A stretch of 64,000 nt of DNA, taken from assembly GCA_022484805.1 (NCBI GenBank), contig JAKVKP010000002.1, positions 62,001 to 126,000 of the forward strand, written 5' to 3'. Origin of the DNA: Streptococcaceae bacterium. Its GTDB lineage: Bacteria > Bacillota > Bacilli > Lactobacillales > Streptococcaceae. Position numbers and translations under genes: made by a program. Positions 1-64,000 of this stretch are shown here, piece by piece. Every line of letters starts with the position of its first letter. The first letter of the stretch is position 1. The notes beneath the pieces were generated by a model. The model worked only from the letters and a program-made list of their open reading frames with translations, searched no databases and had not been told where the DNA came from.

Positions 1-600
1 CCCTTCAGAAAAACTAAAGGTAACCGGTTGATTAATAAACTCATTACTCGCAAAACTCGTTGGTACAAGTATATCAATTTTTTTTAATTCATACCTGGCG
101 CCAATGATTTCAAAATTTTTAGTTAAGACTAGAGGTATAAATGCTAAATAATGATATTCCGGATTCGGCGTTAATTGATGTTTGCCTGATAAGAAATAAC
201 GAATTTTATTTTGAGCATCTACCATTTGAATTTGTTCGGCAAATGGTTTAAAACGTGATTCTAACGGTAAAAATAAATTAGCTAAGAAATGGTCTAAACG
301 ACCACCTGTCCCACCGTAAATAATGAATTGCGCCTCAGGATACCTTTCAATCGCCAAGCGTAAAGCGAGCTGTGTATCAGTCTCATCCTTTTCCGCTACG
401 GTTTGATGAATTTCTGGAATTTGTTGCTTAATTAAATCAAACTCGTCGAGAGTCAAAGAATCATAATCACCAACCGAAAAAGCGACTGAAAAATGCTGAT
501 TCACTAAAAATAAAGCACCATAATCGACGCCAATGTAAACTGCTTCTTCACGTGGTAAATAATCAACCATTCCTGCAACAATAATGACTTTTTTAGTCAT
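1..600 (-). CDS. thiN: Thiamine pyrophosphokinase (C-terminus cut off by window)
   Basis: Makes thiamine pyrophosphate from thiamine and ATP in the cytosol. The start ATG is at 600-598 and the frame stays open to base 1, giving 200 residues of a family usually about 210-220 long. Visible family features are the N-terminal VDYGALFLV segment, a VGDYDSL motif, EKDETDTQLAL and YGGTGGRLDHFLAN, all typical of the TPK catalytic domain. The gene overlaps the end of rpe by 8 bases in another frame. The order rsgA-rpe-thiN on one strand is the usual Firmicutes arrangement and supports the call. The end lies outside the window, so completeness cannot be judged. Confidence 0.9.
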   Translation of the reverse strand, partial: MTKKVIIVAGMVDYLPREEAVYIGVDYGALFLVNQHFSVAFSVGDYDSLTLDEFDLIKQQIPEIHQTVAEKDETDTQLALRLAIERYPEAQFIIYGGTGGRLDHFLANLFLPLESRFKPFAEQIQMVDAQNKIRYFLSGKHQLTPNPEYHYLAFIPLVLTKNFEIIGARYELKKIDILVPTSFASNEFINQPVTFSFSEG

Positions 601-1252
601 TAACTTGAGCCTTTAATTTCGCAATTTGTTTTGCTGGATCTTCTGCATTATAGATATAACTTCCCGCAACAAAAACATTAGCACCAGCCTTTTGACAAGC
701 AGAAATTGTCTGTTCATCAACACCACCATCAACTTCAATATCAAAATCCAGCTGATGTTCTTTTTTGTATTGCGTTAAAAATTCGACCTTCTTTAGACAT
801 TCGACAATAAAACTTTGTCCTCCAAAGCCAGGATTGACCGTCATTACTAATACTTGATCCACTAAATGCAGTACATCAATGATACTCGAAATCGGCGTCC
901 CCGGATTTAAAACTACCGCAGGTTTTGAGCCTGCATTTTTAATTTGTTGCAAAGCACCATAAATATGATTCGTTGCCTCAACATGAATCGTAATAATATC
1001 AGCACCGGCCTTGGCAAAATCATTAATATACTTTTCTGGATTATCAATCATCAGATGGCAATCCAAAGGCAATTTGGTTACTGGTCTAATTGCGGATACA
1101 ATATTTGGACCAAGAGTAATATTACTTACAAAGTGACCATCCATTACATCTACATGGATATAATCTGCACCAGCAGCCTCTACGAGCTCAATGTCTCTCT
1201 GTAAATTGGCAAAATCCGCACTTAAAATAGATGGAGCAATTTTCATGTTCAT
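593..1252 (-). CDS. rpe: Ribulose-phosphate 3-epimerase
   Basis: Interconverts ribulose 5-phosphate and xylulose 5-phosphate in the pentose phosphate pathway. The 219-residue TIM barrel is full length. It starts with the APSILSADFANL signature and carries HVDVMDGHFV (metal-binding region), LDCHLMI (catalytic and metal His), MTVNPGFGGQSFI (phosphate grip) and EVDGGV. The start ATG lies 7 bases after the rsgA stop, with an AGGGAAAA ribosome site in between. It is followed by thiN with overlap, so rsgA, rpe and thiN are almost certainly co-transcribed. Confidence 0.96.
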   Translation of the reverse strand: MNMKIAPSILSADFANLQRDIELVEAAGADYIHVDVMDGHFVSNITLGPNIVSAIRPVTKLPLDCHLMIDNPEKYINDFAKAGADIITIHVEATNHIYGALQQIKNAGSKPAVVLNPGTPISSIIDVLHLVDQVLVMTVNPGFGGQSFIVECLKKVEFLTQYKKEHQLDFDIEVDGGVDEQTISACQKAGANVFVAGSYIYNAEDPAKQIAKLKAQVND

Positions 1253-1259
1253 TTTTTCC

Positions 1260-2132
1260 CTACTTTCTTTTATTGTAAATGGGTTTTCTTTGTTCTATTT
1301 CATTTAACAACTGCAAATAATTTTGATATCTGAAAGTTGTGATTTTATGATGCTCTACCGCTGATTTAACAGCGCAATCTGGCTCATGTGTATGTGTGCA
1401 GGCTCTAAATTTACATGATTGACCAAATTCTGAAATCTCGATAAAATAACTGGAAAGCTCATTCGCCTCTATTTCTCTTAAATCAATTGATGAAAAGCCC
1501 GGTGTATCAGCAAGCAAGCCATCAAATACTTCATGCAATTCAACATGACGTGTTGTATGCTTTCCCCGACCTAAATGCTTGGATATTTCGCCAGTAGCCA
1601 GATTTAATGCCTCATCTATTCGATTAATCAATGTTGATTTTCCAGCACCAGTCTGCCCGATAAACACGGCAATCTTATCGACAAATTCTGAACGAATTGA
1701 CTCAAATTCTGAATAATTTAAACAAACCTGATAACCAATCATCTGATAAATTTTTTGAATTTCTAAAATATCAGTTTGATCAGCAAGCAAATCTGTTTTT
1801 GAAATATAGATTATTGGCTTAATCTTTTTAGATTCTAAAATAACTAAAAATCGATCTAATAGGTTACTAGAAAAATTTGGTTCAATAGCACTAATCACAA
1901 TCACGCCAATATCGACATTGGCAACTGGTGGTCGTATTAACTCATTCTTCCTTGGCAAAATTTTTAATAAATAACCATCCGTTAGGCTGGTTGATTCAAA
2001 CTCACAGTAGTCACCGACCAAAGGTGTAATCTTTCGTTTTCTAAAATTCCCCCGTCCTCTAGTCTGGTAAACCTGTCCCTGATGTTCAATATAATAAAAG
2101 CCACTCAATGATTTTATAATCGTTCCTTGCAA
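1260..2132 (-). CDS. rsgA: Ribosome small-subunit maturation GTPase RsgA
   Basis: Circularly permuted GTPase that checks late 30S subunit assembly. The order seen is an N-terminal OB-fold (about residues 1-70), the G4 motif ISKTDL, then G1 GQTGAGKSTLIN and G3 DTPGFSS, and a C-terminal zinc motif with CKFRAC, H and C ligands. 290 residues is normal length. Translation appears to begin at TTG 2132-2130, preceded by a TTGGAGA ribosome site. It heads the rsgA-rpe-thiN group. No prkC-like kinase gene precedes it; the region upstream is the tRNA-Ser promoter and the prophage left end. Confidence 0.95.
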   Translation of the reverse strand: MQGTIIKSLSGFYYIEHQGQVYQTRGRGNFRKRKITPLVGDYCEFESTSLTDGYLLKILPRKNELIRPPVANVDIGVIVISAIEPNFSSNLLDRFLVILESKKIKPIIYISKTDLLADQTDILEIQKIYQMIGYQVCLNYSEFESIRSEFVDKIAVFIGQTGAGKSTLINRIDEALNLATGEISKHLGRGKHTTRHVELHEVFDGLLADTPGFSSIDLREIEANELSSYFIEISEFGQSCKFRACTHTHEPDCAVKSAVEHHKITTFRYQNYLQLLNEIEQRKPIYNKRK

Positions 2133-2383
2133 CTGATCTCCAATCTATCTAAATGAATAAAAATTTGAAATTGCGAACTATTTTCTCTTATTTTACCATA
2201 CCTAGCCACCATTAGATAAACGACTTCTATATTTTCTCTTCGTTATTTCTCAACAAATCATTTGCCAGCTCAAAATTTCTAGAATTATTTTCAATCAATT
2301 AATTTGAATATAAAAATTTACTTATTAATAAAAATAAAGGTACTAATTGTGTAATTATATTTAGAAATTTTATGCTAATTGTG

Positions 2384-2411
2384 TTGCATTATTTTTGACA
2401 AAGCGTAGAAT
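2384..2411 (+). promoter_or_regulatory. Candidate original promoter of the tRNA-Ser gene, stranded at attL
   Basis: TTGCAT (2384-2389), a 16-base spacer and TAGAAT (2406-2411) lie about 40 bases upstream of the 5' half of the tRNA-Ser sequence at the left prophage end. Prophage insertion separates this promoter from the complete tRNA 39.7 kb away. Promoter prediction by eye; start site untested. Confidence 0.45.
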
Positions 2412-2442
2412 ATTATCTTGAAAGCAATTATTGAATAATTTC

Positions 2443-2486
2443 TACTCTCGGAAAGTTGGCAGAGTGGTAATGCAACGGACTCGAAA
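2443..2486 (+). repeat. attL: 44-bp core identical to attR, carrying the 5' half of tRNA-Ser
   Basis: Identical to 42093-42136. It contains 7 bases upstream of the tRNA and tRNA bases 1-37, stopping just past the CGA anticodon. To its right the sequence diverges into prophage DNA, so this is a non-functional tRNA 5' fragment that retains the native upstream region. Confidence 0.92.
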
Positions 2487-2498
2487 AACGTAAATTAC

Positions 2499-2598
2499 TT
2501 TTTTACAGTATACTACAGTTTTAAAAAAGCTTAAAAATCAACGTTTTCTAATAACAGTTTTTTACAGTTTCTAAATAATTTGGCACAAATTTGGCACA
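2499..2598. repeat. Left arm-type repeats near attL
   Basis: An 11-mer TTTTTTACAGT occurs at 2499-2509 and 2558-2568. A 26-base block (2573-2598) with two TTTGGCACA units is exactly repeated at 42064-42089 beside attR. Such repeats flanking the core are expected arm-binding sites for a phiLC3/Tn916-class tyrosine integrase or its excisionase. Function is inferred from position and duplication. Confidence 0.65.
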
Positions 2599-2605
2599 AG
2601 AAAAG

Positions 2606-2630
2606 GACTAGATTATTCTAGTCTTTTTTG
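2606..2630. terminator. Bidirectional terminator at left prophage edge
   Basis: GACTAG (2606-2611), loop of 6, CTAGTC (2618-2623), with six T on the plus strand and CTTTTC on the minus strand. It overlaps the stop codon of the YolD-like gene. It would end cargo transcription before attL and stop transcripts from the stranded tRNA promoter from entering the prophage. Confidence 0.7.
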
Positions 2631-2998
2631 TATATCTCGACATATTCAATTTCATCAATATTATAAGGTTTGCCAGCTATGAATACATTTCCTTCATCAA
2701 ATCCATTCACAACTCCTATTACATACTCCTGCTGATTCCATCCCAAATCTATTTCGCCAACTTGCACCAGAACTACTTTGGTATGCGAAAACGCAAAATA
2801 TAATAATTCTGTTATCTTATTTATTTCCATCTGTTCGTGGCGATAGACTACGTGATTGTCTGCAGCTTCTTCTTGTTTGAGTGCTGTTGTATGTTCAGAT
2901 AAAAACATTCCTTGCCATTTCATCATACCTCTGTCGTGATAATCACGAATCAAAGGATCACTTGCAATTTCTCTAATATGTTCTTCGTGAGATTTCAT
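2618..2998 (-). CDS. YolD-like family protein
   Basis: 126-residue cytosolic protein. The N-terminal half has DRGMMKWQGMFLSEH (about residues 22-36), matching the RGxxKWxxxxLxEH pattern of YolD-like proteins; the C-terminal half is a small beta-rich segment. YolD-like proteins are often encoded by phages or next to Y-family polymerases, but none is here. The gene is the last prophage gene before attL, in the cargo slot, and ends in a bidirectional terminator. Its role is not known from the sequence. Confidence 0.72.
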   Translation of the reverse strand: MKSHEEHIREIASDPLIRDYHDRGMMKWQGMFLSEHTTALKQEEAADNHVVYRHEQMEINKITELLYFAFSHTKVVLVQVGEIDLGWNQQEYVIGVVNGFDEGNVFIAGKPYNIDEIEYVEIYKKD

Positions 2999-3069
2999 AT
3001 AATCAGCCTTTCTATTTCAATATTATTGAAATGACTACAACCAAATTATAACTTGAATTCTCAAAAATG

Positions 3070-3098
3070 CAAAAAAAAAAAGCTGATTAATTTCAGCC
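3070..3098 (-). terminator. Terminator downstream of the EamA gene
   Basis: Read on the minus strand: GCTGA, 6-base loop, TCAGC, then eleven T. It lies between the EamA transporter stop and the YolD-like gene, so the latter should have its own promoter. Confidence 0.75.
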
Positions 3099-3138
3099 TT
3101 TTAATTTCCATCTTACAGCTTAATATATTTTATAAATT

Positions 3139-4047
3139 TTAAATATTAATTTGAGCTCTCTTGGATGATATAAATTGTAAAAATGTAATTCCAATAATCA
3201 TTATTATTCCCAAAATACCATAGATATTAAAAGAAATATTCAAAAATAAAATTCCTAAAATAGTCGCAGACAGGGGTTCAACAGAACCTAAAACACTCGC
3301 CTGGGTAGCACTAATATAGGTAAGACTTTGTAGAAAAAATAAATACGCCAACATAGTGCCAAAGATCACAACAAATAGTATCTCTATAAAGGCTATTAAA
3401 GAAATATGAGGCATCATCTTCCAAATTTTATAATATAAACCTACTATAATTCCACCTATCAACATTGCCCACCCCACAATTGGAATCGAACCATATTTCT
3501 TTAAGAGTGCTTTTGGCATCAATGTATAGATAGCTGCAGCTACAGCAGATAATATCCCCCATATTACCGCATCCAAAGGCAAAGAAAGTGAGTTTAAATC
3601 TCCCTGTGTTACTAGTAATACAGTTCCTAAAATAGCAATCATCACTGATATTGAATCTATTCGTTGTGGTAACTTTAATGTTCTAATTGCTAAATAAATA
3701 ATAATTATAACTGGTGATAAATATTGTAATATAGTAGCCGTGGCAGCATTCCCAGTGCTAATTGCCATAAAGTATGCTAATTGTACAAAAGTCATTCCTA
3801 AAATTGAGAATAACATTAAGTGTATTGTATCTGATTTATTATTAAAAATAGAAAATATTTTCTTTTTTGCTACCACTCCATATCCCAACAAAAGAATTCC
3901 AGAACAAAACATCCTAACTGAAACAAGCCATGTAGGATTCAAATGATGATACTCAAACAAATTTTGAGCAACAACCCCAGAACATCCCCATAATAATGGA
4001 CCTAAAACTGCTAAGAACAAACCTTTATATTTATATTTATCTTTCAT
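3139..4047 (-). CDS. EamA/DMT family permease (prophage cargo)
   Basis: 302 residues with about ten hydrophobic segments arranged as two EamA repeats: residues 10-140, starting GLFLAVLGPLLWGCSGVVAQNL, and residues 155-295 with the internal SATQASVLGSVEPLSATILGILFL motif typical of the second repeat. The family exports small metabolites such as amino acids or drugs; the substrate cannot be read from the sequence. It lies alone between two minus-strand terminators within the prophage cargo slot, so it is probably an independently transcribed lysogenic-conversion gene. The opposing reading frame within it is a shadow. Confidence 0.9.
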   Translation of the reverse strand: MKDKYKYKGLFLAVLGPLLWGCSGVVAQNLFEYHHLNPTWLVSVRMFCSGILLLGYGVVAKKKIFSIFNNKSDTIHLMLFSILGMTFVQLAYFMAISTGNAATATILQYLSPVIIIIYLAIRTLKLPQRIDSISVMIAILGTVLLVTQGDLNSLSLPLDAVIWGILSAVAAAIYTLMPKALLKKYGSIPIVGWAMLIGGIIVGLYYKIWKMMPHISLIAFIEILFVVIFGTMLAYLFFLQSLTYISATQASVLGSVEPLSATILGILFLNISFNIYGILGIIMIIGITFLQFISSKRAQINI

Positions 4048-4129
4048 TACTCCTCCATAAAACTCCTTTAAAAACTATATATTTTTTATATAATATCACT
4101 CAAAGATATAAATAACCATATTAAAATAA

Positions 4130-4158
4130 ATGCAAACAAAAACCCACCGTGTGGTGGG
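4130..4158 (-). terminator. Strong minus-strand terminator upstream of the EamA gene
   Basis: Minus strand: CCCACC, ACAC loop, GGTGGG, then TTTTTGTTT. It sits where antisense read-through from the sce7726-like gene across the beta-like gene would otherwise enter the EamA gene. Confidence 0.75.
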
Positions 4159-4269
4159 GGTAATTATTTAAATATAATGTACTAATCGGAAAGTAATTTA
4201 GAAAACACTTGCATTATTTTAATAAGTGAACATATAATTATCATATCAATAAAAAAGGAGGATTTAATT

Positions 4270-5337
4270 ATGACTTATTACTATCCCATATTAAAAAAAG
4301 GCAATTCCGAGATTAAAGCATTAGAGGAATTATGTAAAAAAATGGAAAACCCAAATGAACAATTATTACCAATTATTGAAGCACCACAAAAATCTAATTT
4401 TCAAAATTGGGAAAAAGATTTTAGAACGTTTGGAAAATATTTAAATAGGAAGATTCCAAATCTTAACTTTGCATTTCAATATTCCACAGCATTTTCGAAT
4501 ATAGGCGGTAATCCTGAGGAATCTTGGGCTAGTCAAAACGGCTTGAATATTGTTGAATATATTGATGAACGAATTTCTGAAGGGTGCCCAAATTATATAC
4601 CGTGTTTTAATTATGATGATCCAGATTGGGTACTTGACAGCATCATTTTAGATTCGTCTCGTACCATCATGGTAAGAATAGAACCTCATAAATTTGAAAA
4701 TGGAATTGATAACATTATTATACCTGGTACAAAAAGTAAATTTGTAGAAAAATTTGGTGGAAATCAAATTATTTGGCTATTAGATTTTTATAATCACTTT
4801 TCTGATTTAAATCGTACTTCAAATTTGATATCCTTATTAGACTCAACCAATACTGGAAAAAATGTAATATTCGGTGCCACCTCTTGTCCAGAAGATGCGA
4901 GTTCTATCAATCATAGTAATTTTTCGATAGCGAGTGTTAGAAGTGACATAAATAGTTTTTTTGCGCTTAGAGACACATTTCCTGGATTAAGTTTTGCAGA
5001 TTATACTGTGCGTTTGAAACCCGTTCCTTCTACGGAACAAAGAAATCAAATCAATATGAATAATACGTATTTCAAAATTTTTTATACTACTGATAAAAAT
5101 TACATGATTGCCAAATCAGGATTGATAAAAAAGCAAAGGAAAGAACCAAATCATTTAACAATTCAGGATATTTGCAAAATTATAGTTAGTTCTCAATATT
5201 ATTCAGGTAGTGGTTATTCTTGGGGTGATGAGCAAATTGAAAAATGTGCTAAAAATATCATTTCTATACATGACCATCAGATGCCAATACAAATCGGCAT
5301 CAATCATCACTTAGCTGCAACTTTAAATCAATTATAA
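4270..5337 (+). CDS. Beta/sce7725-like family protein
   Basis: 355 residues. It starts MTYYYPILKKGNSE with an EL-rich helix, as in beta-family and sce7725-type proteins (YYP-l-kGkq-El-AL-el). The C-terminus has GSGYSWGDEQIEKC and GINHHLA, the most conserved features of the family (SWGD and NHH near the end). No known catalytic motif is evident. A strong AAAAAGGAGG ribosome site precedes the ATG. It converges on, and overlaps by 10 bases, an sce7726-like nuclease candidate. The sce7725 and sce7726 families take their names from neighbouring genes, so the pairing is meaningful. It lies in the prophage cargo slot. A defence, exclusion or toxin/antidote role is inference. Confidence 0.72.
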   Translation: MTYYYPILKKGNSEIKALEELCKKMENPNEQLLPIIEAPQKSNFQNWEKDFRTFGKYLNRKIPNLNFAFQYSTAFSNIGGNPEESWASQNGLNIVEYIDERISEGCPNYIPCFNYDDPDWVLDSIILDSSRTIMVRIEPHKFENGIDNIIIPGTKSKFVEKFGGNQIIWLLDFYNHFSDLNRTSNLISLLDSTNTGKNVIFGATSCPEDASSINHSNFSIASVRSDINSFFALRDTFPGLSFADYTVRLKPVPSTEQRNQINMNNTYFKIFYTTDKNYMIAKSGLIKKQRKEPNHLTIQDICKIIVSSQYYSGSGYSWGDEQIEKCAKNIISIHDHQMPIQIGINHHLAATLNQL

Positions 5338-5888
5338 TTTCTTTTTCTAAGAGTATCATAAATATATTTTTTTATGATACTCTTTCTATTATCTTTTAAA
5401 ATAATGTCGAAAAGTTGTTGTTTTCTGTATGATTTTATTTTTTTAGGATATCCCAGTAAGTCAATAAGCTCGTTATATTCATTTTTCCAAAGGAGATTTA
5501 ATAGTGCCTCTTCGTCCTGTGTTTTTACTTTTCTACCTTTTCTTAGTTCTCTCAATCCTTTTTTATCTTTACGAACTGTCATAATTCCCCACCAAGATGG
5601 GATTATTTTTTTTACTTCTTTTATATATTTCTGATCAGTAACAATAGTCATTCTTTCAAATATTTTATTATAATTTTCGATTTGTTGAGGTAGTCTAGAT
5701 AGATTATCTGATTCACTCTTTAATTCGTATCCATGTAAAATCCCATTCACTACAGCTATATCAATCCTTGATTCACCATTAATTAATCCCATTTCATTAA
5801 TTATTCTAGTGTTTTTCTCACCATCATGTAATTGATACAATTCTCGTAAAGTAAGATTTCTGATATCTTTATCTTTCATTTTTATCAC
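5328..5888 (-). CDS. sce7726-family protein, PD-(D/E)XK-like nuclease candidate
   Basis: 186 residues from GTG 5888-5886, chosen because AAGGAG lies 8 bases upstream; a more upstream GTG overlaps that ribosome site and the first ATG is too far. The core GESRIDIAVVNGILHGYELKSESD region (about residues 37-60) has the D...ExK layout of restriction-like nucleases, followed by LPQQIENY and a SWWGIMTV strand that are hallmarks of sce7726 proteins. The basic C-terminus (residues 100-186) could bind nucleic acid. It converges on the beta-like gene with 10 bases of overlap, and its 3' end contains a long perfect hairpin. Nuclease activity is predicted, not shown. Confidence 0.75.
   Translation of the reverse strand: MIKMKDKDIRNLTLRELYQLHDGEKNTRIINEMGLINGESRIDIAVVNGILHGYELKSESDNLSRLPQQIENYNKIFERMTIVTDQKYIKEVKKIIPSWWGIMTVRKDKKGLRELRKGRKVKTQDEEALLNLLWKNEYNELIDLLGYPKKIKSYRKQQLFDIILKDNRKSIIKKYIYDTLRKRNYN
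5349..5384. terminator. 14-bp perfect hairpin shared by the convergent pair
   Basis: AAGAGTATCATAAA (5349-5362) and TTTATGATACTCTT (5371-5384), 8-base loop, then TTTCTATTATCTTTT on the plus strand. It lies within the last codons of the sce7726-like gene and just after the beta-like stop, so it would terminate the plus transcript and could fold in either mRNA. Confidence 0.7.
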
Positions 5889-6270
5889 AATTAACACTCC
5901 TTAATAATTGCTACAGTTAGATTAACAAAAGTCTTCGGTCTAATCAAATGAATTCATATTTTTTTATTAACGCTTAAGAAAAAATTATATTTTATATTCT
6001 TAAAATTATTATTTTGCATTAACAAAAATATCTTTTTTCTAGCTTGATCTTGAGTCAATCTGTTTCTTGTTTTATATTAAAATTAGTAAAAGAATGGTTC
6101 CTATTGATGCTAGATATTTTTATTTCAATAGTTTCCTTTTGTATAAACAGCTATTTGACTAGAAATAATTACAGACTTCAGCTTTCAACTTTTTTATTTT
6201 ATACATAAACTTTACCGTACATTCTCCAACTCCAACAATCGCCTGTCTTGATAATTCGTATTTCAAATAA
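5889..6270. other. AT-rich intergenic region, promoter side of the sce7726-like gene
   Basis: No coding potential recognised. On the minus strand, TTGATT (5942-5947), 17 bases and TAATCT form a plausible promoter about 50 bases before the sce7726-like start. The remainder to the endolysin terminator is featureless AT-rich sequence. Confidence 0.4.
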
Positions 6271-6297
6271 AAAGGCCCTCGTAATTAAACGAGGGCG
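6271..6297 (-). terminator. Terminator of the phage late (lysis) operon
   Basis: Minus strand: GCCCTCG (6297-6291), 8-base loop, CGAGGGC (6282-6276), then CTTTTTATTT, starting 7 bases after the endolysin stop. It separates late genes from the cargo slot. Confidence 0.88.
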
Positions 6298-6303
6298 TGA
6301 GTG

Positions 6304-7593
6304 TTATTTAATTTTGTAGCTTACACCAGCATAAATTAAATCACTAGATAAGCTATTTAAAGCTTTAATATTTTGAACAGTCGTACCGTATTTTGAAGCA
6401 ATACCACTTAATGTATCGCCCCAAACTGCAGTGTAACGAACAGTCGTTGTTGAAGCTGATTGTCCATTAATTTGTAAAATTTGACCAGGATAAATCAATG
6501 ATGGATTACTCAATCCATTTAGCGATTGTAACGCTTGCCAAGACGTACCATAAGCTGAAGCAATCGAACTTAGATTATCACCATATTTAACAGTATATGA
6601 CGATGTAGATGCTGTTTGAGTTTGACTGGTACTTGCAGTGTTTACGCTGATAATTTCTGTATCTGATTTATTAATCCATGAAAGAATACCACTTAACAAT
6701 ACTCGGTCACCACTAATTTGTTGGACTGTATATGAATTACCTTTAACCCAAGATGGAATAGCTTCACCAGTCGCCCAGTTAGTTGATGAGAAGTTAACTT
6801 TGACAGTGTCACCAACCTTTATCTCAGCCTTTGGTGTTGCATTCGCTTGTTCACCTTCGTTAACTGCGGGTGTTTCAGTCGATGGTGTATTTGCTACGCC
6901 ATAACCATTATCAGTAATACCAGTTAAATCAATATTTCCATCTAAGCCACCAGCAACATATGTTGAGGTGAATTGATAGATTCCAATGACATCTAAGCTT
7001 GGGAATACATTATAATTTGGTGTTGGTGTTACATTGTAATCTGGATAAGCGGCCATCCATAATGAGTCTGGAAACTCGGCAATGATTTGTTGGTAATACA
7101 CATTAGCCACCGTGTATGGCTTGTAGCTATAATACATCGGTGTATAACCTGCTGCTTTGATTCTACGCATTCCGTACAAAATTGCATTGGTATTGGCTTG
7201 CTTATCGCCACTTGCACCACTTTCATAATCAAGGGCAACAATTGAACCTTTAGGCGTCTGAATTTTAGGCAAGAAATAATCAAGGGTTACCTTACTTAAA
7301 TCTGTGCTACCACCCACTTCGTACCAAATATAAGTGTGCGCACGTTTACCTTGTGCAATAGCTGATGCTACTTGCGTACTGTATGTTGATTGATTGTAGA
7401 TACCACCTGCATTGCGACCACCAATTTGAGCAATCGCAAACTTATCATGTGAATAGCCGAATTGACCATACGTGCCTTGATAAACTGCCCAATCGACACC
7501 TTGGTCACCCACTGCAGCAAGCGAAGTTAATGGTAATGCAAAAAGCCCTAACGCAACCGCTAGGACTGAGATTAATTTATTTAATTTTTTCAT
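6304..7593 (-). CDS. Phage endolysin: Sec signal peptide, GH25 muramidase, SH3b, two LysM
   Basis: 429 residues. A typical signal peptide ([20 protein letters not shown], cleavage near LAA-VGD at about 27) precedes a GH25 lysozyme domain (28-225) with GVDWAVYQG and the catalytic VALDYESG strand. Then come an SH3_5-like segment (about 250-318) and two LysM modules (about 332-377 and 385-429) starting [13 protein letters not shown] and [13 protein letters not shown]. It hydrolyses peptidoglycan glycan strands. The signal peptide implies Sec export, as known for some lactic acid bacterial phage lysins such as Oenococcus fOg44, with holin triggering activation. It is the last gene of the late operon; AAAGGAG precedes the ATG. 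Confidence 0.95.
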
Positions 7594-7605
7594 TCAATTA
7601 CTCCT

Positions 7606-7860
7606 TTATTTGATAATACTTATCATCTCAAATGTCTTAGAGAGATAGCCTACAGCTACTAAAACCATGAAAAATATTAAAATCATCAACAAAAATAAAA
7701 TTAAACTATTATAAAATAAATAATCTAAAATCTGATAATTCTTAATATCATACATAGTAATTTTTATCCAATCAATAAACGTTTTACACATTCCTATACA
7801 TAAAACCACACAGATAATCGTTGAAATTATCTGTGTAAAAGTTTTAAATATTGTCCCCAT
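7606..7860 (-). CDS. Small two-TM membrane protein of the lysis cassette
   Basis: 84 residues with two long hydrophobic segments (about 7-27 and 47-73) and basic ends. It lies between the Dp-1-like holin and the endolysin with 3- and 12-base gaps. It has no recognisable family match by eye; position and topology suggest a second holin, antiholin or pinholin-type component. Confidence 0.6.
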   Translation of the reverse strand: MGTIFKTFTQIISTIICVVLCIGMCKTFIDWIKITMYDIKNYQILDYLFYNSLILFLLMILIFFMVLVAVGYLSKTFEMISIIK

Positions 7861-7863
7861 TAA

Positions 7864-8079
7864 TTACTCCTTTTCTTCATCTTTGGTTAGCAATGAATAT
7901 GTCTTAGCTGAAACACCAATCAAACTACCGATGAAAACTGCTAATGCATTGATAACTAAAACCGCAATATCTGTATATTGCCAAGCTACAGCAGAACCAA
8001 TCGTTTTGATTAACACTGATAAAGCTGGAAAAAAGATAATTGCAATCCATTTCAATTTGTCATAAGTTTCGTTTTGCAT
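7864..8079 (-). CDS. Phage holin, Dp-1-like family
   Basis: 71 residues. The N-terminal YDKLKWIAIIFFPALSVLIKTIG and the second segment AVLVINALAVFIGSLIGVSAKTY match the layout of the short Dp-1-type holins (YDxLKWIA-LPA, then FLGxLLGIS). Two membrane segments and a charged C-terminus (KDEEKE). It would permeabilise the membrane at the end of the lytic cycle and sits directly upstream of the lysin module. Confidence 0.82.
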   Translation of the reverse strand: MQNETYDKLKWIAIIFFPALSVLIKTIGSAVAWQYTDIAVLVINALAVFIGSLIGVSAKTYSLLTKDEEKE

Positions 8080-8084
8080 AATTT

Positions 8085-8372
8085 TTACTTCCTCTCTTTA
8101 AATAATGTTTTTAACTGTTCATCATGTGAAACTAATTTTTCACTGTGGCGATCTAATCGTTCATCATGATTTTTTAATTCGTCATGCAAAGATTGGCGAT
8201 CAGACTTACTGGCTTCTAAATCTTTATTCAGCAAATCTAAATTGTGATTTACTTTATTCAAAGTGTCAGTAATTTTACTAAATGAGGCCACCACAGGTTT
8301 AATAAAATAGGCTAGTAAAGCAATGATTGCCATTGCTGAACCAGCCCACGCTCCCAAACTTTCAATACTCAA
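8085..8372 (-). CDS. XhlA-like membrane protein with coiled coil
   Basis: 95 residues starting at TTG 8372-8370. This start has GGTGAGG 7 bases upstream and avoids the 40-base overlap with the preceding gene that the more distal ATG (8435) would create. One N-terminal membrane segment (GSAMAIIALLAYFIKPVVASF) is followed by a charged heptad-rich helix to the end. This resembles hemolysin XhlA-type accessory proteins found next to holins, which assist lysis. Family assignment is by architecture rather than motif. Confidence 0.6.
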   Translation of the reverse strand: MSIESLGAWAGSAMAIIALLAYFIKPVVASFSKITDTLNKVNHNLDLLNKDLEASKSDRQSLHDELKNHDERLDRHSEKLVSHDEQLKTLFKERK

Positions 8373-8395
8373 ACCATTTTCCTCACCTTCACTTT

Positions 8396-8596
8396 TTAAT
8401 TTTCTGCTACTGTTTCTTGTAGTTTTTTCTTGCATATTTCAATGACAGAACTCATATCTAATTCGTCTGATTTAATTGTTAAAGTAGCACTGACTGAATT
8501 ACCATCAGTAAAATTATTATCAAGTTGAATTTGATATTCTTTAATTGTTCCATCAGTATTGTTGTAAATTGGTGTGATATTCGTAAAACGCAACAT
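8396..8596 (-). CDS. Small phage protein between tail and lysis genes
   Basis: 66 residues, soluble, beta-rich N-terminus (MLRFTNITPIYNNTDGTIKEYQIQLD) and helical C-terminus. A strong AGGAGG site precedes the ATG. Small proteins of this size commonly follow the receptor-binding gene in Lactobacillales phages. No function can be read from it. Confidence 0.6.
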   Translation of the reverse strand: MLRFTNITPIYNNTDGTIKEYQIQLDNNFTDGNSVSATLTIKSDELDMSSVIEICKKKLQETVAEN

Positions 8597-8611
8597 AGCT
8601 TTATCCTCCTA

Positions 8612-12331
<3,720 letters not shown>

Positions 12332-13795
12332 TTACACACTCACCTCCGTGAATTCGATTTGATATGTTGGGGGTGTCGCACACCAAGATGAACACTCAAA
12401 ATATATTTTTGTTTTACCTGATGGCACAGTGAAAAGATTAGAACCTCTTACTTTTTCAGATAGCTTAGGCATTCCATCAACATATACCTTTGAATCAGCA
12501 CCAGTCATTTTTACTGATGATTTATTTTGAAATCGATTCTTAATATCTCTTAAATGAAGCGCATCATCATTTCTAATTCGTACATTTCTGAAATCAAAAA
12601 ATGAGATTTGCTTATCACCTGAATTATTCTTGTATTGATACATATTGATATAGCATTTTGTGATTTCAACATCTGCCAATTCGGGCACCGTTACAGATGG
12701 ATAGCTGCCAAACCAATAATAAGTTATCTTTGATCCTCGTTTTTCGATATCCATATGGCCTCTTGGAAAATTCAAAGGGTTATCGGAGTTGAGATGGCTA
12801 GTCGTGAATTTATCATTTCTGTATGTTTTCACGCCGCCTTTACCATCACCATAATACATTGAGTAATATCCAGAATTACCTTTCTCATCATATTTATAAA
12901 TGTCATAACCCATAACCAATTTATTATTCACATCTGTAAATAGTATTTGCATTTGACCTGTCTGACCCATTAGTTGCGCCCAGAAAACAGCATCGAAATA
13001 GCAATAAACGTTCTTACCGCCAATGTGGCCAGTTTCATCTGCTGGAAAATCAAAAAGATAAGATGCACCGTTAAAAACTGCGCCACTATTGCCAGCAGTG
13101 GCTAAGTGAAAACAATTTCTGCCAAAACGCTGAATGACTGATGCAGTACCATTATTAGCCTTACTTGAATTTTCAGGATTTAAACCTGTATATCGAGTGA
13201 ATTCTGAAAAGTCAGTTGTATTAAGAATTGTAGTTGCATCAACGTATTCCTCATCGTCTTTTTCTTCTTTATTACCAATTTCAGTAATGGCATAATCGGT
13301 ATACACTCCAATATAGCCATTCTCTGCATTCATAGTAGCTGTCAAAGTAATTGGCGCATCTACTGTACCTTCATTATTTACTTCAACAAAATAGCGACCC
13401 TCATCATCAAGAGTCGCTGTAAATGGTCCTTTTGGATTGACGGCATGTTTGACACCGTCAGGCACTAATATTTCAAGTGTAATATCAGCACCTATATATG
13501 AGCTATTTAATTTATTTGTGGAAAGTGTACCATTCCAGTACCATTCTTTCTCATCTTCAAAAATAAATTGAACTGTTTCAGAACTATCAAGAATTACTCT
13601 TAACCGGTCCAATCCCTCTTTAGAAATTAGAGTTACTTCAACTTCAATCGTTCTTTCAGAACGTGTTCTATGAAGCAATTTCATCATTTCCGTTTTATTA
13701 GAATAGGAGCCTGTTAATCCTCGATTAACTTTGCGAATAATAAAGATATCCTCTGTATCAAAATCATTCACTATCATTTTATTATTGCCTATCAA
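12332..13795 (-). CDS. Distal tail protein (Dit), long form with carbohydrate-binding-like insert
   Basis: 487 residues, about twice a minimal Dit. The N-terminus (FDTEDIFIIRKVNRGLTGSY, TEMMKLLHRTRSERTIEVEVTLI) is the siphophage tail-family belt domain, and the WYWNGTL segment is typical. Residues about 185-395 are a beta-rich aromatic insert resembling a lectin-like jelly roll (VYCYFDAVFWAQLMGQTG, YYSMYYGDGKGG). The C-terminus returns to galectin-like Dit sequence. Such long Dits carry carbohydrate-binding modules for host recognition. Start is TTG 13795 with TAGGAGGT upstream. It lies between tape measure and Tal, as expected. Confidence 0.85.
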   Translation of the reverse strand: MIGNNKMIVNDFDTEDIFIIRKVNRGLTGSYSNKTEMMKLLHRTRSERTIEVEVTLISKEGLDRLRVILDSSETVQFIFEDEKEWYWNGTLSTNKLNSSYIGADITLEILVPDGVKHAVNPKGPFTATLDDEGRYFVEVNNEGTVDAPITLTATMNAENGYIGVYTDYAITEIGNKEEKDDEEYVDATTILNTTDFSEFTRYTGLNPENSSKANNGTASVIQRFGRNCFHLATAGNSGAVFNGASYLFDFPADETGHIGGKNVYCYFDAVFWAQLMGQTGQMQILFTDVNNKLVMGYDIYKYDEKGNSGYYSMYYGDGKGGVKTYRNDKFTTSHLNSDNPLNFPRGHMDIEKRGSKITYYWFGSYPSVTVPELADVEITKCYINMYQYKNNSGDKQISFFDFRNVRIRNDDALHLRDIKNRFQNKSSVKMTGADSKVYVDGMPKLSEKVRGSNLFTVPSGKTKIYFECSSWCATPPTYQIEFTEVSV

Positions 13796-13809
13796 TGATT
13801 GATTACCTC

Positions 13810-16101
13810 CTATCCATAAACTTCTTCTTTTCGGTTTGCATCAGTGGTTTGATTTTTTTGATCGTATTTGTATGTTTTTTGAGAAACTAATTTACCATCT
13901 AGATAAACAGCAAAATCTTTTCCAAAAATAGCTGTTAAAATTTCAATCATTCGTTTCAATAGGGTATTCTGTTCACTAGACGAACTTACTAAGCTACTCT
14001 GTGAACCATAACCAGAAGAATTAACTTGCGCTGGATCAATAATGTTTGCTCCTAAATCTCCTGTATCGAATGACAAACCTGTTGCTACAGTATCTAAAGC
14101 ATCTTGAATAACTGAGCCGTTGTTTTCAACACCGACTGCAACCCCGGCAGGAATCATTTCCCCAACTTCATCTCTAAATACTCTCGATGGTGAATGTATA
14201 CCTAATTTTTTCTTCATCCAATCTAAAGCATTGCCTGCAGCATCTGCGGCGGCATCTAATAATGTACCTGCGGCACCACTAATACCACTAGCGACACCAC
14301 GAATAATGTCACCCCCAACCGATAGCCAATCTATTGATGTAAATTTATCCTTAACTTTAGAAATAAGTTCTCTACCTGCTTCAGCTAATGTTGACCCCAT
14401 ACTTCTAAATGAACTAACTAGTGCATTGATAATTTGAGGTACAGCTTGAACAATAGCACTGATGATAGCAGGTAAGTTTTGTACTAATGCTATTAAAAGT
14501 TGAACTCCCGCATTAATGATTTGTCCTATATTTCCAATCAATGCCGAAGTAATACCGTTGACAATTTGTGGCATAGCACCCGAAATTGTGGAAATTATTA
14601 ACGGTAAAGCCTGTATTAATGCTAACAATAATTGAATTCCGGCATTAATAATCAATGGTAAGCCAGCAATTAAAGCAGTTATAATTCCATTAATTATCTG
14701 TGGCAACACAACAACTATTTGCTGAATAATTGTAGGCAAAGCAGTAACTAATGCAGTTAATAACTGAATTCCCGCTTCAATAATCACAGGGATTGAATTA
14801 ATGAAAAAGTTAATTAATGTTTGAATTATCATAGGTAAACTACCGATTAAAATAGGTAAAGCCGTTATCAATCCTTGAACTAACCCCATCAGTAGTTGTA
14901 AGCCCGCATTCAAGAGCATAGGTAAATTATTGATTAAGCTTTGTACAATAGTTGTAATTGCCAACATAGCTGCTGGAATTAATTGCGGTAAAGCTTCCCC
15001 AATTCCTTGAACAAGAGCTGTTACTAATTGAACTGCCGCACCAACCAGTAAAGGCAGATTAGTAATGATTGCTTGAACAATCATCATTAATGCATCGACA
15101 AAAACAGGTATCAAACTAGGTAATAACGTTAACAGCGTTTGAAGTACCTGAGTAAAAAGCGACGTGACTGCTTGTAAGATTGTCGGTAATAGACTACCAA
15201 GTGCAGACAACAAACCGTTAATTGCTGTCGGTAATGCTGTAACAATATTGCCTAAAACTGGTGTAATATTTTTAACAACATTACCGAATGAATCAACTAA
15301 GTTATCAACCAATTTCCCAATATCAGCTTTAGGATTTCCCATACCCGCTAATAAATTAGTCCAGGCAGATTTTGTACTGTCTATTGAACCGCTGATAGTA
15401 TCCGCTGCTTCTGCAGCAGTCGTTCCAGTAATGCCCATCTCAGTTTGCATAACATGAATAGCTTCAGTTACATCAGCAAAACTCGAAATATCATACTTAA
15501 CACCTGATATTTTTTGTGCATCTTCTAGTAACCTTTGCATTTCTTCTTTGGTACCACCATATCCAAGTTTTAAGTTATCAAGCATCGTATAATTTTGCTT
15601 TGCGAATCCTTGATAAGCATTTTGAATATTGGTAATATCTGTACCCATCTTGTTAGCGTTATCAGACATATCAGTAACCGCTTGATTACCAACGTCTGCA
15701 GCTTTTTGAGTATCTCCACCAAGGGATTGAATTAAACTGGCTGAGAAACCTGTTACGGTCTCCATATATTCATTAGCTGACATGCCAGCAGTTTTATAGG
15801 CATCGTCAGCAAACGCTTGTACTTTCCCAGAAGCCTCCTTGAATAGTGTATCTACACCACCGACTAACTGTTCATATTCAGCATAAGCACCTACTACTTT
15901 TTTACTTAAACCTACTGCGGCAGCACCTGCTACACCAGCAGCAACCGCCATGCCTGTGCCAATAACTTTCAATCCAGCACCTAAACCACTAAAAAGTGAA
16001 CTAGATTCTTTTGCCTTACCAGTCGTTTCATCAATGGCATCATTGGCTGGTTTGTTATCAGCGCTGATCTTTCCAAACATTTCAAAAATATTAAATGCCA
16101 A
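13810..16101 (-). CDS. Tail tape measure protein
   Basis: 763 residues from TTG 16101, preferred because AGGAGG lies 8 bases upstream, whereas the distal GTG overlaps that site. The N-terminus has VVGAYAEYEQLVGGVDTLFKEASG, typical of tape measure/PhiE125 gp8-type proteins. The central half (about 280-580) is a run of hydrophobic helices with recurring ALPxII and INAGxQLL units. The C-terminus has GIHSPSRVF, a common phage TMP motif. It sets tail length; 763 residues suggests a tail of roughly 110-120 nm using the usual 0.15 nm per residue. It overlaps the frameshifted chaperone frame by 11 bases. Confidence 0.93.
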   Translation of the reverse strand: MAFNIFEMFGKISADNKPANDAIDETTGKAKESSSLFSGLGAGLKVIGTGMAVAAGVAGAAAVGLSKKVVGAYAEYEQLVGGVDTLFKEASGKVQAFADDAYKTAGMSANEYMETVTGFSASLIQSLGGDTQKAADVGNQAVTDMSDNANKMGTDITNIQNAYQGFAKQNYTMLDNLKLGYGGTKEEMQRLLEDAQKISGVKYDISSFADVTEAIHVMQTEMGITGTTAAEAADTISGSIDSTKSAWTNLLAGMGNPKADIGKLVDNLVDSFGNVVKNITPVLGNIVTALPTAINGLLSALGSLLPTILQAVTSLFTQVLQTLLTLLPSLIPVFVDALMMIVQAIITNLPLLVGAAVQLVTALVQGIGEALPQLIPAAMLAITTIVQSLINNLPMLLNAGLQLLMGLVQGLITALPILIGSLPMIIQTLINFFINSIPVIIEAGIQLLTALVTALPTIIQQIVVVLPQIINGIITALIAGLPLIINAGIQLLLALIQALPLIISTISGAMPQIVNGITSALIGNIGQIINAGVQLLIALVQNLPAIISAIVQAVPQIINALVSSFRSMGSTLAEAGRELISKVKDKFTSIDWLSVGGDIIRGVASGISGAAGTLLDAAADAAGNALDWMKKKLGIHSPSRVFRDEVGEMIPAGVAVGVENNGSVIQDALDTVATGLSFDTGDLGANIIDPAQVNSSGYGSQSSLVSSSSEQNTLLKRMIEILTAIFGKDFAVYLDGKLVSQKTYKYDQKNQTTDANRKEEVYG

Positions 16102-16938
16102 ACGAATCACCTCCTGTACGATTCAGCATATCCAGTGCATTCTTAGCAGCCGTATTGGCTTCGGCTTCAATTTGTTCTTTAGGCTTGTTATCATCAATAA
16201 TCTTTTGCTTGAAATCATTGAATGAGCCATCTCTGAATGGATTTGATAAATAAATACGCCAAAGCTCATCATTTGCCTGTTCTTCATACATTGTTGATAA
16301 AAAGCCTTCAATATCTCGCCACTTCATTGACGACAACAAAAAAGAGACATCGTTATATCGTTTGAATAACGTGTCTCTAAATTTATGTATACCGCCATTT
16401 TTTTGAATTACGAGAGTAACTCGAATACTTCTCGTAATTCCGGCTTTGAGAAAAAAGACTTCACAAGCAAAGCGTATGTTACTAATGGTGTTTTACCAAT
16501 TTCTTCAGTTGTCTTACCTGTTAAATCCGCTAAGAAACTATTTAACTCTATTTGAATTTCAGATGAATGCGACAAAATGTACTTAGCAGCTTTACCAACT
16601 AAATCAAAACTTTGAGCTGAAATATCTTCTTGAATGGACTTAATCTGATCAGTAAGCGATTCTTTTTGCGCTTCATCAGATTTACCAGCAATAACTGCCA
16701 AACCTTGTGCTTTTTGACCTTGAATTTTAGCAGCATCTTTTTTAGCTAAAAATTCTGTAATTAAATCAGTCACATCCAACTTATTGGCCATTTCAACAAT
16801 TTTAAAGATATCATCAGCTTGTAACTCACGCATTTTATAACCAAGTAATCGTTCTGTGATTTTATTCAACTTTGCAGCTTTTTTAACGTCTTTCGCTTCA
16901 ATTTGTTCCTCTGTTAATTCAACTACCTTTTCACTCAT
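16091..16938 (-). CDS. Tail assembly chaperone gpGT, made by programmed -1 frameshift
   Basis: The upstream chaperone frame contains T TTT TTC (16456-16450, minus strand) with the zero-frame codons required for tandem slippage. Slipping -1 after 163 residues enters a frame that is open for 119 more codons, to a stop at 16091, giving about 282 residues. The joined part reads through HKFRDTLFKRYNDVSFLLSS into a helical, acidic C-terminus. Without slippage the downstream frame has only a TTG start and no ribosome site. Siphophages commonly make gpG and gpGT this way between tail tube and tape measure. Slippage itself is inferred. Confidence 0.75.
16408..16938 (-). CDS. Tail assembly chaperone gpG
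   Basis: 176-residue mostly helical acidic/lysine-rich protein with KITERLLGYKMRELQADDIFKIVEMANKLD (about 25-54), typical of XkdN/gpG-like tail chaperones that keep the tape measure soluble during tail assembly. It starts with a 4-base ATGA overlap with the upstream gene. The region between its stop and the next ATG is open in the -1 frame, and a slippery heptamer lies 12 codons before the stop (see gpGT). Confidence 0.85.
   Translation of the reverse strand: MSEKVVELTEEQIEAKDVKKAAKLNKITERLLGYKMRELQADDIFKIVEMANKLDVTDLITEFLAKKDAAKIQGQKAQGLAVIAGKSDEAQKESLTDQIKSIQEDISAQSFDLVGKAAKYILSHSSEIQIELNSFLADLTGKTTEEIGKTPLVTYALLVKSFFSKPELREVFELLS
16450..16456 (-). promoter_or_regulatory. -1 ribosomal slippery heptamer TTTTTTC
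   Basis: Zero frame reads TCT TTT TTC TCA, so the heptamer has the X XXY YYZ form. It is positioned in the last 13 codons of gpG, the standard place for the siphophage G-to-GT shift. Confidence 0.72.
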
Positions 16939-17192
16939 TTAGAATTTTCCTCCGTTTCATCTGCTGACACTGGCGCACCATCAACCTTTTTGGCCGTCTT
17001 AGTATCCTTGACATCAGTAGAAGCTTTACTATCATCAGACATTACCGTTTTAGGCTTAATCAAAACATGTTCAAGCTTATTGTTCTTGGTAGTCAATTTC
17101 TTAATGCGGTCCTTATCCTCAGAAATATAAGTATCGCCAGACCAGTATTTTTTACCTTCTTCAATAAATGGATAAATAACTTTAAATTCCAT
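16935..17192 (-). CDS. Small phage protein after the major tail protein
   Basis: 85 residues from ATG 17192-17190, which has AAAGGAG 8 bases upstream; the longer reading from 17231 would lack such a site. N-terminus MEFKVIYPFIEEGKKYWSGDTY is typical of small proteins encoded between tail tube and chaperone genes in Lactobacillales phages. The C-terminal half is a charged, probably disordered tail rich in K, D and T. Exact role unknown. Confidence 0.65.
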   Translation of the reverse strand: MEFKVIYPFIEEGKKYWSGDTYISEDKDRIKKLTTKNNKLEHVLIKPKTVMSDDSKASTDVKDTKTAKKVDGAPVSADETEENSK

Positions 17193-17234
17193 AATTTTCT
17201 CCTTTACTATAAAAAAAGAAGCATAGTTCAATAG

Positions 17235-17855
17235 CTATGCTTCTCCTTCAGGCTCTTTTGGCATTAAAATTTTAACTGGCAATGAAGTTGTTGATACATC
17301 ACCTGCCGCAGTTCGGGCTTCAAATGTCAAAGTCACAACTGATTCAGATTTATCTTTCACTTCGATTTCTAAACCAGAAGTACAAATTGCATTCGACATA
17401 ATAATGATAATCGGTTTATCTGAACCACTAATTGTGCCAATATAACCTAAGTTTTCAACATAATCAGTCGTTCCAATTTTTTGTTTTGGTGTGATCACGT
17501 CATAACCTTCAGGAAAATCAGTTCCTGTCGATTCAGTACTTTCAGCAAATAGCGCCATTTTAACGCTATCTCTGGTGTGTTCAATCACATTGACTTCAAA
17601 TGTCCCCTCACTTGATTCAATCATATCACCACCCACAGGAGTTGTGAACACACCATCAACTTCAACTTGACGAAGATTATTTTTTAATGTGAGCTTTGAA
17701 CCACCGCTTGTTGCGCCAAATTCGTCATAAGTCCACTTCTTAGTCGCTCCATCCCATTTTAGATTACGCACTAAAGCACCTGCGTTAAGTAAATAGCGCT
17801 TAGGTGTGTCAGCGGTATAACCACTTTTAGGTAATGTTTCACTTGTAATACTCAT
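17235..17855 (-). CDS. Major tail tube protein
   Basis: 206 residues, beta-rich, beginning MSITSETLPKSGYTADTPKRYLLNAGALVRNL and containing LRQVEVDGVFTTPVGGDMIESSEGTFEVNVIEH, a pattern of siphophage tail tube proteins (phi13/TP901-like). It overlaps the upstream connector stop by 4 bases and precedes the chaperone genes in conserved order. Monomers assemble into hexameric rings around the tape measure. Confidence 0.85.
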   Translation of the reverse strand: MSITSETLPKSGYTADTPKRYLLNAGALVRNLKWDGATKKWTYDEFGATSGGSKLTLKNNLRQVEVDGVFTTPVGGDMIESSEGTFEVNVIEHTRDSVKMALFAESTESTGTDFPEGYDVITPKQKIGTTDYVENLGYIGTISGSDKPIIIIMSNAICTSGLEIEVKDKSESVVTLTFEARTAAGDVSTTSLPVKILMPKEPEGEA

Positions 17856-18229
17856 TTATTCCTCCAATCTGAACGCACATAAACTTGTGCGTATCTACGT
17901 TGCAATATATCTGAATTAGTCGGTATCGGGTTAGGCTTAATCGAATCAAAACGGATAAATAACTCATCTGTCATAATTCTATTTTCGTCATCATCCACAA
18001 AATCAACTAAATCAGACATTGCTTGTTCAATACGTTCGTTATTCTTTCCTTTGTCGTCAAATATATCTATATCTAGATAAAATCCTTTAGTATTTTTACC
18101 TAAAGGCTCACCTGTATAGGTAAATGTCAAATAAGGATAGATAACTGTTTCTTTGTTGTTTTTTAAATAAAAACTTTCAGGAATGACCGACCGAAATGCT
18201 TTGGTCAATTCCACAATTAATTCAATCAT
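17852..18229 (-). CDS. Tail terminator/completion-like protein
   Basis: 125 residues, ending in QRRYAQVYVRSDWRNK. It lies between the HK97 gp10-like gene and the tail tube gene, the standard position of the tail-terminator (gpU-like) protein that caps the tail at the head-proximal end. It overlaps neighbours by 1 and 4 bases. Assignment is mainly by size and order. Confidence 0.7.
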   Translation of the reverse strand: MIELIVELTKAFRSVIPESFYLKNNKETVIYPYLTFTYTGEPLGKNTKGFYLDIDIFDDKGKNNERIEQAMSDLVDFVDDDENRIMTDELFIRFDSIKPNPIPTNSDILQRRYAQVYVRSDWRNK

Positions 18230-18630
18230 TAAATTTCACTCCCAAAAACATCTTTAGCCAATGATTCGATTTGTCCTTTAGTCGTTCTGAATGCTGATCT
18301 TAAATATGGCTGTGGTGGCATACCCCAAGTGAAAAACCATTCTCCGCTAGGGTCTTTATACATCCAGCCGCCTTTTCTACCGTTGCCGTTCTCAGCAAAT
18401 TCACCAGTTCCGAATTCAACATAAATAGCGTAGTCGCAATTAGTACCTACATACCCGGTTAGTTCAGCTTCATCAACTTTATGGTCAATGGATTTTTTTA
18501 AACGGCCTGTATCGACCGAAGCCAGTAAGACTGCTTGACCTTCAACTAGAATACAAGCTTGCAAGAGCCATTTAATTGTTGCATTCTTAATCTTTTCCTT
18601 ACCTTCTTCTGATTTGTCTTTAAACCCCAT
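18229..18630 (-). CDS. HK97 gp10-like neck/tail-joining protein
   Basis: 133 residues. DTGRLKKSIDHKVDEAELTGYVGTNCDYAIYVEFGTGEFAENGNGR followed by PPQPYLRSAFR is the classical gp10-like signature (VGTNVxYAxYVEFGT, then QPFLRPA). It acts in head-tail joining. Both ends overlap the neighbours by one base. Confidence 0.9.
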   Translation of the reverse strand: MGFKDKSEEGKEKIKNATIKWLLQACILVEGQAVLLASVDTGRLKKSIDHKVDEAELTGYVGTNCDYAIYVEFGTGEFAENGNGRKGGWMYKDPSGEWFFTWGMPPQPYLRSAFRTTKGQIESLAKDVFGSEI

Positions 18631-18944
18631 TAAACCACCCGCTTACAATAGATTTCTAAGTGATGATCTATTTCAACAGGATTATCAACATAAGTGATCT
18701 CAAAAGTTAGATCAGTTTTAGGATTATACAAACGACAACCAGACGAAACTCTCAAAGTTATATCTTCTGTGATGAAAATGTGGCTAGATTCAGCAATATA
18801 ACTATTCGTACTTGTCGCTTCGTCTCCTGTCAACATATCAAACCAACCGTCAATCGACTCACTGTCACGTTGCCAATCATAGATAGGCTCTTTCAACTTG
18901 TTTTCTCCAGTTTTGACATATCTTTCAACAAAAAAGGCAGCCAT
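18630..18944 (-). CDS. Head-tail connector/stopper protein
   Basis: 104 residues from ATG 18944, with GAGGTGG just upstream. Short beta-rich protein (LRVSSGCRLYNPKTDLTFEITYVDNPVEIDHHLEIYCKRVV) in the position of the head-closure (stopper) protein. It overlaps the preceding adaptor gene stop. Assignment is by order and size. Confidence 0.68.
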   Translation of the reverse strand: MAAFFVERYVKTGENKLKEPIYDWQRDSESIDGWFDMLTGDEATSTNSYIAESSHIFITEDITLRVSSGCRLYNPKTDLTFEITYVDNPVEIDHHLEIYCKRVV

Positions 18945-19474
18945 TACGACCACCTCAATTTTTTGTACTTATTAAGAAACGCCATTAAAGCTGCAGGATA
19001 ACCCTCAATATTTTCTGATGAATTTACATCATAGTAAGTTTTAGACATTCGAGATACAGTCTCGCTCTTAACACCGATTTTATCGCCCATTTTGCTATCA
19101 TATTTCAACAATTTACGGACACCTGATAAAATATCAGCTGGATACTCAACTAGCGTTACAAGTGCTTTAGGAGCGTTCTGGTTGATGAATGAATTATCAG
19201 CAAAGGTAATCAAATCATCGTTGATAGATTTAATCACGAATAAACCATCATTAAATCGACTATTAGATACTTGAATGGTCTGACCTTCTCGAAAGCCTGT
19301 TAAATCATCAACAGATGTAATCGTGTTGGTCGTGAATTGTGCACCTTCAAGTCTAATATTTCGATTTTGAAAATTATTACTCGTATAATTTCGGATTGAT
19401 TGTTCTAATCCATCTAAGTCTTCTTGAGTAATATCAAACTTTATTTTTTTTGCATCTTCAAAGCTAATGATCAA
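18944..19474 (-). CDS. Head-tail adaptor protein (gp15-like)
   Basis: 176 residues, starting MIISFEDAKKIKFDITQEDLDGLEQSIRNYTSNNFQNRNI. The N- and C-terminal helices, with a central beta insertion rich in LxxFREGQTIQVSNS-type strands, resemble adaptors that bind the portal. C-terminal YPAALMAFLNKYKKLRW is typical of this protein in Lactobacillales phages. It follows the capsid genes, as expected. Confidence 0.72.
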   Translation of the reverse strand: MIISFEDAKKIKFDITQEDLDGLEQSIRNYTSNNFQNRNIRLEGAQFTTNTITSVDDLTGFREGQTIQVSNSRFNDGLFVIKSINDDLITFADNSFINQNAPKALVTLVEYPADILSGVRKLLKYDSKMGDKIGVKSETVSRMSKTYYDVNSSENIEGYPAALMAFLNKYKKLRWS

Positions 19475-19510
19475 ATAAACCGTCTCCTTTCTAAAAAAGA
19501 AAAGGACAGC

Positions 19511-19867
19511 TTACTCGCCATCCTTCTTAATTGATTCATCATACAAAGCTTTTAATTTCTCGTTACTGATATTACCTGGAAATTCAACACCTAATTCAGT
19601 AAGTTTTGCTTTCATTTCTACTCGGTCTGGTTCAGCATTTCCAAATTCAAGTTCTGCTTCAAGCTCTGCAATTTTTGCTTTTAATTCCTCATTTTTAGTT
19701 TCAAGTTCTGAATATTCAGCGATTGAATAGGTTTTACCACCAGTAGCTTTTTCAATGACTTTATATTCTTTTTCAACTTGTTCAACAACATCATAACCTT
19801 CTGCCAAATAAAAAGCCTTGTCTGCTTCTTCAACAGTCAAGACTCTGTTGTCTTTTCTTACTTTCAT
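19511..19867 (-). CDS. Phage protein between capsid and connectors
   Basis: 118 residues from ATG 19867-19865, which has AAGGAGCG upstream. It has a beta-like N-terminus (MKVRKDNRVLTVEEADKAFYLAEGYDVVE) and then a heptad-rich helix (about 55-85), with a C-terminal LTELGVEFPGNISNEKLKALYDE resembling small HeH/LEM-like motifs. Usually annotated as hypothetical in this location; may be a capsid accessory or head-joining component. Confidence 0.6.
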   Translation of the reverse strand: MKVRKDNRVLTVEEADKAFYLAEGYDVVEQVEKEYKVIEKATGGKTYSIAEYSELETKNEELKAKIAELEAELEFGNAEPDRVEMKAKLTELGVEFPGNISNEKLKALYDESIKKDGE

Positions 19868-19880
19868 ATTCACACGCTCC

Positions 19881-20792
19881 TTACTGCTCAATTACAAAGG
19901 CTAAACCTTCATGCTTAGTTTCAAATAACAATACATCATCATAAGATTGTTCATAGTATAACCAGTTACCACTATTGGCAGCAGATGGTGCATCTAAACC
20001 AACAAAACTATATTTTTGAGGGGCTGCCATACATGGGATATAGATTAAGAAAAAGTGAATTTGTTTTGCAGTCGCATCAGCAACAGCACCTGTTGTAAAA
20101 TCATATAATGTTTTCATACGATCTGATGGAATTGCAGGTTCAATAGTCACATCGTCAATACGACTAATAATACGATTGATTTCACCTGAGTTGTTTTGAA
20201 CAGGAACCGTACGTGAGAATTGTTGCAAATTCTTAATGATTTTACGTACTTGAGGTGTGCAGAAAATAGTACGACCAACTGACGGTACTCCTTTTTCATC
20301 CATATCAGTCATCAGTTTATCAAACGTTGCCAAAAAGTTGGTTTCATCCAAGTTAATTTGTTCGATTCCTTCACCAGTAGCAATAGAATTTTTACGAGCA
20401 AATAGAGTTGAATTCATTTGCTTATCCATTTCTGGCACTTTTTCTTCATCATTATAAACTTTAGTGATATTTGCAATAGATGTTACTTGTTGAGTTTCAT
20501 CAACATCTGATGGGTCCACTAATGTCGACCAATAACGTTCATTACTCAACTCGTAAGTTTCCCATTGATTTTCATAGTTAGCTTCAACAGTTGTAATTGA
20601 ACGACGTGTGCGGTCTTTACGCCCATTTTTAATTAATAATTTAGGAACTCTGACAGTTTTAGCACCGTTAAATTTTAACAGATTATTTGATGGAGAATTC
20701 CATAATTTTTGAGTATAAAGTAATCCATTTGCTGCATAACGTTGTTGTAACCCTTGTTGATATGCTTCTGCATAATTGATAATTGCTGACAT
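19881..20792 (-). CDS. Major capsid protein
   Basis: 303 residues. N-terminal NYAEAYQQGLQQRYAANGLLYTQKLWNSPSNNLLKFNGAKTVRVPKL, central IGRTIFCTPQVRKIIKNLQQFSRTV-like spine helix region and C-terminal YYEQSYDDVLLFETKHEGLAFVIE are typical of HK97-fold capsid proteins of this siphophage group. The protein is shorter than HK97 because a separate scaffold gene precedes it. Spacing of 18 bases from scaffold indicates co-transcription. Confidence 0.9.
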   Translation of the reverse strand: MSAIINYAEAYQQGLQQRYAANGLLYTQKLWNSPSNNLLKFNGAKTVRVPKLLIKNGRKDRTRRSITTVEANYENQWETYELSNERYWSTLVDPSDVDETQQVTSIANITKVYNDEEKVPEMDKQMNSTLFARKNSIATGEGIEQINLDETNFLATFDKLMTDMDEKGVPSVGRTIFCTPQVRKIIKNLQQFSRTVPVQNNSGEINRIISRIDDVTIEPAIPSDRMKTLYDFTTGAVADATAKQIHFFLIYIPCMAAPQKYSFVGLDAPSAANSGNWLYYEQSYDDVLLFETKHEGLAFVIEQ

Positions 20793-20810
20793 TTGTTTTC
20801 CTTCTTTCTT

Positions 20811-21386
20811 TTATTTATCTTGAGTTGGGATATCGGCAGTAAACGCTGACACCATTTGTGCAGTAATATCAGGATTAGATTGTTGCCCATCCTTCAATTT
20901 ATTTTCAATTGTTTTAAAACCATTTTGATTATCCTTATTATCGCCATCGGTTTTTTGAAACTGACCTTCATAGTCTTTTTGTAAGCCCTTAATTTTGTTA
21001 TCAAGGTCTTTGATATTACCATCCTTGTCCTTTTCAACTTCACCCAGTTTAAAAATAAGATAATCAATATCTTTGGCGCCCGCTTCACGTAGGCTCTTTT
21101 CAAGAGATGCATGTGTGGTATTTTCGTCTAATTGAGTTTGAAGCTTTTCATTGCTAGATTGTAATTCCTGAATCTTTTGATTTAAGCTATCTGAGTTGCC
21201 CTTTTCTTTGGATAATTCTTCTAACTTCGTACTATTTTCAGTAATCTGATTTTTTAGCGCCGTTTCAGATTCCTGTAAAGTCGTAATTGTTTTATTCAAA
21301 CCAGTAACGGTTTTACCATGTTCAGTCATTACAAACTTAGCTTGTTCCTCAGTTAAACCTTGTGCGATTAAATCTTCTTTTTTCAT
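20811..21386 (-). CDS. Scaffold protein (phage minor structural gp20-like)
   Basis: 191 residues from ATG 21386-21384, preceded by TAGGAGGAAACACGT; extension to 21506 would run through a terminator-like hairpin. The sequence is a long charged coiled coil starting EDLIAQGLTEEQAKFVMTEHGKTVTGLNKTI, typical of gp20-type capsid scaffolds, with a helical C-terminus (NPDITAQMVSAFTADIPTQDK). It guides procapsid assembly and lies directly before the capsid gene. Confidence 0.88.
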   Translation of the reverse strand: MKKEDLIAQGLTEEQAKFVMTEHGKTVTGLNKTITTLQESETALKNQITENSTKLEELSKEKGNSDSLNQKIQELQSSNEKLQTQLDENTTHASLEKSLREAGAKDIDYLIFKLGEVEKDKDGNIKDLDNKIKGLQKDYEGQFQKTDGDNKDNQNGFKTIENKLKDGQQSNPDITAQMVSAFTADIPTQDK

Positions 21387-21463
21387 TACGTGTTTCCTCC
21401 TAAGTGTTTTTGGATTGGCAACTCCCAATATGAGCCGACTTTTAGAGACATTCGAGCAGGTCT

Positions 21464-21493
21464 GAAAAAAATAAAAAGCCGTAGCAATACGAC
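21464..21493 (-). terminator. Minus-strand terminator upstream of the scaffold gene
   Basis: Minus strand: GTCGTA (21493-21488), TTGC loop, TACGGC (21483-21478), then TTTTTATTTTTTT. It would stop late transcription before the capsid genes unless there is antitermination or a further promoter downstream. Confidence 0.7.
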
Positions 21494-21545
21494 TTAAATT
21501 TGACACGTTTTTTTCAAAATAGTTATTGATAAAATATCTTATTTC

Positions 21546-21573
21546 TGGACATTAAAGAAATTATTGTTATGAT
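21546..21573 (+). promoter_or_regulatory. Promoter candidate for the plus-strand cargo gene
   Basis: TGGACA (21546-21551), 16-base spacer, TATGAT (21568-21573), about 20 bases before an AAAAAGGAG ribosome site and ATG 21597. It points opposite to the surrounding late operon. Confidence 0.6.
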
Positions 21574-21596
21574 ATAAATAAAAAAGGAGATAACGT

Positions 21597-22154
21597 ATGG
21601 CAATAAATCAAAATGTACTAGACGAGCTATCACATATTGAAGAATATCCAGAAAATGAATTAAATGAAATACCAAAAAAGATGTACAACGGTTTTGTTAA
21701 TGATCAATATGTTAATTTAGTAAGAATAGGATTTGACGTACAAACAATTCATCAACAAATTATCAAGGACTTATCTTCAAAAAACCTTTCAATTGAAAAA
21801 CTAATTCAAAATAGTGCTTTAAGCGCTGATGAAAAAGCTTTTATAATTAAATCATCAAAATATTTTGATAATTTAATTCCATTAGGAATAGGAGCAGCTG
21901 GCGGTCCTAAAAAAAAGAAAAAGAAAAAAGAACTTGATAAAGAAGCAACTGTCTATATTCAGATAGTAAGCGTTGTATTAGCTGCTATTTCTATAATTGT
22001 TACCACCTACTACGGAGAACAAAATTATAAAATACTGGAGCAGGAGCTCAAATTAGAAACTGAAAAATTTGAATTTGAAAAAAAAATTCAAGAAAAAGAA
22101 CTTGATTTAAAAGAAAAAGAGATTAATCAAATCATAGAATTTCCTGAAAAATAA
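21597..22154 (+). CDS. Plus-strand cargo (moron) protein with one membrane segment
   Basis: 185 residues. A soluble helical N-terminus (1-105) is followed by a GGPKKKKKKKELDK basic patch, a membrane segment (about 122-143, YIQIVSVVLAAISIIVTTYY) and a charged C-terminal coiled coil (145-185). Ribosome site AAAAAGGAG and its own promoter are visible. It is the only plus-strand gene inside the late operon, between a MuF-partner gene and the scaffold, with minus-strand terminators on both sides. No family is recognised. Expression from the prophage and a membrane-facing role such as exclusion or host modification are inferences from context. Confidence 0.7.
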   Translation: MAINQNVLDELSHIEEYPENELNEIPKKMYNGFVNDQYVNLVRIGFDVQTIHQQIIKDLSSKNLSIEKLIQNSALSADEKAFIIKSSKYFDNLIPLGIGAAGGPKKKKKKKELDKEATVYIQIVSVVLAAISIIVTTYYGEQNYKILEQELKLETEKFEFEKKIQEKELDLKEKEINQIIEFPEK

Positions 22155-22159
22155 TAATA

Positions 22160-22203
22160 CATAAAAATTTAAAAATAGCACTCAATCATTTCGACTGGGT
22201 ACT
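22160..22203 (-). terminator. Terminator after the MuF partner gene
   Basis: Minus strand: 11-base arm AGTACCCAGTC (22203-22193), GAAAT loop, GATTGAGTGCT (22187-22177) with one mismatch and two G-U pairs, then ATTTTTAAATTTTT. It overlaps the stop of the 22202-22405 gene. Confidence 0.68.
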
Positions 22204-22405
22204 ATTCTTCGGATAATTTATCAATTACTTTTTCAATTTTTAATCCCTCGCCTTTGATTTCATCATCAATTGCAAAAGACATCATGGCATTTTCTAAATC
22301 TTCTATGAGTTTATCGTAATCATCATCATTATACTTAGTCTTGACTGATACAAACTTAGAAATATATTCAATTTCCTTCAGTGTCAAAACATCACTTAAA
22401 ATCAT
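22202..22405 (-). CDS. Small acidic protein, putative immunity partner of the MuF toxin
   Basis: 67 residues from ATG 22405-22403; AAGGA lies 8 bases upstream, while the earlier ATG is inside that site. Acidic and helical (VSVKTKYNDDDYDKLIEDLENAMMSFAIDDEIKG). It begins 5 bases after the stop of the MuF gene, whose last domain looks like a nuclease toxin. Size, acidity and tight coupling are those of an immunity or antitoxin protein. No family match is recognised, so the role is inferred from context. Confidence 0.55.
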   Translation of the reverse strand: MILSDVLTLKEIEYISKFVSVKTKYNDDDYDKLIEDLENAMMSFAIDDEIKGEGLKIEKVIDKLSEE

Positions 22406-22410
22406 TTGTA

Positions 22411-23598
22411 TCATCCTTTCTTAGTATATTTTCTGACTGTTCGACTTCCTGTTTTATGAGTGGTAACGACTGTTCCCGTATCTGGATTAACAACTACAGA
22501 AACAATACGACCAACATACTTACGTGAAGTACCATTATTATCAGTTTTATCTGGTCTAATGTGAATCGGATTAACTAAAGCATCTATTATTTCATTTGGA
22601 TTTACTTCCCGCAAGATAGTTCGTTCTGCTAAATGCTGACTTGTACGTTTAATCTCAATACCATCAACCGTCTTCACACCAATTATAGCATTATTAGCTT
22701 GATAATGCTTATCTTTAAGCCATTCTTGATAATTCTTATACTTATCAACCTCGTGTGTTTCATTATCACGTCTTAGCTTAAGTTCATAGCCCTTAATAAC
22801 GGATATTGTTCGACATCTGCAACCACAATCTTCCTCAGCTACACCAAACATATGAGGTTGCAAAGCTTTGTAACCACTAACTTTAAAGTATTCCTTGATT
22901 GGAATTGTTGTGCCGTCAAGTTGTGCATGGTCACTACGAGTTTTCATATCAAGTGCTGCAGACCATTGTTTCTCAATTTCAACACCTTTAGTGGTGATGT
23001 CATTCTGAGACTTCTGACGAGTAATTGATGATACTCTACCACCTTCAGTTCTTGCAATCGACATAGCACGTTTATACTTTGAATCACCAACATTAGCTAT
23101 TCTTCGTGCAATCTTGGCATATGAATCGCCTTTAGCAAAACCTCGTGTCAATTCGTGATTGATTGACTGCTTTAACTTAGTGACATTCCCTTGAAGCCTA
23201 GTTGATAGCTTGCGACTAGCTACAGGTGTTTGAATTATCGTTTCAATCGTCTTGTTATCAAGCATACTAAAGCTAATCGGTATACCTGTTGTTTGTTCAA
23301 ACTCATAAAATAATTCGTTATATCCTGTTTGCCCAACCGTATCCAAATAATTATAAATCTTACGATTGTTAACACCTTGAAGCTCGTCAATACTAATTTG
23401 TAACTGCTGCTTAATTAATTGCAACCGTTCAGACTGCATTTTCTGAGTAAAATTAAGTTTTTCCGCATCCTCGACCAACTGTTTTACCTGGTCGTTCACT
23501 TCGTTATAAACTGACTGATATGCAGATAAAAGGTCTTTAGATAGGTCTTTCTCAGAATTTTGAAGTAGTTTTTCAATCTCAGATTGATACTTATTCAT
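22411..23598 (-). CDS. MuF/SPP1 gp7-like minor head protein with C-terminal toxin-like domain
   Basis: 395 residues. A helical N-terminus (1-160) leads into a phage head morphogenesis (MuF) domain, about 175-270, with ARTEGGRVSSITRQKSQ, DHAQLDGTTIP and a CGCRC metal-like cluster. After a linker, residues about 310-395 (TSQHLAERTILREVNPNEIIDALVNPIHI, YVGRIVSVVVNPDTGTVVTTHKTGSRTV) resemble the PBECR-type nuclease domains found at the ends of MuF proteins, with the H, R and T residues of the BECR fold plausibly present. MuF proteins are packaged in the head and may be delivered with the DNA. Toxicity is predicted only. Confidence 0.82.
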   Translation of the reverse strand: MNKYQSEIEKLLQNSEKDLSKDLLSAYQSVYNEVNDQVKQLVEDAEKLNFTQKMQSERLQLIKQQLQISIDELQGVNNRKIYNYLDTVGQTGYNELFYEFEQTTGIPISFSMLDNKTIETIIQTPVASRKLSTRLQGNVTKLKQSINHELTRGFAKGDSYAKIARRIANVGDSKYKRAMSIARTEGGRVSSITRQKSQNDITTKGVEIEKQWSAALDMKTRSDHAQLDGTTIPIKEYFKVSGYKALQPHMFGVAEEDCGCRCRTISVIKGYELKLRRDNETHEVDKYKNYQEWLKDKHYQANNAIIGVKTVDGIEIKRTSQHLAERTILREVNPNEIIDALVNPIHIRPDKTDNNGTSRKYVGRIVSVVVNPDTGTVVTTHKTGSRTVRKYTKKG

Positions 23599-23603
23599 AA
23601 CAG

Positions 23604-23789
23604 TCAGTCCTTAATGATTTTAATGCGTTTAACAGAATTTAGCGGAATAAAATTATCGCTAACCATTAGATATTTGCTAGATTCTGATGATACTGAACTT
23701 AAATACTCTTGTGCATTGTCAAAGCTTACTTCTGACAAAATACTAATTGGAAATATCCTTCCCTTTAAGTAAATTTTTATTTTCGTCAT
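23604..23789 (-). CDS. Small phage protein overlapping the portal gene end
   Basis: 61 residues from ATG 23789-23787 with AAAGGAGATG upstream. Beta-rich (MTKIKIYLKGRIFPISIL, YLMVSDNFIPLNSVKRIKIIKD), probably a single small barrel. It overlaps the portal 3' end by 47 bases in another frame and is followed 5 bases later by the MuF gene. No function is apparent. Confidence 0.6.
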   Translation of the reverse strand: MTKIKIYLKGRIFPISILSEVSFDNAQEYLSSVSSESSKYLMVSDNFIPLNSVKRIKIIKD

Positions 23790-25233
23790 TGATATCATCT
23801 CCTTTCGGCTCGGTGTAATCTTGCTCCTCCATTCGTTTCTGAACTTCCTCGTAATCAAGCTCTTGAATCTCGCAAATCTCTTTTAACATGGATTCATCAT
23901 CAATGTATGGGGCGACATCAAGCAAGTTTTGAATTAAAAGTCCTTTTGTTTCAGCATTACTCTTATCAACCGTAGCATTGTCAGTCTCACTAACCATCAT
24001 AGACCGAGTAATAATCACTTCTATCTGTTGTCTTGTAAATGATTTATGGTAACGTTCGTTAATATCTTGAATAATCAAGTCAAGCACTTGTTTTAAGAAT
24101 GCTTTTAGCCTAATCTCAGTCTTATTACACTTTAAATCAAGCAATGAGTAACGTGATTTAATTACAACGTTAGTAATATTGCCATCACCGACTTGTGAAG
24201 AATCAAAAGCCATACCAAATTTATAAATAGACTCCTTATCCGTTTCTAACTTAGTTTTACGTGCTGTAACTGGGATATCTACTGTTTTAACATCAATTCC
24301 ACCATCTTCAGCTACCCCAACAGTCTTTTTAGTCCTCAAGTTAGTGACTAAGGTGTCTAAGTTGTCACCACTATATCCCTTCACTGCATATATTGGATGG
24401 TCAAAGTCAACTAGGTTATTTGATAAGGCACAAGCCATCAAGTCATAATCATCAATAAGTGCCTTAATTGGTTCAAGGTCCGTCTTTTCATTCTTATTGT
24501 TAGAAAGTTTCAAGAAAGGAATAAAGCCAAACCCTTTACCTAAAATTTTCCCTTCGCTATCTTCAATTAATTGGTGCGGCTTAGGGTTGATTTCCTCTGA
24601 TTGATCTATGATAAAACGATTATCGTGTTCATTGGATGAAACAAAAAACCAAGTTTTCTCATCATCCCACAGCTCCGCTTTAGTGACTGTGATCGTCCGA
24701 TTATCCTTAGTTATCTCTGTATCATAATAACGAATCATTGCGATAATATTATTCATGCTGTCATATATAATAACCACCTTTAGACTATCCGCCACTTTAA
24801 AAGCTAACCGATTATCTTTATTGCGGTATACATAAGCAAACTCATAGGCTTTCTTGCTAGCACCCTCAACCATTTCCTGAAGCATTAGTTGAAAATCTTC
24901 GTCAATATATTCTTCAAGATAAGTTTTCAGATTTGTATCTTCTGTATAAAATTCAACTGGATTGCTTAATAAATACTGGACCTTTTGATCTACCTGTTCG
25001 GTAAAGAATGAATGTGGTATCTTGATATTGCTACGATTCTTCTCCTCAACCAATTGCCCGTCATCATTGTAGTAGAATAGCCTAAACTTTAAGATGTCAT
25101 GCTTGTAGTCGTAATATTTAACACCTTCACGCATTCTACGTTTTAATGCACTGATACGGTCATTTTGAATCATGTTATAAATAAACTTCGATAGTACCTC
25201 AGGGTTACTTGATTTTAAATATTTGATATCCAA
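23743..25233 (-). CDS. Portal protein (SPP1 gp6-like)
   Basis: 496 residues. Family features include RISALKRRMREGVKYYDYKHDIL near the N-terminus, KIPHSFFTEQVDQKVQYLLSNPVEF, a central FGFIPFLKLSNNKNEKTDLEPIKALIDDYDLMACALSNNLVDF and the acidic disordered C-terminus. Twelve copies form the DNA channel at one capsid vertex, docking terminase and then the connector. It follows terL by 17 bases. Confidence 0.93.
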   Translation of the reverse strand: MDIKYLKSSNPEVLSKFIYNMIQNDRISALKRRMREGVKYYDYKHDILKFRLFYYNDDGQLVEEKNRSNIKIPHSFFTEQVDQKVQYLLSNPVEFYTEDTNLKTYLEEYIDEDFQLMLQEMVEGASKKAYEFAYVYRNKDNRLAFKVADSLKVVIIYDSMNNIIAMIRYYDTEITKDNRTITVTKAELWDDEKTWFFVSSNEHDNRFIIDQSEEINPKPHQLIEDSEGKILGKGFGFIPFLKLSNNKNEKTDLEPIKALIDDYDLMACALSNNLVDFDHPIYAVKGYSGDNLDTLVTNLRTKKTVGVAEDGGIDVKTVDIPVTARKTKLETDKESIYKFGMAFDSSQVGDGNITNVVIKSRYSLLDLKCNKTEIRLKAFLKQVLDLIIQDINERYHKSFTRQQIEVIITRSMMVSETDNATVDKSNAETKGLLIQNLLDVAPYIDDESMLKEICEIQELDYEEVQKRMEEQDYTEPKGDDINDENKNLLKGKDISN

Positions 25234-25250
25234 TTGTTATCACTTCCTTT

Positions 25251-26513
25251 CTAAACTAACCATTTGCCTTTTTTACTTCTATGTTCAACTGCGTATCTGA
25301 TTGCATCAATTACGTGATTATAAGAATCAACTGGCTCATTAGTATATTCGTTGGTCTTTTTATCTTTTTTCCAAGTATAATTTTCTAATTCCTCAATTAA
25401 TTTCACGCAACGGTCATCTACAATTAATTCATACTGCAGTAACCACTGAATTCCCTGACGTATACTATCAGGTCCTTTCTTTGCAGCTCTGATACGATTA
25501 ACGCCCTTACCTTTTATTTCGGTAATGGACTTTTGTTCAGCAGAATCAGCAGTGATAATTTCTTTTGAATAGCCTAAGTTTTTAATAGTTTCAGCTATTT
25601 CATCATTAAGCATTCCCTTTTTAGTAAATTCCTCGAGAATATAAATACGTTTGTTTTTTTCATCAACCTTTATATGAATAAAAGCTGATGGATCATTTAC
25701 ATAACCAAAGTCAAGTCCGAAGTCTGAATCTAGTTTTCTTAATTCTTCACTGCTCTTATCAAGTCTTCGTTTGATATAAGTTGGAAATACTAATTTATCA
25801 AGGGTCGCAAATTCACCAAGTGCGTAAATTCTAAAATAAGCTGGGTTACGAGCTTTTAAATCTTCAATGACCTTTCGGTTATCGTCGTCTAAGAAACGAT
25901 TATCAGTGTACGTAGAATGATAAATAGCAGTACGTGTAGTATCAACATTCGATTCCTCACTAAAGAAATACTTAAAAACCCAGTTCAATTTAGAAACTGG
26001 GTTAAACATTAAAAATATTTGTCTGTCTTTATGTTTCTTTTCCCGTAAACGCAAAGTTAGTTGAGTGTAATCTTCCAAAGTAAACTCGGTTGCTTCTTCC
26101 ATAACAACATCGGATATCCCTTTGATAGACTTTATTTTCTCTGGATCATCCATGCCTTTGAATAGGAATTCAGCACCATTGGGTAATGTGATTCTAAAAT
26201 CAGTATTATTAACTTTACATTTATCTAATAAATTCCAATCAGCTAAACAAGCTTTAACATCCTCAAAGATTGAATCTTTGATAGACCGTCCAACTTTTCT
26301 TGTAAACAAGACTTTTCTTGGGTGTTTCCAAGGCATACAAGCTTTAAATATAACTTTTTGAACAACACCGTGCGATTTACCACTTGAAGCACCGCCGTAA
26401 TGGACTTCTGTAAACTTAGAATAATTTCGTAGGCTATCGTAATACCGTTTATTAAAAACTCTGGAAGGAAAGTTAAATTCTAAGACGATACTACGTTGCT
26501 TCGTCTTCAGCAT
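25251..26513 (-). CDS. Terminase large subunit
   Basis: 420 residues from ATG 26513-26511, which overlaps the small-subunit gene; an upstream extension is possible. ATPase motifs are seen: HYGGASSGKSHGVVQKV (Walker A), DVVMEEATEFT (Walker B with catalytic E) and LMFNPVSKLNWVFKYFF (coupling). The nuclease domain has DFGYVNDPSAFIHI and later ADSAEQKSITEIKGKG and DSYNHVIDAIRYAVE acidic clusters. Powers DNA packaging and cuts concatemers. B. subtilis SPP1/phi-type pac-like terminase is likely. Confidence 0.95.
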   Translation of the reverse strand: MLKTKQRSIVLEFNFPSRVFNKRYYDSLRNYSKFTEVHYGGASSGKSHGVVQKVIFKACMPWKHPRKVLFTRKVGRSIKDSIFEDVKACLADWNLLDKCKVNNTDFRITLPNGAEFLFKGMDDPEKIKSIKGISDVVMEEATEFTLEDYTQLTLRLREKKHKDRQIFLMFNPVSKLNWVFKYFFSEESNVDTTRTAIYHSTYTDNRFLDDDNRKVIEDLKARNPAYFRIYALGEFATLDKLVFPTYIKRRLDKSSEELRKLDSDFGLDFGYVNDPSAFIHIKVDEKNKRIYILEEFTKKGMLNDEIAETIKNLGYSKEIITADSAEQKSITEIKGKGVNRIRAAKKGPDSIRQGIQWLLQYELIVDDRCVKLIEELENYTWKKDKKTNEYTNEPVDSYNHVIDAIRYAVEHRSKKGKWLV

Positions 26514-26991
26514 TCCACTCACCAACCTTGATAACAATATCTCCTGATTGAAGATCAACTTTATCAGTGAACAGCGCATGACGTTTGCCCATTAGTTCAA
26601 GTGCCTTATTGACATCAGATAATTTAGCAGGCATTTCAACCACTTCGGCATGTTCGTTCTCAATAACTTGTTTCTTCAAAGTTCCATCTTCGCCAGTGGG
26701 TACCCATAATTCTTTTTTTTCTCGAAGTGTGACTACTTGATTTTCTTTGACCTCACGCCTACCGATAGCTGTCAATCTCTCCATTACTTCCTTAGCATCC
26801 ATTATTTTAGAATCTTCAATTTCTTGTAGTTTTTCATCTATATATTTTTGAATGTCAGGTTTTGTCAAGTTCTCTTGTCCGATTGATCTAGCTGACTTCT
26901 TTGCATATCCAGCTTTTACAGCTGCATCTGTAGCATTCAAACTAATTAAGTATTCTTGACAAAATCGCATTTGTTTTTTTGTCATTGCCAT
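26491..26991 (-). CDS. Terminase small subunit
   Basis: 166 residues from ATG 26991-26989 with GAAGGTG upstream. N-terminal MTKKQMRFCQEYLISLNATDAAVKAGYAKKSARSIGQENLTKPDIQKYI is the terminase_2 DNA-binding helix-turn-helix; the centre and C-terminus mediate oligomerisation. It recognises the packaging initiation site and overlaps terL by 23 bases. Confidence 0.95.
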   Translation of the reverse strand: MAMTKKQMRFCQEYLISLNATDAAVKAGYAKKSARSIGQENLTKPDIQKYIDEKLQEIEDSKIMDAKEVMERLTAIGRREVKENQVVTLREKKELWVPTGEDGTLKKQVIENEHAEVVEMPAKLSDVNKALELMGKRHALFTDKVDLQSGDIVIKVGEWNAEDEAT

Positions 26992-27011
26992 GTTGTTCAC
27001 CTTCTTTCTAC

Positions 27012-27044
27012 ACAAAAAAACACCACACTGAAAAGAATGGTGTT
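27012..27044 (-). terminator. Terminator between the zinc-ribbon gene and terminase
   Basis: Minus strand: AACACCA (27044-27038), 12-base loop, TGGTGTT (27025-27019), then TTTTTG. It isolates terS from the upstream gene, so late transcription presumably starts downstream of it or depends on antitermination. Confidence 0.65.
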
Positions 27045-27066
27045 AATTACAAAAAAATATATTATT

Positions 27067-27363
27067 TTAAAAAATTGACAAAGTATTCTTAATTACTTTT
27101 GCATCTTTGTTAACACCAAAATCTTCATAATTTGGCGCACCTGCTGGATATTCTGAACATTCAAAACTTAAAGTATATTCCTCTCCACACTCAGGGCATT
27201 TTTTATAAACTTCAGCACTGTAAAAAATTTCTTCCCCCATGCCTCTGTCTTCATCGGTCCATGTTTGTTGCAAATCAAATTCTCCTGAATCGGACTCAAC
27301 TGTTCCATCGCACAAAGATTTTCCACATTTTACAATTACAAAACCTGTTAAATTCATTTTCAT
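27067..27363 (-). CDS. Zinc-ribbon-like phage protein
   Basis: 98 residues. Two Cys pairs, IVKCGKSLC and KKCPECGEEYTLSFEC, suggest a zinc-binding ribbon, with an acidic centre. Start ATG 27363 has AAGGATTGTG upstream. It lies between two minus-strand terminators, and an extended -10 (TTGTATAAT) precedes it, so it is probably a single-gene unit just before the packaging genes. Function unknown. Confidence 0.6.
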   Translation of the reverse strand: MKMNLTGFVIVKCGKSLCDGTVESDSGEFDLQQTWTDEDRGMGEEIFYSAEVYKKCPECGEEYTLSFECSEYPAGAPNYEDFGVNKDAKVIKNTLSIF

Positions 27364-27387
27364 CACAATCCTTTTTATTTTTATTAT

Positions 27388-27415
27388 ACAAAAACCTCTG
27401 CCTAAATGACAGAGG
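27388..27415 (-). terminator. Terminator after the late-activator candidate
   Basis: Minus strand: CCTCTG (27415-27410), 9-base loop, CAGAGG (27400-27395), then TTTTTG, running into the TGTATAAT promoter element of the zinc-ribbon gene. Confidence 0.7.
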
Positions 27416-27495
27416 AAAAAAGAGTGTTTGTATATTTTACAAAAATTTCACATTACCATAATATCATGAAAGTAATGCTCATTTGGCTCATCTTT

Positions 27496-27930
27496 TCAAT
27501 CAGTCCAAAAAATTCCTAATTTAAAAGCAATTCTTCTAAATAGATCGTTTCTTTTTCGTTTTAAATGAGACCATGAATATCCTGATATTGCAATCGCTTT
27601 TTGTTTGCTCATATTTGAAAAGTAATATCCTTCAATATATTTTTTAAAGTTTGGGTCAATTTCTTTCAAGCAATCTTCAACTACTCTTTTATTTAAAAAA
27701 ATCCGTTCAAGTGTTGGTTTAAAATACTCAGTCCTCAGCACATACTTATCTTGTTCGAACATTTTACTAAATGATGATCTACTTCCACCAATATTCTCGT
27801 CTGTATTTTCATTATATGGTGTCATGATTTCATCTTTAATCATATCAATCTGTTTTCGATACAACGGATATTCGAACATGATGTCACGTACCTTAGTGAA
27901 ACCGTTGTTGTAATTTTTTTTAATCATCAT
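27496..27930 (-). CDS. Probable late-gene transcription regulator (DUF722/ArpU/RinA-like)
   Basis: 144 residues. The C-terminus FSNMSKQKAIAISGYSWSHLKRKRNDLFRRIAFKLGIF (about 103-143) reads as a sigma-4-like helix-turn-helix, as in the small activators encoded just before terS in Lactobacillales phages. The N-terminal half is helical. Its position immediately upstream of the packaging genes fits an activator of late transcription. Family choice between DUF722 and ArpU-like is uncertain. Confidence 0.68.
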   Translation of the reverse strand: MMIKKNYNNGFTKVRDIMFEYPLYRKQIDMIKDEIMTPYNENTDENIGGSRSSFSKMFEQDKYVLRTEYFKPTLERIFLNKRVVEDCLKEIDPNFKKYIEGYYFSNMSKQKAIAISGYSWSHLKRKRNDLFRRIAFKLGIFWTD

Positions 27931-28142
27931 TCACCTACCAATCCCATTAAATAATCAAGCAGCCCTTTCATAATCGTTTCAGCAATTGGATGTTTACAAT
28001 ATTTTGCCACAATATCACCTGCTGAGGCAAATACCCATTGCCAATAACCATCTGTATTAAATCCTTTTTCTTGAGCAACTTGATTATTTTTATCAATCCA
28101 TATATTCACATCCATAAAAAATTCATGCGTGTTGAAATTCAT
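27927..28142 (-). CDS. Small phage protein
   Basis: 71 residues, helical, with WQWVFASAGDIVAKYCKHPIAETIMKGLLDYLMGL. It overlaps RusA and the downstream regulator by 1 and 4 bases, so it is a genuine member of this operon. No domain recognised. Confidence 0.6.
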   Translation of the reverse strand: MNFNTHEFFMDVNIWIDKNNQVAQEKGFNTDGYWQWVFASAGDIVAKYCKHPIAETIMKGLLDYLMGLVGE

Positions 28143-28540
28143 TATTCGAGCACCTCAATCCTGATGTAAATACCTGGAATATCTGCCCAAAATTTTTCAG
28201 CCAATAAACTAGCCACTAAGTTATCATCTTTCCAAAAACCTAAACGACTCATACAATCCTGCAATAATTTATTTGAATTATCTAGATCAGGTTTAGTCAG
28301 TTTATACTCACCATTGTAGTGTCCTTTTGTTTTCTTGAATAGCCAACGCACAGTCAAACGAATACCTTTAGTAATTTTTTCTTCTGGTACATGTTGACCA
28401 AGATGAGCCATTAATTTTGCTCGTGCATCTGCTAAATCCGGAGGTTCATAAAATACCGGTTTACCATTTTTGACAGCTACTTGTTTTTGTTGGTGAGTTG
28501 TTCGAGGTACCTTTTCCATAGGCATAAAAAATTCAATCAT
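28142..28540 (-). CDS. RusA-like Holliday junction resolvase
   Basis: 132 residues. RLTVRWLFKKTKGHYNGEYKLTKPDLDNSNKLLQDCMSRLGFWKDDNLVASLLAEKFWA contains the RusA core with acidic residues of the KPDLDN and DD motifs. It cleaves four-way junctions during phage recombination or packaging preparation. GAGGTGG precedes the ATG. It is the first gene after the probable origin. Confidence 0.9.
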   Translation of the reverse strand: MIEFFMPMEKVPRTTHQQKQVAVKNGKPVFYEPPDLADARAKLMAHLGQHVPEEKITKGIRLTVRWLFKKTKGHYNGEYKLTKPDLDNSNKLLQDCMSRLGFWKDDNLVASLLAEKFWADIPGIYIRIEVLE

Positions 28541-28824
28541 AATTCCACCTCATTTTGTTATTTTATATCGGTATATACCTTTTGTTTTTTCTTGTGACGT
28601 TCCATCGTGCAGCTTCACTCCGTTTTGTTTATAACTATCTATCCCCAGAGGGAGATAGTTATAACAACGGTGACAGCACTGCTGACAAGGGTCTGAGTGC
28701 TGTAACAGGCTATAACAGGCTAAATAGCTAGGAACGTGTAATATTTTTGTAATATTTTTTAACTAGCTTATAACAGGCTATTAGAGTGTTACAATTCACA
28801 GGCTATAACAGGCTAAATAGCTAG
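28541..28824. repeat. Repeat-rich intergenic region, candidate phage replication origin
   Basis: A 26-base direct repeat occurs at 28706-28731 and 28799-28824. The 12-mer TATAACAGGCTA appears three times (28711, 28769, 28804). A 10-bp inverted repeat ATAACTATCT/AGATAGTTAT lies at 28631-28662 and CAGCACT/AGTGCTG at 28674-28702. Between the direct repeats is an AT-rich stretch (28736-28762). This iteron-like layout beside the primase-helicase gene fits an origin. Function is inferred. Confidence 0.6.
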
Positions 28825-31061
28825 TTATTGATTTTTGTTACTATTCCGTCCTTTGCTTCAAAGCCTTCATGTTTTTTTATTCGACTATAAACAGTCTTTT
28901 TAGTAATATCCAAATATTCCGCAATCTCATTAATATCTACACCAGTACCGTCCATATCCAAAGTATTAAACGCAGTTTCAAGCTCCTGTTTAGTTTTCTC
29001 ACTGCGGTTTTGATTAGCTTTTTGTGTGCCTTTTTTCCATTTTTCCTGTGATTCTTCCTCTAAATTAATATCTTTCAAGGTATCATCTAGTACGTGAATT
29101 GGATATTTAAACCAAGCGTTAACTTGTTTCATCTTTGGAAATTCTCGCAATGTCCCTTCAATTCGCCATGCACTCGCTTGACGTGCTACTTCAACAGCCT
29201 TATCTTTTGCAATGTTAACTTTACCTAATGAATTGGGAATATCGACTAATGCGCTCATCAAATGATGTCCCATCTGCTTTTTACTAAACCTATCATCTTG
29301 GCCAATGGCATTATATGATGGGTTGTAATGCTTAATTGCTTCATAATAAATATCACATATAGCATTGTTTTCAAGCTGCATATATCTATCTTCTGTGACT
29401 GGTAATTCAATTAAATCTAGGATTGCATCTGGATCACGAGCGAATACACCTGAACCACTTGAACGGTCAATTGAATTCTTACCACCTTGAGAACCTTTTG
29501 AATGGTGATGACAGTAAATCACAGCACAGTCTAATTCAGTGGCAATCTTGTCAAATTGATTCGTAAAGTTAGCCATCTCATGCGCACTATTCTCGTCACC
29601 AGTTAACACCTTATAAATTGGATCGATGATAACTGCGATATAGTTTTCTTTCTGTGCACGTCGGATTAATTTAGGTGCTAATTTATCCATTGGTGAAGTT
29701 TTGCCACGTAGATTCCAAACATCAATATTAGATACATTTTCAGCACCTTGACCCAATCGATTATAAATTTCGATAAAACGCATCTTGGCTGAATTTGAAT
29801 CTAATTCTAAATTGACATATAAGACTTTACCTTTTGCACAATCGAAACCAAACCATTGACGACCTTCTGCAATGGCAATTGCCAATTGAATTAGAGAAAA
29901 TGACTTACCAGCTTTTGAAGGTCCAGCAATTAACATTTTATGCCCTTGACGTAAGACACCTTTAATTAGTTCAGGCGCTAACTGAATATCTTGTTTGAAT
30001 AAATCAGCTAAGCTTTCTGGGTCTGGCAAATTATCATTCATATCTTCAATGTACTCTTGCCATTCTTCCCATGAACCTTTACCGATATTCGTATCAATTA
30101 AAAATTGCTTTTTACCGCCACGTTCAAAACCTGCTAAACGAGTAAGCCTTGAAGGATTTTTGTTTTGCTTATCTACTCTAAGACCGTTTTTCTCGACAAT
30201 CTTATAAAGATAATCAACACGCTCCTGATATTGTGGATAGTTGACTGCATCAATCTTAACGATTGCGTGTAAACTCTTACCACCACTATATGTTAAGGCA
30301 ACGACTGGAAGCTCTAATTCTCGGATGATTTCATTTTGTTGTTCAATACTCATGCTGTCTGATTCAATTAAGGAATATTTAAAATCGACCACATTCGTGT
30401 TTTTAACACCTTCACCATCTAACGGATTAAGTCTTACCCATGCGCCACACTCTTTGTTTGGATCTCCCATAACGGCACCAATATCACCGTTATACTTTCT
30501 TAATTTCTCAATGATTTCACCTGATGTTTTAGTATAAACACCAGCTTTTGGTAGCCATTTACCTTCATCACCTGGTTTAGGATAACCATCATTGACATAA
30601 CCAATAATGTCTCCTGGAGCAAACAAGGCCTCTAAATATCGAATCACTTCTTGTGACGGATTCCAGTTCACTGGCTCATGAATCTCTTTACCCATCACCC
30701 AGTCTGTGTTAACGAGTTTATAACCTTTATCAACATCAGTTGCTATAAAGCTATCATTCCAATCTAGGAATGTATTATCATCTGAATGATTACTTACCCA
30801 ACCATTATCTTTAGCCATCTGCGTGATTGTCGCACCTGTTACTGGTGAGCCTGTGCCTTTGAATGTTTCCCATTTCTTCTCGCACTCGCCATCATGATAG
30901 CGTTGTGGATCACGTTGTGACCATTCTTCCCAGTCTTGAACTGAGTAGCCTTCATGCTTCAATGCCATTCCTACATTAGTCCATTCTTGGTAATCAAGAC
31001 TAGATGGCTCGATGTAAGTAAGCAAAGCGTTTAAATCTATTTTATTTTCCAGCGATATCAC
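28821..31061 (-). CDS. Phage primase-helicase (PriCT-2, AEP-like, RepA/AAA_25)
   Basis: 746 residues. N-terminal PriCT-2 domain (about 8-92: YQEWTNVGMALKHEGYSVQDWEEWSQ). A middle region with LNPLDGEGV and YSGGKSLHAIVKI (about 225-330) is reminiscent of archaeo-eukaryotic primases. A RecA-fold helicase follows, with AGPSKAGKSFSLIQLAIAIAEG (Walker A, about 375), VLYVNLELDS and AVIYCHHHSKGSQGG. The C-terminal helix-turn-helix is DINEIAEYLDITKKTVYSRIKKHEGF. Starts phage DNA replication. Start is GTG 31061 without a clear ribosome site, so the exact N-terminus is uncertain. Its end overlaps the last repeat of the probable origin. Confidence 0.88.
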   Translation of the reverse strand: MISLENKIDLNALLTYIEPSSLDYQEWTNVGMALKHEGYSVQDWEEWSQRDPQRYHDGECEKKWETFKGTGSPVTGATITQMAKDNGWVSNHSDDNTFLDWNDSFIATDVDKGYKLVNTDWVMGKEIHEPVNWNPSQEVIRYLEALFAPGDIIGYVNDGYPKPGDEGKWLPKAGVYTKTSGEIIEKLRKYNGDIGAVMGDPNKECGAWVRLNPLDGEGVKNTNVVDFKYSLIESDSMSIEQQNEIIRELELPVVALTYSGGKSLHAIVKIDAVNYPQYQERVDYLYKIVEKNGLRVDKQNKNPSRLTRLAGFERGGKKQFLIDTNIGKGSWEEWQEYIEDMNDNLPDPESLADLFKQDIQLAPELIKGVLRQGHKMLIAGPSKAGKSFSLIQLAIAIAEGRQWFGFDCAKGKVLYVNLELDSNSAKMRFIEIYNRLGQGAENVSNIDVWNLRGKTSPMDKLAPKLIRRAQKENYIAVIIDPIYKVLTGDENSAHEMANFTNQFDKIATELDCAVIYCHHHSKGSQGGKNSIDRSSGSGVFARDPDAILDLIELPVTEDRYMQLENNAICDIYYEAIKHYNPSYNAIGQDDRFSKKQMGHHLMSALVDIPNSLGKVNIAKDKAVEVARQASAWRIEGTLREFPKMKQVNAWFKYPIHVLDDTLKDINLEEESQEKWKKGTQKANQNRSEKTKQELETAFNTLDMDGTGVDINEIAEYLDITKKTVYSRIKKHEGFEAKDGIVTKINN

Positions 31062-31214
31062 CTACTTTTTTTATGATATAATTAAATAAATAGTAATTGT
31101 GCCGTATGGCCGTGGTTCATCTTTTTTTCAATATTTATCATTGTATCCATTGTTACTACATTCCTCACATCTGAAAAGACACATACATTAAAAAATATAA
31201 GGGGGAAGTTAGAT

Positions 31215-31355
31215 ATGGAAAAAATTTCAAGTATTTGTACAATCTTGGACTTTATGTTCAATTTAAAAGATGATTTTGTTGGTTCAAATCCAACCACCGT
31301 TTACCAAAGCGGTGTGAGCTGTTTGGTAGAGCACACGGCAGAATTACTATTTTAA
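31215..31355 (+). CDS. 46-codon plus-strand ORF, doubtful
   Basis: ATG 31215 has GGGGGAAG 7 bases upstream and the frame is open for 46 codons (MEKISSICTILDFMFNLKDDF...). It overlaps the tRNA-like structure at 31278-31338, which may explain the open frame by chance. Reported with low confidence because the ribosome site is good and it opposes the early operon. Confidence 0.25.
   Translation: MEKISSICTILDFMFNLKDDFVGSNPTTVYQSGVSCLVEHTAELLF
31278..31338 (+). other. Permuted tRNA-like structure (T-arm, acceptor hairpin, D-arm)
   Basis: A perfect T-arm (GTTGG, loop TTCAAAT, CCAAC, 31278-31294) is followed by CACCGTTT-ACCA-AAGCGGTG (31295-31314), then a D-arm-like GCT-GTTTGGTAG-AGC (31318-31332) flanked by GTG and CAC. 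The two acceptor-like strands pair with each other, so 3' and 5' tRNA halves appear in reversed order. No anticodon arm was found on either side. Could be decayed tRNA DNA, a tRNA mimic, or coincidence. Confidence 0.35.
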
Positions 31356-31416
31356 CTTAAATTCAAATGCGTTAAACACTAATTTCATTCACTCACCCTC
31401 AAACAGCTTTCCTTCT

Positions 31417-31569
31417 CTAATTTATAATAAATGCCCATCCTACAATTCCTATTGTGATTAATGTATAAAATATACAAAATGGCGCTATTTCAATTGCTAT
31501 TTTTTCTGATTTAATACATACCAACATCATTATGATTGAAAAGGCTATTAATAATATTCCAATCAACAT
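31417..31569 (-). CDS. 50-residue membrane peptide
   Basis: MLIGILLIAFSIIMMLVCIK followed by a second hydrophobic segment (IAPFCIFYTLITIGIVGWAF). Ribosome site GGGAGGAAG directly upstream, overlapping the end of the preceding tiny gene. It is part of the train of small early phage genes between DUF1642 and the primase gene. Function unknown; its existence rests on the ribosome site and coupling. Confidence 0.55.
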   Translation of the reverse strand: MLIGILLIAFSIIMMLVCIKSEKIAIEIAPFCIFYTLITIGIVGWAFIIN

Positions 31570-31570
31570 C

Positions 31571-31663
31571 CTACTTCCTCCCATCAATGTAATCCTTCAC
31601 AATTACCGCTAATATAAATATGGTGAACAAAGTCAAAGGTATGTAACTAGCTAGTTCTTTCAT
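31571..31663 (-). CDS. 30-residue membrane peptide
   Basis: MKELASYIPLTLFTIFILAV plus a charged tail. AGGAGGGTGA lies directly upstream and the ATG overlaps the stop of the preceding gene as ATGA, indicating translational coupling. Too short for family assignment. Confidence 0.5.
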   Translation of the reverse strand: MKELASYIPLTLFTIFILAVIVKDYIDGRK

Positions 31664-31884
31664 TCACCCTCCTGTTCGAACATTAAATCAAACAATTCTC
31701 TGTTAATATTAAGCCAACTTCCATCTTCCTTAGTTAAATAAACTTCTGTGTCATTATCTTCTAAAGCTGTTTCTAATTCCCAAATACTATCAGTATGAAC
31801 GCTAAACTCGCCGATAATTTCAGGACTATCAGGTTCTTCAAGTTTTGGAACTTCAAAACCCTCAATACACTTATATTTCATCAT
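31660..31884 (-). CDS. Small acidic phage protein
   Basis: 74 residues from one of two tandem ATGs at 31884/31881, with AGAGGGCGA upstream. Acidic, with WELETALEDNDTEVYLTKEDGSWLNINRELFDLMFEQEGE. Member of the overlapping small early gene train; role unknown. Confidence 0.55.
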   Translation of the reverse strand: MMKYKCIEGFEVPKLEEPDSPEIIGEFSVHTDSIWELETALEDNDTEVYLTKEDGSWLNINRELFDLMFEQEGE

Positions 31885-32122
31885 TCGCCCTCTGATCATC
31901 ATAGATAAATGAATACTTTTCTGTATCCAACACATGAATAAATCCATCACATGTTTCTACTTTAAATGTTTCATTTTCGCCCCATTCACCGTACTGTCTA
32001 ATCGGTGTAATTTTTTTAGCGTAAACTGGTACCTTTCCGGGAAACCTTGATTGATACTCATCCAATATATATGCGAATTCCCCTGTTTGGTCATTCACCA
32101 CTGCTACACAGTTAAACATCAT
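31871..32122 (-). CDS. Small phage protein
   Basis: 83 residues from the tandem ATG at 32122, after GGAGGGCGA. Beta-rich MMFNCVAVVNDQTGEFAYILDEY, then VETCDGFIHVLDTEKYSFIYDD. Starts inside the end of the preceding gene and ends inside the next. No domain recognised. Confidence 0.55.
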   Translation of the reverse strand: MMFNCVAVVNDQTGEFAYILDEYQSRFPGKVPVYAKKITPIRQYGEWGENETFKVETCDGFIHVLDTEKYSFIYDDQRANDEI

Positions 32123-32490
32123 TCGCCCTCCTGTTCGATTACCCAAATCGTAAATAGATAAAACACTTGATTTTCTTCTTTTTTATTCAAAGCATCGTGA
32201 TATTCATTATTTTGACTTGTCAAATAATTGATTGTTGTTGAAACGTGCCAACTTGGCCACTTTTCTTGCCAATATTTCAATAAATCCAGCACCACTTGCT
32301 GATTTTTATTGAGTTTTGGATTTGCAAGATGTTCTAAAACTTTCTTAACTTGATATGAAGAAATAAACTGCTCTCCATTATCTGCATAAATTCCTGCACG
32401 GAAAATATCCATTTTATTATCGTCAATATCCTTTATCACGTCTTGAATCGTGGGATTGATATTCTCAATTATTTTTTCATATTCACTCAT
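32119..32490 (-). CDS. Phage protein, function unknown
   Basis: 123 residues, helical, with QVKKVLEHLANPKLNKNQQVVLDLLKYWQEKWPSWHVSTTINYL. It resembles small lactococcal-type early phage proteins, often annotated DUF1642-associated or hypothetical. Overlaps neighbours by 4-8 bases. Confidence 0.58.
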   Translation of the reverse strand: MSEYEKIIENINPTIQDVIKDIDDNKMDIFRAGIYADNGEQFISSYQVKKVLEHLANPKLNKNQQVVLDLLKYWQEKWPSWHVSTTINYLTSQNNEYHDALNKKEENQVFYLFTIWVIEQEGE

Positions 32491-32710
32491 TCGGCACCTC
32501 TAATTCCAATCCAATATATTCAGCCTTATTAAACCACTTATCAAACGATGGGTGTACTCCATATACCCCTCTCGAATTTTTTAATTTATTACTTTTGCTT
32601 TGGTACAAAATCATGCCATATCTATCTAAACCAAATAAAAATCGATATTGTTTACCTTTCCGATACCAACCTCTTTTATATTTTCGTTGTGTTTCTGTTA
32701 ACTCACTCAT
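32483..32710 (-). CDS. Small basic phage protein
   Basis: 75 residues, RKYKRGWYRKGKQYRFLFGLDRYGMILYQS, basic N-terminal half. Overlaps neighbouring genes by 8 bases on both sides. No family recognised. Confidence 0.55.
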   Translation of the reverse strand: MSELTETQRKYKRGWYRKGKQYRFLFGLDRYGMILYQSKSNKLKNSRGVYGVHPSFDKWFNKAEYIGLELEVPNE

Positions 32711-33233
32711 TCGACACCTCTTCCACTTCTCCGCCGATTAGTTCAGCGACTAGGTCTGCTTTGCGTTTGTCGGTAAATTGATAGCATGAACAATTACTTT
32801 TAACCGGATAGACTACAAATGGATTATTTGGATTCCAACTGTGAAAATATCCTTCACCGTTATTCAAACTAATCACATATTGCTTCGGCTGCTCGACTTC
32901 GTAGCCGTATAGCTTCATTTTGATTAAAGTTTCAATTGGATTTGTTCCGTTGTTATCACTCATAAATTTAAAGAAATCCGAATCAGAATCATGATAGTCC
33001 CACTCATTGATATATCTCCATATCTTAAGCTCTAAACTAATCTTATTTTTATCAAACCAATCTGCCACATATTTCGGCACTAACACTTTCTTCGGCGTGT
33101 CATGCAGCTTTTTTGCTAAAGCAATTGCATTTTGAATAGCTGTATTGTAGCCCTTATACCATTGGTCACTAGGGCAACCTGTTAAATGAATATTTAACTT
33201 TTCAATCAATTCCTCTTTACTCAATTCACTCAT
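32703..33233 (-). CDS. DUF1642 domain phage protein
   Basis: 176 residues. KVLVPKYVADWFDKNKISLELKIWRYINEWDYHD, then GYEVEQPKQYVISLNNGEGYFHSW and ADLVAELIGGEVEEV, are the conserved features of DUF1642 proteins of lactococcal, streptococcal and related phages. Biochemical function is unknown. First long gene of the small early gene train. Confidence 0.85.
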   Translation of the reverse strand: MSELSKEELIEKLNIHLTGCPSDQWYKGYNTAIQNAIALAKKLHDTPKKVLVPKYVADWFDKNKISLELKIWRYINEWDYHDSDSDFFKFMSDNNGTNPIETLIKMKLYGYEVEQPKQYVISLNNGEGYFHSWNPNNPFVVYPVKSNCSCYQFTDKRKADLVAELIGGEVEEVSNE

Positions 33234-33244
33234 CGTCTGCCTCC

Positions 33245-33421
33245 TTAGCTGAATTTAAGTCTAGTCACTGTATCTTCTTTATAATTAATCTTGATGAACC
33301 CTTCATTTTCCATATTTAAAATTGTTGTTTCAGTTATTCCAAAGAATCTTTTGAATTTTTGATATGGCACAGTATCGCCGTCTTCGAATGTTCTATCAAA
33401 AAGTAATTGATGATATTTCAT
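33245..33421 (-). CDS. Small phage protein with helix-turn-helix-like segment
   Basis: 58 residues from ATG 33421-33419, preceded by GGAGGT; a second ATG 15 bases upstream also has a weaker site. FKRFFGITETTILNMENEGFIKINY resembles a MerR/excisionase-type winged helix. Could be a small DNA-binding regulator; not assigned further. Confidence 0.5.
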   Translation of the reverse strand: MKYHQLLFDRTFEDGDTVPYQKFKRFFGITETTILNMENEGFIKINYKEDTVTRLKFS

Positions 33422-33569
33422 GATTTCTACCTCCATATTCACTCCAACCCTCACCGCTAGCGCCTAGCCACTAGTAAGCTAGGACACCAACAGAGTTAAT
33501 AAATTATTATTTTCTGCGAGCTTAAATTAAGTAATGTATCTCGAACGAAAGTTTTTTTCACTCGCAAGT

Positions 33570-33606
33570 CGGATGTTTCCGCATCCGTGGTAGTTTCCGC
33601 TACCGA
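33570..33606 (-). promoter_or_regulatory. Two tandem hairpins with identical CGGAAA loops
   Basis: On the minus strand GTAG-CGGAAA-CTAC and GGATG-CGGAAA-CATCC stand next to each other with two bases between, in the gap between the helicase gene (33631) and the small gene at 33421. Repeated loop sequence with different stems implies selection on RNA structure, for example a protein- or RNA-binding element in the early transcript. Confidence 0.5.
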
Positions 33607-33630
33607 TGAGGGCTGGAGAAGTGTTAATTA

Positions 33631-35214
33631 CTATGGCGTATATTCTTTCGGTTTAACGCCGTTTGGAATTCGCCAACCGTTGCCTGCTATACGTGAAATC
33701 ATCTTGCTCGCATTATCAAACGACCAGGTACCCACTTTTTGAAATCCATAAGTTTCTAATCGTCTAATCTGCTTAGGTGTGCTCAACCCACTGTCACGTC
33801 GTTTATGCAATCGATCTAACAACATAGTTGCCTTACCAGCGTTGTCAACCGCTTCTGGGAATATACCGAACTTCTCAAGCGTTTTTATTTGCTTATCACT
33901 TGCTGGTGCCATTTCCCAACCAAACGATGGTACATAATTCGTTAAATCTTCAGCCATGATTGACATTTCAAATTGCAAAGGGTCCATTAAAGCACGTTTA
34001 CGTTTCTTCATTGCAGCTAACTTCTCAGCTAATGCAGCTTCACGGTCAGCAACTACATCACTAACAGCTTCAACTTCCAATTCCTCAATGTCTAATTGAA
34101 CACCGACATTTTCCTCGCCTTTTTCAATCATCTTTTCAGCGACTTCAACACTTTCAGCAATTAAATGCGCTGGTCTACATAACTCATGACGTTCTGTATG
34201 CCATAAAAAATCTAGCAATAACAAGTGATCCTTACCTGGCGCAAGTCTTGTACCACGTCCAACCATTTGACAATAAAGACTACGAACTTTAGTTGGTCTT
34301 AAAACGACCACGCAGTTTACATCTGGGCAATCCCAACCTTCAGTCAATAACATTGAGTTACAAAGTACGTTGTATTTATTGTTGTCAAAATCTGCCAATA
34401 CTTCTGCACGATCTTTGCTTTCACCATTAACTTCTGCTGCTTTAAAGCCTTTATCATTCAATATTTGAGTAAATTTCTGACTTGTAGCAACTAATGGTAA
34501 GAAAACTACTGTTTTTTTATCTGAACAGTGCTTAACCATTTCGTCTGCAATTTGATATAAATATGGATCTAAGGCAGTACCAACATCACTAGCTTTAAAA
34601 TCTCCTGCTTGTTGGCCAACACCAGTCAAATCTAATTTAAGAGGTATTGTTAATGCCTTAATCGGCGTTAAATAACCGTCTTTAATCGCTTGTGGCAACT
34701 TATATTCATAAGCTAAACTATCAAAGAACTGCCCTAAATTTCGTTTGTCGCCACGGTCTGGTGTTGCAGTTACTCCTAAAACATTGGCATTTTCAAAATG
34801 TTCTAACACACGTTGATAGCCGTCAGATAAAACATGATGTGCTTCATCAATAATGATTGTGTCAAAATAATCTTTTGGAAACTGATTCAATCGTTTCTCA
34901 CGTTGTAATGTTTGGACACTACCAACCGTTACTCTATAAAATGAACCTAAGCTAGTTGACTCTGCTTGTTCCCTTGAGCTACCTAATCCAGTTGCTTTTT
35001 CTAGCTTATCTGCTGCTTGATCTAATAACTCCCCACGATGTGCTAAAATTAATGTTTTTTCGCCCAATCGTGTTCTATCTTCTGTAATTTTTGAAAAAAC
35101 AATCGTCTTGCCTGTTCCTGTGGGTAAAACTAAGAGGGTCTTCTTGACCCCCTTTTTATCCCATTCAGATTGCACAGCTTGACGACTTTCTTCTTGATAT
35201 GGTCTAAGCTGCAT
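33631..35214 (-). CDS. SF2 DEAD/DEAH-box phage helicase
   Basis: 527 residues. Motif I LLVLPTGTGKTIVFSKI, motif II IIIDEAHHV, motif III GVTATPDRGD, motif V LLTEGWDCPDVNCVVVLRPT and motif VI QMVGRGTRL. It has the layout of the RAD3/type III restriction-like helicases found in siphophage replication modules. ATP-driven DNA unwinding, probably with the DUF669 and Sak4-like proteins encoded just upstream. The ATG lies 11 bases after the DUF669 stop. Confidence 0.9.
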   Translation of the reverse strand: MQLRPYQEESRQAVQSEWDKKGVKKTLLVLPTGTGKTIVFSKITEDRTRLGEKTLILAHRGELLDQAADKLEKATGLGSSREQAESTSLGSFYRVTVGSVQTLQREKRLNQFPKDYFDTIIIDEAHHVLSDGYQRVLEHFENANVLGVTATPDRGDKRNLGQFFDSLAYEYKLPQAIKDGYLTPIKALTIPLKLDLTGVGQQAGDFKASDVGTALDPYLYQIADEMVKHCSDKKTVVFLPLVATSQKFTQILNDKGFKAAEVNGESKDRAEVLADFDNNKYNVLCNSMLLTEGWDCPDVNCVVVLRPTKVRSLYCQMVGRGTRLAPGKDHLLLLDFLWHTERHELCRPAHLIAESVEVAEKMIEKGEENVGVQLDIEELEVEAVSDVVADREAALAEKLAAMKKRKRALMDPLQFEMSIMAEDLTNYVPSFGWEMAPASDKQIKTLEKFGIFPEAVDNAGKATMLLDRLHKRRDSGLSTPKQIRRLETYGFQKVGTWSFDNASKMISRIAGNGWRIPNGVKPKEYTP

Positions 35215-35225
35215 TGAATACCTCC

Positions 35226-35783
35226 CTAAAACGCACCGTTACCAAATCCATTTTGTTGCGGTTGAGTGTTACCTGTTGGAAATGGAGTCGTATTTTGTTG
35301 TGGTTGTTGAAAATTCTGCGTTGGTTGTTGTTGAAAAACACCACTATTTGCTGCAGGTTTCAAAAATTCTTTTACACGGTTATTCTGACGTTGTTGACCT
35401 TGAACTGTATAAGTATTTGTTTCAACTTTAACTCGCCCTTGACTACCAATGACTACTGACCAATTAGGTGAAAAAGCTTGTCCGATAACTGGTGCTTGAC
35501 CGATTGAAGTAAAGAATTGTGTTAATTTCCATTGCCATTTTTTCATCATGTATAATCTTTCAAAAACTGTAGTTTTGCCTTCAGTTCCTACAACTTCAAG
35601 TGATACTTCTGCGTATGGTGCGCCATTGGGAATCTTGTCACTATTACCGTCATAAATCTTCCGCTCAAGATTAGTCACAGTGAAAGGATATTCACCATCA
35701 GGCAATAAAGTAAATTGACTTTCTTCTGCGATAAAACTACCGCCCCAGTCTAAAAATTCGTTATCATTATTTTGAATAGTCAT
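35226..35783 (-). CDS. DUF669 protein, probable ssDNA-binding accessory
   Basis: 185 residues. FLDWGGSFIAEESQFTLLPDGEYPFTVTNLERKIYDG and YMMKKWQWKLTQFFTSIGQ are diagnostic of DUF669. The C-terminal quarter is Gln/Asn/Pro-rich (NFQQPQQNTT...), like the disordered tails of SSB proteins. In related phages it is encoded with AAA_24 recombinases and helicase, and is thought to act on ssDNA. Function is partly inferred. Confidence 0.85.
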   Translation of the reverse strand: MTIQNNDNEFLDWGGSFIAEESQFTLLPDGEYPFTVTNLERKIYDGNSDKIPNGAPYAEVSLEVVGTEGKTTVFERLYMMKKWQWKLTQFFTSIGQAPVIGQAFSPNWSVVIGSQGRVKVETNTYTVQGQQRQNNRVKEFLKPAANSGVFQQQPTQNFQQPQQNTTPFPTGNTQPQQNGFGNGAF

Positions 35784-35795
35784 TAATATTTCCTC

Positions 35796-36818
35796 CTAAA
35801 AATTCCTAATTTTTTCATTTAAAAACGTCATTGTACTTTGCCAATTAGAAGATAGATAATCCCATAATTCACTTGGAATATTTTCTAATGGTGTATCTAA
35901 TGGCATGAAACCACCTTTATAGATAATTTGCATAATTTCATCAACACTTACTTGATTGGCTTTCATTAAATCAGCTACTGAATTTGGTATTATCTCAGGA
36001 ACTGATTTAATTGGTTCGGCTGCAAAATTTGGTTGACTGCTGGATGTTTCAACTGGACTTTCGTTAACTGATTGTTTATTAATTGTTTTAATTGGTGGTT
36101 GAATAGCTGTCACATCACTTAAAGCTTGAGCAATTTGAGAAAAGTCAAAAGGTAATTCATCAGGTAAACCAATACGGTTCTTGGCATCCCATGCTGGTCT
36201 ATGAGTTGTGTACATCATACGTTGACCGCCAACACCTTTTTTGCTTTTTGTTTTTTCGTCAGTTAAGATTGTCGTCTTATAATTAGCAAATAAGACCATG
36301 TCAGCCCACTCTTTAACTAGTGGACCTGTCTTCTTTTCGAGTTTCAGCTCATAGCGATCATAAGCACCCATTTCGTCAGGCTCTTCTTTCTTGCGTAGCC
36401 ATGCATGAGCTGTGATAACAACATTCACACCCACTTCTACCACATCACTTAATTTATTTAGTAAGCCACCGAATTCTTGTTCAAGTGCAATATACTTAGC
36501 ACCATAGTCGTTGCTACTATCAGTCCATTTATTCAATGCTGCTAGGTGACTTTTGCAGATTTTTTCTGCCCAATCGATTGTGTCAATAACTAATGTCTGA
36601 CATGGCTTATTGGTTTTAACGTACTCAACTTGTTGCAAAAGCATTGACCAGCTGGTTGGCTTATCAAAACGTTTGACTTCCATGTGAAGCGTACTATCTT
36701 CAGTATCAATAAATAATGGGTCAGGAAATTGACTTGCAAATGTTGATTTACCAATTCCCTCTACGCCATAAATGACAACCTTTTGTGCTTTTGGTACTTT
36801 GCCACTAGTTATATTCAT
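35796..36818 (-). CDS. AAA_24/Sak4-like recombination ATPase
   Basis: 340 residues from ATG 36818, with AAAGGAG upstream; it overlaps the stop of the preceding gene by one base (TAATG). Walker A VVIYGVEGIGKSTFASQFP, then LFIDTEDST, Walker B-like TLVIDTIDWAEKI and VVITAHAWLRKKEEPDE. A RecA-like core with a C-terminal extension of about 110 residues. Such phage proteins promote single-strand annealing with an SSB partner, here plausibly DUF669. Confidence 0.85.
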   Translation of the reverse strand: MNITSGKVPKAQKVVIYGVEGIGKSTFASQFPDPLFIDTEDSTLHMEVKRFDKPTSWSMLLQQVEYVKTNKPCQTLVIDTIDWAEKICKSHLAALNKWTDSSNDYGAKYIALEQEFGGLLNKLSDVVEVGVNVVITAHAWLRKKEEPDEMGAYDRYELKLEKKTGPLVKEWADMVLFANYKTTILTDEKTKSKKGVGGQRMMYTTHRPAWDAKNRIGLPDELPFDFSQIAQALSDVTAIQPPIKTINKQSVNESPVETSSSQPNFAAEPIKSVPEIIPNSVADLMKANQVSVDEIMQIIYKGGFMPLDTPLENIPSELWDYLSSNWQSTMTFLNEKIRNF

Positions 36819-38104
36819 TAAAATGCTCCTTTCCCTTGCCATTGATTAGTTGGTTGTTCAACTGTTTTCGGTACAGAATACCCATCCTCGATTAGAATGC
36901 TACATTCATCACCAGTTGAAACTCGTGTGGCGATTGCTTGTAAATCTTCTTGTTCCAACCATTGACCAAATTCGTTTAATGTTTCTAAATCCATTTGTTC
37001 CAATTTGTCGATTAAGACAAAACCACATTCTGGTTTTAACTTACGAACAATGGCAGTAGACACTTTCAATTGTTCTGAACCACTCATGTTATCCCAAGAT
37101 TGACCATTGTATGTTAATTCCCCATCTTTTACGGATAAACCAGGCAGCGGTAAATCGGCATTATCCAGTAGCGAATTTTTCTGATCAAGAATACTTTTAA
37201 TTTTTTCAGTTAAGCTATCGTACTGTTTCTGATACTCAGCAGCATCTTCTTCTGCCTTTTCTTTATCTAAGTTGGCACGTACTTTCATGTTGACTTCATC
37301 AATTTGTTGAATGTTATGCTCTAATTCTTCGGTTGATTCATCTTGAAGTTGTAGAGCAGATTTTTGAGAAATTTCTAAATCTTTAGAAGTTTGTTCATGT
37401 CTTTGTTCCATTTCAAGTAATTGCTGCCTTAGCGCTTCAATCTGATTACGTTCAAGCTCAAATTGTTGGCTAATTTGGGCTACTTGTTGCCGTTTTCGAG
37501 CGTTTTCACCGTTCTTGGCTAATATTATCTGTTGTTGTTCAATTAGCTCAGAAGCGCTCACAGGCGTTTTAGGAACGTCAGGATAAAAGACTTGTTCCTT
37601 AGCAAACTTTCCTTTTTGATCAGCAATTTGACCAATTGAATGACGTTGATTGTAGTATTCGTTATACTCTTGTTCAAGTTTAAATAATTGTTCACCTACC
37701 CCAATGATTTGAAGTAAAGTTTTTCCTTTGTCTTTGGCATTTTGATTCATGAATTTTGGCAAGTCGATTGCTAGTTCTTCAATAAAGCTATCTAGTAACT
37801 GCTGACCACCCTTTTGTCCATTAGGGTCAATTACCTTAAGCGTTGAATTTTTGCCCGTACGTTCAACGACAAGTCCATTGGATAGGGTGATTTTTAAGTT
37901 AGGTGGCGTTACACTACCTTCTCGTTCTGGTTGGCTAGGCTTATATTTATTGCCACCAAGTACCCATGCAATAGCATCTAAAACCGATGTCTTACCTTGA
38001 CCATTCTTACCACCTAGAATTGTTAAACCATTCTGAGTTGGCTCAACTTTTACTGCTTTAATCCGTTTAACATTTTCAGCTTCAAAAGTATTAATTTTAA
38101 TCAT
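36818..38104 (-). CDS. SMC/RecF-like phage ATPase
   Basis: 428 residues. N-terminal half head: INTFEAENVKRIKAVKVEPTQNGLTILGGKNGQGKTSVLDAIAWVLGG (Walker A). A long heptad coiled coil spans about 170-300. The C-terminal half head has DNMSGSEQLKVSTAIVRKL (signature) and GFVLIDKLEQMD (Walker B). A short SbcC/RecN-like protein acting in phage recombination or end processing; no separate SbcD-like nuclease is encoded nearby. Confidence 0.85.
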   Translation of the reverse strand: MIKINTFEAENVKRIKAVKVEPTQNGLTILGGKNGQGKTSVLDAIAWVLGGNKYKPSQPEREGSVTPPNLKITLSNGLVVERTGKNSTLKVIDPNGQKGGQQLLDSFIEELAIDLPKFMNQNAKDKGKTLLQIIGVGEQLFKLEQEYNEYYNQRHSIGQIADQKGKFAKEQVFYPDVPKTPVSASELIEQQQIILAKNGENARKRQQVAQISQQFELERNQIEALRQQLLEMEQRHEQTSKDLEISQKSALQLQDESTEELEHNIQQIDEVNMKVRANLDKEKAEEDAAEYQKQYDSLTEKIKSILDQKNSLLDNADLPLPGLSVKDGELTYNGQSWDNMSGSEQLKVSTAIVRKLKPECGFVLIDKLEQMDLETLNEFGQWLEQEDLQAIATRVSTGDECSILIEDGYSVPKTVEQPTNQWQGKGAF

Positions 38105-38317
38105 CTAAATACTCCCTTCTTTATCCGTTTTCAGCATCATTAACTCTGAACGATTGCATCTGTCCTGCCGTTCTAATTGGTAATAAGCATCATTGGAATA
38201 TTTAAGTTGTTGTTTTAATCTACGAATTATTTTTTTGTTTCGATTATTTTCACTTGTTCTGATTAATAGAAAACTAGCAATGTTAATTCCCACGAAACAT
38301 AAAATCTGTGTTATCAT
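38105..38317 (-). CDS. Small single-TM phage protein
   Basis: 70 residues from ATG 38317 with TTGGAGAAAAA upstream. N-terminal membrane segment MITQILCFVGINIASFLLI, followed by a basic helical cytosolic part. Directly precedes the SMC-like gene. Unknown function. Confidence 0.5.
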   Translation of the reverse strand: MITQILCFVGINIASFLLIRTSENNRNKKIIRRLKQQLKYSNDAYYQLERQDRCNRSELMMLKTDKEGSI

Positions 38318-38353
38318 TTTTTCTCCAATCTGTGATATAATCACCTTGTAAAA

Positions 38354-38989
38354 TTATTTGTTAGTCGACTCTGCCAAGTCGGCTTTTTTGTTGTGTTCAA
38401 GTAAAGCAAATTTTAAAATGTGCTCGCCAACCTGTGGATTTACACAGTTTCTTAATACCTGTCGTTTATTAGATATTTTAAAATCGCTTAAGTCGTATCC
38501 GAGAAATTCTTGCAATTCTGGTATTTGAGTAGCCCTTAACTTAGGTCGGCTAAATTCAATTTTTTCAACATCGAAATTAGACCAAAAATTATGTCTGTCT
38601 AATTGAAAACTCGGCTCAATCAGTGGTTTATAATATGGTTTAACGTTTTCGACTACAAATAAACCTTTAAAATTATTTTGAAGAAAAATTATCTCTTGAT
38701 ATAACTTCATATCAGGATAAACAGGTTTAACACCTCTATACCTAACACCTATGTTTTGTCTGAAACTACTATGTGTTTGACATGGTGGACTCGCCCAAAT
38801 TAAATCAAACTTTTCAAAATTTTCTAGTAAATATTGGTGAGCATCTCCAACTATTAAGATGTCATCTGGAAATATTTTTTTATAAACCGTAGCGATTTCT
38901 TCGTTCATTTCAACTGTAGTAATATGATGAGTTTCACCCCAAAGTTTTCTATTACCACCAATCCCGCCATATAAATTAAGTATTTTCAT
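38354..38989 (-). CDS. Orphan C5-type cytosine DNA methyltransferase-like protein
   Basis: 211 residues, short for the family. Motif I is LNLYGGIGGNRKLW, motif IV SPPCQTHSSFRQN with the catalytic PCQ cysteine, motif VI FVVENVKPYY, and VLRNCVNPQVGEHIL is like motifs IX-X. The target-recognition region is very small. No restriction enzyme is nearby. It may methylate phage or host DNA to evade restriction or regulate; the short size also allows a different base modification. Confidence 0.8.
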   Translation of the reverse strand: MKILNLYGGIGGNRKLWGETHHITTVEMNEEIATVYKKIFPDDILIVGDAHQYLLENFEKFDLIWASPPCQTHSSFRQNIGVRYRGVKPVYPDMKLYQEIIFLQNNFKGLFVVENVKPYYKPLIEPSFQLDRHNFWSNFDVEKIEFSRPKLRATQIPELQEFLGYDLSDFKISNKRQVLRNCVNPQVGEHILKFALLEHNKKADLAESTNK

Positions 38990-39039
38990 AAGTCACCTTC
39001 ACTCCTCCCTACGCTATTAATTGCCTGAGTAACTCCTGG

Positions 39040-39354
39040 TCACTTTATATATTCAGGCATCTCATTTTTTATGAACTCTGCTGCTTTTTCTGCCCAAACT
39101 ATTGTTTTACTGCCACCACCTTTTGAAAAACGAACCCACCCATGAATTGGGTCTTTATCAATATTGAGTCTTTTCTCTAATGTTGGATTACTAAATACAC
39201 GAGTATTCCAAACTGCCCACGAATAGCCTGATTGCTTTTCAAATTCTTTTTTTGTCCAAGTAACACTCGCTTTCTCAACTTCCTTGTTCTCCTGAATTAG
39301 AAATTTAATAGCATCAAGTTGAGCGGGCGTGAATAAATTTTCTAACCCCTCCAT
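39040..39354 (-). CDS. Early phage protein, possible DNA-binding regulator
   Basis: 104 residues from ATG 39354 (GGTGGTG upstream). MEGLENLFTPAQLDAIKFLIQENKEVEKASVTWTKKEFEKQSGYSWAVWNTRVFSNPTLEKRLN looks like a winged-helix-like fold. It follows the Cro-like gene with overlap, so it belongs to the first lytic transcript. No firm family. Confidence 0.55.
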   Translation of the reverse strand: MEGLENLFTPAQLDAIKFLIQENKEVEKASVTWTKKEFEKQSGYSWAVWNTRVFSNPTLEKRLNIDKDPIHGWVRFSKGGGSKTIVWAEKAAEFIKNEMPEYIK

Positions 39355-39367
39355 AAGCACCACCATT

Positions 39368-39556
39368 CTATAACCCAAACATTTTTAATAAATTTGCTAA
39401 AATTTCATGAGACTTTGGTTTTTGATTACGGCCAGTAATAGCGTCATAGACTTCTTGTTTGGATTCACTTAACATGTCAGCTAAATTTTGATATGAGTAA
39501 CCTTTCGCTTCTTTATAAGCAAGAATTTTTTCTCTTGCTGTTAATGTTTCAACCAT
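39368..39556 (-). CDS. Cro-like helix-turn-helix protein
   Basis: 62 residues: ILAYKEAKGYSYQNLADMLSESKQEVYDAITGRNQKPKSHEILANLLKMF is an XRE-type HTH. It is the first lytic-direction gene, divergent from the repressor, with AAAGGAG before the ATG. Expected to compete for the operators in 39557-39855. Confidence 0.85.
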   Translation of the reverse strand: MVETLTAREKILAYKEAKGYSYQNLADMLSESKQEVYDAITGRNQKPKSHEILANLLKMFGL

Positions 39557-39855
39557 ATTCTTCTCCTTTCAAAAAAAGTTGTAAGCTAATAAATTAGCTA
39601 TTTTTATAAAAATAATTGACAAAAATTATCTAAAAGTATAAAATAAGTGCATAGTTAAATAAGATTAAAACCTTTAAATAAGCGTTTCTAAGTTTGGCGA
39701 CCCCGAAATTGTTTATATTGTTAGGTTATATTTATTGCACTTATTAACTAACAAATTAGCTTACGAGATTATAATAATACTTTTGGATAATATTGTCAAC
39801 ATATTTTATCTAAAAATATTATTATATTTTTAAAGCACTAAGGAGCAAATGATTT
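39557..39855. promoter_or_regulatory. Lysis-lysogeny switch region with paired operators
   Basis: A 16-bp palindrome AGCTAAT-AA-ATTAGCT (39584-39599) just before cro and a matching imperfect copy AACTAAC-AA-ATTAGCT (39746-39761) nearer the repressor are probable operators. Plus-strand promoter candidates are TTGACA-17-TAAAAT (39616-39644) and TTGTCA (39793-39798) with TATTAT 18 bases later, the latter close to the repressor ribosome site. TTATCTAAAA is repeated at both promoters. Precise start sites are untested. Confidence 0.65.
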
Positions 39856-40170
39856 ATGACACTGTTTGAAATAGTAAAAGAACTTTCAGATAAGCGAGGT
39901 AAAAATTTAAAAACAGTTGCTTTGGAAATTGGATTAAGCGAAAATGCTTTGTACAAATGGAAAACACAATCACCAAAAGCTGATGTATTAAATAAAGTTG
40001 CTGATTACTTTAATGTATCAACAGATTATCTTTTAGGCAGAGAAAAACAAATTACAATTGAAGATATCGAACATTTTCCATTAATTGCTAATAGTGGTAA
40101 ACCAATAAGTGAAAAAACTCGACGCATACTAGTGTCAATCTTAAAAGAAATGGAAGAAAATGATGAATGA
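39856..40170 (+). CDS. CI-like repressor (short, HTH only)
   Basis: 104 residues. XRE HTH (about 5-60): LKTVALEIGLSENALYKWKTQSPKADVLNKVADYFNVSTDYLLG, then a 40-residue tail. It lacks the LexA-like self-cleaving domain, so induction should go through the ImmA-like protease encoded next, with a 4-base ATGA overlap. AAGGAG precedes the ATG. Confidence 0.9.
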   Translation: MTLFEIVKELSDKRGKNLKTVALEIGLSENALYKWKTQSPKADVLNKVADYFNVSTDYLLGREKQITIEDIEHFPLIANSGKPISEKTRRILVSILKEMEENDE

Positions 40171-40553
40171 GAGATTGGTTATACAAGAAAGCAAAAACAT
40201 ATGATTTAAAAATTCTTGAATTATCTCAAGACGAGATGGAAGAAATTCAAGCAATCTACAATCCAACATTAAAAATTATTTTCATTAATTTAGATAAAGC
40301 TACTACTTTTTCAATTGCTCATGAAATAGCACATCATGTTCTAGGCCATGAAATTGACAGAGATAGCCACTTACATTCATCAAGGTCACGAGAAGAAACT
40401 CAAGCGGACGAACTAGCTATTAAATGGATTATTGAAAATGAATTAGATCAAGATAATCAATGTAATTTTGCTAACTTTATGGAATACTACAATATTCCTG
40501 AACGTAGGGAATACTTTGTAAAAGAAGAATTATCAGAGTATTATTTAGGGTGA
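40167..40553 (+). CDS. ImmA/IrrE-family metalloprotease
   Basis: 128 residues. Zinc protease motif FSIAHEIAHHVLGHE (HExxH) with the downstream ETQADELAIKWI glutamate helix. In ICEBs1-like systems such proteins cleave the HTH repressor encoded upstream to cause derepression. Translationally coupled to the repressor by overlapping start and stop. Confidence 0.9.
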   Translation: MRDWLYKKAKTYDLKILELSQDEMEEIQAIYNPTLKIIFINLDKATTFSIAHEIAHHVLGHEIDRDSHLHSSRSREETQADELAIKWIIENELDQDNQCNFANFMEYYNIPERREYFVKEELSEYYLG

Positions 40554-40612
40554 TAAATCATCAAGTTTTTACCGCTTGATTATTTATAATAAATTAAAAA
40601 TTAGGAGTGAAA

Positions 40613-40897
40613 ATGGTTAATAAAACTTGTCCAAAATGTGGTGGACACAGAGTTCAAATGTCAAACGAAAGAAGTAAACATGGGTGTCTCTTCTTCTTAT
40701 TATTTAGCCTTTATTACATCGGGTGGATATTTGTAAAATGGGGAATTGCAGCCTTTATTTTTATTTGTTATGACTGGTGGATGGCAATTATAAAAGCTAT
40801 TCAAAAGAAGGGCTATATTTGGCAAAGTAAAAAATGGATTTCAGGAGTAAAACGCACTTATTATTGCCACGATTGTGGTTATAACTTTAAAGCCTAA
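40613..40897 (+). CDS. Zinc-ribbon membrane protein
   Basis: 94 residues from ATG 40613 (TAGGAG upstream). CPKCGG at the N-terminus and CHDCGY at the C-terminus would form one split zinc ribbon, with hydrophobic segments between (about 26-62). Encoded in the lysogeny module between ImmA and integrase, so probably expressed in the lysogen; superinfection exclusion is a possibility only. Confidence 0.65.
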   Translation: MVNKTCPKCGGHRVQMSNERSKHGCLFFLLFSLYYIGWIFVKWGIAAFIFICYDWWMAIIKAIQKKGYIWQSKKWISGVKRTYYCHDCGYNFKA

Positions 40898-40902
40898 GTA
40901 AA

Positions 40903-40991
40903 AAAACTACACCTCAACCGACCAAAGCGAAAGTGTAGTCTAATCGAAAAAATTAACCTAAAATAGGCTTATTTTTTATACCCTATTTTAG
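40903..40991 (-). terminator. Two hairpins between the zinc-ribbon gene and integrase
   Basis: ACTACAC (40906-40912) with GTGTAGT (40933-40939), followed on the minus strand by seven T, and CTAAAATAGG (40958-40967) with CCTATTTTAG (40982-40991), followed on the minus strand by GTTAATTTTTT. Both T-tracts face the minus direction, shielding the immunity genes from antisense transcription. Confidence 0.5.
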
Positions 40992-41016
40992 CACGAATTA
41001 GGGAGTTGGTACAACT

Positions 41017-42069
41017 ATGGCAAGAAAAAGAGATAAAGTATGGCAAGCCGAAGTCAGTTACAAAACTGTTGATGGGAAATTTAAAAAATGGCGCAAGGGT
41101 GGTTTTAGAACTAAAAAAGATGCTGAACTTGCCGAAAGCGAATTCAGATTAAATAGCATGGCTTTTCTTCAAGCTGATTATTCATTAAGTGATTGGTTTG
41201 AGAAATGGGCAAATCTTTATAAAAAAGATAGTGTAACAGAAGTTACATGGAAAAAATTTGAAACAGTGGTTAAAAACATTGAAAAATACATGCCCGGTGA
41301 AACTTTAAAAACAATAACTCCTGCAAAATATCAGGAACTGCTCAATAATTTTGCAGAGTGCCATTCAAAATCCTCTGTTAAACATTTAAATATGCAAGTT
41401 AGATCAAGTGTCCAATCAGCAATAACTAATCGGATCATACAGTTTGACTTCACAAGAAATGCTGTTATCAATGGCAGCGAAAAAAAGGATGTTGTTTTTC
41501 TTGACTATTCAGATTTCAAAAAGCTTCGAAATTATACAATCAAAAGCGATAATGAAATTGATTTAATAATCTATACTACTTTAATGACAGGTATGAGAAT
41601 TGCTGAAACATTAGGGATTACAGCAAAAGATATACATAATGATTTTATAAATGTAAATAAAACTTATGATTACAAAATTACTGGCGGATTCGCACCTACT
41701 AAAAATAAATCATCTATTAGAAAAATATACATTGATTCAGAAACTAGCAATATATTGAATAACCTCAAAAAAGAATCAAAAAAAAATGATAATAAACCCA
41801 TCTTTGATATTTTTTCTATAAATACAATCAACAAAAGACTAAAATATTTATCAGAAGAACTATCGTTAAAAAAACACAACTTGCATAACCATTCATTAAG
41901 ACATACCCATGCAAGTGTGCTATTATATAAAGGTGTATCTGTTCAAAGTATTAGTCAAAGATTGGGACATAGTACAGTAACTACGACTCAGGAAATATAT
42001 ACTCACTTGATAAAAGAAATGAAAATTCAAGAGGATAAAAAAATATCTAACGCTTTGACTGCCAAATAA
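41017..42069 (+). CDS. int: Phage integrase, tyrosine recombinase
   Basis: 350 residues. N-terminal AP2-like arm-binding domain (KVWQAEVSYKTVDGKFKKWRKGGFRTKKDAE), SAM-like core-binding domain (about 55-145), and catalytic domain with LMTGMRIAETLGI (Arg I), HNHSLRHTHASVLL (His-x-x-Arg) and LGHSTVTTTQEIYTH (His and Tyr nucleophile). It cuts and joins at the 44-bp tRNA-Ser core. The stop lies 23 bases before attR, and the coding end overlaps an arm-type repeat. Confidence 0.96.
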   Translation: MARKRDKVWQAEVSYKTVDGKFKKWRKGGFRTKKDAELAESEFRLNSMAFLQADYSLSDWFEKWANLYKKDSVTEVTWKKFETVVKNIEKYMPGETLKTITPAKYQELLNNFAECHSKSSVKHLNMQVRSSVQSAITNRIIQFDFTRNAVINGSEKKDVVFLDYSDFKKLRNYTIKSDNEIDLIIYTTLMTGMRIAETLGITAKDIHNDFINVNKTYDYKITGGFAPTKNKSSIRKIYIDSETSNILNNLKKESKKNDNKPIFDIFSINTINKRLKYLSEELSLKKHNLHNHSLRHTHASVLLYKGVSVQSISQRLGHSTVTTTQEIYTHLIKEMKIQEDKKISNALTAK

Positions 42070-42089
42070 TTTGGCACAAATTTGGCACA
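42064..42089. repeat. Right arm-type repeat beside attR
   Basis: Exact copy of 2573-2598, containing two TTTGGCACA units; overlaps the integrase stop codon and ends 3 bases before the core. Confidence 0.7.
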
Positions 42090-42092
42090 TTA

Positions 42093-42136
42093 TACTCTCG
42101 GAAAGTTGGCAGAGTGGTAATGCAACGGACTCGAAA
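42093..42136 (+). repeat. attR: 44-bp core, 5' half of the intact tRNA-Ser
   Basis: Identical to 2443-2486. Continues into the host 3' half of the tRNA, so the functional tRNA in the lysogen has prophage-derived upstream DNA. Confidence 0.92.
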
Positions 42137-42187
42137 TCCGTCGAACCGCAGAAATGTGGTGCAGGGGTTCAAATCCCCTACTTTCCT
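42100..42187 (+). tRNA. tRNA-Ser (anticodon CGA)
   Basis: Acceptor GGAAAGT (42100-42106) pairs with ACTTTCC (42180-42186). D-arm GGCAGAGTGGTAATGC, anticodon loop CTCGAAA, long class II variable arm (ACCGCA-GAAA-TGTGGT) and T-arm CAGGGGTTCAAATCCCCTA. The long variable arm and CGA anticodon identify tRNA-Ser reading UCG. CCA is not encoded. It is the attachment site of the prophage and is restored at attR. Confidence 0.95.
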
Positions 42188-42205
42188 TTAAAAATTTTTG
42201 GCATA

Positions 42206-42235
42206 GGAGGCGGGGCATGATTCCCGTCTCCTCAT
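42206..42235 (+). terminator. Hairpin after tRNA-Ser
   Basis: GGAGGCGGG (42206-42214), 8-base loop, CCCGTCTCC (42223-42231) with one G-U pair; T-tract is weak. Confidence 0.6.
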
Positions 42236-42297
42236 TTCATATTCGTAATTAACCTAAGACAATGCGATTGGACAAAAACAAATTCACTCTATTATTA

Positions 42298-42306
42298 TTT
42301 GGCACA
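42298..42306. repeat. Isolated TTTGGCACA arm-type unit on the host side of attR
   Basis: Same 9-mer as in the integrase arm repeats, but about 160 bases outside attR. May be a remnant of an earlier element at this tRNA. Confidence 0.35.
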
Positions 42307-42329
42307 TAAAAAGGCTGATTAATTCAGCC
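42306..42329 (-). terminator. Terminator after the 39-residue peptide gene
   Basis: Minus strand: GGCTGA, 5-base loop, TCAGCC (42329-42313), then TTTTTATG. Confidence 0.75.
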
Positions 42330-42336
42330 ATTGATT

Positions 42337-42456
42337 TTATAACTTACCTTTTCTGTCGATTAAACCCTTTAAAAAATCAGTCCACCATCTTGATGACCAG
42401 ATGAATAGTGCAAATAAGAAAATAATAAATATGATTTTAAAAGTATCTCCCAACAT
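42337..42456 (-). CDS. 39-residue membrane peptide
   Basis: MLGDTFKIIFIIFLFALFIW, then SSRWWTDFLKGLIDRKGKL. GAGGAAGGTGG lies 5-6 bases before the ATG and a good terminator follows the stop. The gene stands alone between tRNA-Ser and a lipoprotein gene. Could be a phage remnant or small membrane peptide; unknown. Confidence 0.5.
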   Translation of the reverse strand: MLGDTFKIIFIIFLFALFIWSSRWWTDFLKGLIDRKGKL

Positions 42457-42572
42457 ATTAACCACCTTCCTCAGCAAAGCAAGACTAATCGCTTACAAGT
42501 TAATTATAGCACAGAATAGAATTCTATTCATGAAAGCGGTTAAAAATCGATTTCATCACACCATAAAAATTC

Positions 42573-43166
42573 TTATTGCACTTGAATTTTCGAAATGATT
42601 TGAGCAGCTTGACTATCATATGTAATTGAAATCTCAAGAGTCTGTGTGCTATCTAATAATTTTTGAGATTCTTGCTTCACCCAATCTGAATCTTTTATAT
42701 ATCTTTCATCTTGATAATGATTGGGGTCTCTATAAAAATTAATAGAACCATTATGATTTGAGCTATATGTTACAATAACCGTCCCAGCCATCGTATTATC
42801 AGTACTAAACGATAATGTAATAGTTGCTTGTGGTACAGTCACAGACCCAGCAAAAGGAAATACTGGATGATTTTCACCATTTTTCACAACATTAATAGCG
42901 ACTGGTTGTTCTGTTATTTTATAATAGTTCATCAATTCCTCAGTAACTCGCGCATATTCAATTTGCTCAGCACTATAGTCCCCAAAAACCGATGACTGCT
43001 GTTGATTTACAGCTTCATTTTGCGAGACAATTGAGCTACTTGATATGCTTTCAATTTTAGAAGAACTTGAATCGCTACTATTTTTTATCGTTTGTTCCGC
43101 TTGCTTGGAGCACGCACTTAAAATGGATACCCCTAAAATAACTGAAATAATAATATTTTTATTCAT
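42573..43166 (-). CDS. Lipoprotein of unknown function
   Basis: 197 residues. Signal peptide with lipobox LSAC (Cys at about 20), then a Ser-rich linker (about 27-62) and a beta-rich domain (about 85-197) with TVPQATITLSFSTDNTMAGTVIVTY. Anchored on the outer face of the membrane after diacylglyceryl transfer. No family is recognised with confidence. Single-gene unit on the minus strand. Confidence 0.75.
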   Translation of the reverse strand: MNKNIIISVILGVSILSACSKQAEQTIKNSSDSSSSKIESISSSSIVSQNEAVNQQQSSVFGDYSAEQIEYARVTEELMNYYKITEQPVAINVVKNGENHPVFPFAGSVTVPQATITLSFSTDNTMAGTVIVTYSSNHNGSINFYRDPNHYQDERYIKDSDWVKQESQKLLDSTQTLEISITYDSQAAQIISKIQVQ

Positions 43167-43336
43167 AAACTTCTCCCATTAAATATCAAAGCATCTCTTG
43201 ATTAAGGAGATGCTCGTGTTTAATCATCCCATAAAACAATTAGTATCGTAGTATACTTATAAATTAAAATCAATGATTTTAATAGAATTATAGACACAAA
43301 AAACCACTGCCGTTTCTGACAGTGGAAGGAGTGTTT

Positions 43337-43408
43337 ATGAAAAAGATTAATTATATCACGGATTGCTTCGCAGTCCAAAAAATACCTATAACTCTAGTAA
43401 AAAGGTAG
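43337..43408 (+). CDS. 23-residue peptide ORF, doubtful
   Basis: MKKINYITDCFAVQKIPITL... with AAGGAG at proper spacing. Its 3' part coincides with a dispersed repeat shared with 52975-53018, so the ORF may be either a real leader-like peptide or a by-product of that repeat. Confidence 0.3.
   Translation: MKKINYITDCFAVQKIPITLVKR
43351..43394. repeat. Dispersed 44-base repeat, copy A
   Basis: 35 of 44 positions match 52975-53018 without gaps, including CACGGAT, CAGTCC and AAAATACCTATAAC. GGATTGC-TTC-GCAGTCC inside it can form a hairpin. Confidence 0.65.
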
Positions 43409-43872
43409 CGAACTCAATAGGTATGCTGTCAGTTAGCTGTCAGATAAAAATCCTATAACCCGATAAAGTACCGATTAAATGTTACGAGATTCCTAAGTTA
43501 TACTTTCTAGTCTAATTTAGGAATCTCATTTCAAAATAATTCGCTAATTTTTGTATCAATAAACAACTTTCATAAAGCAATTTTTGACAACAAAATTTTA
43601 AATTCAGTAGAGATGAAGCTTTTACAAACCAAGTTAACCACTACAAAAAAATATTTATAACTTATGGACAGCTAATATATTTGGTCAGCTGTCTTTTTAT
43701 ATCGTAAATAAATATAAAGTGACTTTGTTTAGTAATGAACAAAATAAATCGCTATTTTATCCACTTTGGATTATGCGACACTAAAATGATTTGCAGATTC
43801 TTTTTTCTTGTTATTCAGACATGTTATTAATATAAATCATCCAATTGTCTAAACCATATTCTGATTAATCAA

Positions 43873-45168
43873 TTATTTATCGGTCACGAAAAATGCAACA
43901 ATAAATATCGAAATTATGGTAAATATTACCATCATCCAAATTTCCATATGAAAATTATCAGTCATTGAAACAATTATTGATAACCCAATAGGACCACCAA
44001 TTTGATGCATAGTGTTTGTAACACCACTTGCGATACCAGATAATTTTGTGGGTGTTTCATGAACACCCGCAGATGTCACGGGTGCCAAAATTAAGCCTTG
44101 ACCGATACCTATAATAATCATTGGGATAAAGACTGATCCCCAATAACTACTACTTATATTTGATAATGCAATCATACTTAACCCTAATAATAAAATAATT
44201 TCTCCCACCAATAAAACACGATTATTTCCAAATTTAGAAGTTAATTTTGGCAATTGCAATGCAATGATAAAATTAACAATTGTTAGTGGTAAAAATGCCA
44301 ATCCTGATTCAAACGCTGAAAAGTCATACTGACTTTGTAACATTTGTGGTAAAAAGAACCAAAATGGTAACATTGTCATCATAAATAAAAGACGAGCAAC
44401 ATATGCACCTGAACGTACTTTATTTTTAAATAATAATAGCGGTAAAATTGGATAATTTATAAGATATTCACGGATAATAAACAGGGCTAATGTTGCAATG
44501 CCCAAAACAACAATTAGCAAATTGGTTTCAGTAAAACCAAAAATAATACCAACTAAACCCAAAACGGAAAGTATACTGCCAAGATAATCTATCTTTTCTG
44601 ATTTGATTTCAGATTCTTTAATATATTTTGCTGTTAATAATATTAATATTACTGTAAAAGGGACATTAATAATAAATCCAGCTCGCCATGAAATTAAACT
44701 CGTTAAACCGCCACCAATTAACAAACCAATACTTGATCCAATTCCAGCTGTCGCACCATAATATGAAATTGCCCTTTGGCGCATATCAAATTTGTAAGCG
44801 TCCATAATCAAAGCAAGGGTGGTTGGCGCAATAATCGAGCTACCAATCCCCTGTAGCGCACGCATACTAATCAGCATAGTGGCACTTTGAGATAAACCTA
44901 TCATCAAAGAACTAATACCAAAAATACTTAATCCAATTAAAAAAATACGTTTTCTGCCAAATATGTCTGACAAACGACCACTTAATAAAAGAAAACCCCC
45001 AAAGGTCAAAGTATAAGCACTAGAAACCCATGAAAGTCCCCCCGAGGAAAGTTTGAGACTCTCTCCAATTTCTACAGAACTCGTAAAAATAATCGAGTTA
45101 TCCATTAAGATTAAAAAATATGCTAGTAAGGTCACTGGTAAGACAATGCCAAATTTTTCTTTATTCAT
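43873..45168 (-). CDS. MFS drug:H+ antiporter, DHA2-like
   Basis: 431 residues with 12-14 hydrophobic segments. LLAYFILIMDNSIIFTSSVEIGESL at the N-terminus (motif D1-like), LSGRLSDIFGRKRIFLIG (motif A) and GIGSSIGLLIGGGLTSLISWRAGFIINVP (motif C) identify a DHA2-type exporter. Last gene of the MerR-linked redox operon, 21 bases after a flavodoxin gene. It probably exports a toxic organic compound or conjugate; substrate unknown. Confidence 0.9.
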   Translation of the reverse strand: MNKEKFGIVLPVTLLAYFLILMDNSIIFTSSVEIGESLKLSSGGLSWVSSAYTLTFGGFLLLSGRLSDIFGRKRIFLIGLSIFGISSLMIGLSQSATMLISMRALQGIGSSIIAPTTLALIMDAYKFDMRQRAISYYGATAGIGSSIGLLIGGGLTSLISWRAGFIINVPFTVILILLTAKYIKESEIKSEKIDYLGSILSVLGLVGIIFGFTETNLLIVVLGIATLALFIIREYLINYPILPLLLFKNKVRSGAYVARLLFMMTMLPFWFFLPQMLQSQYDFSAFESGLAFLPLTIVNFIIALQLPKLTSKFGNNRVLLVGEIILLLGLSMIALSNISSSYWGSVFIPMIIIGIGQGLILAPVTSAGVHETPTKLSGIASGVTNTMHQIGGPIGLSIIVSMTDNFHMEIWMMVIFTIISIFIVAFFVTDK

Positions 45169-45189
45169 TTCACTTCTTCTTTCAATTTC

Positions 45190-45831
45190 TTATTTTTGAT
45201 TGATATCTTTTAACCACTCATCTATTTCTTTTGACACTTCAACTTTTTTGTTCCCTTTTATTGCCAATAAAATTCCATTCGTTTCTTCTCCACCTTTCAC
45301 AGAAAAGCCTTTGAGAACGTTAGCGCCTTTGACACCATCTTTAATTTGAGCAAATGTTGCCCCCACGCCATAGCCACCATTCGTATTAAATGGTATCACT
45401 GTCTTTCCAGAAAAATTATAATCTTCTAAAAAGCTAACAACAGCTTGGGGCAAGGCCATATTCCACGTTGGTGTGCCAACAAACACACGGTCATAACTGT
45501 CGAAATTATTAATTTTTGTCTTTAATTCAGGCAACACATTATCATCTTGCTCTTGTTCATTTTGATTAACCTCTTGGCGGTAATTAGATGGTCTAGGTGT
45601 CGCAGTCTCAATTTGTACCAATTCTCCACCAACCTTTTGTTGAATCAATTCTGCAACGGCCTTAGTATTCCCAGTTCTTGAATAATAGACAATTAAAGTC
45701 TTAGGATTTTCCAACTGTTTGACCTCCTTAACATTATTATTGGAATTCGAAATATTAGTCACAATCCAGAAACCAATAACTAACAAAATAACTATAAAAA
45801 TAAATGTAATAAAATAACCGCTCTTTTTCAT
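45190..45831 (-). CDS. Membrane-anchored flavodoxin-like protein (1 of 3)
   Basis: 213 residues. N-terminal signal anchor (about 6-27, YFITFIFIVILLVIGFWIV), then a flavodoxin fold: TLIVYYSRTGNTKAVAELI (FMN phosphate loop, about 45-63), VFVGTPTWNMALPQAVVSFLEDY and FNTNGGYGVGATFAQI. The S-R-T-G-N-T loop is canonical. The anchor places the flavin domain outside the membrane. Overlaps the TMEM175-like gene start by 4 bases within the operon. Confidence 0.85.
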   Translation of the reverse strand: MKKSGYFITFIFIVILLVIGFWIVTNISNSNNNVKEVKQLENPKTLIVYYSRTGNTKAVAELIQQKVGGELVQIETATPRPSNYRQEVNQNEQEQDDNVLPELKTKINNFDSYDRVFVGTPTWNMALPQAVVSFLEDYNFSGKTVIPFNTNGGYGVGATFAQIKDGVKGANVLKGFSVKGGEETNGILLAIKGNKKVEVSKEIDEWLKDINQK

Positions 45832-46406
45832 GCTTTACTTCTTTCTCTTGGATAAATTAAGATAAATCCCGCAGCCACTAGAATAGAGAAAGTCATAGTG
45901 GGCGGCCAAATCAAAACAGTAATAATCAGACCACTAATTTTAATTAGTATGTCCCATTTCATAAAACGTTTCCTCAATCTTTGCTGTAAATAAAAAACTT
46001 TTTTCTCTTTATTTGCGACGACTAATGATTGATAACTTAAAAAATTAAACAAAGTGACCAATAATACTACAATGCCATACAAAGACTGCGCCATTGCATT
46101 AGAAAAATTTTCAGCAACTAGACTAGTGGTATAAGGGAATAATGAGGCAAAAAACAACATTAGCAAGGCATACCAAACAGTATCCTTGCCAATTGATTTA
46201 ATATTTTGCCACTCATTATGCATATTCACCCACATTGTACCTAACCAGAAAAATGAAAGTGTGTAGGAAAAGAAATTATCATGTAGCAACCACAATCCTC
46301 GCCAAGTCATCATATCTGGATGAGGGAGATCTAAAACTAAAATTGTCATAATAATAGCAATGACAGCATCAATAAAAGTGGTTAACCGCTCTTTACTCAA
46401 AATCAT
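45828..46406 (-). CDS. TMEM175/DUF1211 family membrane protein
   Basis: 192 residues with about six membrane segments. RLTTFIDAVIAIIMTILVLDL is the family FSDAVxAIxxTLLVL-type signature lining the K+ pore of TMEM175 channels. Bacterial members are one six-helix repeat. Probably a K+-permeable channel; its presence in a redox-stress operon is unexplained. Confidence 0.85.
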   Translation of the reverse strand: MILSKERLTTFIDAVIAIIMTILVLDLPHPDMMTWRGLWLLHDNFFSYTLSFFWLGTMWVNMHNEWQNIKSIGKDTVWYALLMLFFASLFPYTTSLVAENFSNAMAQSLYGIVVLLVTLFNFLSYQSLVVANKEKKVFYLQQRLRKRFMKWDILIKISGLIITVLIWPPTMTFSILVAAGFILIYPRERSKA

Positions 46407-46411
46407 ACCTC

Positions 46412-46999
46412 CTAATTGTCATTAGTTAGTAATTCAAATATAGTTTTATTAAAAGCCGTAACTTGTTCATCTGTCAAACCTACACTTTGGGCAATCTTCA
46501 TATGTGTTTCAAGCTGTGCCGGAACATTTTGAAGTGCTGCTAAAACACTAATCGTAATTAACTCACGTTCTAATTTAGTCAGCGTTTCTCTTGAAAATAA
46601 ATCTGCAAATAAATGCTCTTTCAAAAAATCATCGAGCGCTGGAGAAAATTTAGCATAAGCGGGTTGTGGTCTAGGACCAGTTAAAGAAGTTCGCACCTCT
46701 TCACCATATTTATTTTTATCAATATTCGCTGATAATTCACTCGAAGCGACACCTTGGGTATCTTTTTCCCCAGCAGCAGCTCTGTCGTCAATCAAAACTC
46801 GTAGGACATTTGTCGCGTTGATGCTTCTAGGAAAACCAGCGTATGCATAAACATGTAACATTGCTTCTTTGGCTTCATTAATCGTCATACCTTCATCTAA
46901 TGCTTTTGCAAAGGCAATTTTTAAATGTTCTAAATTGCCCAATGTGGCATAAACCGCCGTCGTGATTAAATTAACTTGTTTATTATCTAAATTTGCCAT
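46412..46999 (-). CDS. Carboxymuconolactone decarboxylase (CMD) family protein, two domains
   Basis: 195 residues from ATG 46999, with GGGAGGAAAG upstream. Two CMD-like repeats: about 10-75 (INEAKEAMLHVYAYAGFPRSINA) and 115-190 (LTKLERELITISVLAALQNVPAQLETHMKIA). The CxxC pair of AhpD-type peroxidases is absent, so it is unlikely to be a thiol peroxidase. Commonly found with flavodoxins and AKRs in Lactobacillales. Substrate unknown. Confidence 0.85.
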   Translation of the reverse strand: MANLDNKQVNLITTAVYATLGNLEHLKIAFAKALDEGMTINEAKEAMLHVYAYAGFPRSINATNVLRVLIDDRAAAGEKDTQGVASSELSANIDKNKYGEEVRTSLTGPRPQPAYAKFSPALDDFLKEHLFADLFSRETLTKLERELITISVLAALQNVPAQLETHMKIAQSVGLTDEQVTAFNKTIFELLTNDN

Positions 47000-47001
47000 A
47001 A

Positions 47002-48012
47002 TTACTTTCCTCCCAAGTGATGTTTTTTCAACCAAACATCAATAACATCTGCCACGTCTTGATTATTTAAATCTTGGAACATAAAGTGCGTATTGCCTTT
47101 GATACCAACTTCTGGCAAACGTAAAAGCTCTGCTTGACCACCATGGCGATTAATCGCTTCAACAAAATGCTCAGCCATTTTAGCTCTAGCACGCCAAGCA
47201 TCAATTGGCCAAGAGTTTGAAGGTTTACGAGGCACTTTGTCCCCATAAATAATGATGATTGGAATTTCAGTTAATTTTACAAAATCTTCATCAGACACTT
47301 CAGTGGCTGGTAATTTACCCCAAGGACTTAGGGAATCAATTGGTTCAGGTACTTCGCCTTTAGGAAAAATGAAACCTGAGCCCGGCTCCATTGCCACGAC
47401 ACCTTTAACATGATTACTTTTAATAACAACTTCCCAACCCGGTCCAACACCTTGTGAATGACTAATTAATACACCATCACCAGATTTCTTAAAGACTTCA
47501 GCAAAGGCATCCGAAATCACGTCAGAATCATAAGGACCGACATCTGGTACCATCATATGCAAGAAGTTATTAACAGCTTCTTGAGATTTTGGAAATGCCA
47601 TATCCTCATCAACATTTGGCCAATGCCCAATTCTAAAGTTTGAGAACCAAAGTTGGTCATCAAATGCAGGGTCTATTTCAGCTTTGACAATATTTTGTGA
47701 TGCACGACCACGACGTGGTTGATCAACTAAATAAACCGAATAATTCTTACGCAAAAAGATATTATTAAACCCTTCTCTGCCGTCTGGCGTGGTTTGAAAA
47801 CCTGCGGCTGATTGACCAGCTCCATGAAGAAATATAAGTGAGTATTTCTTTGGGTTTTCAGGCACTTGGTATTCCACATAGGCATGATCTCCATGGCGTG
47901 TTTGGCCTGCTGTCCCTAAGGCATCATTAAAATCAAATTCCCCAGAAGCAGTAATTGTTTTACCACCTACGACAAACGAGCCTTGTGATTTAATCATTAA
48001 TTTCTTCATCAT
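47002..48012 (-). CDS. Alpha/beta hydrolase
   Basis: 336 residues. IFLHGAGQSAAGFQ (oxyanion region), DQPRRGRAS, nucleophile elbow LISHSQGVGPGW (Ser), an acidic residue in IIIIYGDKVPRK and His in IKGNTHFMFQDLNNQDVADVIDVWL. Full length, cytosolic. Resembles lactic acid bacterial esterase-like hydrolases in stress-inducible redox operons. Overlaps the cupin stop by 4 bases. Confidence 0.88.
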   Translation of the reverse strand: MMKKLMIKSQGSFVVGGKTITASGEFDFNDALGTAGQTRHGDHAYVEYQVPENPKKYSLIFLHGAGQSAAGFQTTPDGREGFNNIFLRKNYSVYLVDQPRRGRASQNIVKAEIDPAFDDQLWFSNFRIGHWPNVDEDMAFPKSQEAVNNFLHMMVPDVGPYDSDVISDAFAEVFKKSGDGVLISHSQGVGPGWEVVIKSNHVKGVVAMEPGSGFIFPKGEVPEPIDSLSPWGKLPATEVSDEDFVKLTEIPIIIIYGDKVPRKPSNSWPIDAWRARAKMAEHFVEAINRHGGQAELLRLPEVGIKGNTHFMFQDLNNQDVADVIDVWLKKHHLGGK

Positions 48013-48410
48013 TTCCAGTCCTTTAATTTATCAAAATCTGCATCGCTAACCGCTTCGAGCCATTCCGTACTAGCACCTTCAGCTGGAACAGAAATTGCCA
48101 CATGGACAAATTGACTATCCTTTGCAGCACCATGCCAATGTTTTAGCTCAGCTGGAATATTGACCACATCACCTGTTTTAAGAAATCGTGCAGGTTCATT
48201 CCATGCTTGATACCAGCCAAAACCAGCAGTCACGAGTAAAATTTGTCCACCCTTATGGTGAATATGCCAATGATTGCGCACCGCTTTATCAAACGTCACA
48301 TTAGTCACACGAATCGGTTCTTTAGTCAAATCCTCCAAATAGACGGCCCCATTAAAATTAGGGTTATCCTTGGAAAGTTGACCTAACGGAAATGGTTGTT
48401 CAATCATCAT
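48009..48410 (-). CDS. Cupin-domain protein
   Basis: 133 residues. RNHWHIHHKGGQILLVTAGFGWYQ (cupin motif 1, His ligands) and FLKTGDVVNIPAELKHWHGA (motif 2). A small metal-binding beta barrel, often encoded with CMD proteins. Enzymatic role unknown. Overlaps both neighbours by 1-4 bases. Confidence 0.88.
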   Translation of the reverse strand: MMIEQPFPLGQLSKDNPNFNGAVYLEDLTKEPIRVTNVTFDKAVRNHWHIHHKGGQILLVTAGFGWYQAWNEPARFLKTGDVVNIPAELKHWHGAAKDSQFVHVAISVPAEGASTEWLEAVSDADFDKLKDWK

Positions 48411-49447
48411 TAGGCTCCCTTCAGGTTTTTATCTAAAAATTCAACTAATTTCTTCAATTCAATTTTAACGTATTCAGGTTTCCAGTAAGTTTCAATATGA
48501 TGTGCATTTTCGATTAAGAATAATTCTTTATTTTGTGTGCCTGTTGCATTAGCAAAAGCTTTTTCTGTTAAATAGAAGGAATCAGCTAATTTACCTGCCA
48601 TCATCAGTAATGGTACGTTTATTAAGTCCATATTGACAGAAGCATCATAAGTTGCAAGTTGTAATAAGCTATCTTGTGTATAGATAAATGATGACTTTGG
48701 ATGTGCATAATCAACGGCATAATAATAATAGCCTTCTTTATACATATCATACGGTAACTTATCAGCCTCTTCGGGTTTTAATAGCTTAAGATCTGGTGTA
48801 TAGTCCACGCCTTCACCGCGAATACGTTTATTTCTTGCTTCTGATGCTGTGACCAATCGTTCTTGAATTGAATCAATTTGTGAATCCACAAAGCCATTAC
48901 GACGGACTAATCCTGAATTAAATGCTGAAAGTGTAGCAACTGTCTTGAACCGCTTGTCAGTTTGACCCGCACGAAGGGTGTAGCCACCACCACCACAAAC
49001 ACCAAAAGCACCAATCCGGTCGTAATCGACACCAGGAAATAGTGAAATTGCATCTACCATTCCGTGAATATCTTCAACGCGATTTTCTGGACGGTCAACC
49101 ATACGGGGTTCCCCACCAGATTGACCTTGAAATGTGGCGTCCGCAGTAATGGTAATATAACCTTGCTCTGCTAGTTTTTGAGCAAATAAACCAGCGACCT
49201 GCTCTTTAACACCACCGTTTGGATGTGCAACTGTAACAGCTGGGTATTTCTTACTTTCATCATAACCTGCTGGTGTATAAATATTTGCTGCAACTTTAAT
49301 ACCATTTAAGTCATAAGTTGTTGGATGAATATTTACTTCACCCGCTTTATTTTCAGTAATCGCATCGTCATAAACAAGTCCCCATTGATTATCGTTACCT
49401 TCTACTTTTACAATATCTTCTTTGCTAATCGTTTCTAATTTCATCAT
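48410..49447 (-). CDS. Dienelactone hydrolase-like alpha/beta hydrolase with Cys nucleophile
   Basis: 345 residues. PAVTVAHPNGGVKEQVAGLFAQKLAEQGYITITADATFQGQSGGEPR, then the elbow IGAFGVCGGGGYTLRAGQ with Cys in the nucleophile position (G-x-C-x-G), and C-terminal HHIETYW providing His. Dienelactone hydrolases use Cys in this way. Likely acts on a reactive lactone, ester or thioester intermediate. Confidence 0.85.
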   Translation of the reverse strand: MMKLETISKEDIVKVEGNDNQWGLVYDDAITENKAGEVNIHPTTYDLNGIKVAANIYTPAGYDESKKYPAVTVAHPNGGVKEQVAGLFAQKLAEQGYITITADATFQGQSGGEPRMVDRPENRVEDIHGMVDAISLFPGVDYDRIGAFGVCGGGGYTLRAGQTDKRFKTVATLSAFNSGLVRRNGFVDSQIDSIQERLVTASEARNKRIRGEGVDYTPDLKLLKPEEADKLPYDMYKEGYYYYAVDYAHPKSSFIYTQDSLLQLATYDASVNMDLINVPLLMMAGKLADSFYLTEKAFANATGTQNKELFLIENAHHIETYWKPEYVKIELKKLVEFLDKNLKGA

Positions 49448-49475
49448 TAGTCGTCTTCTTTCGTTACTCTATTAA

Positions 49476-50096
49476 TTAATAAAAATCTGGTTTCGCTTTA
49501 TTTTCTGAACCAGGTTCCCATAAGCCAATACTTGCCTTTATATCGTTGCGTTTACCTGTGACATTATCTAAAACAAACTGCGAAATCGCTTGCCTAGTAA
49601 TTTGAGCACCTAAGAATGGTTCACCTTTTGGACTAGCAACATATGCCTTACTTTGACCATTGTAAAGCCAAGTCATTCGCATGTAGGTATAATCTAAATC
49701 ACTAGCTTCCAGTGTCACAATACCACGATTATGGGCAATGGTTCCCCCCATCATTCGACTATTCCATGTTGCAAAGGGTTCCGCGACCTCTCCATAGACA
49801 CTTAAAACACCAGCCTGGATAATTCGTTTCACACCAGTTTTTCCCATTGCTTTAACAACAACATCAGTCACAGCTTTATTGTCAAAGTTCATGTAAACAA
49901 TGTCTTGACCTTTCAAGGCAATTTCAACATCTGACAAATTACTTGCATTACCTGATATTTTTGTTACATTTTCATAAGGTAAATTCACTGCATTTCTACC
50001 AAATAGTGTTAATGCGATATCATCTTGCTCTTGTAAAAGTGGAATCAATACTTTTGGAATTTGTCCACCTGCACCGATGATAATTACTTTTTTCAT
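49476..50096 (-). CDS. NAD(P)-binding protein (NmrA/SDR-like)
   Basis: 206 residues. VIIIGAGGQIPKVLIPLL (GxGxxG), VYMNFDNKAVTDVV and RIIQAGVLSVYGEV. An atypical short-chain reductase fold of the NAD(P)H-binding type. C-terminal FVLDNVTGKRNDIKASIGLWEPGSE. Possibly a quinone or aldehyde reductase or a redox sensor. Gap of 28 bases to the next gene. Confidence 0.85.
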   Translation of the reverse strand: MKKVIIIGAGGQIPKVLIPLLQEQDDIALTLFGRNAVNLPYENVTKISGNASNLSDVEIALKGQDIVYMNFDNKAVTDVVVKAMGKTGVKRIIQAGVLSVYGEVAEPFATWNSRMMGGTIAHNRGIVTLEASDLDYTYMRMTWLYNGQSKAYVASPKGEPFLGAQITRQAISQFVLDNVTGKRNDIKASIGLWEPGSENKAKPDFY

Positions 50097-50176
50097 TTAC
50101 TTGCACCTCCAAATGCTCTGTCAAAATACTTTAGTAGCTACAAAATTTATCGAATTGTAACCTGTTCTATGCATTA

Positions 50177-50842
50177 CTAGTTCACGCCGAGTGACTTCAA
50201 CCAATCGTTCACTTCACTTTGTGCGTCAGGTACATCATTACGAGAAATACTCAAAACATTTTCAGACTCAACAGTCGCACCACTAGCCAATCTTTCAATG
50301 GATTCAAGTGTTCCTGCTAAGCCACTGCCACCGTGAACAGAAAATGGAATAATCGTTTTACCACTTAAATCATTAGTTTCAAAAAAGCTATACATTGCCA
50401 TTGGCATGTCCGACCACCAAATTGGGTAGCCGATATAAATCGTGTTATAATCAGCTAAATTTGCATCAAGAGGTTTTAATTCTGGTCTAAAGTTGCTTGA
50501 ACGTTCAGTTGTTGCTTGATCTACTAATGTATCATGATCATCTGGATAAGTTTCAACAGTTTCAATTCGAGCAGTCGGATAATTTGTATCTTCTGAAATC
50601 CAATTGGCTAATTGTTCAACATTTCCCAGAATTTCATCATTTTCAGAGACGACACGACTTGCACCAGCAACGGTATCGGTACCATTCATTTCAGGTTTTG
50701 AAAAATAAACAATTAACGCATTGCCCCCAGAGTAGTCAGTCGAATTCGTACTTGCTTCTTTATTCTGATTGGACTGGTCTGCTTGAAAACAGCCTGTTAA
50801 TGCAAAAAGGCATAAAGGCAGTAAGTATAAAATTCTTCTCAT
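50177..50842 (-). CDS. Flavodoxin-like lipoprotein (2 of 3)
   Basis: 221 residues. Signal peptide MRRILYLLPLCLFALTGC with lipobox LTGC, a short Asn/Ser linker, then a flavodoxin_4-type domain: ALIVYFSKPEM, YNTIYIGYPIWWSDMPMAMYSFFE and VIPFSVHGGSGLAGTLESI. The phosphate-loop region is replaced by a long insert, as in flavodoxin_4. Exposed outside the membrane. ATG overlaps the aldo/keto reductase stop. Confidence 0.87.
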   Translation of the reverse strand: MRRILYLLPLCLFALTGCFQADQSNQNKEASTNSTDYSGGNALIVYFSKPEMNGTDTVAGASRVVSENDEILGNVEQLANWISEDTNYPTARIETVETYPDDHDTLVDQATTERSSNFRPELKPLDANLADYNTIYIGYPIWWSDMPMAMYSFFETNDLSGKTIIPFSVHGGSGLAGTLESIERLASGATVESENVLSISRNDVPDAQSEVNDWLKSLGVN

Positions 50843-51708
50843 TATTTCTCCGTTTCCAGCATTCTATTCATGAACCATTCAACTTGTTGTGGTGCATCAT
50901 GATCAAAGAATGCAGATTCTTTCATATCTAAATCAGTAATTTTTTTAATATCATCTGATGACAATTCAAAATCGAAAATGTCAAAATTTTCTGCCATTCT
51001 TTCTGGACGAACTGATTTCGCTAGCGCAACAATCCCTCTTTGCATTAACCAACGTAAGACAACTTGTCCAACCGATTTCTCATATTTTTTACCAATTTCA
51101 GCTAATACTGAATTCGTAAATAAATCATGACGACCTTCGGCAAATGGTGCCCAAGCTTCAATTTGAACACCATATTTTTGATGCCATGTTTCATCTTCAA
51201 TTCTTTGATTCCAAGGATTGACCTCGATTTGATTAATTTGAGGTTTCACCTCATTCAAACCAACAAACTCAATCATTTTTGCCGATTTAAAATTAGAAAT
51301 ACCGATTGCACGTAATTTACCCGCTTTTTGTGCAGCAACTAAAGCACGCCATGCGCCATAAATATCACCATAAGGTTGATGAATTAAATATAAATCTAAA
51401 TAATCTAAGCCCATTGCTTCAAGTGATTGTCCAATGGTTGCCGTAGCCTTTGCTTCTGGCGCTTGTAGAATAAATAATTTGGAAGTGACAAATAATTCTT
51501 CGCGGGTCACTAATTTTTCATCAATTGCGCGTTTAATGCCTTCACCAGTTTCTTTTTCATTGCCATAAACAGATGCTGTATCAATTAAACGATAACCAAT
51601 CTTAATTGCTTGATAAACGGCCTCTGAAGTTTGGTCGTTTGGAATTTGATAAACACCAAAACCTAATTGTGGCATTTCAACACCATTGTTTAATTTTATT
51701 GTTTGCAT
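50842..51708 (-). CDS. Aldo/keto reductase
   Basis: 288 residues. GFGVYQIPNDQTSEAVYQAIKIGYRLIDTASVYGNE (catalytic D and Y), FVTSKLFI (K), LYLIHQPYGDIYGAW (H), AIGISNFKSAKMIE, QIEVNPWNQ and NADPH site ALAKSVRPERMAENFDIFDFELS. Cytosolic NADPH-dependent carbonyl reductase of the AKR5-like bacterial type. Encoded between two exported flavodoxins. Confidence 0.95.
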   Translation of the reverse strand: MQTIKLNNGVEMPQLGFGVYQIPNDQTSEAVYQAIKIGYRLIDTASVYGNEKETGEGIKRAIDEKLVTREELFVTSKLFILQAPEAKATATIGQSLEAMGLDYLDLYLIHQPYGDIYGAWRALVAAQKAGKLRAIGISNFKSAKMIEFVGLNEVKPQINQIEVNPWNQRIEDETWHQKYGVQIEAWAPFAEGRHDLFTNSVLAEIGKKYEKSVGQVVLRWLMQRGIVALAKSVRPERMAENFDIFDFELSSDDIKKITDLDMKESAFFDHDAPQQVEWFMNRMLETEK

Positions 51709-51725
51709 TTATTTTCTCCTTTAAA

Positions 51726-52433
51726 TTATTTTATTAAATTAAGCTCAGTTAGCCAAGAGTCAACTCTTCTTGGGACTGATTCCATATCATTTCTTGAAAT
51801 CGATAGTGCATTATTGATAACTGTTGCTCCGCTAAGACTACTGTTTATGCTCTCGACTGTGCCGGCTAATCCTGAGCCACCATGAGTAGAAAAAGGAATA
51901 ACCGTCTTTCCATTAAAGTCATACGACTCTAAGAAGTTGTACATTATTTGAGGCACATCTCCCCACCATATTGGATAACCAATGAAGATCGTATCATAAT
52001 CATCAAAATTACTAATCGTATTTAGTATTTCCGGCCGCGCATTGTTATTTTGTTCCTCTGTCGCTTTCGCAACCAAATCAGAATGATTTGTTGTATAAGG
52101 AATTTTTGGCTCGATTCGATAAATACTACCGCCAGTTTCTCGTTCGAGGAATTCGGCTACATACTGAGTATTGCCTTTCACTTCGTTGTTTACAACAATA
52201 GTGCTATTCTCTTCCTCTTGCGTCATCTGTTTGTTTATATCAGTTGTTTCTGGGACTGAGAAATAAGCAATCAACGCTTTCTTTCCGTCAATTTTTGGTG
52301 CATTTTTCTTCACTAAAACCTCCTCATTTGTTTTTTTAGTTTCTGCTCCGTTTGTTGACAATGCATAATATCCAGCATAAATTATCGCGATAGATATTAA
52401 GGCTACAATTATAAATATTTTCTTCTTTTTCAT
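51726..52433 (-). CDS. Membrane-anchored flavodoxin-like protein (3 of 3)
   Basis: 235 residues, first gene of the operon. N-terminal signal anchor (IFIIVALISIAIIYAGYYAL), linker, then ALIAYFSVPETTDIN, DTIFIGYPIWWGDVPQIMYNFLESYDF and VIPFSTHGGSGLAGTVESI. Closely related to the 50177-50842 lipoprotein, probably by duplication. Its promoter is the MerR-type element at 52467-52497. Confidence 0.87.
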   Translation of the reverse strand: MKKKKIFIIVALISIAIIYAGYYALSTNGAETKKTNEEVLVKKNAPKIDGKKALIAYFSVPETTDINKQMTQEEENSTIVVNNEVKGNTQYVAEFLERETGGSIYRIEPKIPYTTNHSDLVAKATEEQNNNARPEILNTISNFDDYDTIFIGYPIWWGDVPQIMYNFLESYDFNGKTVIPFSTHGGSGLAGTVESINSSLSGATVINNALSISRNDMESVPRRVDSWLTELNLIK

Positions 52434-52466
52434 AGAGCATCCTTTACTTTTATGATTTCTTTTTAT

Positions 52467-52497
52467 ATTATATAAGCCGGTAGTAAGTACCGGTCAA
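52467..52497 (-). promoter_or_regulatory. MerR-type promoter with 19-bp spacer and operator dyad
   Basis: Minus strand: TTGACC (52497-52492), 19-base spacer, TATAAT (52472-52467). The spacer region holds the perfect dyad CCGGTA-N5-TACCGG (52477-52493). An overlong spacer with a central dyad is the defining architecture of MerR-activated promoters. It faces the flavodoxin operon and lies 27 bases before the divergent MerR-family gene. Confidence 0.9.
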
Positions 52498-52523
52498 TAG
52501 AAAAATTAAAAAAGGAGATAAAA

Positions 52524-52913
52524 ATGTATTCAATGAGAGAAACTTGCCAAATGGCAGGACTAACCTATGGAACACTTAAATATTATTGTAACGAAGGATT
52601 AGTTCCTGGTGTTAAGAGGGATAAAAATAATTATCGGGTATTTGATCAAAGAACTGTAAATTGGATTAAAAGTCTTTCTTGCTTAAAAGGTTGTGGAATG
52701 TCAATAATAGAAATGAAAAGTTATTTAGCCTTATGTCTTGAAGGTGAAAGTAGCATAGCAGAAAGAAAAGTAATGTTAAATGAAAAAAGAGAGAGTTTAA
52801 CTAATCATATTAACGAATTAAATTCTTATATAGACTATATTGATCACAAAAACAGGTTCTACGATGATGTCACTTCAAAAAAAATAAAGTATGAAAGTAA
52901 TTTGATATATTGA
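52524..52913 (+). CDS. MerR-family regulator, NmlR/AdhR-like
   Basis: 129 residues. MerR winged HTH (YSMRETCQMAGLTYGTLKYYCNEGLVPGVKRDKNNYRVFD), dimerisation helix with SLSCLKGCGMSIIEMKSYLALCLEG, and a short C-terminus. The Cys at about 53 (CLKxxGMS) aligns with the sensing Cys of NmlR/AdhR regulators of aldehyde or electrophile stress; further Cys are present. Divergent from the operon it likely controls. Start with AAAAAAGGAG. Confidence 0.92.
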   Translation: MYSMRETCQMAGLTYGTLKYYCNEGLVPGVKRDKNNYRVFDQRTVNWIKSLSCLKGCGMSIIEMKSYLALCLEGESSIAERKVMLNEKRESLTNHINELNSYIDYIDHKNRFYDDVTSKKIKYESNLIY

Positions 52914-52974
52914 TTTAAAATTGTTTCAAATTACTTATTTTTATTTTATATCCTAGTAATATCTAGAGTAGGAG

Positions 52975-53018
52975 TTATACCACGGATGACTCAACAGTCC
53001 CGAAAATACCTATAACCC
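52975..53018. repeat. Dispersed 44-base repeat, copy B
   Basis: Matches 43351-43394 at 35 of 44 positions, leading directly into the terminator at 53022. Confidence 0.65.
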
Positions 53019-53021
53019 CTA

Positions 53022-53053
53022 AACCAACTGTCACATGTCAGTTGGTTTTCTTT
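53022..53053 (+). terminator. Terminator downstream of the MerR gene
   Basis: AACCAACTG (53022-53030), 8-base loop, CAGTTGGTT (53039-53047), then TTCTTTC. Confidence 0.75.
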
Positions 53054-53378
53054 CATCAAGGAATAATTGCCCCTATTTCCGCACACAATGCTCTGTGTGC
53101 GGCTTATATAATTAAATCAGTATTTGCACCCAACCTAAAAATAAATCCCGTATTTCGCCAACAATTTCGAACTGTTATATTAATGATTTTCATTTCAGAC
53201 TGGACTTCTTTCCAAGAAGACGCTATCATCGTCAGGTAAAATAACGAAAGGATAAAATGGTCGAAAACTACACTATTAAACTAACGCTAAGAAGATTAAG
53301 TCAATATAAGATAAACGCTTGACCTTAAAGAGATTTAGAGTGATGAATAGAATACAAAAAAAGCGGAAGGAAGCAACT

Positions 53379-53603
53379 ATGTGGACAGAAAACATAATTA
53401 CCATTGATGGAAAAGACATTCAATATTACATCAAACATTTTGAAGAACCAAGTAAGTACGGTATCAACGAAGGGCGAATTTCAAAACTAGCACTCAGATT
53501 TCAAGGCGAAATCATTTGTAACTATGATAGAGGTTGGGATACCGAAGCGACAACCTATTTTGCCAAGAAAGCATTAGAGCAGCTACTGGCAAAGTTCAAT
53601 TAG
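53379..53603 (+). CDS. DUF7678-like mobile-element protein
   Basis: 74 residues from ATG 53379 (GGAAGGAAG upstream). MWTENIITIDGKDIQYYIKHFEEPSKYGINEGRISKLALRFQGEIICNYDRGWD resembles small proteins encoded in Tn916/ICE-type elements next to DUF4314 genes. Function unknown. It and the following fragment suggest a decayed element. Confidence 0.6.
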   Translation: MWTENIITIDGKDIQYYIKHFEEPSKYGINEGRISKLALRFQGEIICNYDRGWDTEATTYFAKKALEQLLAKFN

Positions 53604-53615
53604 GAGGCTTCAAGA

Positions 53616-53666
53616 TTGTTTCCAAGTAGAGAAAACGTTAAACGTATCAAAAGTAAAATCCAATAA
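53616..53666 (+). pseudogene. Remnant of a DUF4314 gene start
   Basis: TTG start after TTAGGAGG, reading MFPSRENVKRIKSKIQ then stop. MFPSxExVxRIRxxYPxGTR is the usual beginning of DUF4314 proteins in ICEs, and the gene normally follows a DUF7678-like gene. Here it ends before the domain core. Confidence 0.5.
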
Positions 53667-53773
53667 CAATCAAACTACAAGACTAAACATCACCAAGTTA
53701 TTGATACAATTGACTTTTAGACGATTTCATGGTTAAATATTGCGGAGATGAACTAGCAGTTTAACATTTTTCT

Positions 53774-53810
53774 AAAGCATTTCTATTCATGAGAATAGAG
53801 ATGCTTTTTT
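53774..53810 (+). terminator. Strong terminator
   Basis: AAAGCATTTCTATTC (53774-53788), ATGA loop, GAATAGAGATGCTTT (53793-53807) with one G-U pair, then TTTG. It argues against translation of the following gene starting at 53789. Confidence 0.85.
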
Positions 53811-53881
53811 GCGTTTCAGACTTGACTTATTTTCTAGTTAGAGTGATGAATAGGGCACCCCAAAATTTAGGAGGAGACACT

Positions 53882-54424
53882 TTGAAATATTACAAAATTG
53901 ACAAATGGAAACATTATGAAAATCCGAGTCAACCAAGATATATTGTGACACCACTTGTTGATGGTATGCCGAATATTTTCTTTATCCCATCAAGCAATAC
54001 TTACGGTGTAACATGGGACTCATTAGGAACAGTTACTGTCGAAGAAGCTGAAGAATTTTGTGAAAAATTAGCCATTGCAATCGTTTGCGCTAAAAAGGTC
54101 ACACAACTAAAAAAGGATGTGGAAGGAACGATCAGTAAGGAAACTTTAGAATCTTTAAGGCAAACTTATCCTGCTGGAACAAGAGTTCTACTTCGAAAAA
54201 TGAACGACCCATATGCGCCACCATTTGGCACTTTAGGTACGACAGTTCATGAGCCTGATGAGAACGGTTCAATCCTTGTTAAATGGGATAATGGTCCGAC
54301 ACTCAATGTCAACTATGATGGAGAAGATTTAATCGCACGAATAGACGAAAAAGAAGACTCTCTTGCATCTTTCGAGGAAGACGATGATACTAGAGAATCC
54401 ATTTATTTGTCTTATGAACCTTAA
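53882..54424 (+). CDS. DUF4314-containing protein
   Basis: 180 residues from TTG 53882, with TTAGGAGGAGA upstream; the longer frame would start within a terminator hairpin. The N-terminal part (KYYKIDKWKHYENPSQPRYIVTPLVDGMPNIFFIPSS) is an LPD28-like module often seen in mobile-element proteins. Then YPAGTRVLLRKMNDPYAPPFGTLGTTVHEPDENGSILVKWDNGPTLNVNY is DUF4314. Unknown function. Confidence 0.75.
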   Translation: MKYYKIDKWKHYENPSQPRYIVTPLVDGMPNIFFIPSSNTYGVTWDSLGTVTVEEAEEFCEKLAIAIVCAKKVTQLKKDVEGTISKETLESLRQTYPAGTRVLLRKMNDPYAPPFGTLGTTVHEPDENGSILVKWDNGPTLNVNYDGEDLIARIDEKEDSLASFEEDDDTRESIYLSYEP

Positions 54425-54528
54425 TTGAAAGAGTTCATCTCAAATTTACGAGGCAAGCAGCAAACCAGTATCGAAGTTTAATTGATTAACGAAGATGAGA
54501 TATTTTGTTATCATCTAGCACCATATAA

Positions 54529-54560
54529 CCCTTAGCTTATGCTAAGGGTATTTTAATTGC
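54529..54560 (+). terminator. Terminator preceded by the CCNTATAACCC motif
   Basis: CCCTTAGC (54529-54536), TTAT, GCTAAGGG (54541-54548), then TATTTTAATTGCTTTATT. Confidence 0.7.
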
Positions 54561-54611
54561 TTTATTAAACATTAATTCAAAAAACACAAAATACATTATC
54601 TTATACACTGA

Positions 54612-55226
54612 CTAAATTTCTATCTGTAAAATTGTTTTTTGTTTATCTGGCGCTGTTCTTCTAGCGTCACTAAGATATATTTCAACGTGATTTTTATTTT
54701 TGCGCTTTAAACCTTTTCCATCAAGATATGACTCCAGTTTTTCGAATGAAGCCTGTTCATCATCGTACGAACCAATATGAAGAATTTGACCAACGTGCAT
54801 TTCAGGATATTTTTTAAGTTGTAAATTATCTATTTCAGCAAAGCCTTTTTTTGCTTTAGCAATTTCAATACTCTCTTTTATTAGCTCGTCACTAACAAAA
54901 TATGGAATCATTATACGAAGTTCGTAGATAAAATCATCTTTTGTCCATGAACCTCGTTTAATCGCTTCTTTACTAATTGTCCACCAACCTGTAAGTGGTG
55001 CAACCACATAATCATCAAAAATATCGTCTGTTGGCTTCTTTTTATAGGCAAATTTAGCAGTATATATTACTGAATAAAGTGCTTGTATATTGTTTTGAAA
55101 AGCTAGTTCATTTGGATTACCTTTGCCTGAAATTGTTAAATAGTTCATTTCTGGTAAAATAAAATCAACTGGCTTTTGTTTTGTCCCAAAAACCTGTTTA
55201 AGCTCCCTTTTATTGTCATACTTCAT
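54612..55226 (-). CDS. GyrI-like small-molecule-binding protein
   Basis: 204 residues from ATG 55226 (AGGGAGAAG upstream). KPVDFILPEMNYLTISGKGNPNELAFQNNIQALYSVIYTAKFAYKK, VVAPLTGWWTIS and QILHIGSYDDEQASFEKLESYL are typical of the stand-alone GyrI-like (YdhM/SAV2435-type) proteins. These bind or hydrolyse cationic or hydrophobic drugs. Clustered with AraC and a second GyrI-like gene. Confidence 0.85.
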   Translation of the reverse strand: MKYDNKRELKQVFGTKQKPVDFILPEMNYLTISGKGNPNELAFQNNIQALYSVIYTAKFAYKKKPTDDIFDDYVVAPLTGWWTISKEAIKRGSWTKDDFIYELRIMIPYFVSDELIKESIEIAKAKKGFAEIDNLQLKKYPEMHVGQILHIGSYDDEQASFEKLESYLDGKGLKRKNKNHVEIYLSDARRTAPDKQKTILQIEI

Positions 55227-55302
55227 TACTACTTCTCCCTTCAGAACCATTGATAGTATTTATTATACTAAATTTATTATATCGTTATTTAATATTCATT
55301 AA

Positions 55303-55554
55303 TTAAATTCCACTCATAGTAATAACCCGAAAAGTGCTAGAATTTATAGTAATACTTATATTAAGATTATAGTTATTAATGTAATAATTCTTTCCGTTTT
55401 TCTTAATGATACTAGTTTTATCTGAAATTATATCCATTACCAATTGTTCTATTTCTTGTCTTGTCATTTTTGTGGATAGTTTTTTATTGATTCTTCCATA
55501 GACTAAATCGGTATAACAAATATTTTCTATAATGTTTTTTCTAATATCGTTCAT
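55303..55554 (-). CDS. DUF3781 protein
   Basis: 83 residues. NICYTDLVYGRINKKLSTKMTRQEIEQLVMDII and KNGKNYYINNYNLNISITINSSTFRVITM match DUF3781 throughout. Common in Firmicutes beside GyrI-like or AraC regulators; function unknown. Separate from the GyrI gene by 76 bases on the same strand. Confidence 0.8.
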   Translation of the reverse strand: MNDIRKNIIENICYTDLVYGRINKKLSTKMTRQEIEQLVMDIISDKTSIIKKNGKNYYINNYNLNISITINSSTFRVITMSGI

Positions 55555-55699
55555 AATTAATACTCTTTTTATCCTTCACATATACCTTAATCCGAAGATT
55601 ACTTCTCTCTTAATTGTAGCATAGACTTATTATCTCATTTTAATACAGTTCTATAATATGCGTGATAAAATATAAATAACAAAAAGGAGCAATTATTAA

Positions 55700-56083
55700 A
55701 TGGCCATAAACGACAATAAAAACTCGCAGTCTAAACAAACTTATTTTAGATTAATCAATAAAACCGAAGATTATATCGAACAACATCTTAAAGAGCCAAT
55801 ATCATTAAGTGATTTAGCTAATAATGCAAACTTATCTGAATTTCATTTTCATAGAATATTTACAAAATATTCTACCGATACAGTAAACGGTTTTGTCACT
55901 AGATTTAAATTAGAAAGAGCAGCAATTTTTTTAAAGGTTAGTTCTAAAATCTCAATAATTGATATCGCACTGGAATACGGATATAATGATCCCAGTTCTT
56001 TTAGTAGATCGTTCAAAAAACATTTCGGAATTAGCCCGTTAAAATATAGAAAAATAGCAAGAAATGTCAAGAACGATAATTAG
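55700..56083 (+). CDS. AraC-family HTH regulator lacking a sensor domain
   Basis: 127 residues: only the double HTH (about 20-120), YIEQHLKEPISLSDLANNANLSEFHFHRIFTKY and IIDIALEYGYNDPSSFSRSFKKHFGISPLKYRK. Rob/BltR-like relatives carry a C-terminal GyrI-like effector domain; here that domain is the next gene, 55 bases downstream. AAAAGGAG precedes the ATG. Divergent from DUF3781. Confidence 0.92.
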   Translation: MAINDNKNSQSKQTYFRLINKTEDYIEQHLKEPISLSDLANNANLSEFHFHRIFTKYSTDTVNGFVTRFKLERAAIFLKVSSKISIIDIALEYGYNDPSSFSRSFKKHFGISPLKYRKIARNVKNDN

Positions 56084-56138
56084 ATTTATGGAATAATTAA
56101 TAATGTAAATATCCCATAAATATAATTAGGAGGACAAT

Positions 56139-56630
56139 ATGATTAAACCAATTAATATCACCACAGAAAATATCGACAATCAAAGAATTATCTATATTCG
56201 CTTTAGGGGTAGTTATACTGAGTTTCGAAAACAAAGCAGAAAGATATTTAAAGAATTATTTGAATTTGCGACAGAAAATGATTTAATCGTCCCTGATGTA
56301 ACGAAAGTTTTGACTATTTATGATGACAATCGGTTCATTACTGATGACAAAAATCTTCGTACAAGTGTCGCAATGACTATTGCAAATGATGCTAAAATTA
56401 TAGAAAGTGGTAATATCTGTGAATCTAGCATTTCTGGTAAATTCGGTGTTGGTCATTTCGAACTATCTGCAAAACAATACAGTGAAGCTTGGCAATATAT
56501 GTATCAAGAGTGGCTTTTTAAAGATAAGGCTAAACCACGAGATGCAGTTCCCTTTGAAATGTACATTACTGAACCACCTAAAAACATGAAGGCCAATAGT
56601 TTAACTGATATTTATATTCCTATTAACTAA
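56139..56630 (+). CDS. GyrI-like effector-binding protein
   Basis: 163 residues. IRFRGSYTEFRKQSRKIFKELFEFA, KVLTIYDDNRFITDDKNLRTSVAMTI, ISGKFGVGHFELSAKQYSEAWQYMYQEWL and MYITEPP match the C-terminal effector domain of AraC-GyrI fusion regulators. TTAGGAGGA precedes the ATG, so it is translated independently. Probably works with the AraC HTH protein upstream. Confidence 0.9.
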   Translation: MIKPINITTENIDNQRIIYIRFRGSYTEFRKQSRKIFKELFEFATENDLIVPDVTKVLTIYDDNRFITDDKNLRTSVAMTIANDAKIIESGNICESSISGKFGVGHFELSAKQYSEAWQYMYQEWLFKDKAKPRDAVPFEMYITEPPKNMKANSLTDIYIPIN

Positions 56631-56674
56631 CGGATATTCATAAGATATACAATAAATGACCCAAAAAATAAAAC

Positions 56675-56711
56675 CAAGGTAACAGAAATTACTCGTTACC
56701 TTGATTTTAAT
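56675..56711 (+). terminator. Terminator of the AraC/GyrI-like pair
   Basis: CAAGGTAAC (56675-56683), 11-base loop, GTTACCTTG (56695-56703), then ATTTTAAT. Confidence 0.8.
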
Positions 56712-56748
56712 ATATGTTATTTTAAGTGTGGAGTCGGTCAGAAAAAAG

Positions 56749-56795
56749 AAAACCTATAACCCTAAAAAGATAGCAATTAAGCTACCTTTTTATAT
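56749..56795 (+). repeat. AAAACCTATAACCC motif with following terminator hairpin
   Basis: ACCTATAACCCTAAAA precedes AAAAAG-ATAGC-AATTAA-GCTAC-CTTTTT. The motif plus a different hairpin also occurs near 53007 and, in weaker form, at 43383 and 43451. Confidence 0.55.
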
Positions 56796-56819
56796 TGAAT
56801 AATACAATATCCTGAATTA

Positions 56820-59800
56820 TTAAATTTGATTAATCCTTTTATTTGCATTTGCTCGATATGTGCCATTAACCTCATTAAAGCTACTTATAAGTTTTTTCTT
56901 TGAAAGATATGATAATAAATTCCTATTTGTCTCATTCATCTCAAAAGAAGTCCGACCTTTACCATTTATTAAACCTAAATAGCCAGTAAGATTCAGCTGA
57001 TTAAATTTATCTCTTAACTCACTTTTTGAAAATACTTGAATTGCCCTACTAAATAATAAACGTCTTTTATTTAACGGGATATCTACATTTTTCAATATAT
57101 CATTCAGCAAATTTTTATTTATACTAATCTTTTCCTCAAGGATAATATTAATATTCTGAGTTGCTATGTCATAAACGAGACTTTTAGTACTTAGCGAATA
57201 TTGTTCGTAGTCCACACAAAGAGTACCTAAATCATTTTGATGAAATTTTGTCTGTAAGATATAGTTCATAAGATTAGTTCTATAACCCTTGCCAGAAATT
57301 GATATTGATTCCGCAATTAGATTAACAATTTTCTTTTGTATAGAGAACGGTTGGTCCAAATTATAATCTAATACATTGTTTAATTCTTCGACATTATATA
57401 TATCATCACCATCAGCAATTTGAACATAAAGATCAATATTTTTAGAAATAAAGTAAATTACACTATCAGGGTATTGTGAACGAAAATTAAGCAAAGAATT
57501 TTTAGTAAGTTTTATTCTATCTGTATCTATTAAAATATCTACTTTTTCTTTTGGAATTCCCTCCACAGGAAAACCATCATTATACCGTCGATTCATTCCT
57601 ACCAATATCTTTTTATACGCAATGTTTTCTAAAGAAAATTCCTTAAGAGTAGAGACAAAGAAAGAACTTCGCAAGTCATCTTCATACTTTTCTCCAGTAT
57701 TCGAAATTTTAAAAACTAGTTCGGATTTATTTTTATTAGTAAATTCAATAAGATTTTTATTCCATGTAGATTCATTAAAAATAAAGTAATCAATAATATT
57801 AGATTCATTTGGACGGATTATATTATGCTTTAACACATAATCCCATAAATCCTTTTTATGAATGTTACTCAAGAGCAAATCATTCACTGAAACGGTATCA
57901 ATATATCGTTTTCGAATCTCAATAGATAATTTTTCGTTATTTAATAAGTCATATATATAATTTATATCGTCCTCAGTCTTCTCTTTAGACAGACTTAAAT
58001 ACTCTTCAAGATATTTTTCTATATTTGTATCTATATATTCAACGATAGGTTCATTTTCTAACATTTTAATTATAGTATAATTTTTATGCTCAACGTCCTT
58101 TATGCTATTTTTGTTATGAAAGAAATTTAGAACCTCAGAAACATTATTCATATTAATATCATAAAGAGAATTTTTGTAAATATATCTTGAAAGAGAAATA
58201 TTTATTTTAGAAAATACCACTGTTTTAAATTTAATATTGAACTTCCGTAATTTATCAAGAAAATCTTCCGAAGGCTGACTTATTTCATTCAAGAATTCAG
58301 GCTGACTTTTTATAAACTCGATTATTTCTTTTTTCGAAGAATCTATTTTAAATAAATCTTCTTGATTAAAATTTTCAATAAATTCAACTAATACTCTACT
58401 TTTTTCATTATTCGTAAATGTGTTATTTCTAATTAAACTTAAAAATAATTCAGGAGCATGATTTTTCCATTCCACTATGACTTTTTTTACCAAATTACTA
58501 TCTTTACTAATAAACATTTTTACTAAAAAATCTATCTTATCTTCACGAAGAATCATGCCGAATATTTTATCTAATCTATCCGATCTACCAATTAAATTAG
58601 AATCGTTTAAAATATATTCAAATAGATCATAATTCAATGACTCTATCTTTAAAAACGCCTCCGAGCTTAATCTGTCATACACTTCTGAAATATTGCTTAG
58701 TTTAAAATCCCACTCTAATTTTCGCTCATCCGTAATACTTCTCAGAAATTTTTTATCATTCAATTTTAAACTATTTGGATAAAAATAAGTGAGATAGTCT
58801 TCATATCCTTCATCCATATATCCATTCACTAATATGAAAACTAAAAGATCAAAATAGTCACTTTTTTTAATATCATCGAACGATTCAATTTTTTTAGAAA
58901 AGTGTTCTTTTTGAATTTTTTCAATATCTTGTCTGAGAATGAAATTAAATATCTTTTTTGCTGACAAAATCCTTTTTTCATTTTCTAATAAATTAATTTC
59001 GGTAGTTAATTTTTCAAGTTTTTCTTTATCCAATATTATTTTTCTTCGGTCAATAAAATCTTGATTTCTCTCAATATCAGTAAAAATTTCCTCAAAAGAA
59101 ACATTATATTGCCCGCCATAACTATGTTTGCTTACTGTAACACTCCCATTTTTTAGAGCATAAACAAATTCTGATCTGTTTTTAAAATTCTCTACTTTTT
59201 TCCCGTCAACAATGACGTTATAGTAATTATCAGGCATATTGAAAAAAAGTGTATATAATTCTTTTTCTGATTTTAGTTCTTCTTGATTGGCGTTCTCAAT
59301 ACGCCTTCTAAGATCTGCAATTTGATCATCTAATGATTTCTTTTCTCTGTCGATATACTCTTTCTTTTCAGAAAAAACTTGATACACTAAACCTTTGTTC
59401 AGCTGTAAATTAGCAAAATCATTTGGAAATATATTTTTATATACAATTATAGCAAGAAGATTATTATAGTTTAAAAATTCAGACTCTTTCAACCTTCCTT
59501 TGTATATAATAAACTCATTGCAAATATTTTTTAATAGTCTCATATCATCAATATATAAAGATAAGTCCTGCAAAAAACTTTTATCGAACTTGTCAAAAAT
59601 TTTGTCTTCTTCCAGTATTTCTTTTAACTTTTCATACGAATTTGAAGAGTTAATTACCGGTAGCACAGGAATAATAAAATCAAAAAACTTAGTCCTATCT
59701 TTAGAAATAAACATATCATCTTTTAATAAATAGAGAAAACTTAATTTTTTAAAAGACGATGCGCGCTTAATAACCGTTAGTGAGTTTATATATTTTATTT

Positions 59801-60680
59801 TGCTTAAAAAGGAAAAAATGATTTGGAAGAAGGAGTTTTGTCTAGATTTTTTACGATTATTAACTAATGTGTTTATTTCCTTTAATTTTGAAAAGATAAT
59901 ATTACTATCAAATCTATCGATATCCTCAAATACTACTACATCAGCTTTTGAATGGTCAAAAAGATAAATAACATCATCTAAGTACTTATCAAAATATGAA
60001 TCTTTTGACTCACTAAAGACTTCTATGTTACTTTCAATATTTTTAGATTTAATTGAAATTGTCTTTAGAATTTTTCTAGATACTTGAGCATACAAAATAA
60101 GATACATTAACCAGGTAAAGAATGCGAATACTATAATGGACACAAAGAGCCTCGACAACGGCAGCATAGACAAATTCAGTACCCACTTTAAAGGTGTAAA
60201 ATTTTGATTTATTTCTGAAGCAAATTTAACCCATGAGTCAAACATAATCAAGTATGTAATTAACAAGAGCATGATTGAAAAAATTAAGCTCCATAATACT
60301 ATTTTTTTCTTACTAATATCATTTTTTACCTTAAAAATAGTTTGAGGTATATTAGTTGATTTTATTTGATGTAATAATTGGTTCAAAATTTTCCCTTCTA
60401 GAATTTTGTTTCTAGTAAGGTTTTTTGATCCTGCCGTTGAATTGTTCTCATTCTCTGTATCTTGAAAATGAGCTAATGAAATGTGAATAAATTTGCGTTT
60501 TTGTTTGGTTTTCATCTTATAGGTTTCGATTATACTACTCTTGCCCGAACCATAGATACCCGTAATAGCTATATTTTTAATTTCTTTATCATTTAAAGCA
60601 TAATCAATAGCCTCTTGATAAATTGTCAAATTTTTTAAATTATTATCTGGAGTTAGTTTTTTAAAATTATACTCTGTCAT
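56820..60680 (-). CDS. YobI-like membrane P-loop NTPase
   Basis: 1286 residues. N-terminal Walker A AITGIYGSGKSSIIETYK (about 38-55), two membrane segments (about 129-150 and 177-198), Walker B DVVVFEDIDRFDS (about 245), and LYLLKDDMFISKDRTKFFDFIIPVLPVINSSNS, typical of YobI/KAP-like NTPases. Residues about 440-600 contain coiled coil; the remaining half is an alpha-helical repeat-like region with many Lys/Asn/Ile. Membrane-tethered NTPases of this kind are often accessory and suspected in phage defence. Very AT-rich; neighbours a serine recombinase, so probably acquired. No partner gene is obvious. Confidence 0.82.
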   Translation of the reverse strand: MTEYNFKKLTPDNNLKNLTIYQEAIDYALNDKEIKNIAITGIYGSGKSSIIETYKMKTKQKRKFIHISLAHFQDTENENNSTAGSKNLTRNKILEGKILNQLLHQIKSTNIPQTIFKVKNDISKKKIVLWSLIFSIMLLLITYLIMFDSWVKFASEINQNFTPLKWVLNLSMLPLSRLFVSIIVFAFFTWLMYLILYAQVSRKILKTISIKSKNIESNIEVFSESKDSYFDKYLDDVIYLFDHSKADVVVFEDIDRFDSNIIFSKLKEINTLVNNRKKSRQNSFFQIIFSFLSKIKYINSLTVIKRASSFKKLSFLYLLKDDMFISKDRTKFFDFIIPVLPVINSSNSYEKLKEILEEDKIFDKFDKSFLQDLSLYIDDMRLLKNICNEFIIYKGRLKESEFLNYNNLLAIIVYKNIFPNDFANLQLNKGLVYQVFSEKKEYIDREKKSLDDQIADLRRRIENANQEELKSEKELYTLFFNMPDNYYNVIVDGKKVENFKNRSEFVYALKNGSVTVSKHSYGGQYNVSFEEIFTDIERNQDFIDRRKIILDKEKLEKLTTEINLLENEKRILSAKKIFNFILRQDIEKIQKEHFSKKIESFDDIKKSDYFDLLVFILVNGYMDEGYEDYLTYFYPNSLKLNDKKFLRSITDERKLEWDFKLSNISEVYDRLSSEAFLKIESLNYDLFEYILNDSNLIGRSDRLDKIFGMILREDKIDFLVKMFISKDSNLVKKVIVEWKNHAPELFLSLIRNNTFTNNEKSRVLVEFIENFNQEDLFKIDSSKKEIIEFIKSQPEFLNEISQPSEDFLDKLRKFNIKFKTVVFSKINISLSRYIYKNSLYDINMNNVSEVLNFFHNKNSIKDVEHKNYTIIKMLENEPIVEYIDTNIEKYLEEYLSLSKEKTEDDINYIYDLLNNEKLSIEIRKRYIDTVSVNDLLLSNIHKKDLWDYVLKHNIIRPNESNIIDYFIFNESTWNKNLIEFTNKNKSELVFKISNTGEKYEDDLRSSFFVSTLKEFSLENIAYKKILVGMNRRYNDGFPVEGIPKEKVDILIDTDRIKLTKNSLLNFRSQYPDSVIYFISKNIDLYVQIADGDDIYNVEELNNVLDYNLDQPFSIQKKIVNLIAESISISGKGYRTNLMNYILQTKFHQNDLGTLCVDYEQYSLSTKSLVYDIATQNINIILEEKISINKNLLNDILKNVDIPLNKRRLLFSRAIQVFSKSELRDKFNQLNLTGYLGLINGKGRTSFEMNETNRNLLSYLSKKKLISSFNEVNGTYRANANKRINQI

Positions 60681-60859
60681 TCCTGCATCACATCCACATT
60701 TATATTCTTCCTAATTATATCATATTTCCTTCTTCCTTAAGTGCTGTTACCTAATGAATGTGCTATATCAATGGCAAGATTACCTTCTTTTGGTAATTAT
60801 CTCCATTCGTCATACCATATATAAGTGACAAAATTTAATAAATATATGGAGGCATTCAA

Positions 60860-61519
60860 ATGGAACAAAGTAGTATGAATAGTAAGTTTAAGAAATTGGA
60901 GAGATTAGATAGCATTAAGGTTGGCTACGCTCGCGTAAGTAGTTTAGACGATCGTCAGAAACTTGGTCTTGAAGTCCAAACAGAGGCATTGGCGGATTGC
61001 TCAATCATCTTTTCAGAAAAGCAATCTGGCAGTAATGACAATAGAGTAGAATTAGACAAAGCAATAAATCTCGCTAAAGATTTAGCTAGTAGTGGAAAGC
61101 AAGTTTCCTTCTGTGTCTACAAAATGGATAGGTTAAGTCGTAAGACCTCTACCCTGCTAAAACTAGTTGAGGACTTAAAAGAGTATGGGATTGAGTTTGT
61201 TAGTATTAAAGAAAATATAGATACAGCAACACCTACAGGGATTTTGATGTACCAGCTACTTGGTATATTTGCCGAGTTTGAACTTAATAACTTGAGACAG
61301 CGAACTCGTGAAGGTTTAGAACAAGCTAGAAAGAATGGTGTCGTACTTGGTAAACAACCAATACCAATAGATAAGAAACAAGAAATAATAAGACTATACC
61401 AAATGAATAGTTTACCAATTAAGACTATTGCAAAACGACTTAAACTTTCTGAGAGCAGTATCTATAAAGTAGCGAGGCAACACGGTTTATCTCGAAGATA
61501 TCCTCAGAAATTACTTTAA
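60860..61519 (+). CDS. Serine recombinase (resolvase/invertase family)
   Basis: 219 residues. Catalytic region VGYARVSSLDDRQKLGLEVQ (Ser nucleophile), FCVYKMDRLSRKTSTLLKLVEDL, GILMYQLLGIFAEFELNNLRQRTREGL (helix E) and C-terminal HTH (IKTIAKRLKLSESSIYKVARQHG). All conserved residues appear intact. Divergent from the YobI-like gene. Could act on the neighbouring island or be a plasmid-type resolvase. Inverted repeats for a phase switch were not found. Confidence 0.92.
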   Translation: MEQSSMNSKFKKLERLDSIKVGYARVSSLDDRQKLGLEVQTEALADCSIIFSEKQSGSNDNRVELDKAINLAKDLASSGKQVSFCVYKMDRLSRKTSTLLKLVEDLKEYGIEFVSIKENIDTATPTGILMYQLLGIFAEFELNNLRQRTREGLEQARKNGVVLGKQPIPIDKKQEIIRLYQMNSLPIKTIAKRLKLSESSIYKVARQHGLSRRYPQKLL

Positions 61520-61628
61520 ATATTTATGGAGTTATGGTAATATTCCATTAAAGCCACTTCATTTTTTACCGAACGTTATAACAAGTTTACATTTTCGCAC
61601 TTATACAACTAATTAAATATTATACGAT

Positions 61629-61671
61629 AGCTGATTTAACAGGGTATATCCTTGTTAAGTCAGCTTTTTTG
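61629..61671 (+). terminator. Terminator downstream of the recombinase
   Basis: AGCTGATTTAACA, loop, TTGTTAAGTCAGCT (ending 61665), then TTTTTT. Confidence 0.85.
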
Positions 61672-61774
61672 TTGAACTTGTTAAGGCGTTCGTCAAAAAA
61701 AGTTCAGCTAAGGGGGTAAGAGAAAGATGTTATTAGGGGTGGTTCTAAAAACAATAATACAAAAAGGAGATGAA

Positions 61775-61816
61775 ATGACTAAGTGGATACAAGAACAAAG
61801 TTACGAAAAAGAGTAA
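61775..61816 (+). CDS. 13-codon ORF overlapping the LPXTG gene start
   Basis: AAAAGGAG lies 5 bases before ATG 61775; the frame reads MTKWIQEQSYEKE and stops at 61816, past the GTG (61783) used by the LPXTG frame. Either a coupling/leader ORF or the trace of a one-base frameshift at the true start. Confidence 0.4.
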   Translation: MTKWIQEQSYEKE

Positions 61817-63384
61817 AAAATTTAAAACGTAAAAAATTGGTAGTTGGTCTTTCTTTAGCAACATTAGGACTTGGGACTATTTCAACGGTCGTGCCTAACT
61901 TCACGACTACAGTAAACGCCGAAACTCTTGAACAACTAGGGATTGACCCTACTAGATTCAAGGCAGCTATTGCGGCTGGTGAGGAAGCATATGCAAACGA
62001 ATCTCTCTATACTGAAGAGTCATTTGCTGCATTCCATAATATTAATGGTGATGCTCCCCTAAAAACTGATTATTATATCAGCCAACTAAAACTATTAACA
62101 TCTGTAGATACCCTTAACCCAGATTATTTTGATAATTATATCGGAGTAGGGAATGGTCAGGCGTCTTTAGTTGAAACTGCATTAGCGAAATTAGTTTTGA
62201 AACCGGCAACAGATACCCTAAACTTAGATGCACTAAGAGCAGCTATTCAGAGTTCAGAAAATCTAGTCGAAACTGACTATACGACTGAATCATGGGCAGT
62301 ATTTAATCAAGCATTGATCAATGCTACATTTGTAGAGGGTTACGTAACCAATGGTGAAACAGTACCCTATACTTACACACAAGCAGACATAGATGAATTT
62401 AGTAATAACTTAGTTAATGCTATTAATGCTCTAATGGAAATTACCCCTGTTGACCCATCAGAAACATATGGTCAGTTGCAATTAGCGAACGCTACGGCAG
62501 TCATTAATGAATACTATTCTCTTAACCAGCCGTCTTACACGATTGAATCGTGGGTAGCTTTGAGCGCAGTCAGTAATGATGTTGATTTCTTGAATGAAAT
62601 CATTAATAAACCTGCTGATGAATCTATTTCTGAAGGTGAAACAATTGTTAATCTTCAAGCGAAAGTTGACTCTTCTGTTAGCTCTATCAACGCTGCAATT
62701 GCTGCATTAGAGCTAGTTCCGATTGTTCCACCACAAGTAGTAAGTGATGTATTTACTGTTACACCGAAAGATGTAAAAGTGGGAGAAACGGTAAACTTTA
62801 CGTATACGGTTACTCTTGACGATGGTACGGCACAAAATGGGTTTTCGTACTACGGTATTGAAAGCAATTTGTTAGTTAAGGGGGGAGATCAGCCTGTACT
62901 CACTTCACCTACATTAGAAACTATCAACGGCACCACTTGGACTCCAAGCAAAGCAGGAGATTATGTTATCTATCTTAGCTTTAAGCCGGAAGGTAGCGAT
63001 GTTGTAACTATTAAATATGTATCAGTAAAAGTTTCTGAAACTTCAACTGGAGGTAACGATAACGGTAATGGTAATGGTGGAAACACTAAGCCGGTTGACC
63101 CAACTCCAGCTCCAACAGATCCATCTGATGGGGTAAGTGATAAGGATTCTGGTGACAATAACAATGAAGCTACTGCATCAAAAAATGAAAATAAAAAAGA
63201 TACTACAAATGAAACGAATTCAAGTAAAGACACTAATTCTAGTAAACAAAATAAAGAAAATAGCAAAACTGCCGATGAGCTACCAAAAACAGGCGAACAC
63301 TCTTCCCTTGCCTTAGGATTTAGCGGTTTTGGAGTTATCTTACTTGCATTAGTTACTTGGTTTAGAAAACGCAGAAAAGCTTAG
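61783..63384 (+). CDS. LPXTG cell-wall-anchored surface protein with FIVAR-like repeats
   Basis: 533 residues from GTG 61783. Basic N-terminus and signal peptide (KKLVVGLSLATLGLGTISTV, cleavage near VNA-E, about 46). Three FIVAR-like helical segments (about 48-113, 145-214, 230-312; e.g. LRAAIQSSENLVETDYTTESW) and an Ig-like domain (about 320-415) follow. Then comes a low-complexity G/N/K/S linker and LPKTG (500-504) with hydrophobic tail and RKRRK. Sortase A would anchor it to the wall; adhesion or matrix binding is likely. The GTG has no ribosome site of its own at proper distance. Confidence 0.85.
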   Translation: MDTRTKLRKRVKNLKRKKLVVGLSLATLGLGTISTVVPNFTTTVNAETLEQLGIDPTRFKAAIAAGEEAYANESLYTEESFAAFHNINGDAPLKTDYYISQLKLLTSVDTLNPDYFDNYIGVGNGQASLVETALAKLVLKPATDTLNLDALRAAIQSSENLVETDYTTESWAVFNQALINATFVEGYVTNGETVPYTYTQADIDEFSNNLVNAINALMEITPVDPSETYGQLQLANATAVINEYYSLNQPSYTIESWVALSAVSNDVDFLNEIINKPADESISEGETIVNLQAKVDSSVSSINAAIAALELVPIVPPQVVSDVFTVTPKDVKVGETVNFTYTVTLDDGTAQNGFSYYGIESNLLVKGGDQPVLTSPTLETINGTTWTPSKAGDYVIYLSFKPEGSDVVTIKYVSVKVSETSTGGNDNGNGNGGNTKPVDPTPAPTDPSDGVSDKDSGDNNNEATASKNENKKDTTNETNSSKDTNSSKQNKENSKTADELPKTGEHSSLALGFSGFGVILLALVTWFRKRRKA

Positions 63385-63406
63385 AAAATTTATTATATAC
63401 AGTTAA

Positions 63407-63442
63407 ACTAGCCTTGCTATTTTAAGTAAGGCTAGTCTTTAT
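63407..63442 (+). terminator. Terminator of the LPXTG gene
   Basis: ACTAGCCTT (63407-63415), 12-base loop, AAGGCTAGT (63428-63436), then CTTTAT. Confidence 0.8.
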
Positions 63443-63478
63443 AGTTTTATATAACTCATAATTTGGAGGTTTCTATTT

Positions 63479-64000
63479 ATGGATTATTTATTAAAAGAAG
63501 CGATACGAAAAGCTAAAAACCCAGATTTACGCTTAAACCAATCTGAATATAGCGAACTAATGAAATGGGTAAAGATTTCCAGTGCAGATGGTAGAGAGGC
63601 TACAAATGCCTTAGCAACGGCAAAGCATTATAACTACCAGTCATTTTCTAATGTTTGGACTAGAGATAAATATGACGAAGACAAATATGCAAATATGGGT
63701 ACAGCTGATACTGGTGGCGGTGGTTGTTATTTAACTACAGCGTGCATGGTTGAGAAAAATCCAAACTTTGACGATAACTGTTATGAATTAACTATACTTA
63801 GAAACTTTAGAGACGATTATATGACAAAGTACCACCAAGAAGATATTTTATATTACTATAAAGTCGCACCTAGAATACTAGAATCCATTGATAAATTAAG
63901 CAGTAGAAAAAAGATCATTCAAAATATGTATAATGAACTCGTTATTAAAGTAATTTCATATATAGAAAGATCTGAATTTGAAAAAGCGCACTCTTATTAT
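63479..64000 (+). CDS. CFI-box-CTERM-like protein (3' end beyond window)
   Basis: 174 residues visible from ATG 63479 (TTTGGAGG upstream). MDYLLKEAIRKAKNPDLRLNQSEY, then a Gly run and GCYLTTACMVEKNPNFDDNCYELTILRNFRDDYM...DILYYYKVAPRILESID, which follows the CFI-box pattern (C-[FY]-[IL]-T-A, LRxFRD, YYxxxP). Function of the box is unknown. Frame open at the window end. Confidence 0.65.
   Translation, partial: MDYLLKEAIRKAKNPDLRLNQSEYSELMKWVKISSADGREATNALATAKHYNYQSFSNVWTRDKYDEDKYANMGTADTGGGGCYLTTACMVEKNPNFDDNCYELTILRNFRDDYMTKYHQEDILYYYKVAPRILESIDKLSSRKKIIQNMYNELVIKVISYIERSEFEKAHSYY

Follow-up and report, generated by a model that had tools for sequence, protein, structure and literature searches.

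What do two genes that meet tail to tail near the end of a prophage do, and do they work together? The locus lies in a 64,000-nt stretch of a Streptococcaceae bacterium (assembly GCA_022484805.1, contig JAKVKP010000002.1, positions 62,001–126,000), the whole of which is referred to here as the window. A first-pass annotation, made from the letters alone, had described two genes with overlapping 3′ ends, encoding 355 and 186 residues, and had guessed at a two-component anti-phage or nuclease/antidote system. The layout was borne out by the reading frames, which are convergent and share 10 nt, and the longer product is indeed 355 aa. The 186-residue length of the other product holds if translation starts at the in-frame GTG at 5888, located ~8 nt after AAGGAG (read from the sequence), whereas the ORF as called mechanically begins at 5897 (189 aa) and the next ATG is at 5879 (183 aa). 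A single copy of each gene was found in the genome, and the two are arranged as follows.

4270–5337, plus strand: beta gene, Beta protein of PF14350, 355 aa, predicted TIM barrel (ORF call, profile matches, structure model)
5328–5888, minus strand: gene of a probable sce7726-family nuclease, relative of P4 cII, 186 aa from the GTG at 5888 (ORF call, profile matches, structure model)
5328–5337, no strand: coding overlap of the beta and nuclease 3′ ends, 10 nt (ORF coordinates)

The families of both proteins were assigned by profile searches. The 355-aa protein matched PF14350 with 112 bits (cut-off 27, E = 5.7e-32, profile positions 1–339 of 342), and its neighbor, previously called sce7726-like, exceeded the curated cut-off of NF033832, the sce7726 family (169.2 bits against 70, E = 8.5e-50, profile positions 2–183 of 184); at such E-values chance family matches are very unlikely. 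In PADLOC, the PD-Lambda-2_C models matched the window beta and the P4 beta model did not, and the nuclease was labelled cll by a model that P4 cII also matches. The SWGD...NHH motif of beta and the D...ExK motif of the nuclease, both pointed out earlier, are there and are conserved among relatives. The name sce7725, which had been attached to beta as well, had to be dropped, since NF033831 (sce7725 family) gave no match to it at E ≤ 1, with the L028 protein serving as positive control (340.9 bits), and the true sce7725-family protein belongs to a co-directional sister operon. That family is linked to beta weakly, through one member (E = 8e-4).

The structure model of beta (pLDDT 94.5) has the look of a TIM barrel. 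Foldseek returned no match to it at E ≤ 0.001 and a sequence search of the PDB none either; in a second structural comparison 850 of the 999 aligned chains reached Z 8 (best 11.8), so that only the general barrel fold is claimed and no closer relative is named. Of the 14 conserved polar residues of beta, 7 are placed at strand C-ends of the model, compared to 19% expected (p = 0.008, strand slots set by hand). Strand C-ends are the usual ligand-binding place of TIM barrels, and this distribution hints at a ligand or active site in the predicted fold. At position 70, where 95% of relatives have Asp, the window beta has Gln.

Regarding the nuclease, the predicted model (pLDDT 92.8) was closest to 3dnx, a structure whose function is not known (Z 9.6, 127 aligned residues, rmsd 3.6), and restriction and CRISPR ancillary (Can2-type) nucleases matched below that Z. 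We take the matched structures to be members of the PD-(D/E)XK superfamily, consistent with the D...ExK layout noticed at first. By sequence, the best match in the PDB was at E = 0.19, the others being weaker. The catalytic-motif residues D43, E55 and K57 are intact and the E/D/ExK/QxxxY set is complete, in an order that recalls RecB/Cas4-type nucleases. All 153 other nucleases collected (80 named, 73 viral) had the Glu, Asp, ExK and Gln, and 149 had the Tyr; since the Asp and ExK were partly selected by the scan patterns of the survey, only the conservation of Glu, Gln and Tyr is free of selection. The protein is thus modelled as a probable nucleic-acid-cutting PD-(D/E)XK nuclease. A part of FAN1 matched by residues 121–182 (Z 7.9, 60 aligned) was short and helical, and was set aside.

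The pair had been placed in the cargo slot of a prophage, and it does lie between the lysin gene and an attachment site.

2443–2486, no strand: probable attachment site, a 44-bp repeat copying 5′ sequence of tRNA-Ser (repeat search)
6304–7593, minus strand: lysin-like gene with LysM-type repeats, closing the late genes on this strand (context; named from sequence)
41017–42069, plus strand: phage integrase-like gene (context; named from sequence)
42093–42136, no strand: 44-bp repeat at tRNA-Ser, opposite prophage end (repeat search)

With the portal-terminase stretch as query, matches at 60–90% identity were obtained to terminase genes of phages from Streptococcus and from other, chiefly Gram-positive, hosts. 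A second, 26-nt direct repeat adjoins the 44-bp repeats (2573–2598 and 42064–42089). Additional cargo at 2618–4047, an EamA transporter gene and a 126-aa ORF that matched neither Pfam nor NCBIfam, separates the left attachment repeat from the cassette. Outside the prophage, a protein of 1286 aa whose N-terminal part has a P-loop-like motif is encoded at 56820–60680, next to a resolvase-like gene at 60860–61519 (read from sequence).

The first-pass annotation knew of no established function for these families; however, gop-beta-cII and PD-lambda-2, which between them contain relatives of both genes, are published anti-phage systems. The gop and beta genes of satellite P4 face cII, whose product is named an sce7726 family protein in the RefSeq record of P4. 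According to the consulted part of Rousset et al. (PMC9122126), gop-beta-cII gives protection from lambda and P1, and the toxicity of gop in the absence of beta is cited there. The window pair is like it in its adjacent convergent Beta-family and sce7726-family genes and in being cargo of a mobile element, whereas it differs in that P4 has gop upstream of beta and the window pair has no gop match, in that P4 cII is 264 aa and the window nuclease 186 aa, and in that P4 beta and cII are separated by 27 nt and the window genes overlap by 10 nt. PD-lambda-2, as set out in the portion of Vassallo et al. consulted (PMC9519451), comprises a HigB-like protein, a HigA-peptidase and a P4-antitoxin-like protein, the last of which (PD-lambda-2C, the beta relative) was needed for defence and not for toxin neutralisation. 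Relatives of its components A and B occur upstream of beta/sce7726 pairs, whereas in that portion of the paper the system has three genes without a nuclease, and the window genome had no PD-lambda-2B match.

Two further arrangements are related. Rac-SA53-type prophages of Escherichia coli carry a two-gene, convergent pair with a 41-nt overlap and no annotated gop, in a prophage type and slot other than the window's; this form was found in 93 of 5426 E. coli genomes. In sce7726-sce7725-RES operons an sce7726 nuclease likewise adjoins an sce7725-family protein, whereas the genes are co-directional and accompanied by a RES-domain gene (two genomes tested). A literature search judged by titles and abstract beginnings, with subscription papers mostly outside its scope, found no functional study of sce7725/sce7726.

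The pairing had been said to recur in distant bacteria, and a survey of gene neighborhoods agreed. PF14350 was present in 2 of the 295 genomes surveyed from the same family and in 12 of the 398 from the phylum, or 13 distinct genomes with the window's own counted once, and in all 13 (L003 being the thirteenth) an sce7726 gene was adjacent, tail to tail. Anchored on the nuclease, the survey found a convergent beta directly downstream in 72 of 80 named loci and in 72 of 73 further viral loci; the former figure leans to the beta-linked clade, because the search model A2 was built mostly from beta-linked nucleases and the named loci are the best 80 of 240. Of the eight named loci without beta, two had been classed automatically as contig edge. 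A fairer figure comes from the family-model survey: sce7726 occurred in 24 of 398 phylum genomes, 12 of them with beta, 8 with a co-directional sce7725-like gene beside it (L027–L030, L032, L033, L042 and L048, one member tested with NF033831) and 4 with neither seen. Pairwise distances of beta and nuclease correlated with r = 0.705 (n = 68 of 72 pairs, those with beta frames >300 aa; best of 2000 permutations, 0.176), indicating that the two travel together and co-evolve; unequal relatedness is only partly handled here, r being 0.635 among cross-phylum pairs. By tblastn, beta had no match in the phage or the plasmid collection, and the nuclease had matches in both. No universal third gene appeared among the 25 largest neighbor clusters within 3 kb, most of which represent one viral lineage.

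The slot of the core varies. It lies beside the lysin gene in the window prophage, has a late-regulator-like gene on one side and HNH/terminase-like genes on the other in the near relative L005 (functions read from sequence), and is found between IS1 and mok/hok in Rac-SA53. Partners vary as well: in four Melainabacteria loci (L104, L123, L128 and L129) sce7726 is convergent with a ~711–716-aa protein instead of beta, with a 13-nt overlap, and the one such protein tested contained DUF4388 and DUF4384. At a Xenorhabdus locus (L079, 5998–7807) sce7726 is followed by same-strand kinase-like and phosphatase-like genes, without beta (read from sequence).

Toxin modules were then looked for around the pair and in its relatives. 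In the gaps around the cassette the small ORFs reach 54 aa at most, none being gop-sized. The genome, an assembly 89.7% complete, gave no match to gop (by a model that scores P4 gop and matched no control genome), to PD-Lambda-2_B (by a model that matched three control genomes) or to RES; the window thus has the adjacent beta and cII relatives of gop-beta-cII and no gop match. Elsewhere, 78 hand-chosen neighbors of the 132 upstream of beta were scanned, the 132 nuclease-side genes lying outside the scan, and 10 matched PD-Lambda-2_B and 5 PD-Lambda-2_A; by Pfam, Peptidase_M78 was found in 9 and HigB in 5. Therefore, a part of the PD-lambda-2-like loci carry the convergent nuclease. The converse is often untrue: nine PLSDB records around a PD-lambda-2B match included one with beta and sce7726 and one with beta facing a UvrD-helicase gene, and the other seven had no beta by annotation or six-frame search (the L216 and L219 stretches being cut at the start of the circular record). 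Seven further entries of the plasmid listing (H63, H65–H70) lie ~1.2 kb from an sce7726 match on the opposite strand, by coordinates. On a Sulfitobacter plasmid (L223, 4510–7576) an XRE regulator gene and beta face a UvrD-helicase gene in the usual place of sce7726; an Ignavibacteria beta is preceded by a gene for a 1116-aa N6-methylase/Eco57I-type protein (L127, 3962–7309), and a Granulicella one by a gene for an FRG-domain protein (L120, 7623–8441).

We infer from these neighborhoods a portable beta/nuclease core with exchangeable toxins, of which the window pair, on sequence grounds, is a toxin-less member related to gop-beta-cII and PD-lambda-2. Through one conserved core, two defence systems published independently would thereby be linked to each other and to a prophage form that has no toxin, and for some PD-lambda-2-like loci an extra component, the convergent nuclease, is predicted.

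On our analysis, the earlier guess of a two-gene anti-phage system is the best reading of the pair, with defence as its likely role and a Beta-controlled nuclease as its likely mechanism. Beta, with its predicted TIM barrel, would sense or process an infection cue and would otherwise hold the sce7726 nuclease in check; upon infection the nuclease would cut nucleic acid and stop the phage, perhaps through cell death, and in other loci an added toxin module (Gop, or HigB/HigA-peptidase) would adjoin this core. Since no toxin module was found in the window prophage, the nuclease would be the effector there. The complete proposal, a prophage-carried anti-phage module whose two-gene core also occurs in P4 gop-beta-cII and PD-lambda-2-like loci and in which Beta restrains a nuclease effector, we consider evenly poised. 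Against it weighs that the tested P4 and PD-lambda-2 systems include a third or other toxin, that the window beta departs from its relatives at position 70, and that the gop search covered an incomplete assembly with a model that matched no control genome. Moreover, because PD-lambda-2 appears in the consulted portion of PMC9519451 as three genes without a nuclease, beta can act without the nuclease and the two-gene form may not defend.

The strongest rival is a classical toxin-antitoxin pair, in which the nuclease would be the toxin and Beta its direct antidote, mainly stabilising the prophage with defence as a secondary effect. The tight pairing and co-evolution of the two genes would fit it, as would the rescue from Gop by Beta in P4, although that antidote role, as cited in the consulted part of PMC9122126, is directed against Gop and the beta relative of PD-lambda-2 was dispensable for neutralising its toxin in the portion of PMC9519451 consulted. 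In addition, sce7726 stands without beta in 12 of its 24 genomes, in 4 of them with no sce7725-like gene seen either, which a free toxin should not allow, and we consider this rival unlikely. It is distinctly improbable that the copy is a decayed remnant of a gop-like system that lost its toxin gene and works no more; the replaced Asp70 and the lack of a toxin gene among the ORFs around the pair and of gop, PD-lambda-2B and RES in the genome are what decay would leave, whereas both frames are open, the nuclease motifs are intact, the same compact pair is found in L004 and L005, and the two-gene form recurs in the Rac-SA53-type prophages counted above. Phage housekeeping, in which the nuclease and its partner would help the phage to process or recombine its own DNA and would play no part in defence, is hardly probable, for although many DNA-processing enzymes have PD-(D/E)XK folds and the closest match 3dnx has no known function, the pair shifts slots between phages, occurs on plasmids too and is adjoined by defence-type toxin modules.

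As to expression, the cassette had been credited with its own promoters and terminators. Promoter-like sites were at chance level (17 seen, 20.2 expected), which does not bear out the former. Terminator-like sites exceeded expectation (4 seen, 0.8 expected), although one of the four is part of the lysin operon and another two are a single hairpin counted on both strands.

5349–5384, plus strand: terminator-like hairpin for beta transcripts, within the nuclease coding sequence (U-rich tail, folding z; kept in L004 and L005)
4143–4158, minus strand: terminator-like hairpin past beta on the nuclease strand, putative function (terminator scan)
6275–6296, minus strand: terminator-like hairpin 3′ of the lysin gene (context; terminator scan)

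The hairpin at 5349–5384 had a folding z of −7.6 and a U-rich tail in the direction of beta; in L004 two of its base pairs have changes on both sides, although the shuffle control, run on three sequences, has little power (56 of 500 reach the score). Because the next minus-strand terminator-like site found, 4158–4143, lies beyond beta, nuclease transcripts could read antisense through beta. A counterpart of that site was present at a comparable place in L005, and the terminator scan found none in L004. No Rfam match was obtained for 2000–8000 at the gathering threshold. In the part of PMC11087260 consulted, the prophage defence gene Tha/Ith of Staphylococcus is governed by an antisense arrangement, tying defence to the cycle of the prophage; its layout is alike, whereas its proteins are unrelated to beta/sce7726, and the analogy goes no further.

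The junction between the genes, a rare conserved coding overlap, is the main curiosity of the pair. The coding sequences overlapped in 69 of 72 named pairs (median 48 nt), by 20 nt or more in 60 pairs and by 60 nt or more in 25. The 336-nt overlap at L122 looks like an over-long reading frame. From the NHH of beta to the LKxR of the nuclease the distance was exactly 45 nt in 50 of 71 aligned pairs, spanning 13 named phyla and four loci without a phylum; this model-based count, for which 1 of 72 pairs was unalignable, replaces a regex count of 37 of 54, and the P4 spacing it gave was a misalignment and was left out. The window pair and those of L004 and L005, its near relatives, have a spacing of 40 nt and an overlap of 10 nt, which we read as a derived state. 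As controls, with simple heuristic ORF calls in both, 0 of 26 convergent pairs overlapped in 400 kb of the same genome, and the flanks of 50 loci had 7 overlaps among 25 such pairs. A survey of 338 genomes looked at 178 convergent overlaps >60 bp between well-characterised genes, of which 54 were perhaps real and mostly conserved only in very close species, such overlaps being rare (PMC2478687, in the part consulted).

This conservation probably reflects a frozen accident, inherited from an ancient pair and devoid of regulatory role, a question separate from the functional readings and weighed independently of them. Two C-termini intolerant of indels would produce the locked spacing, and the phase of the overlap, worked out as 123:132, is the commonest among convergent overlaps of at least 5 nt (49%; PMC2174442, in the part consulted). 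On the other hand, convergence is kept by pairs with little or no overlap (3 of 72 named pairs, and P4), and the different partner in the four Melainabacteria loci is also convergent with a 13-nt overlap, so that the orientation itself seems favoured. A bolder and more doubtful possibility is that the overlap is a working part, a widely conserved and register-locked antisense junction between a defence nuclease and its regulator, through which transcription of one gene would limit the other and which would keep the two from being easily separated in inheritance; a single core, supplied with one toxin or another, would then underlie gop-beta-cII, PD-lambda-2 and the pair without a toxin, and in many PD-lambda-2-like loci a fourth gene, the convergent nuclease, would have been overlooked. 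Between the two, the frozen accident is more likely than the regulatory device. The overlap is visible in record annotation itself, with 47 nt in Sinorhizobium terangae and the 41 nt of Rac-SA53, and in 72 viral loci, many of them near-identical phages, two main spacings were observed, 45 nt and 84 nt, each in 31 loci.

Follow-up and report, generated by a model that had tools for sequence, protein, structure and literature searches.

A divergent Gram-positive Tmn/YobI-like membrane NTPase beside a probable DNA invertase in Streptococcaceae

The locus studied here lies near the end of a 64,000-nucleotide stretch of a Streptococcaceae contig (JAKVKP010000002.1), the whole of which is called the window. 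It raises two questions: what a very large NTPase gene does for its host, and whether the serine recombinase gene that diverges from it belongs to the same system. The reading that we prefer, with a probability of about 0.68, is that the NTPase is a divergent Gram-positive Tmn, a one-protein membrane anti-phage system, and that the neighbouring invertase is a separate switch for a surface gene.

The NTPase gene is an uninterrupted frame of 1286 codons (Table 1) with a GC content of 26% and a GC3 of 22%; most of the window has roughly 33-38% GC. In the Walker A motif, G41, Y43, G46, K47, and S49 are invariant or at least 90% conserved among relatives, and an alignment of 17 homologues, E. coli Tmn included, leaves G46, K47, E252, D253, and R256 invariant. 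A two-helix membrane insert sits between Walker A and Walker B. By hydropathy its hydrophobic helices begin near residues 127 and 178, and the AlphaFold2 model of the N-terminal part (pLDDT 85) has helices at residues 124-145 and 174-202; hydropathy also shows a pair of membrane helices in almost every relative. The invariant Walker residues together with the shared membrane helices argue that the protein is probably an active membrane ATPase. The initial annotation had described a giant AT-rich gene with Walker motifs, two membrane segments, and a helical C-terminal half, a description with which the intact frame, its composition, and the AlphaFold2 models agree.

Table 1. Features of the NTPase and invertase locus, in window coordinates
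Feature	Position	Strand	Basis
Tmn/YobI-like transmembrane P-loop NTPase, 1286 aa	56820..60680	-	PF20693, PADLOC Tmn, BLASTP to E. coli Tmn
C-terminal half of NTPase, residues 440-1286: predicted helical hairpin with small beta insert, alpha-solenoid, terminal winged-helix-like HHH-E-H-EE element	56820..59363	-	AlphaFold2
Walker B, residues 248-256, VVVFEDIDR	59913..59939	-	E252, D253, R256 invariant
Two predicted transmembrane helices, residues 124-202	60075..60311	-	Hydropathy and AlphaFold2 model
Walker A, residues 41-48, GIYGSGKS (41-GIYGSGKSS-49)	60537..60560	-	Conservation in relatives
Intergenic region NTPase/recombinase, 179 bp, presumably with both promoters	60681..60859	.	Sequence
Probable DNA invertase (small serine recombinase of 219 aa), separate from Tmn	60860..61519	+	PF00239, E 1.5e-35
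Left inverted site, core CGAACG at 61570-61575	61562..61587	+	
Hairpin and T run of an intrinsic terminator, within putative invertible segment	61629..61665	+	
Right inverted site, core CGTTCG at 61687-61692	61675..61700	-	
LPXTG-anchored surface protein, 533 aa, presumed switch target	61783..63384	+	Domain matches; LPXTG homologue in G245

The NTPase belongs to the Tmn/YobI family. It matches PF20693 (YobI-ATPase) with an E value of 2.3e-115, the full 363-position model lying over residues 21-433, and PF20693 is a broad family that takes its name from YobI of B. subtilis; the model spans the ATPase part only and has no function attached. The earlier description of the gene as YobI-like is supported; the classical KAP_NTPase model PF07693 gave no match to the protein in Pfam (E <= 0.1) or in a whole-genome scan (E <= 0.001). 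The PADLOC Tmn model PDLC02220 matches in two stretches with an E value of 8.3e-67, the best covering residues 308-998 of 1286, and it also matched strongly in five of five relatives tested. To our knowledge, all Tmn proteins tested by experiment come from Gram-negatives. BLASTP against E. coli Tmn, a plasmid protein annotated as an 'anti-phage transmembrane ATPase', gave 23% identity over about 1000 residues (NTPase residues 5-987). Each of the two proteins is the product of a single gene and about 1270-1290 residues long; in each, a pair of membrane helices separates Walker A from Walker B in a YobI/KAP-type P-loop domain, and a long helical C-terminal half follows. Both are accessory and often on mobile DNA. 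In contrast to its E. coli counterpart, the present protein is encoded on a Gram-positive chromosome. The alignment with E. coli Tmn does not extend to the last roughly 300 residues, the winged-helix-like tip included, and because of this and the identity of about 23% to a tested Tmn, phage protection by the NTPase is not certain. E. coli Tmn itself is a single-gene system with demonstrated anti-phage activity that blocks T1, T2, P1, and Dhillonvirus phages (PMC11846954). The gene is thus not an uncharacterised one, and a role of its family in defence is already known rather than new.

Relatives of the NTPase occur sporadically, in 21 of 396 genomes of the order and in neither of two other genomes of the genus, as expected of the accessory gene that had been proposed. 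Relatives were also found in 635 plasmid records, 480 of which are predicted to be conjugative, and an alignment-based scan of genome contigs returned 400; a single-sequence scan of genome contigs with the NTPase returned no relatives. With none in phage records and ten in viral contigs, the idea of a mainly phage-borne gene was rejected. At most 12 of 75 loci of relatives share any one flanking gene family, integrases being the commonest, and this absence of a conserved neighbour supports a probable single-gene system without an obligatory partner, in line with the earlier remark that the gene lies far from known partners. The neighbourhoods of relatives are rich in defence genes and include methylases, integrases, and type I restriction genes. 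A membrane-linked, single-gene defence role, previously offered as plausible, gains from these surroundings, from the missing partner, and from the PADLOC match. Such a role would extend Tmn-type defence to Gram-positives, and the relatives number in the hundreds. The term 'island' fits less well. From position 51727 to about 10.5 kb past the window end, only the recombinase gene and short fragments have a nucleotide match in the congener G001, but the two flanks of the unmatched region are about 420 kb apart there, so that no clean insertion is seen.

The C-terminal half was modelled by AlphaFold2 with a pLDDT of 88 and a pTM of 0.57, and its predicted helical hairpin comprises residues of about 440-466 and 555-575. 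Foldseek with this model returned alpha-solenoids only as a class, at a TM of about 0.1. The N-terminal model gave no significant fold match in Foldseek, and a sequence search for solved structures produced only a weak match, in the P-loop, to interferon-inducible GTPases. The C-terminal half may be the sensor, as its fold type and lower conservation suggest. We favour a membrane effector that is driven by ATP and has a helical-repeat sensor. The P-loop domain, with the membrane hairpin inserted in it, would be held inactive until the variable helical-repeat half, possibly aided by its winged-helix-like tip, detects a product of phage infection. Binding or hydrolysis of ATP would then lead to assembly or to a conformational change with an effect on the membrane, and phage production would stop. 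The trigger, the oligomerisation, and the membrane action in this scheme are what we infer. The models may also serve as a structural frame for Tmn, with a membrane hairpin in the ATPase, a solenoid, and a winged-helix-like tip.

The neighbouring recombinase was correctly described as intact and divergent from the NTPase. It matches PF00239 and HTH models only and carries no zinc-ribbon or recombinase extension. Downstream of it, two inverted sites bound a segment of about 110 bp (between-site stretch 61588-61674) with a terminator that, in the present orientation, stands between the recombinase and the surface gene. This single terminator match is no more than chance could give in the terminator scan, and the case for it is its recurrence across loci; a promoter scan of the switch was not above shuffles. 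Paired inverted sites with a like layout recur in 28 loci of the recombinase family, and in all 28 the central crossover dinucleotides, of four types, are identical and asymmetric within the pair. Members of the family, whether defence cargo accompanies them or not, mostly lie 0.2-0.4 kb upstream of a gene whose product is a surface or secreted protein. A search of plasmids for close homologues of the recombinase found none. The protein is most likely a phase-variation invertase that flips a small switch before the surface-protein gene. As with Hin, Gin, and PinQ, a small serine recombinase stands next to paired inverted sites whose central dinucleotides are identical and asymmetric; PinQ inversion alters the cell surface and blocks phage adsorption (PMC12529663). 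The present switch differs in the very short terminator-bearing segment before an LPXTG gene and in the assorted defence systems exchanged beside it.

These systems occupy the side of the invertase opposite the surface gene. Across loci this slot holds Tmn, OLD, Hachiman, Gabija, IetAS, CBASS, LmuA-type, PDC-M49A, or PDC-S06, nine recognised or candidate phage-defence systems. Defence systems are present at the cargo flank in 9 of 32 loci, versus 1-2 of 33 on the other side. At the present locus the NTPase fills this variable slot for defence cargo, on the flank of the invertase away from the surface gene.

The slot also bears on whether the NTPase serves phage defence at all. A YobI-like NTPase could have another accessory role, such as handling of secreted LXG/WXG toxins or part in another conflict system, and the breadth of PF20693, the low identity to tested Tmn, and LXG toxin genes in the same slot at two loci (L109 and L117) point that way. 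We consider this quite unlikely in view of the strong PADLOC match and of the phage-defence systems that fill the slot elsewhere, and the surroundings of the present copy showed neither an LXG nor a secretion gene. A Tmn relative might instead act on DNA at the membrane, blocking phage DNA entry or replication without membrane damage, with the tip or solenoid in contact with nucleic acid. The predicted terminal element and its net basic tail (9 K/R versus 3 D/E in the last 56 residues) would suit such a role, as would an ATPase core that resembles AAA+/ORC-Cdc6 folds, albeit without a significant Foldseek match. Escape from E. coli Tmn maps to nmad5, a phage DNA-modification gene, yet a phage deleted for nmad5 did not escape, which makes sensing of modified DNA less certain (PMC11846954). 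Winged-helix folds also serve protein contacts, and the tip is outside the alignment with E. coli Tmn, so that an action on DNA seems unlikely to us.

The title of the initial annotation had tied the recombinase to the NTPase, and the two could form one small mobile cassette in which the recombinase mobilises its neighbour. The same divergent pair does occur in genome G245, from another family, with an NTPase 41% and a recombinase 71% identical, the latter in the same position; an LPXTG gene at the same place encodes a homologue of the surface protein (E 1e-7). Moreover, G245 and G366 have the left chromosomal flank in common, as well as the 3' part of the recombinase, with different cargo in between (Tmn versus OLD). 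However, G245 is the only second locus with the NTPase and a close recombinase. None of 90 other loci with NTPase relatives has a close homologue of the recombinase nearby (best 34% identity, one locus), and the recombinase family mostly keeps its place before surface or secreted protein genes whether cargo is present or not. Because the inverted sites lie on the surface-gene side, with none seen beyond the far side of the NTPase, the recombinase pairs with the surface gene. A shared cassette is thus very improbable; the recombinase is a separate module that is not part of Tmn and neither mobilises the NTPase nor acts as its partner.

Where a small serine recombinase adjoins defence genes, it is often dismissed as a mobile-element marker (PMC12529663), and here the sites link one to a surface gene instead. 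The association of a surface-protein switch with swapped defence cargo looks new. A tentative extension, possible though doubtful, is that Lactobacillales have a conserved locus of invertase, invertible terminator, and surface gene with a dedicated slot for interchangeable defence, and that its parts are functionally coupled. A phase-variable surface layer would change phage adsorption, and the intracellular defence would be a back-up swapped by recombination within the invertase gene. In lactic acid bacteria, enterococci, and streptococci, the other flank of the invertase may be worth searching for new defence systems.

One segment of the recombinase family, that of L110, is inverted relative to 26 of 27 others, in a comparison across genomes rather than between sister cells of one strain. 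A second apparent reversal, at L119, was an artefact of hairpin picking, as this segment contains a longer terminator-like hairpin in the usual orientation.

The initial annotation described a giant, very AT-rich gene encoding an NTPase, and this description holds: the frame is uninterrupted over 1286 codons, GC is 26% and GC3 22% (compared with about 33–38% across most of the window), and the product has Walker A and Walker B motifs, a pair of membrane helices and a C-terminal half that is long and helical. The divergent serine recombinase is intact, as claimed. A Pfam search revealed YobI-ATPase (PF20693) as the single strong family (residues 21–433, E 2.3e-115), and the classical KAP model PF07693 did not match; NCBIfam gave nothing meaningful. 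The single PADLOC match is Tmn (E 8.3e-67), a model also matched by five close Gram-positive relatives. BLASTP aligned residues 5–987 with an E. coli plasmid protein that carries the annotation "anti-phage transmembrane ATPase" (23% identity, E 2e-54). Together, these matches place the NTPase in the Tmn family, as a distant member. E. coli Tmn blocks T1, T2, P1 and Dhillonvirus phages, and both an anti-Tmn phage protein and escape mutations in nmad5 have been described (PMC11846954). Tmn is already known, and the NTPase studied here is a new, divergent member.

Far from being universal in the genus, the gene is absent from both other genomes of the genus searched, and it occurs in 21 of 396 genomes of the order, its own included. 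An alignment-based scan of genome contigs found 400 relatives, of which the best 80 are mostly from Bacillota; Enterobacter, Gilliamella and a methanogen are represented by one case each. Matches were found in 635 PLSDB plasmid records (480 predicted conjugative) and ten viral contigs, and no relative was found in phage records. At 75 distinct loci, no partner family recurs apart from integrases, present at 12 of them, and type I restriction genes, which are scattered. Among the nearest neighbors, matches at E <= 1e-20 extend to 175 PADLOC models, with methylases leading, compared with 6 for 124 control genes, a raw ratio that exaggerates the difference because many models overlap. In the window, a low-GC region with a pair of GyrI-like genes and one AraC-type regulator adjoins the Tmn gene; it has no nucleotide match at the corresponding place in a congener (G001).

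Coordinates of features in the window and at compared loci
Feature	Position	Strand
Prophage-like region	about 28800-42190	
Integrase of this region	41017-42069	
tRNA-Ser	42100-42187	
GyrI-like genes, AraC-type regulator	54612-56630	
NTPase gene	56820-60680	-
Serine recombinase	60860-61519	+
Inverted sites	61562-61587 and 61675-61700	
Intrinsic terminator between the sites	61629-61665	
LPXTG surface-protein gene	61783-63384	+
Deaminase, just beyond the window end	L051:2803-4404 (G000:C2:126802-128403)	
Putative mobilizable element	L051:6569-12365	
Invertase copy, same genome	L120:8736-9386 (G000:C5)	
Invertase copy, congener	L057:9036-9704 (G001:C2)	
Tandem invertase-LPXTG-invertase-LPXTG (G275)	L108:6519-10350	
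LXG-domain toxins, other Lactobacillales	L109:7021-8364; L117:7216-8712	

Residues conserved at 90% or more include Walker A, E252-D253-x-D255-R256, R329-T-K-F-F-D334, D378-D379-M-R381, N385, N388-E389 and K415-N416. The N-terminal model (pLDDT 85) has a P-loop core, from which the two membrane helices project as a loop that follows the second strand and precedes Walker B; its closest folds are ORC/Cdc6 AAA+ ATPases, without significance. The C-terminal model (pLDDT 88, pTM 0.57) runs from a helical hairpin with a small beta insert through an alpha-solenoid to a winged-helix-like end element. Conservation is high in the ATPase part and in a patch near 620–645, and low in the rest of the C-terminal half, as expected if the solenoid recognizes something variable. 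We therefore favor a model in which the solenoid would act as the sensor, the ATPase part would switch, with oligomerization, and the membrane part would be the effector, damaging the membrane. The established part of this picture consists of the family, the motifs, the predicted topology and the type of fold.

Both flanks of the recombinase family were tabulated at about 34 loci. At most of these, a gene 0.2–0.4 kb downstream in the same direction codes for a surface or secreted protein, of the LPXTG type or another, and two inverted sites, about 105–130 bp apart, lie between the two genes. The segment enclosed by the sites contains a predicted intrinsic terminator. The site cores are CGNNCG with AA, AC, GT or TT at the center, and the central dinucleotide is identical in the left and right sites at all 28 loci having a pair. 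Serine recombinases need matching central dinucleotides for inversion. L110, in genome G366, is the one locus with an inverted segment: when reverse-complemented, this segment gives better alignments with 26 of the 27 others (mean score 51 versus 32), and all other segments score higher forward on average. The paired sites, their matched dinucleotides and this inversion between genomes make it very probable that the recombinase acts as an invertase, bringing about phase variation of a surface gene. In the window's orientation, the terminator would block read-through to the surface gene, which we infer to be OFF. The invertase copies at L120 and L057, 74–77% identical, have neither paired sites nor an LPXTG gene downstream, and the former carries an in-frame stop. 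A serine invertase that alters the cell surface and lowers phage adsorption is already known in PinQ of E. coli (PMC12529663). A search of the open-access literature found no report of the invertase-surface gene locus or its defense cargo.

The flank away from the surface gene varies in gene content between genomes. PADLOC identified Tmn in G245, OLD at L116, PDC-M49A at L115, HamAB at L111, LmuA at L109, IetAS at L238, GajAB at L234, PDC-S06 at L114 and a CBASS cyclase at L228, with a 2TM effector model match in the same set. Defense cargo is present at 9 of 32 loci (window left out) versus 1–2 of 33 on the downstream side (Fisher p 0.006–0.02, kinship ignored), a small tally from related, non-independent genomes. 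G245 and G366 have a common chromosomal left flank (87–88% identity), diverge into Tmn and OLD, respectively, and agree again from within the recombinase gene (89%), an alignment that indicates a cargo swap whose breakpoint lies within the recombinase. In G366, a recombinase-like remnant of 35 bp past the OLD gene is consistent with such a swap but could be due to chance. At L109 and L117, this slot next to the invertase contains genes for LXG-domain toxins, one of which carries Ntox44.

The deaminase strongly matches the PADLOC "dCTPase" defense model (E 8.6e-147) and adjoins a DUF2806 gene; it is a predicted second defense gene, at a distance of about 4 kb from Tmn. Farther along, an MT-A70 methylase, a coupling-protein-like ATPase, a Replic_Relax protein and a 554-aa large serine recombinase, followed directly by chromosomal genes common to G001, probably constitute an integrative mobilizable element. 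The prophage-like region has an integrase that ends beside the tRNA-Ser, a likely attachment site, together with replication genes and a repressor-type regulator.
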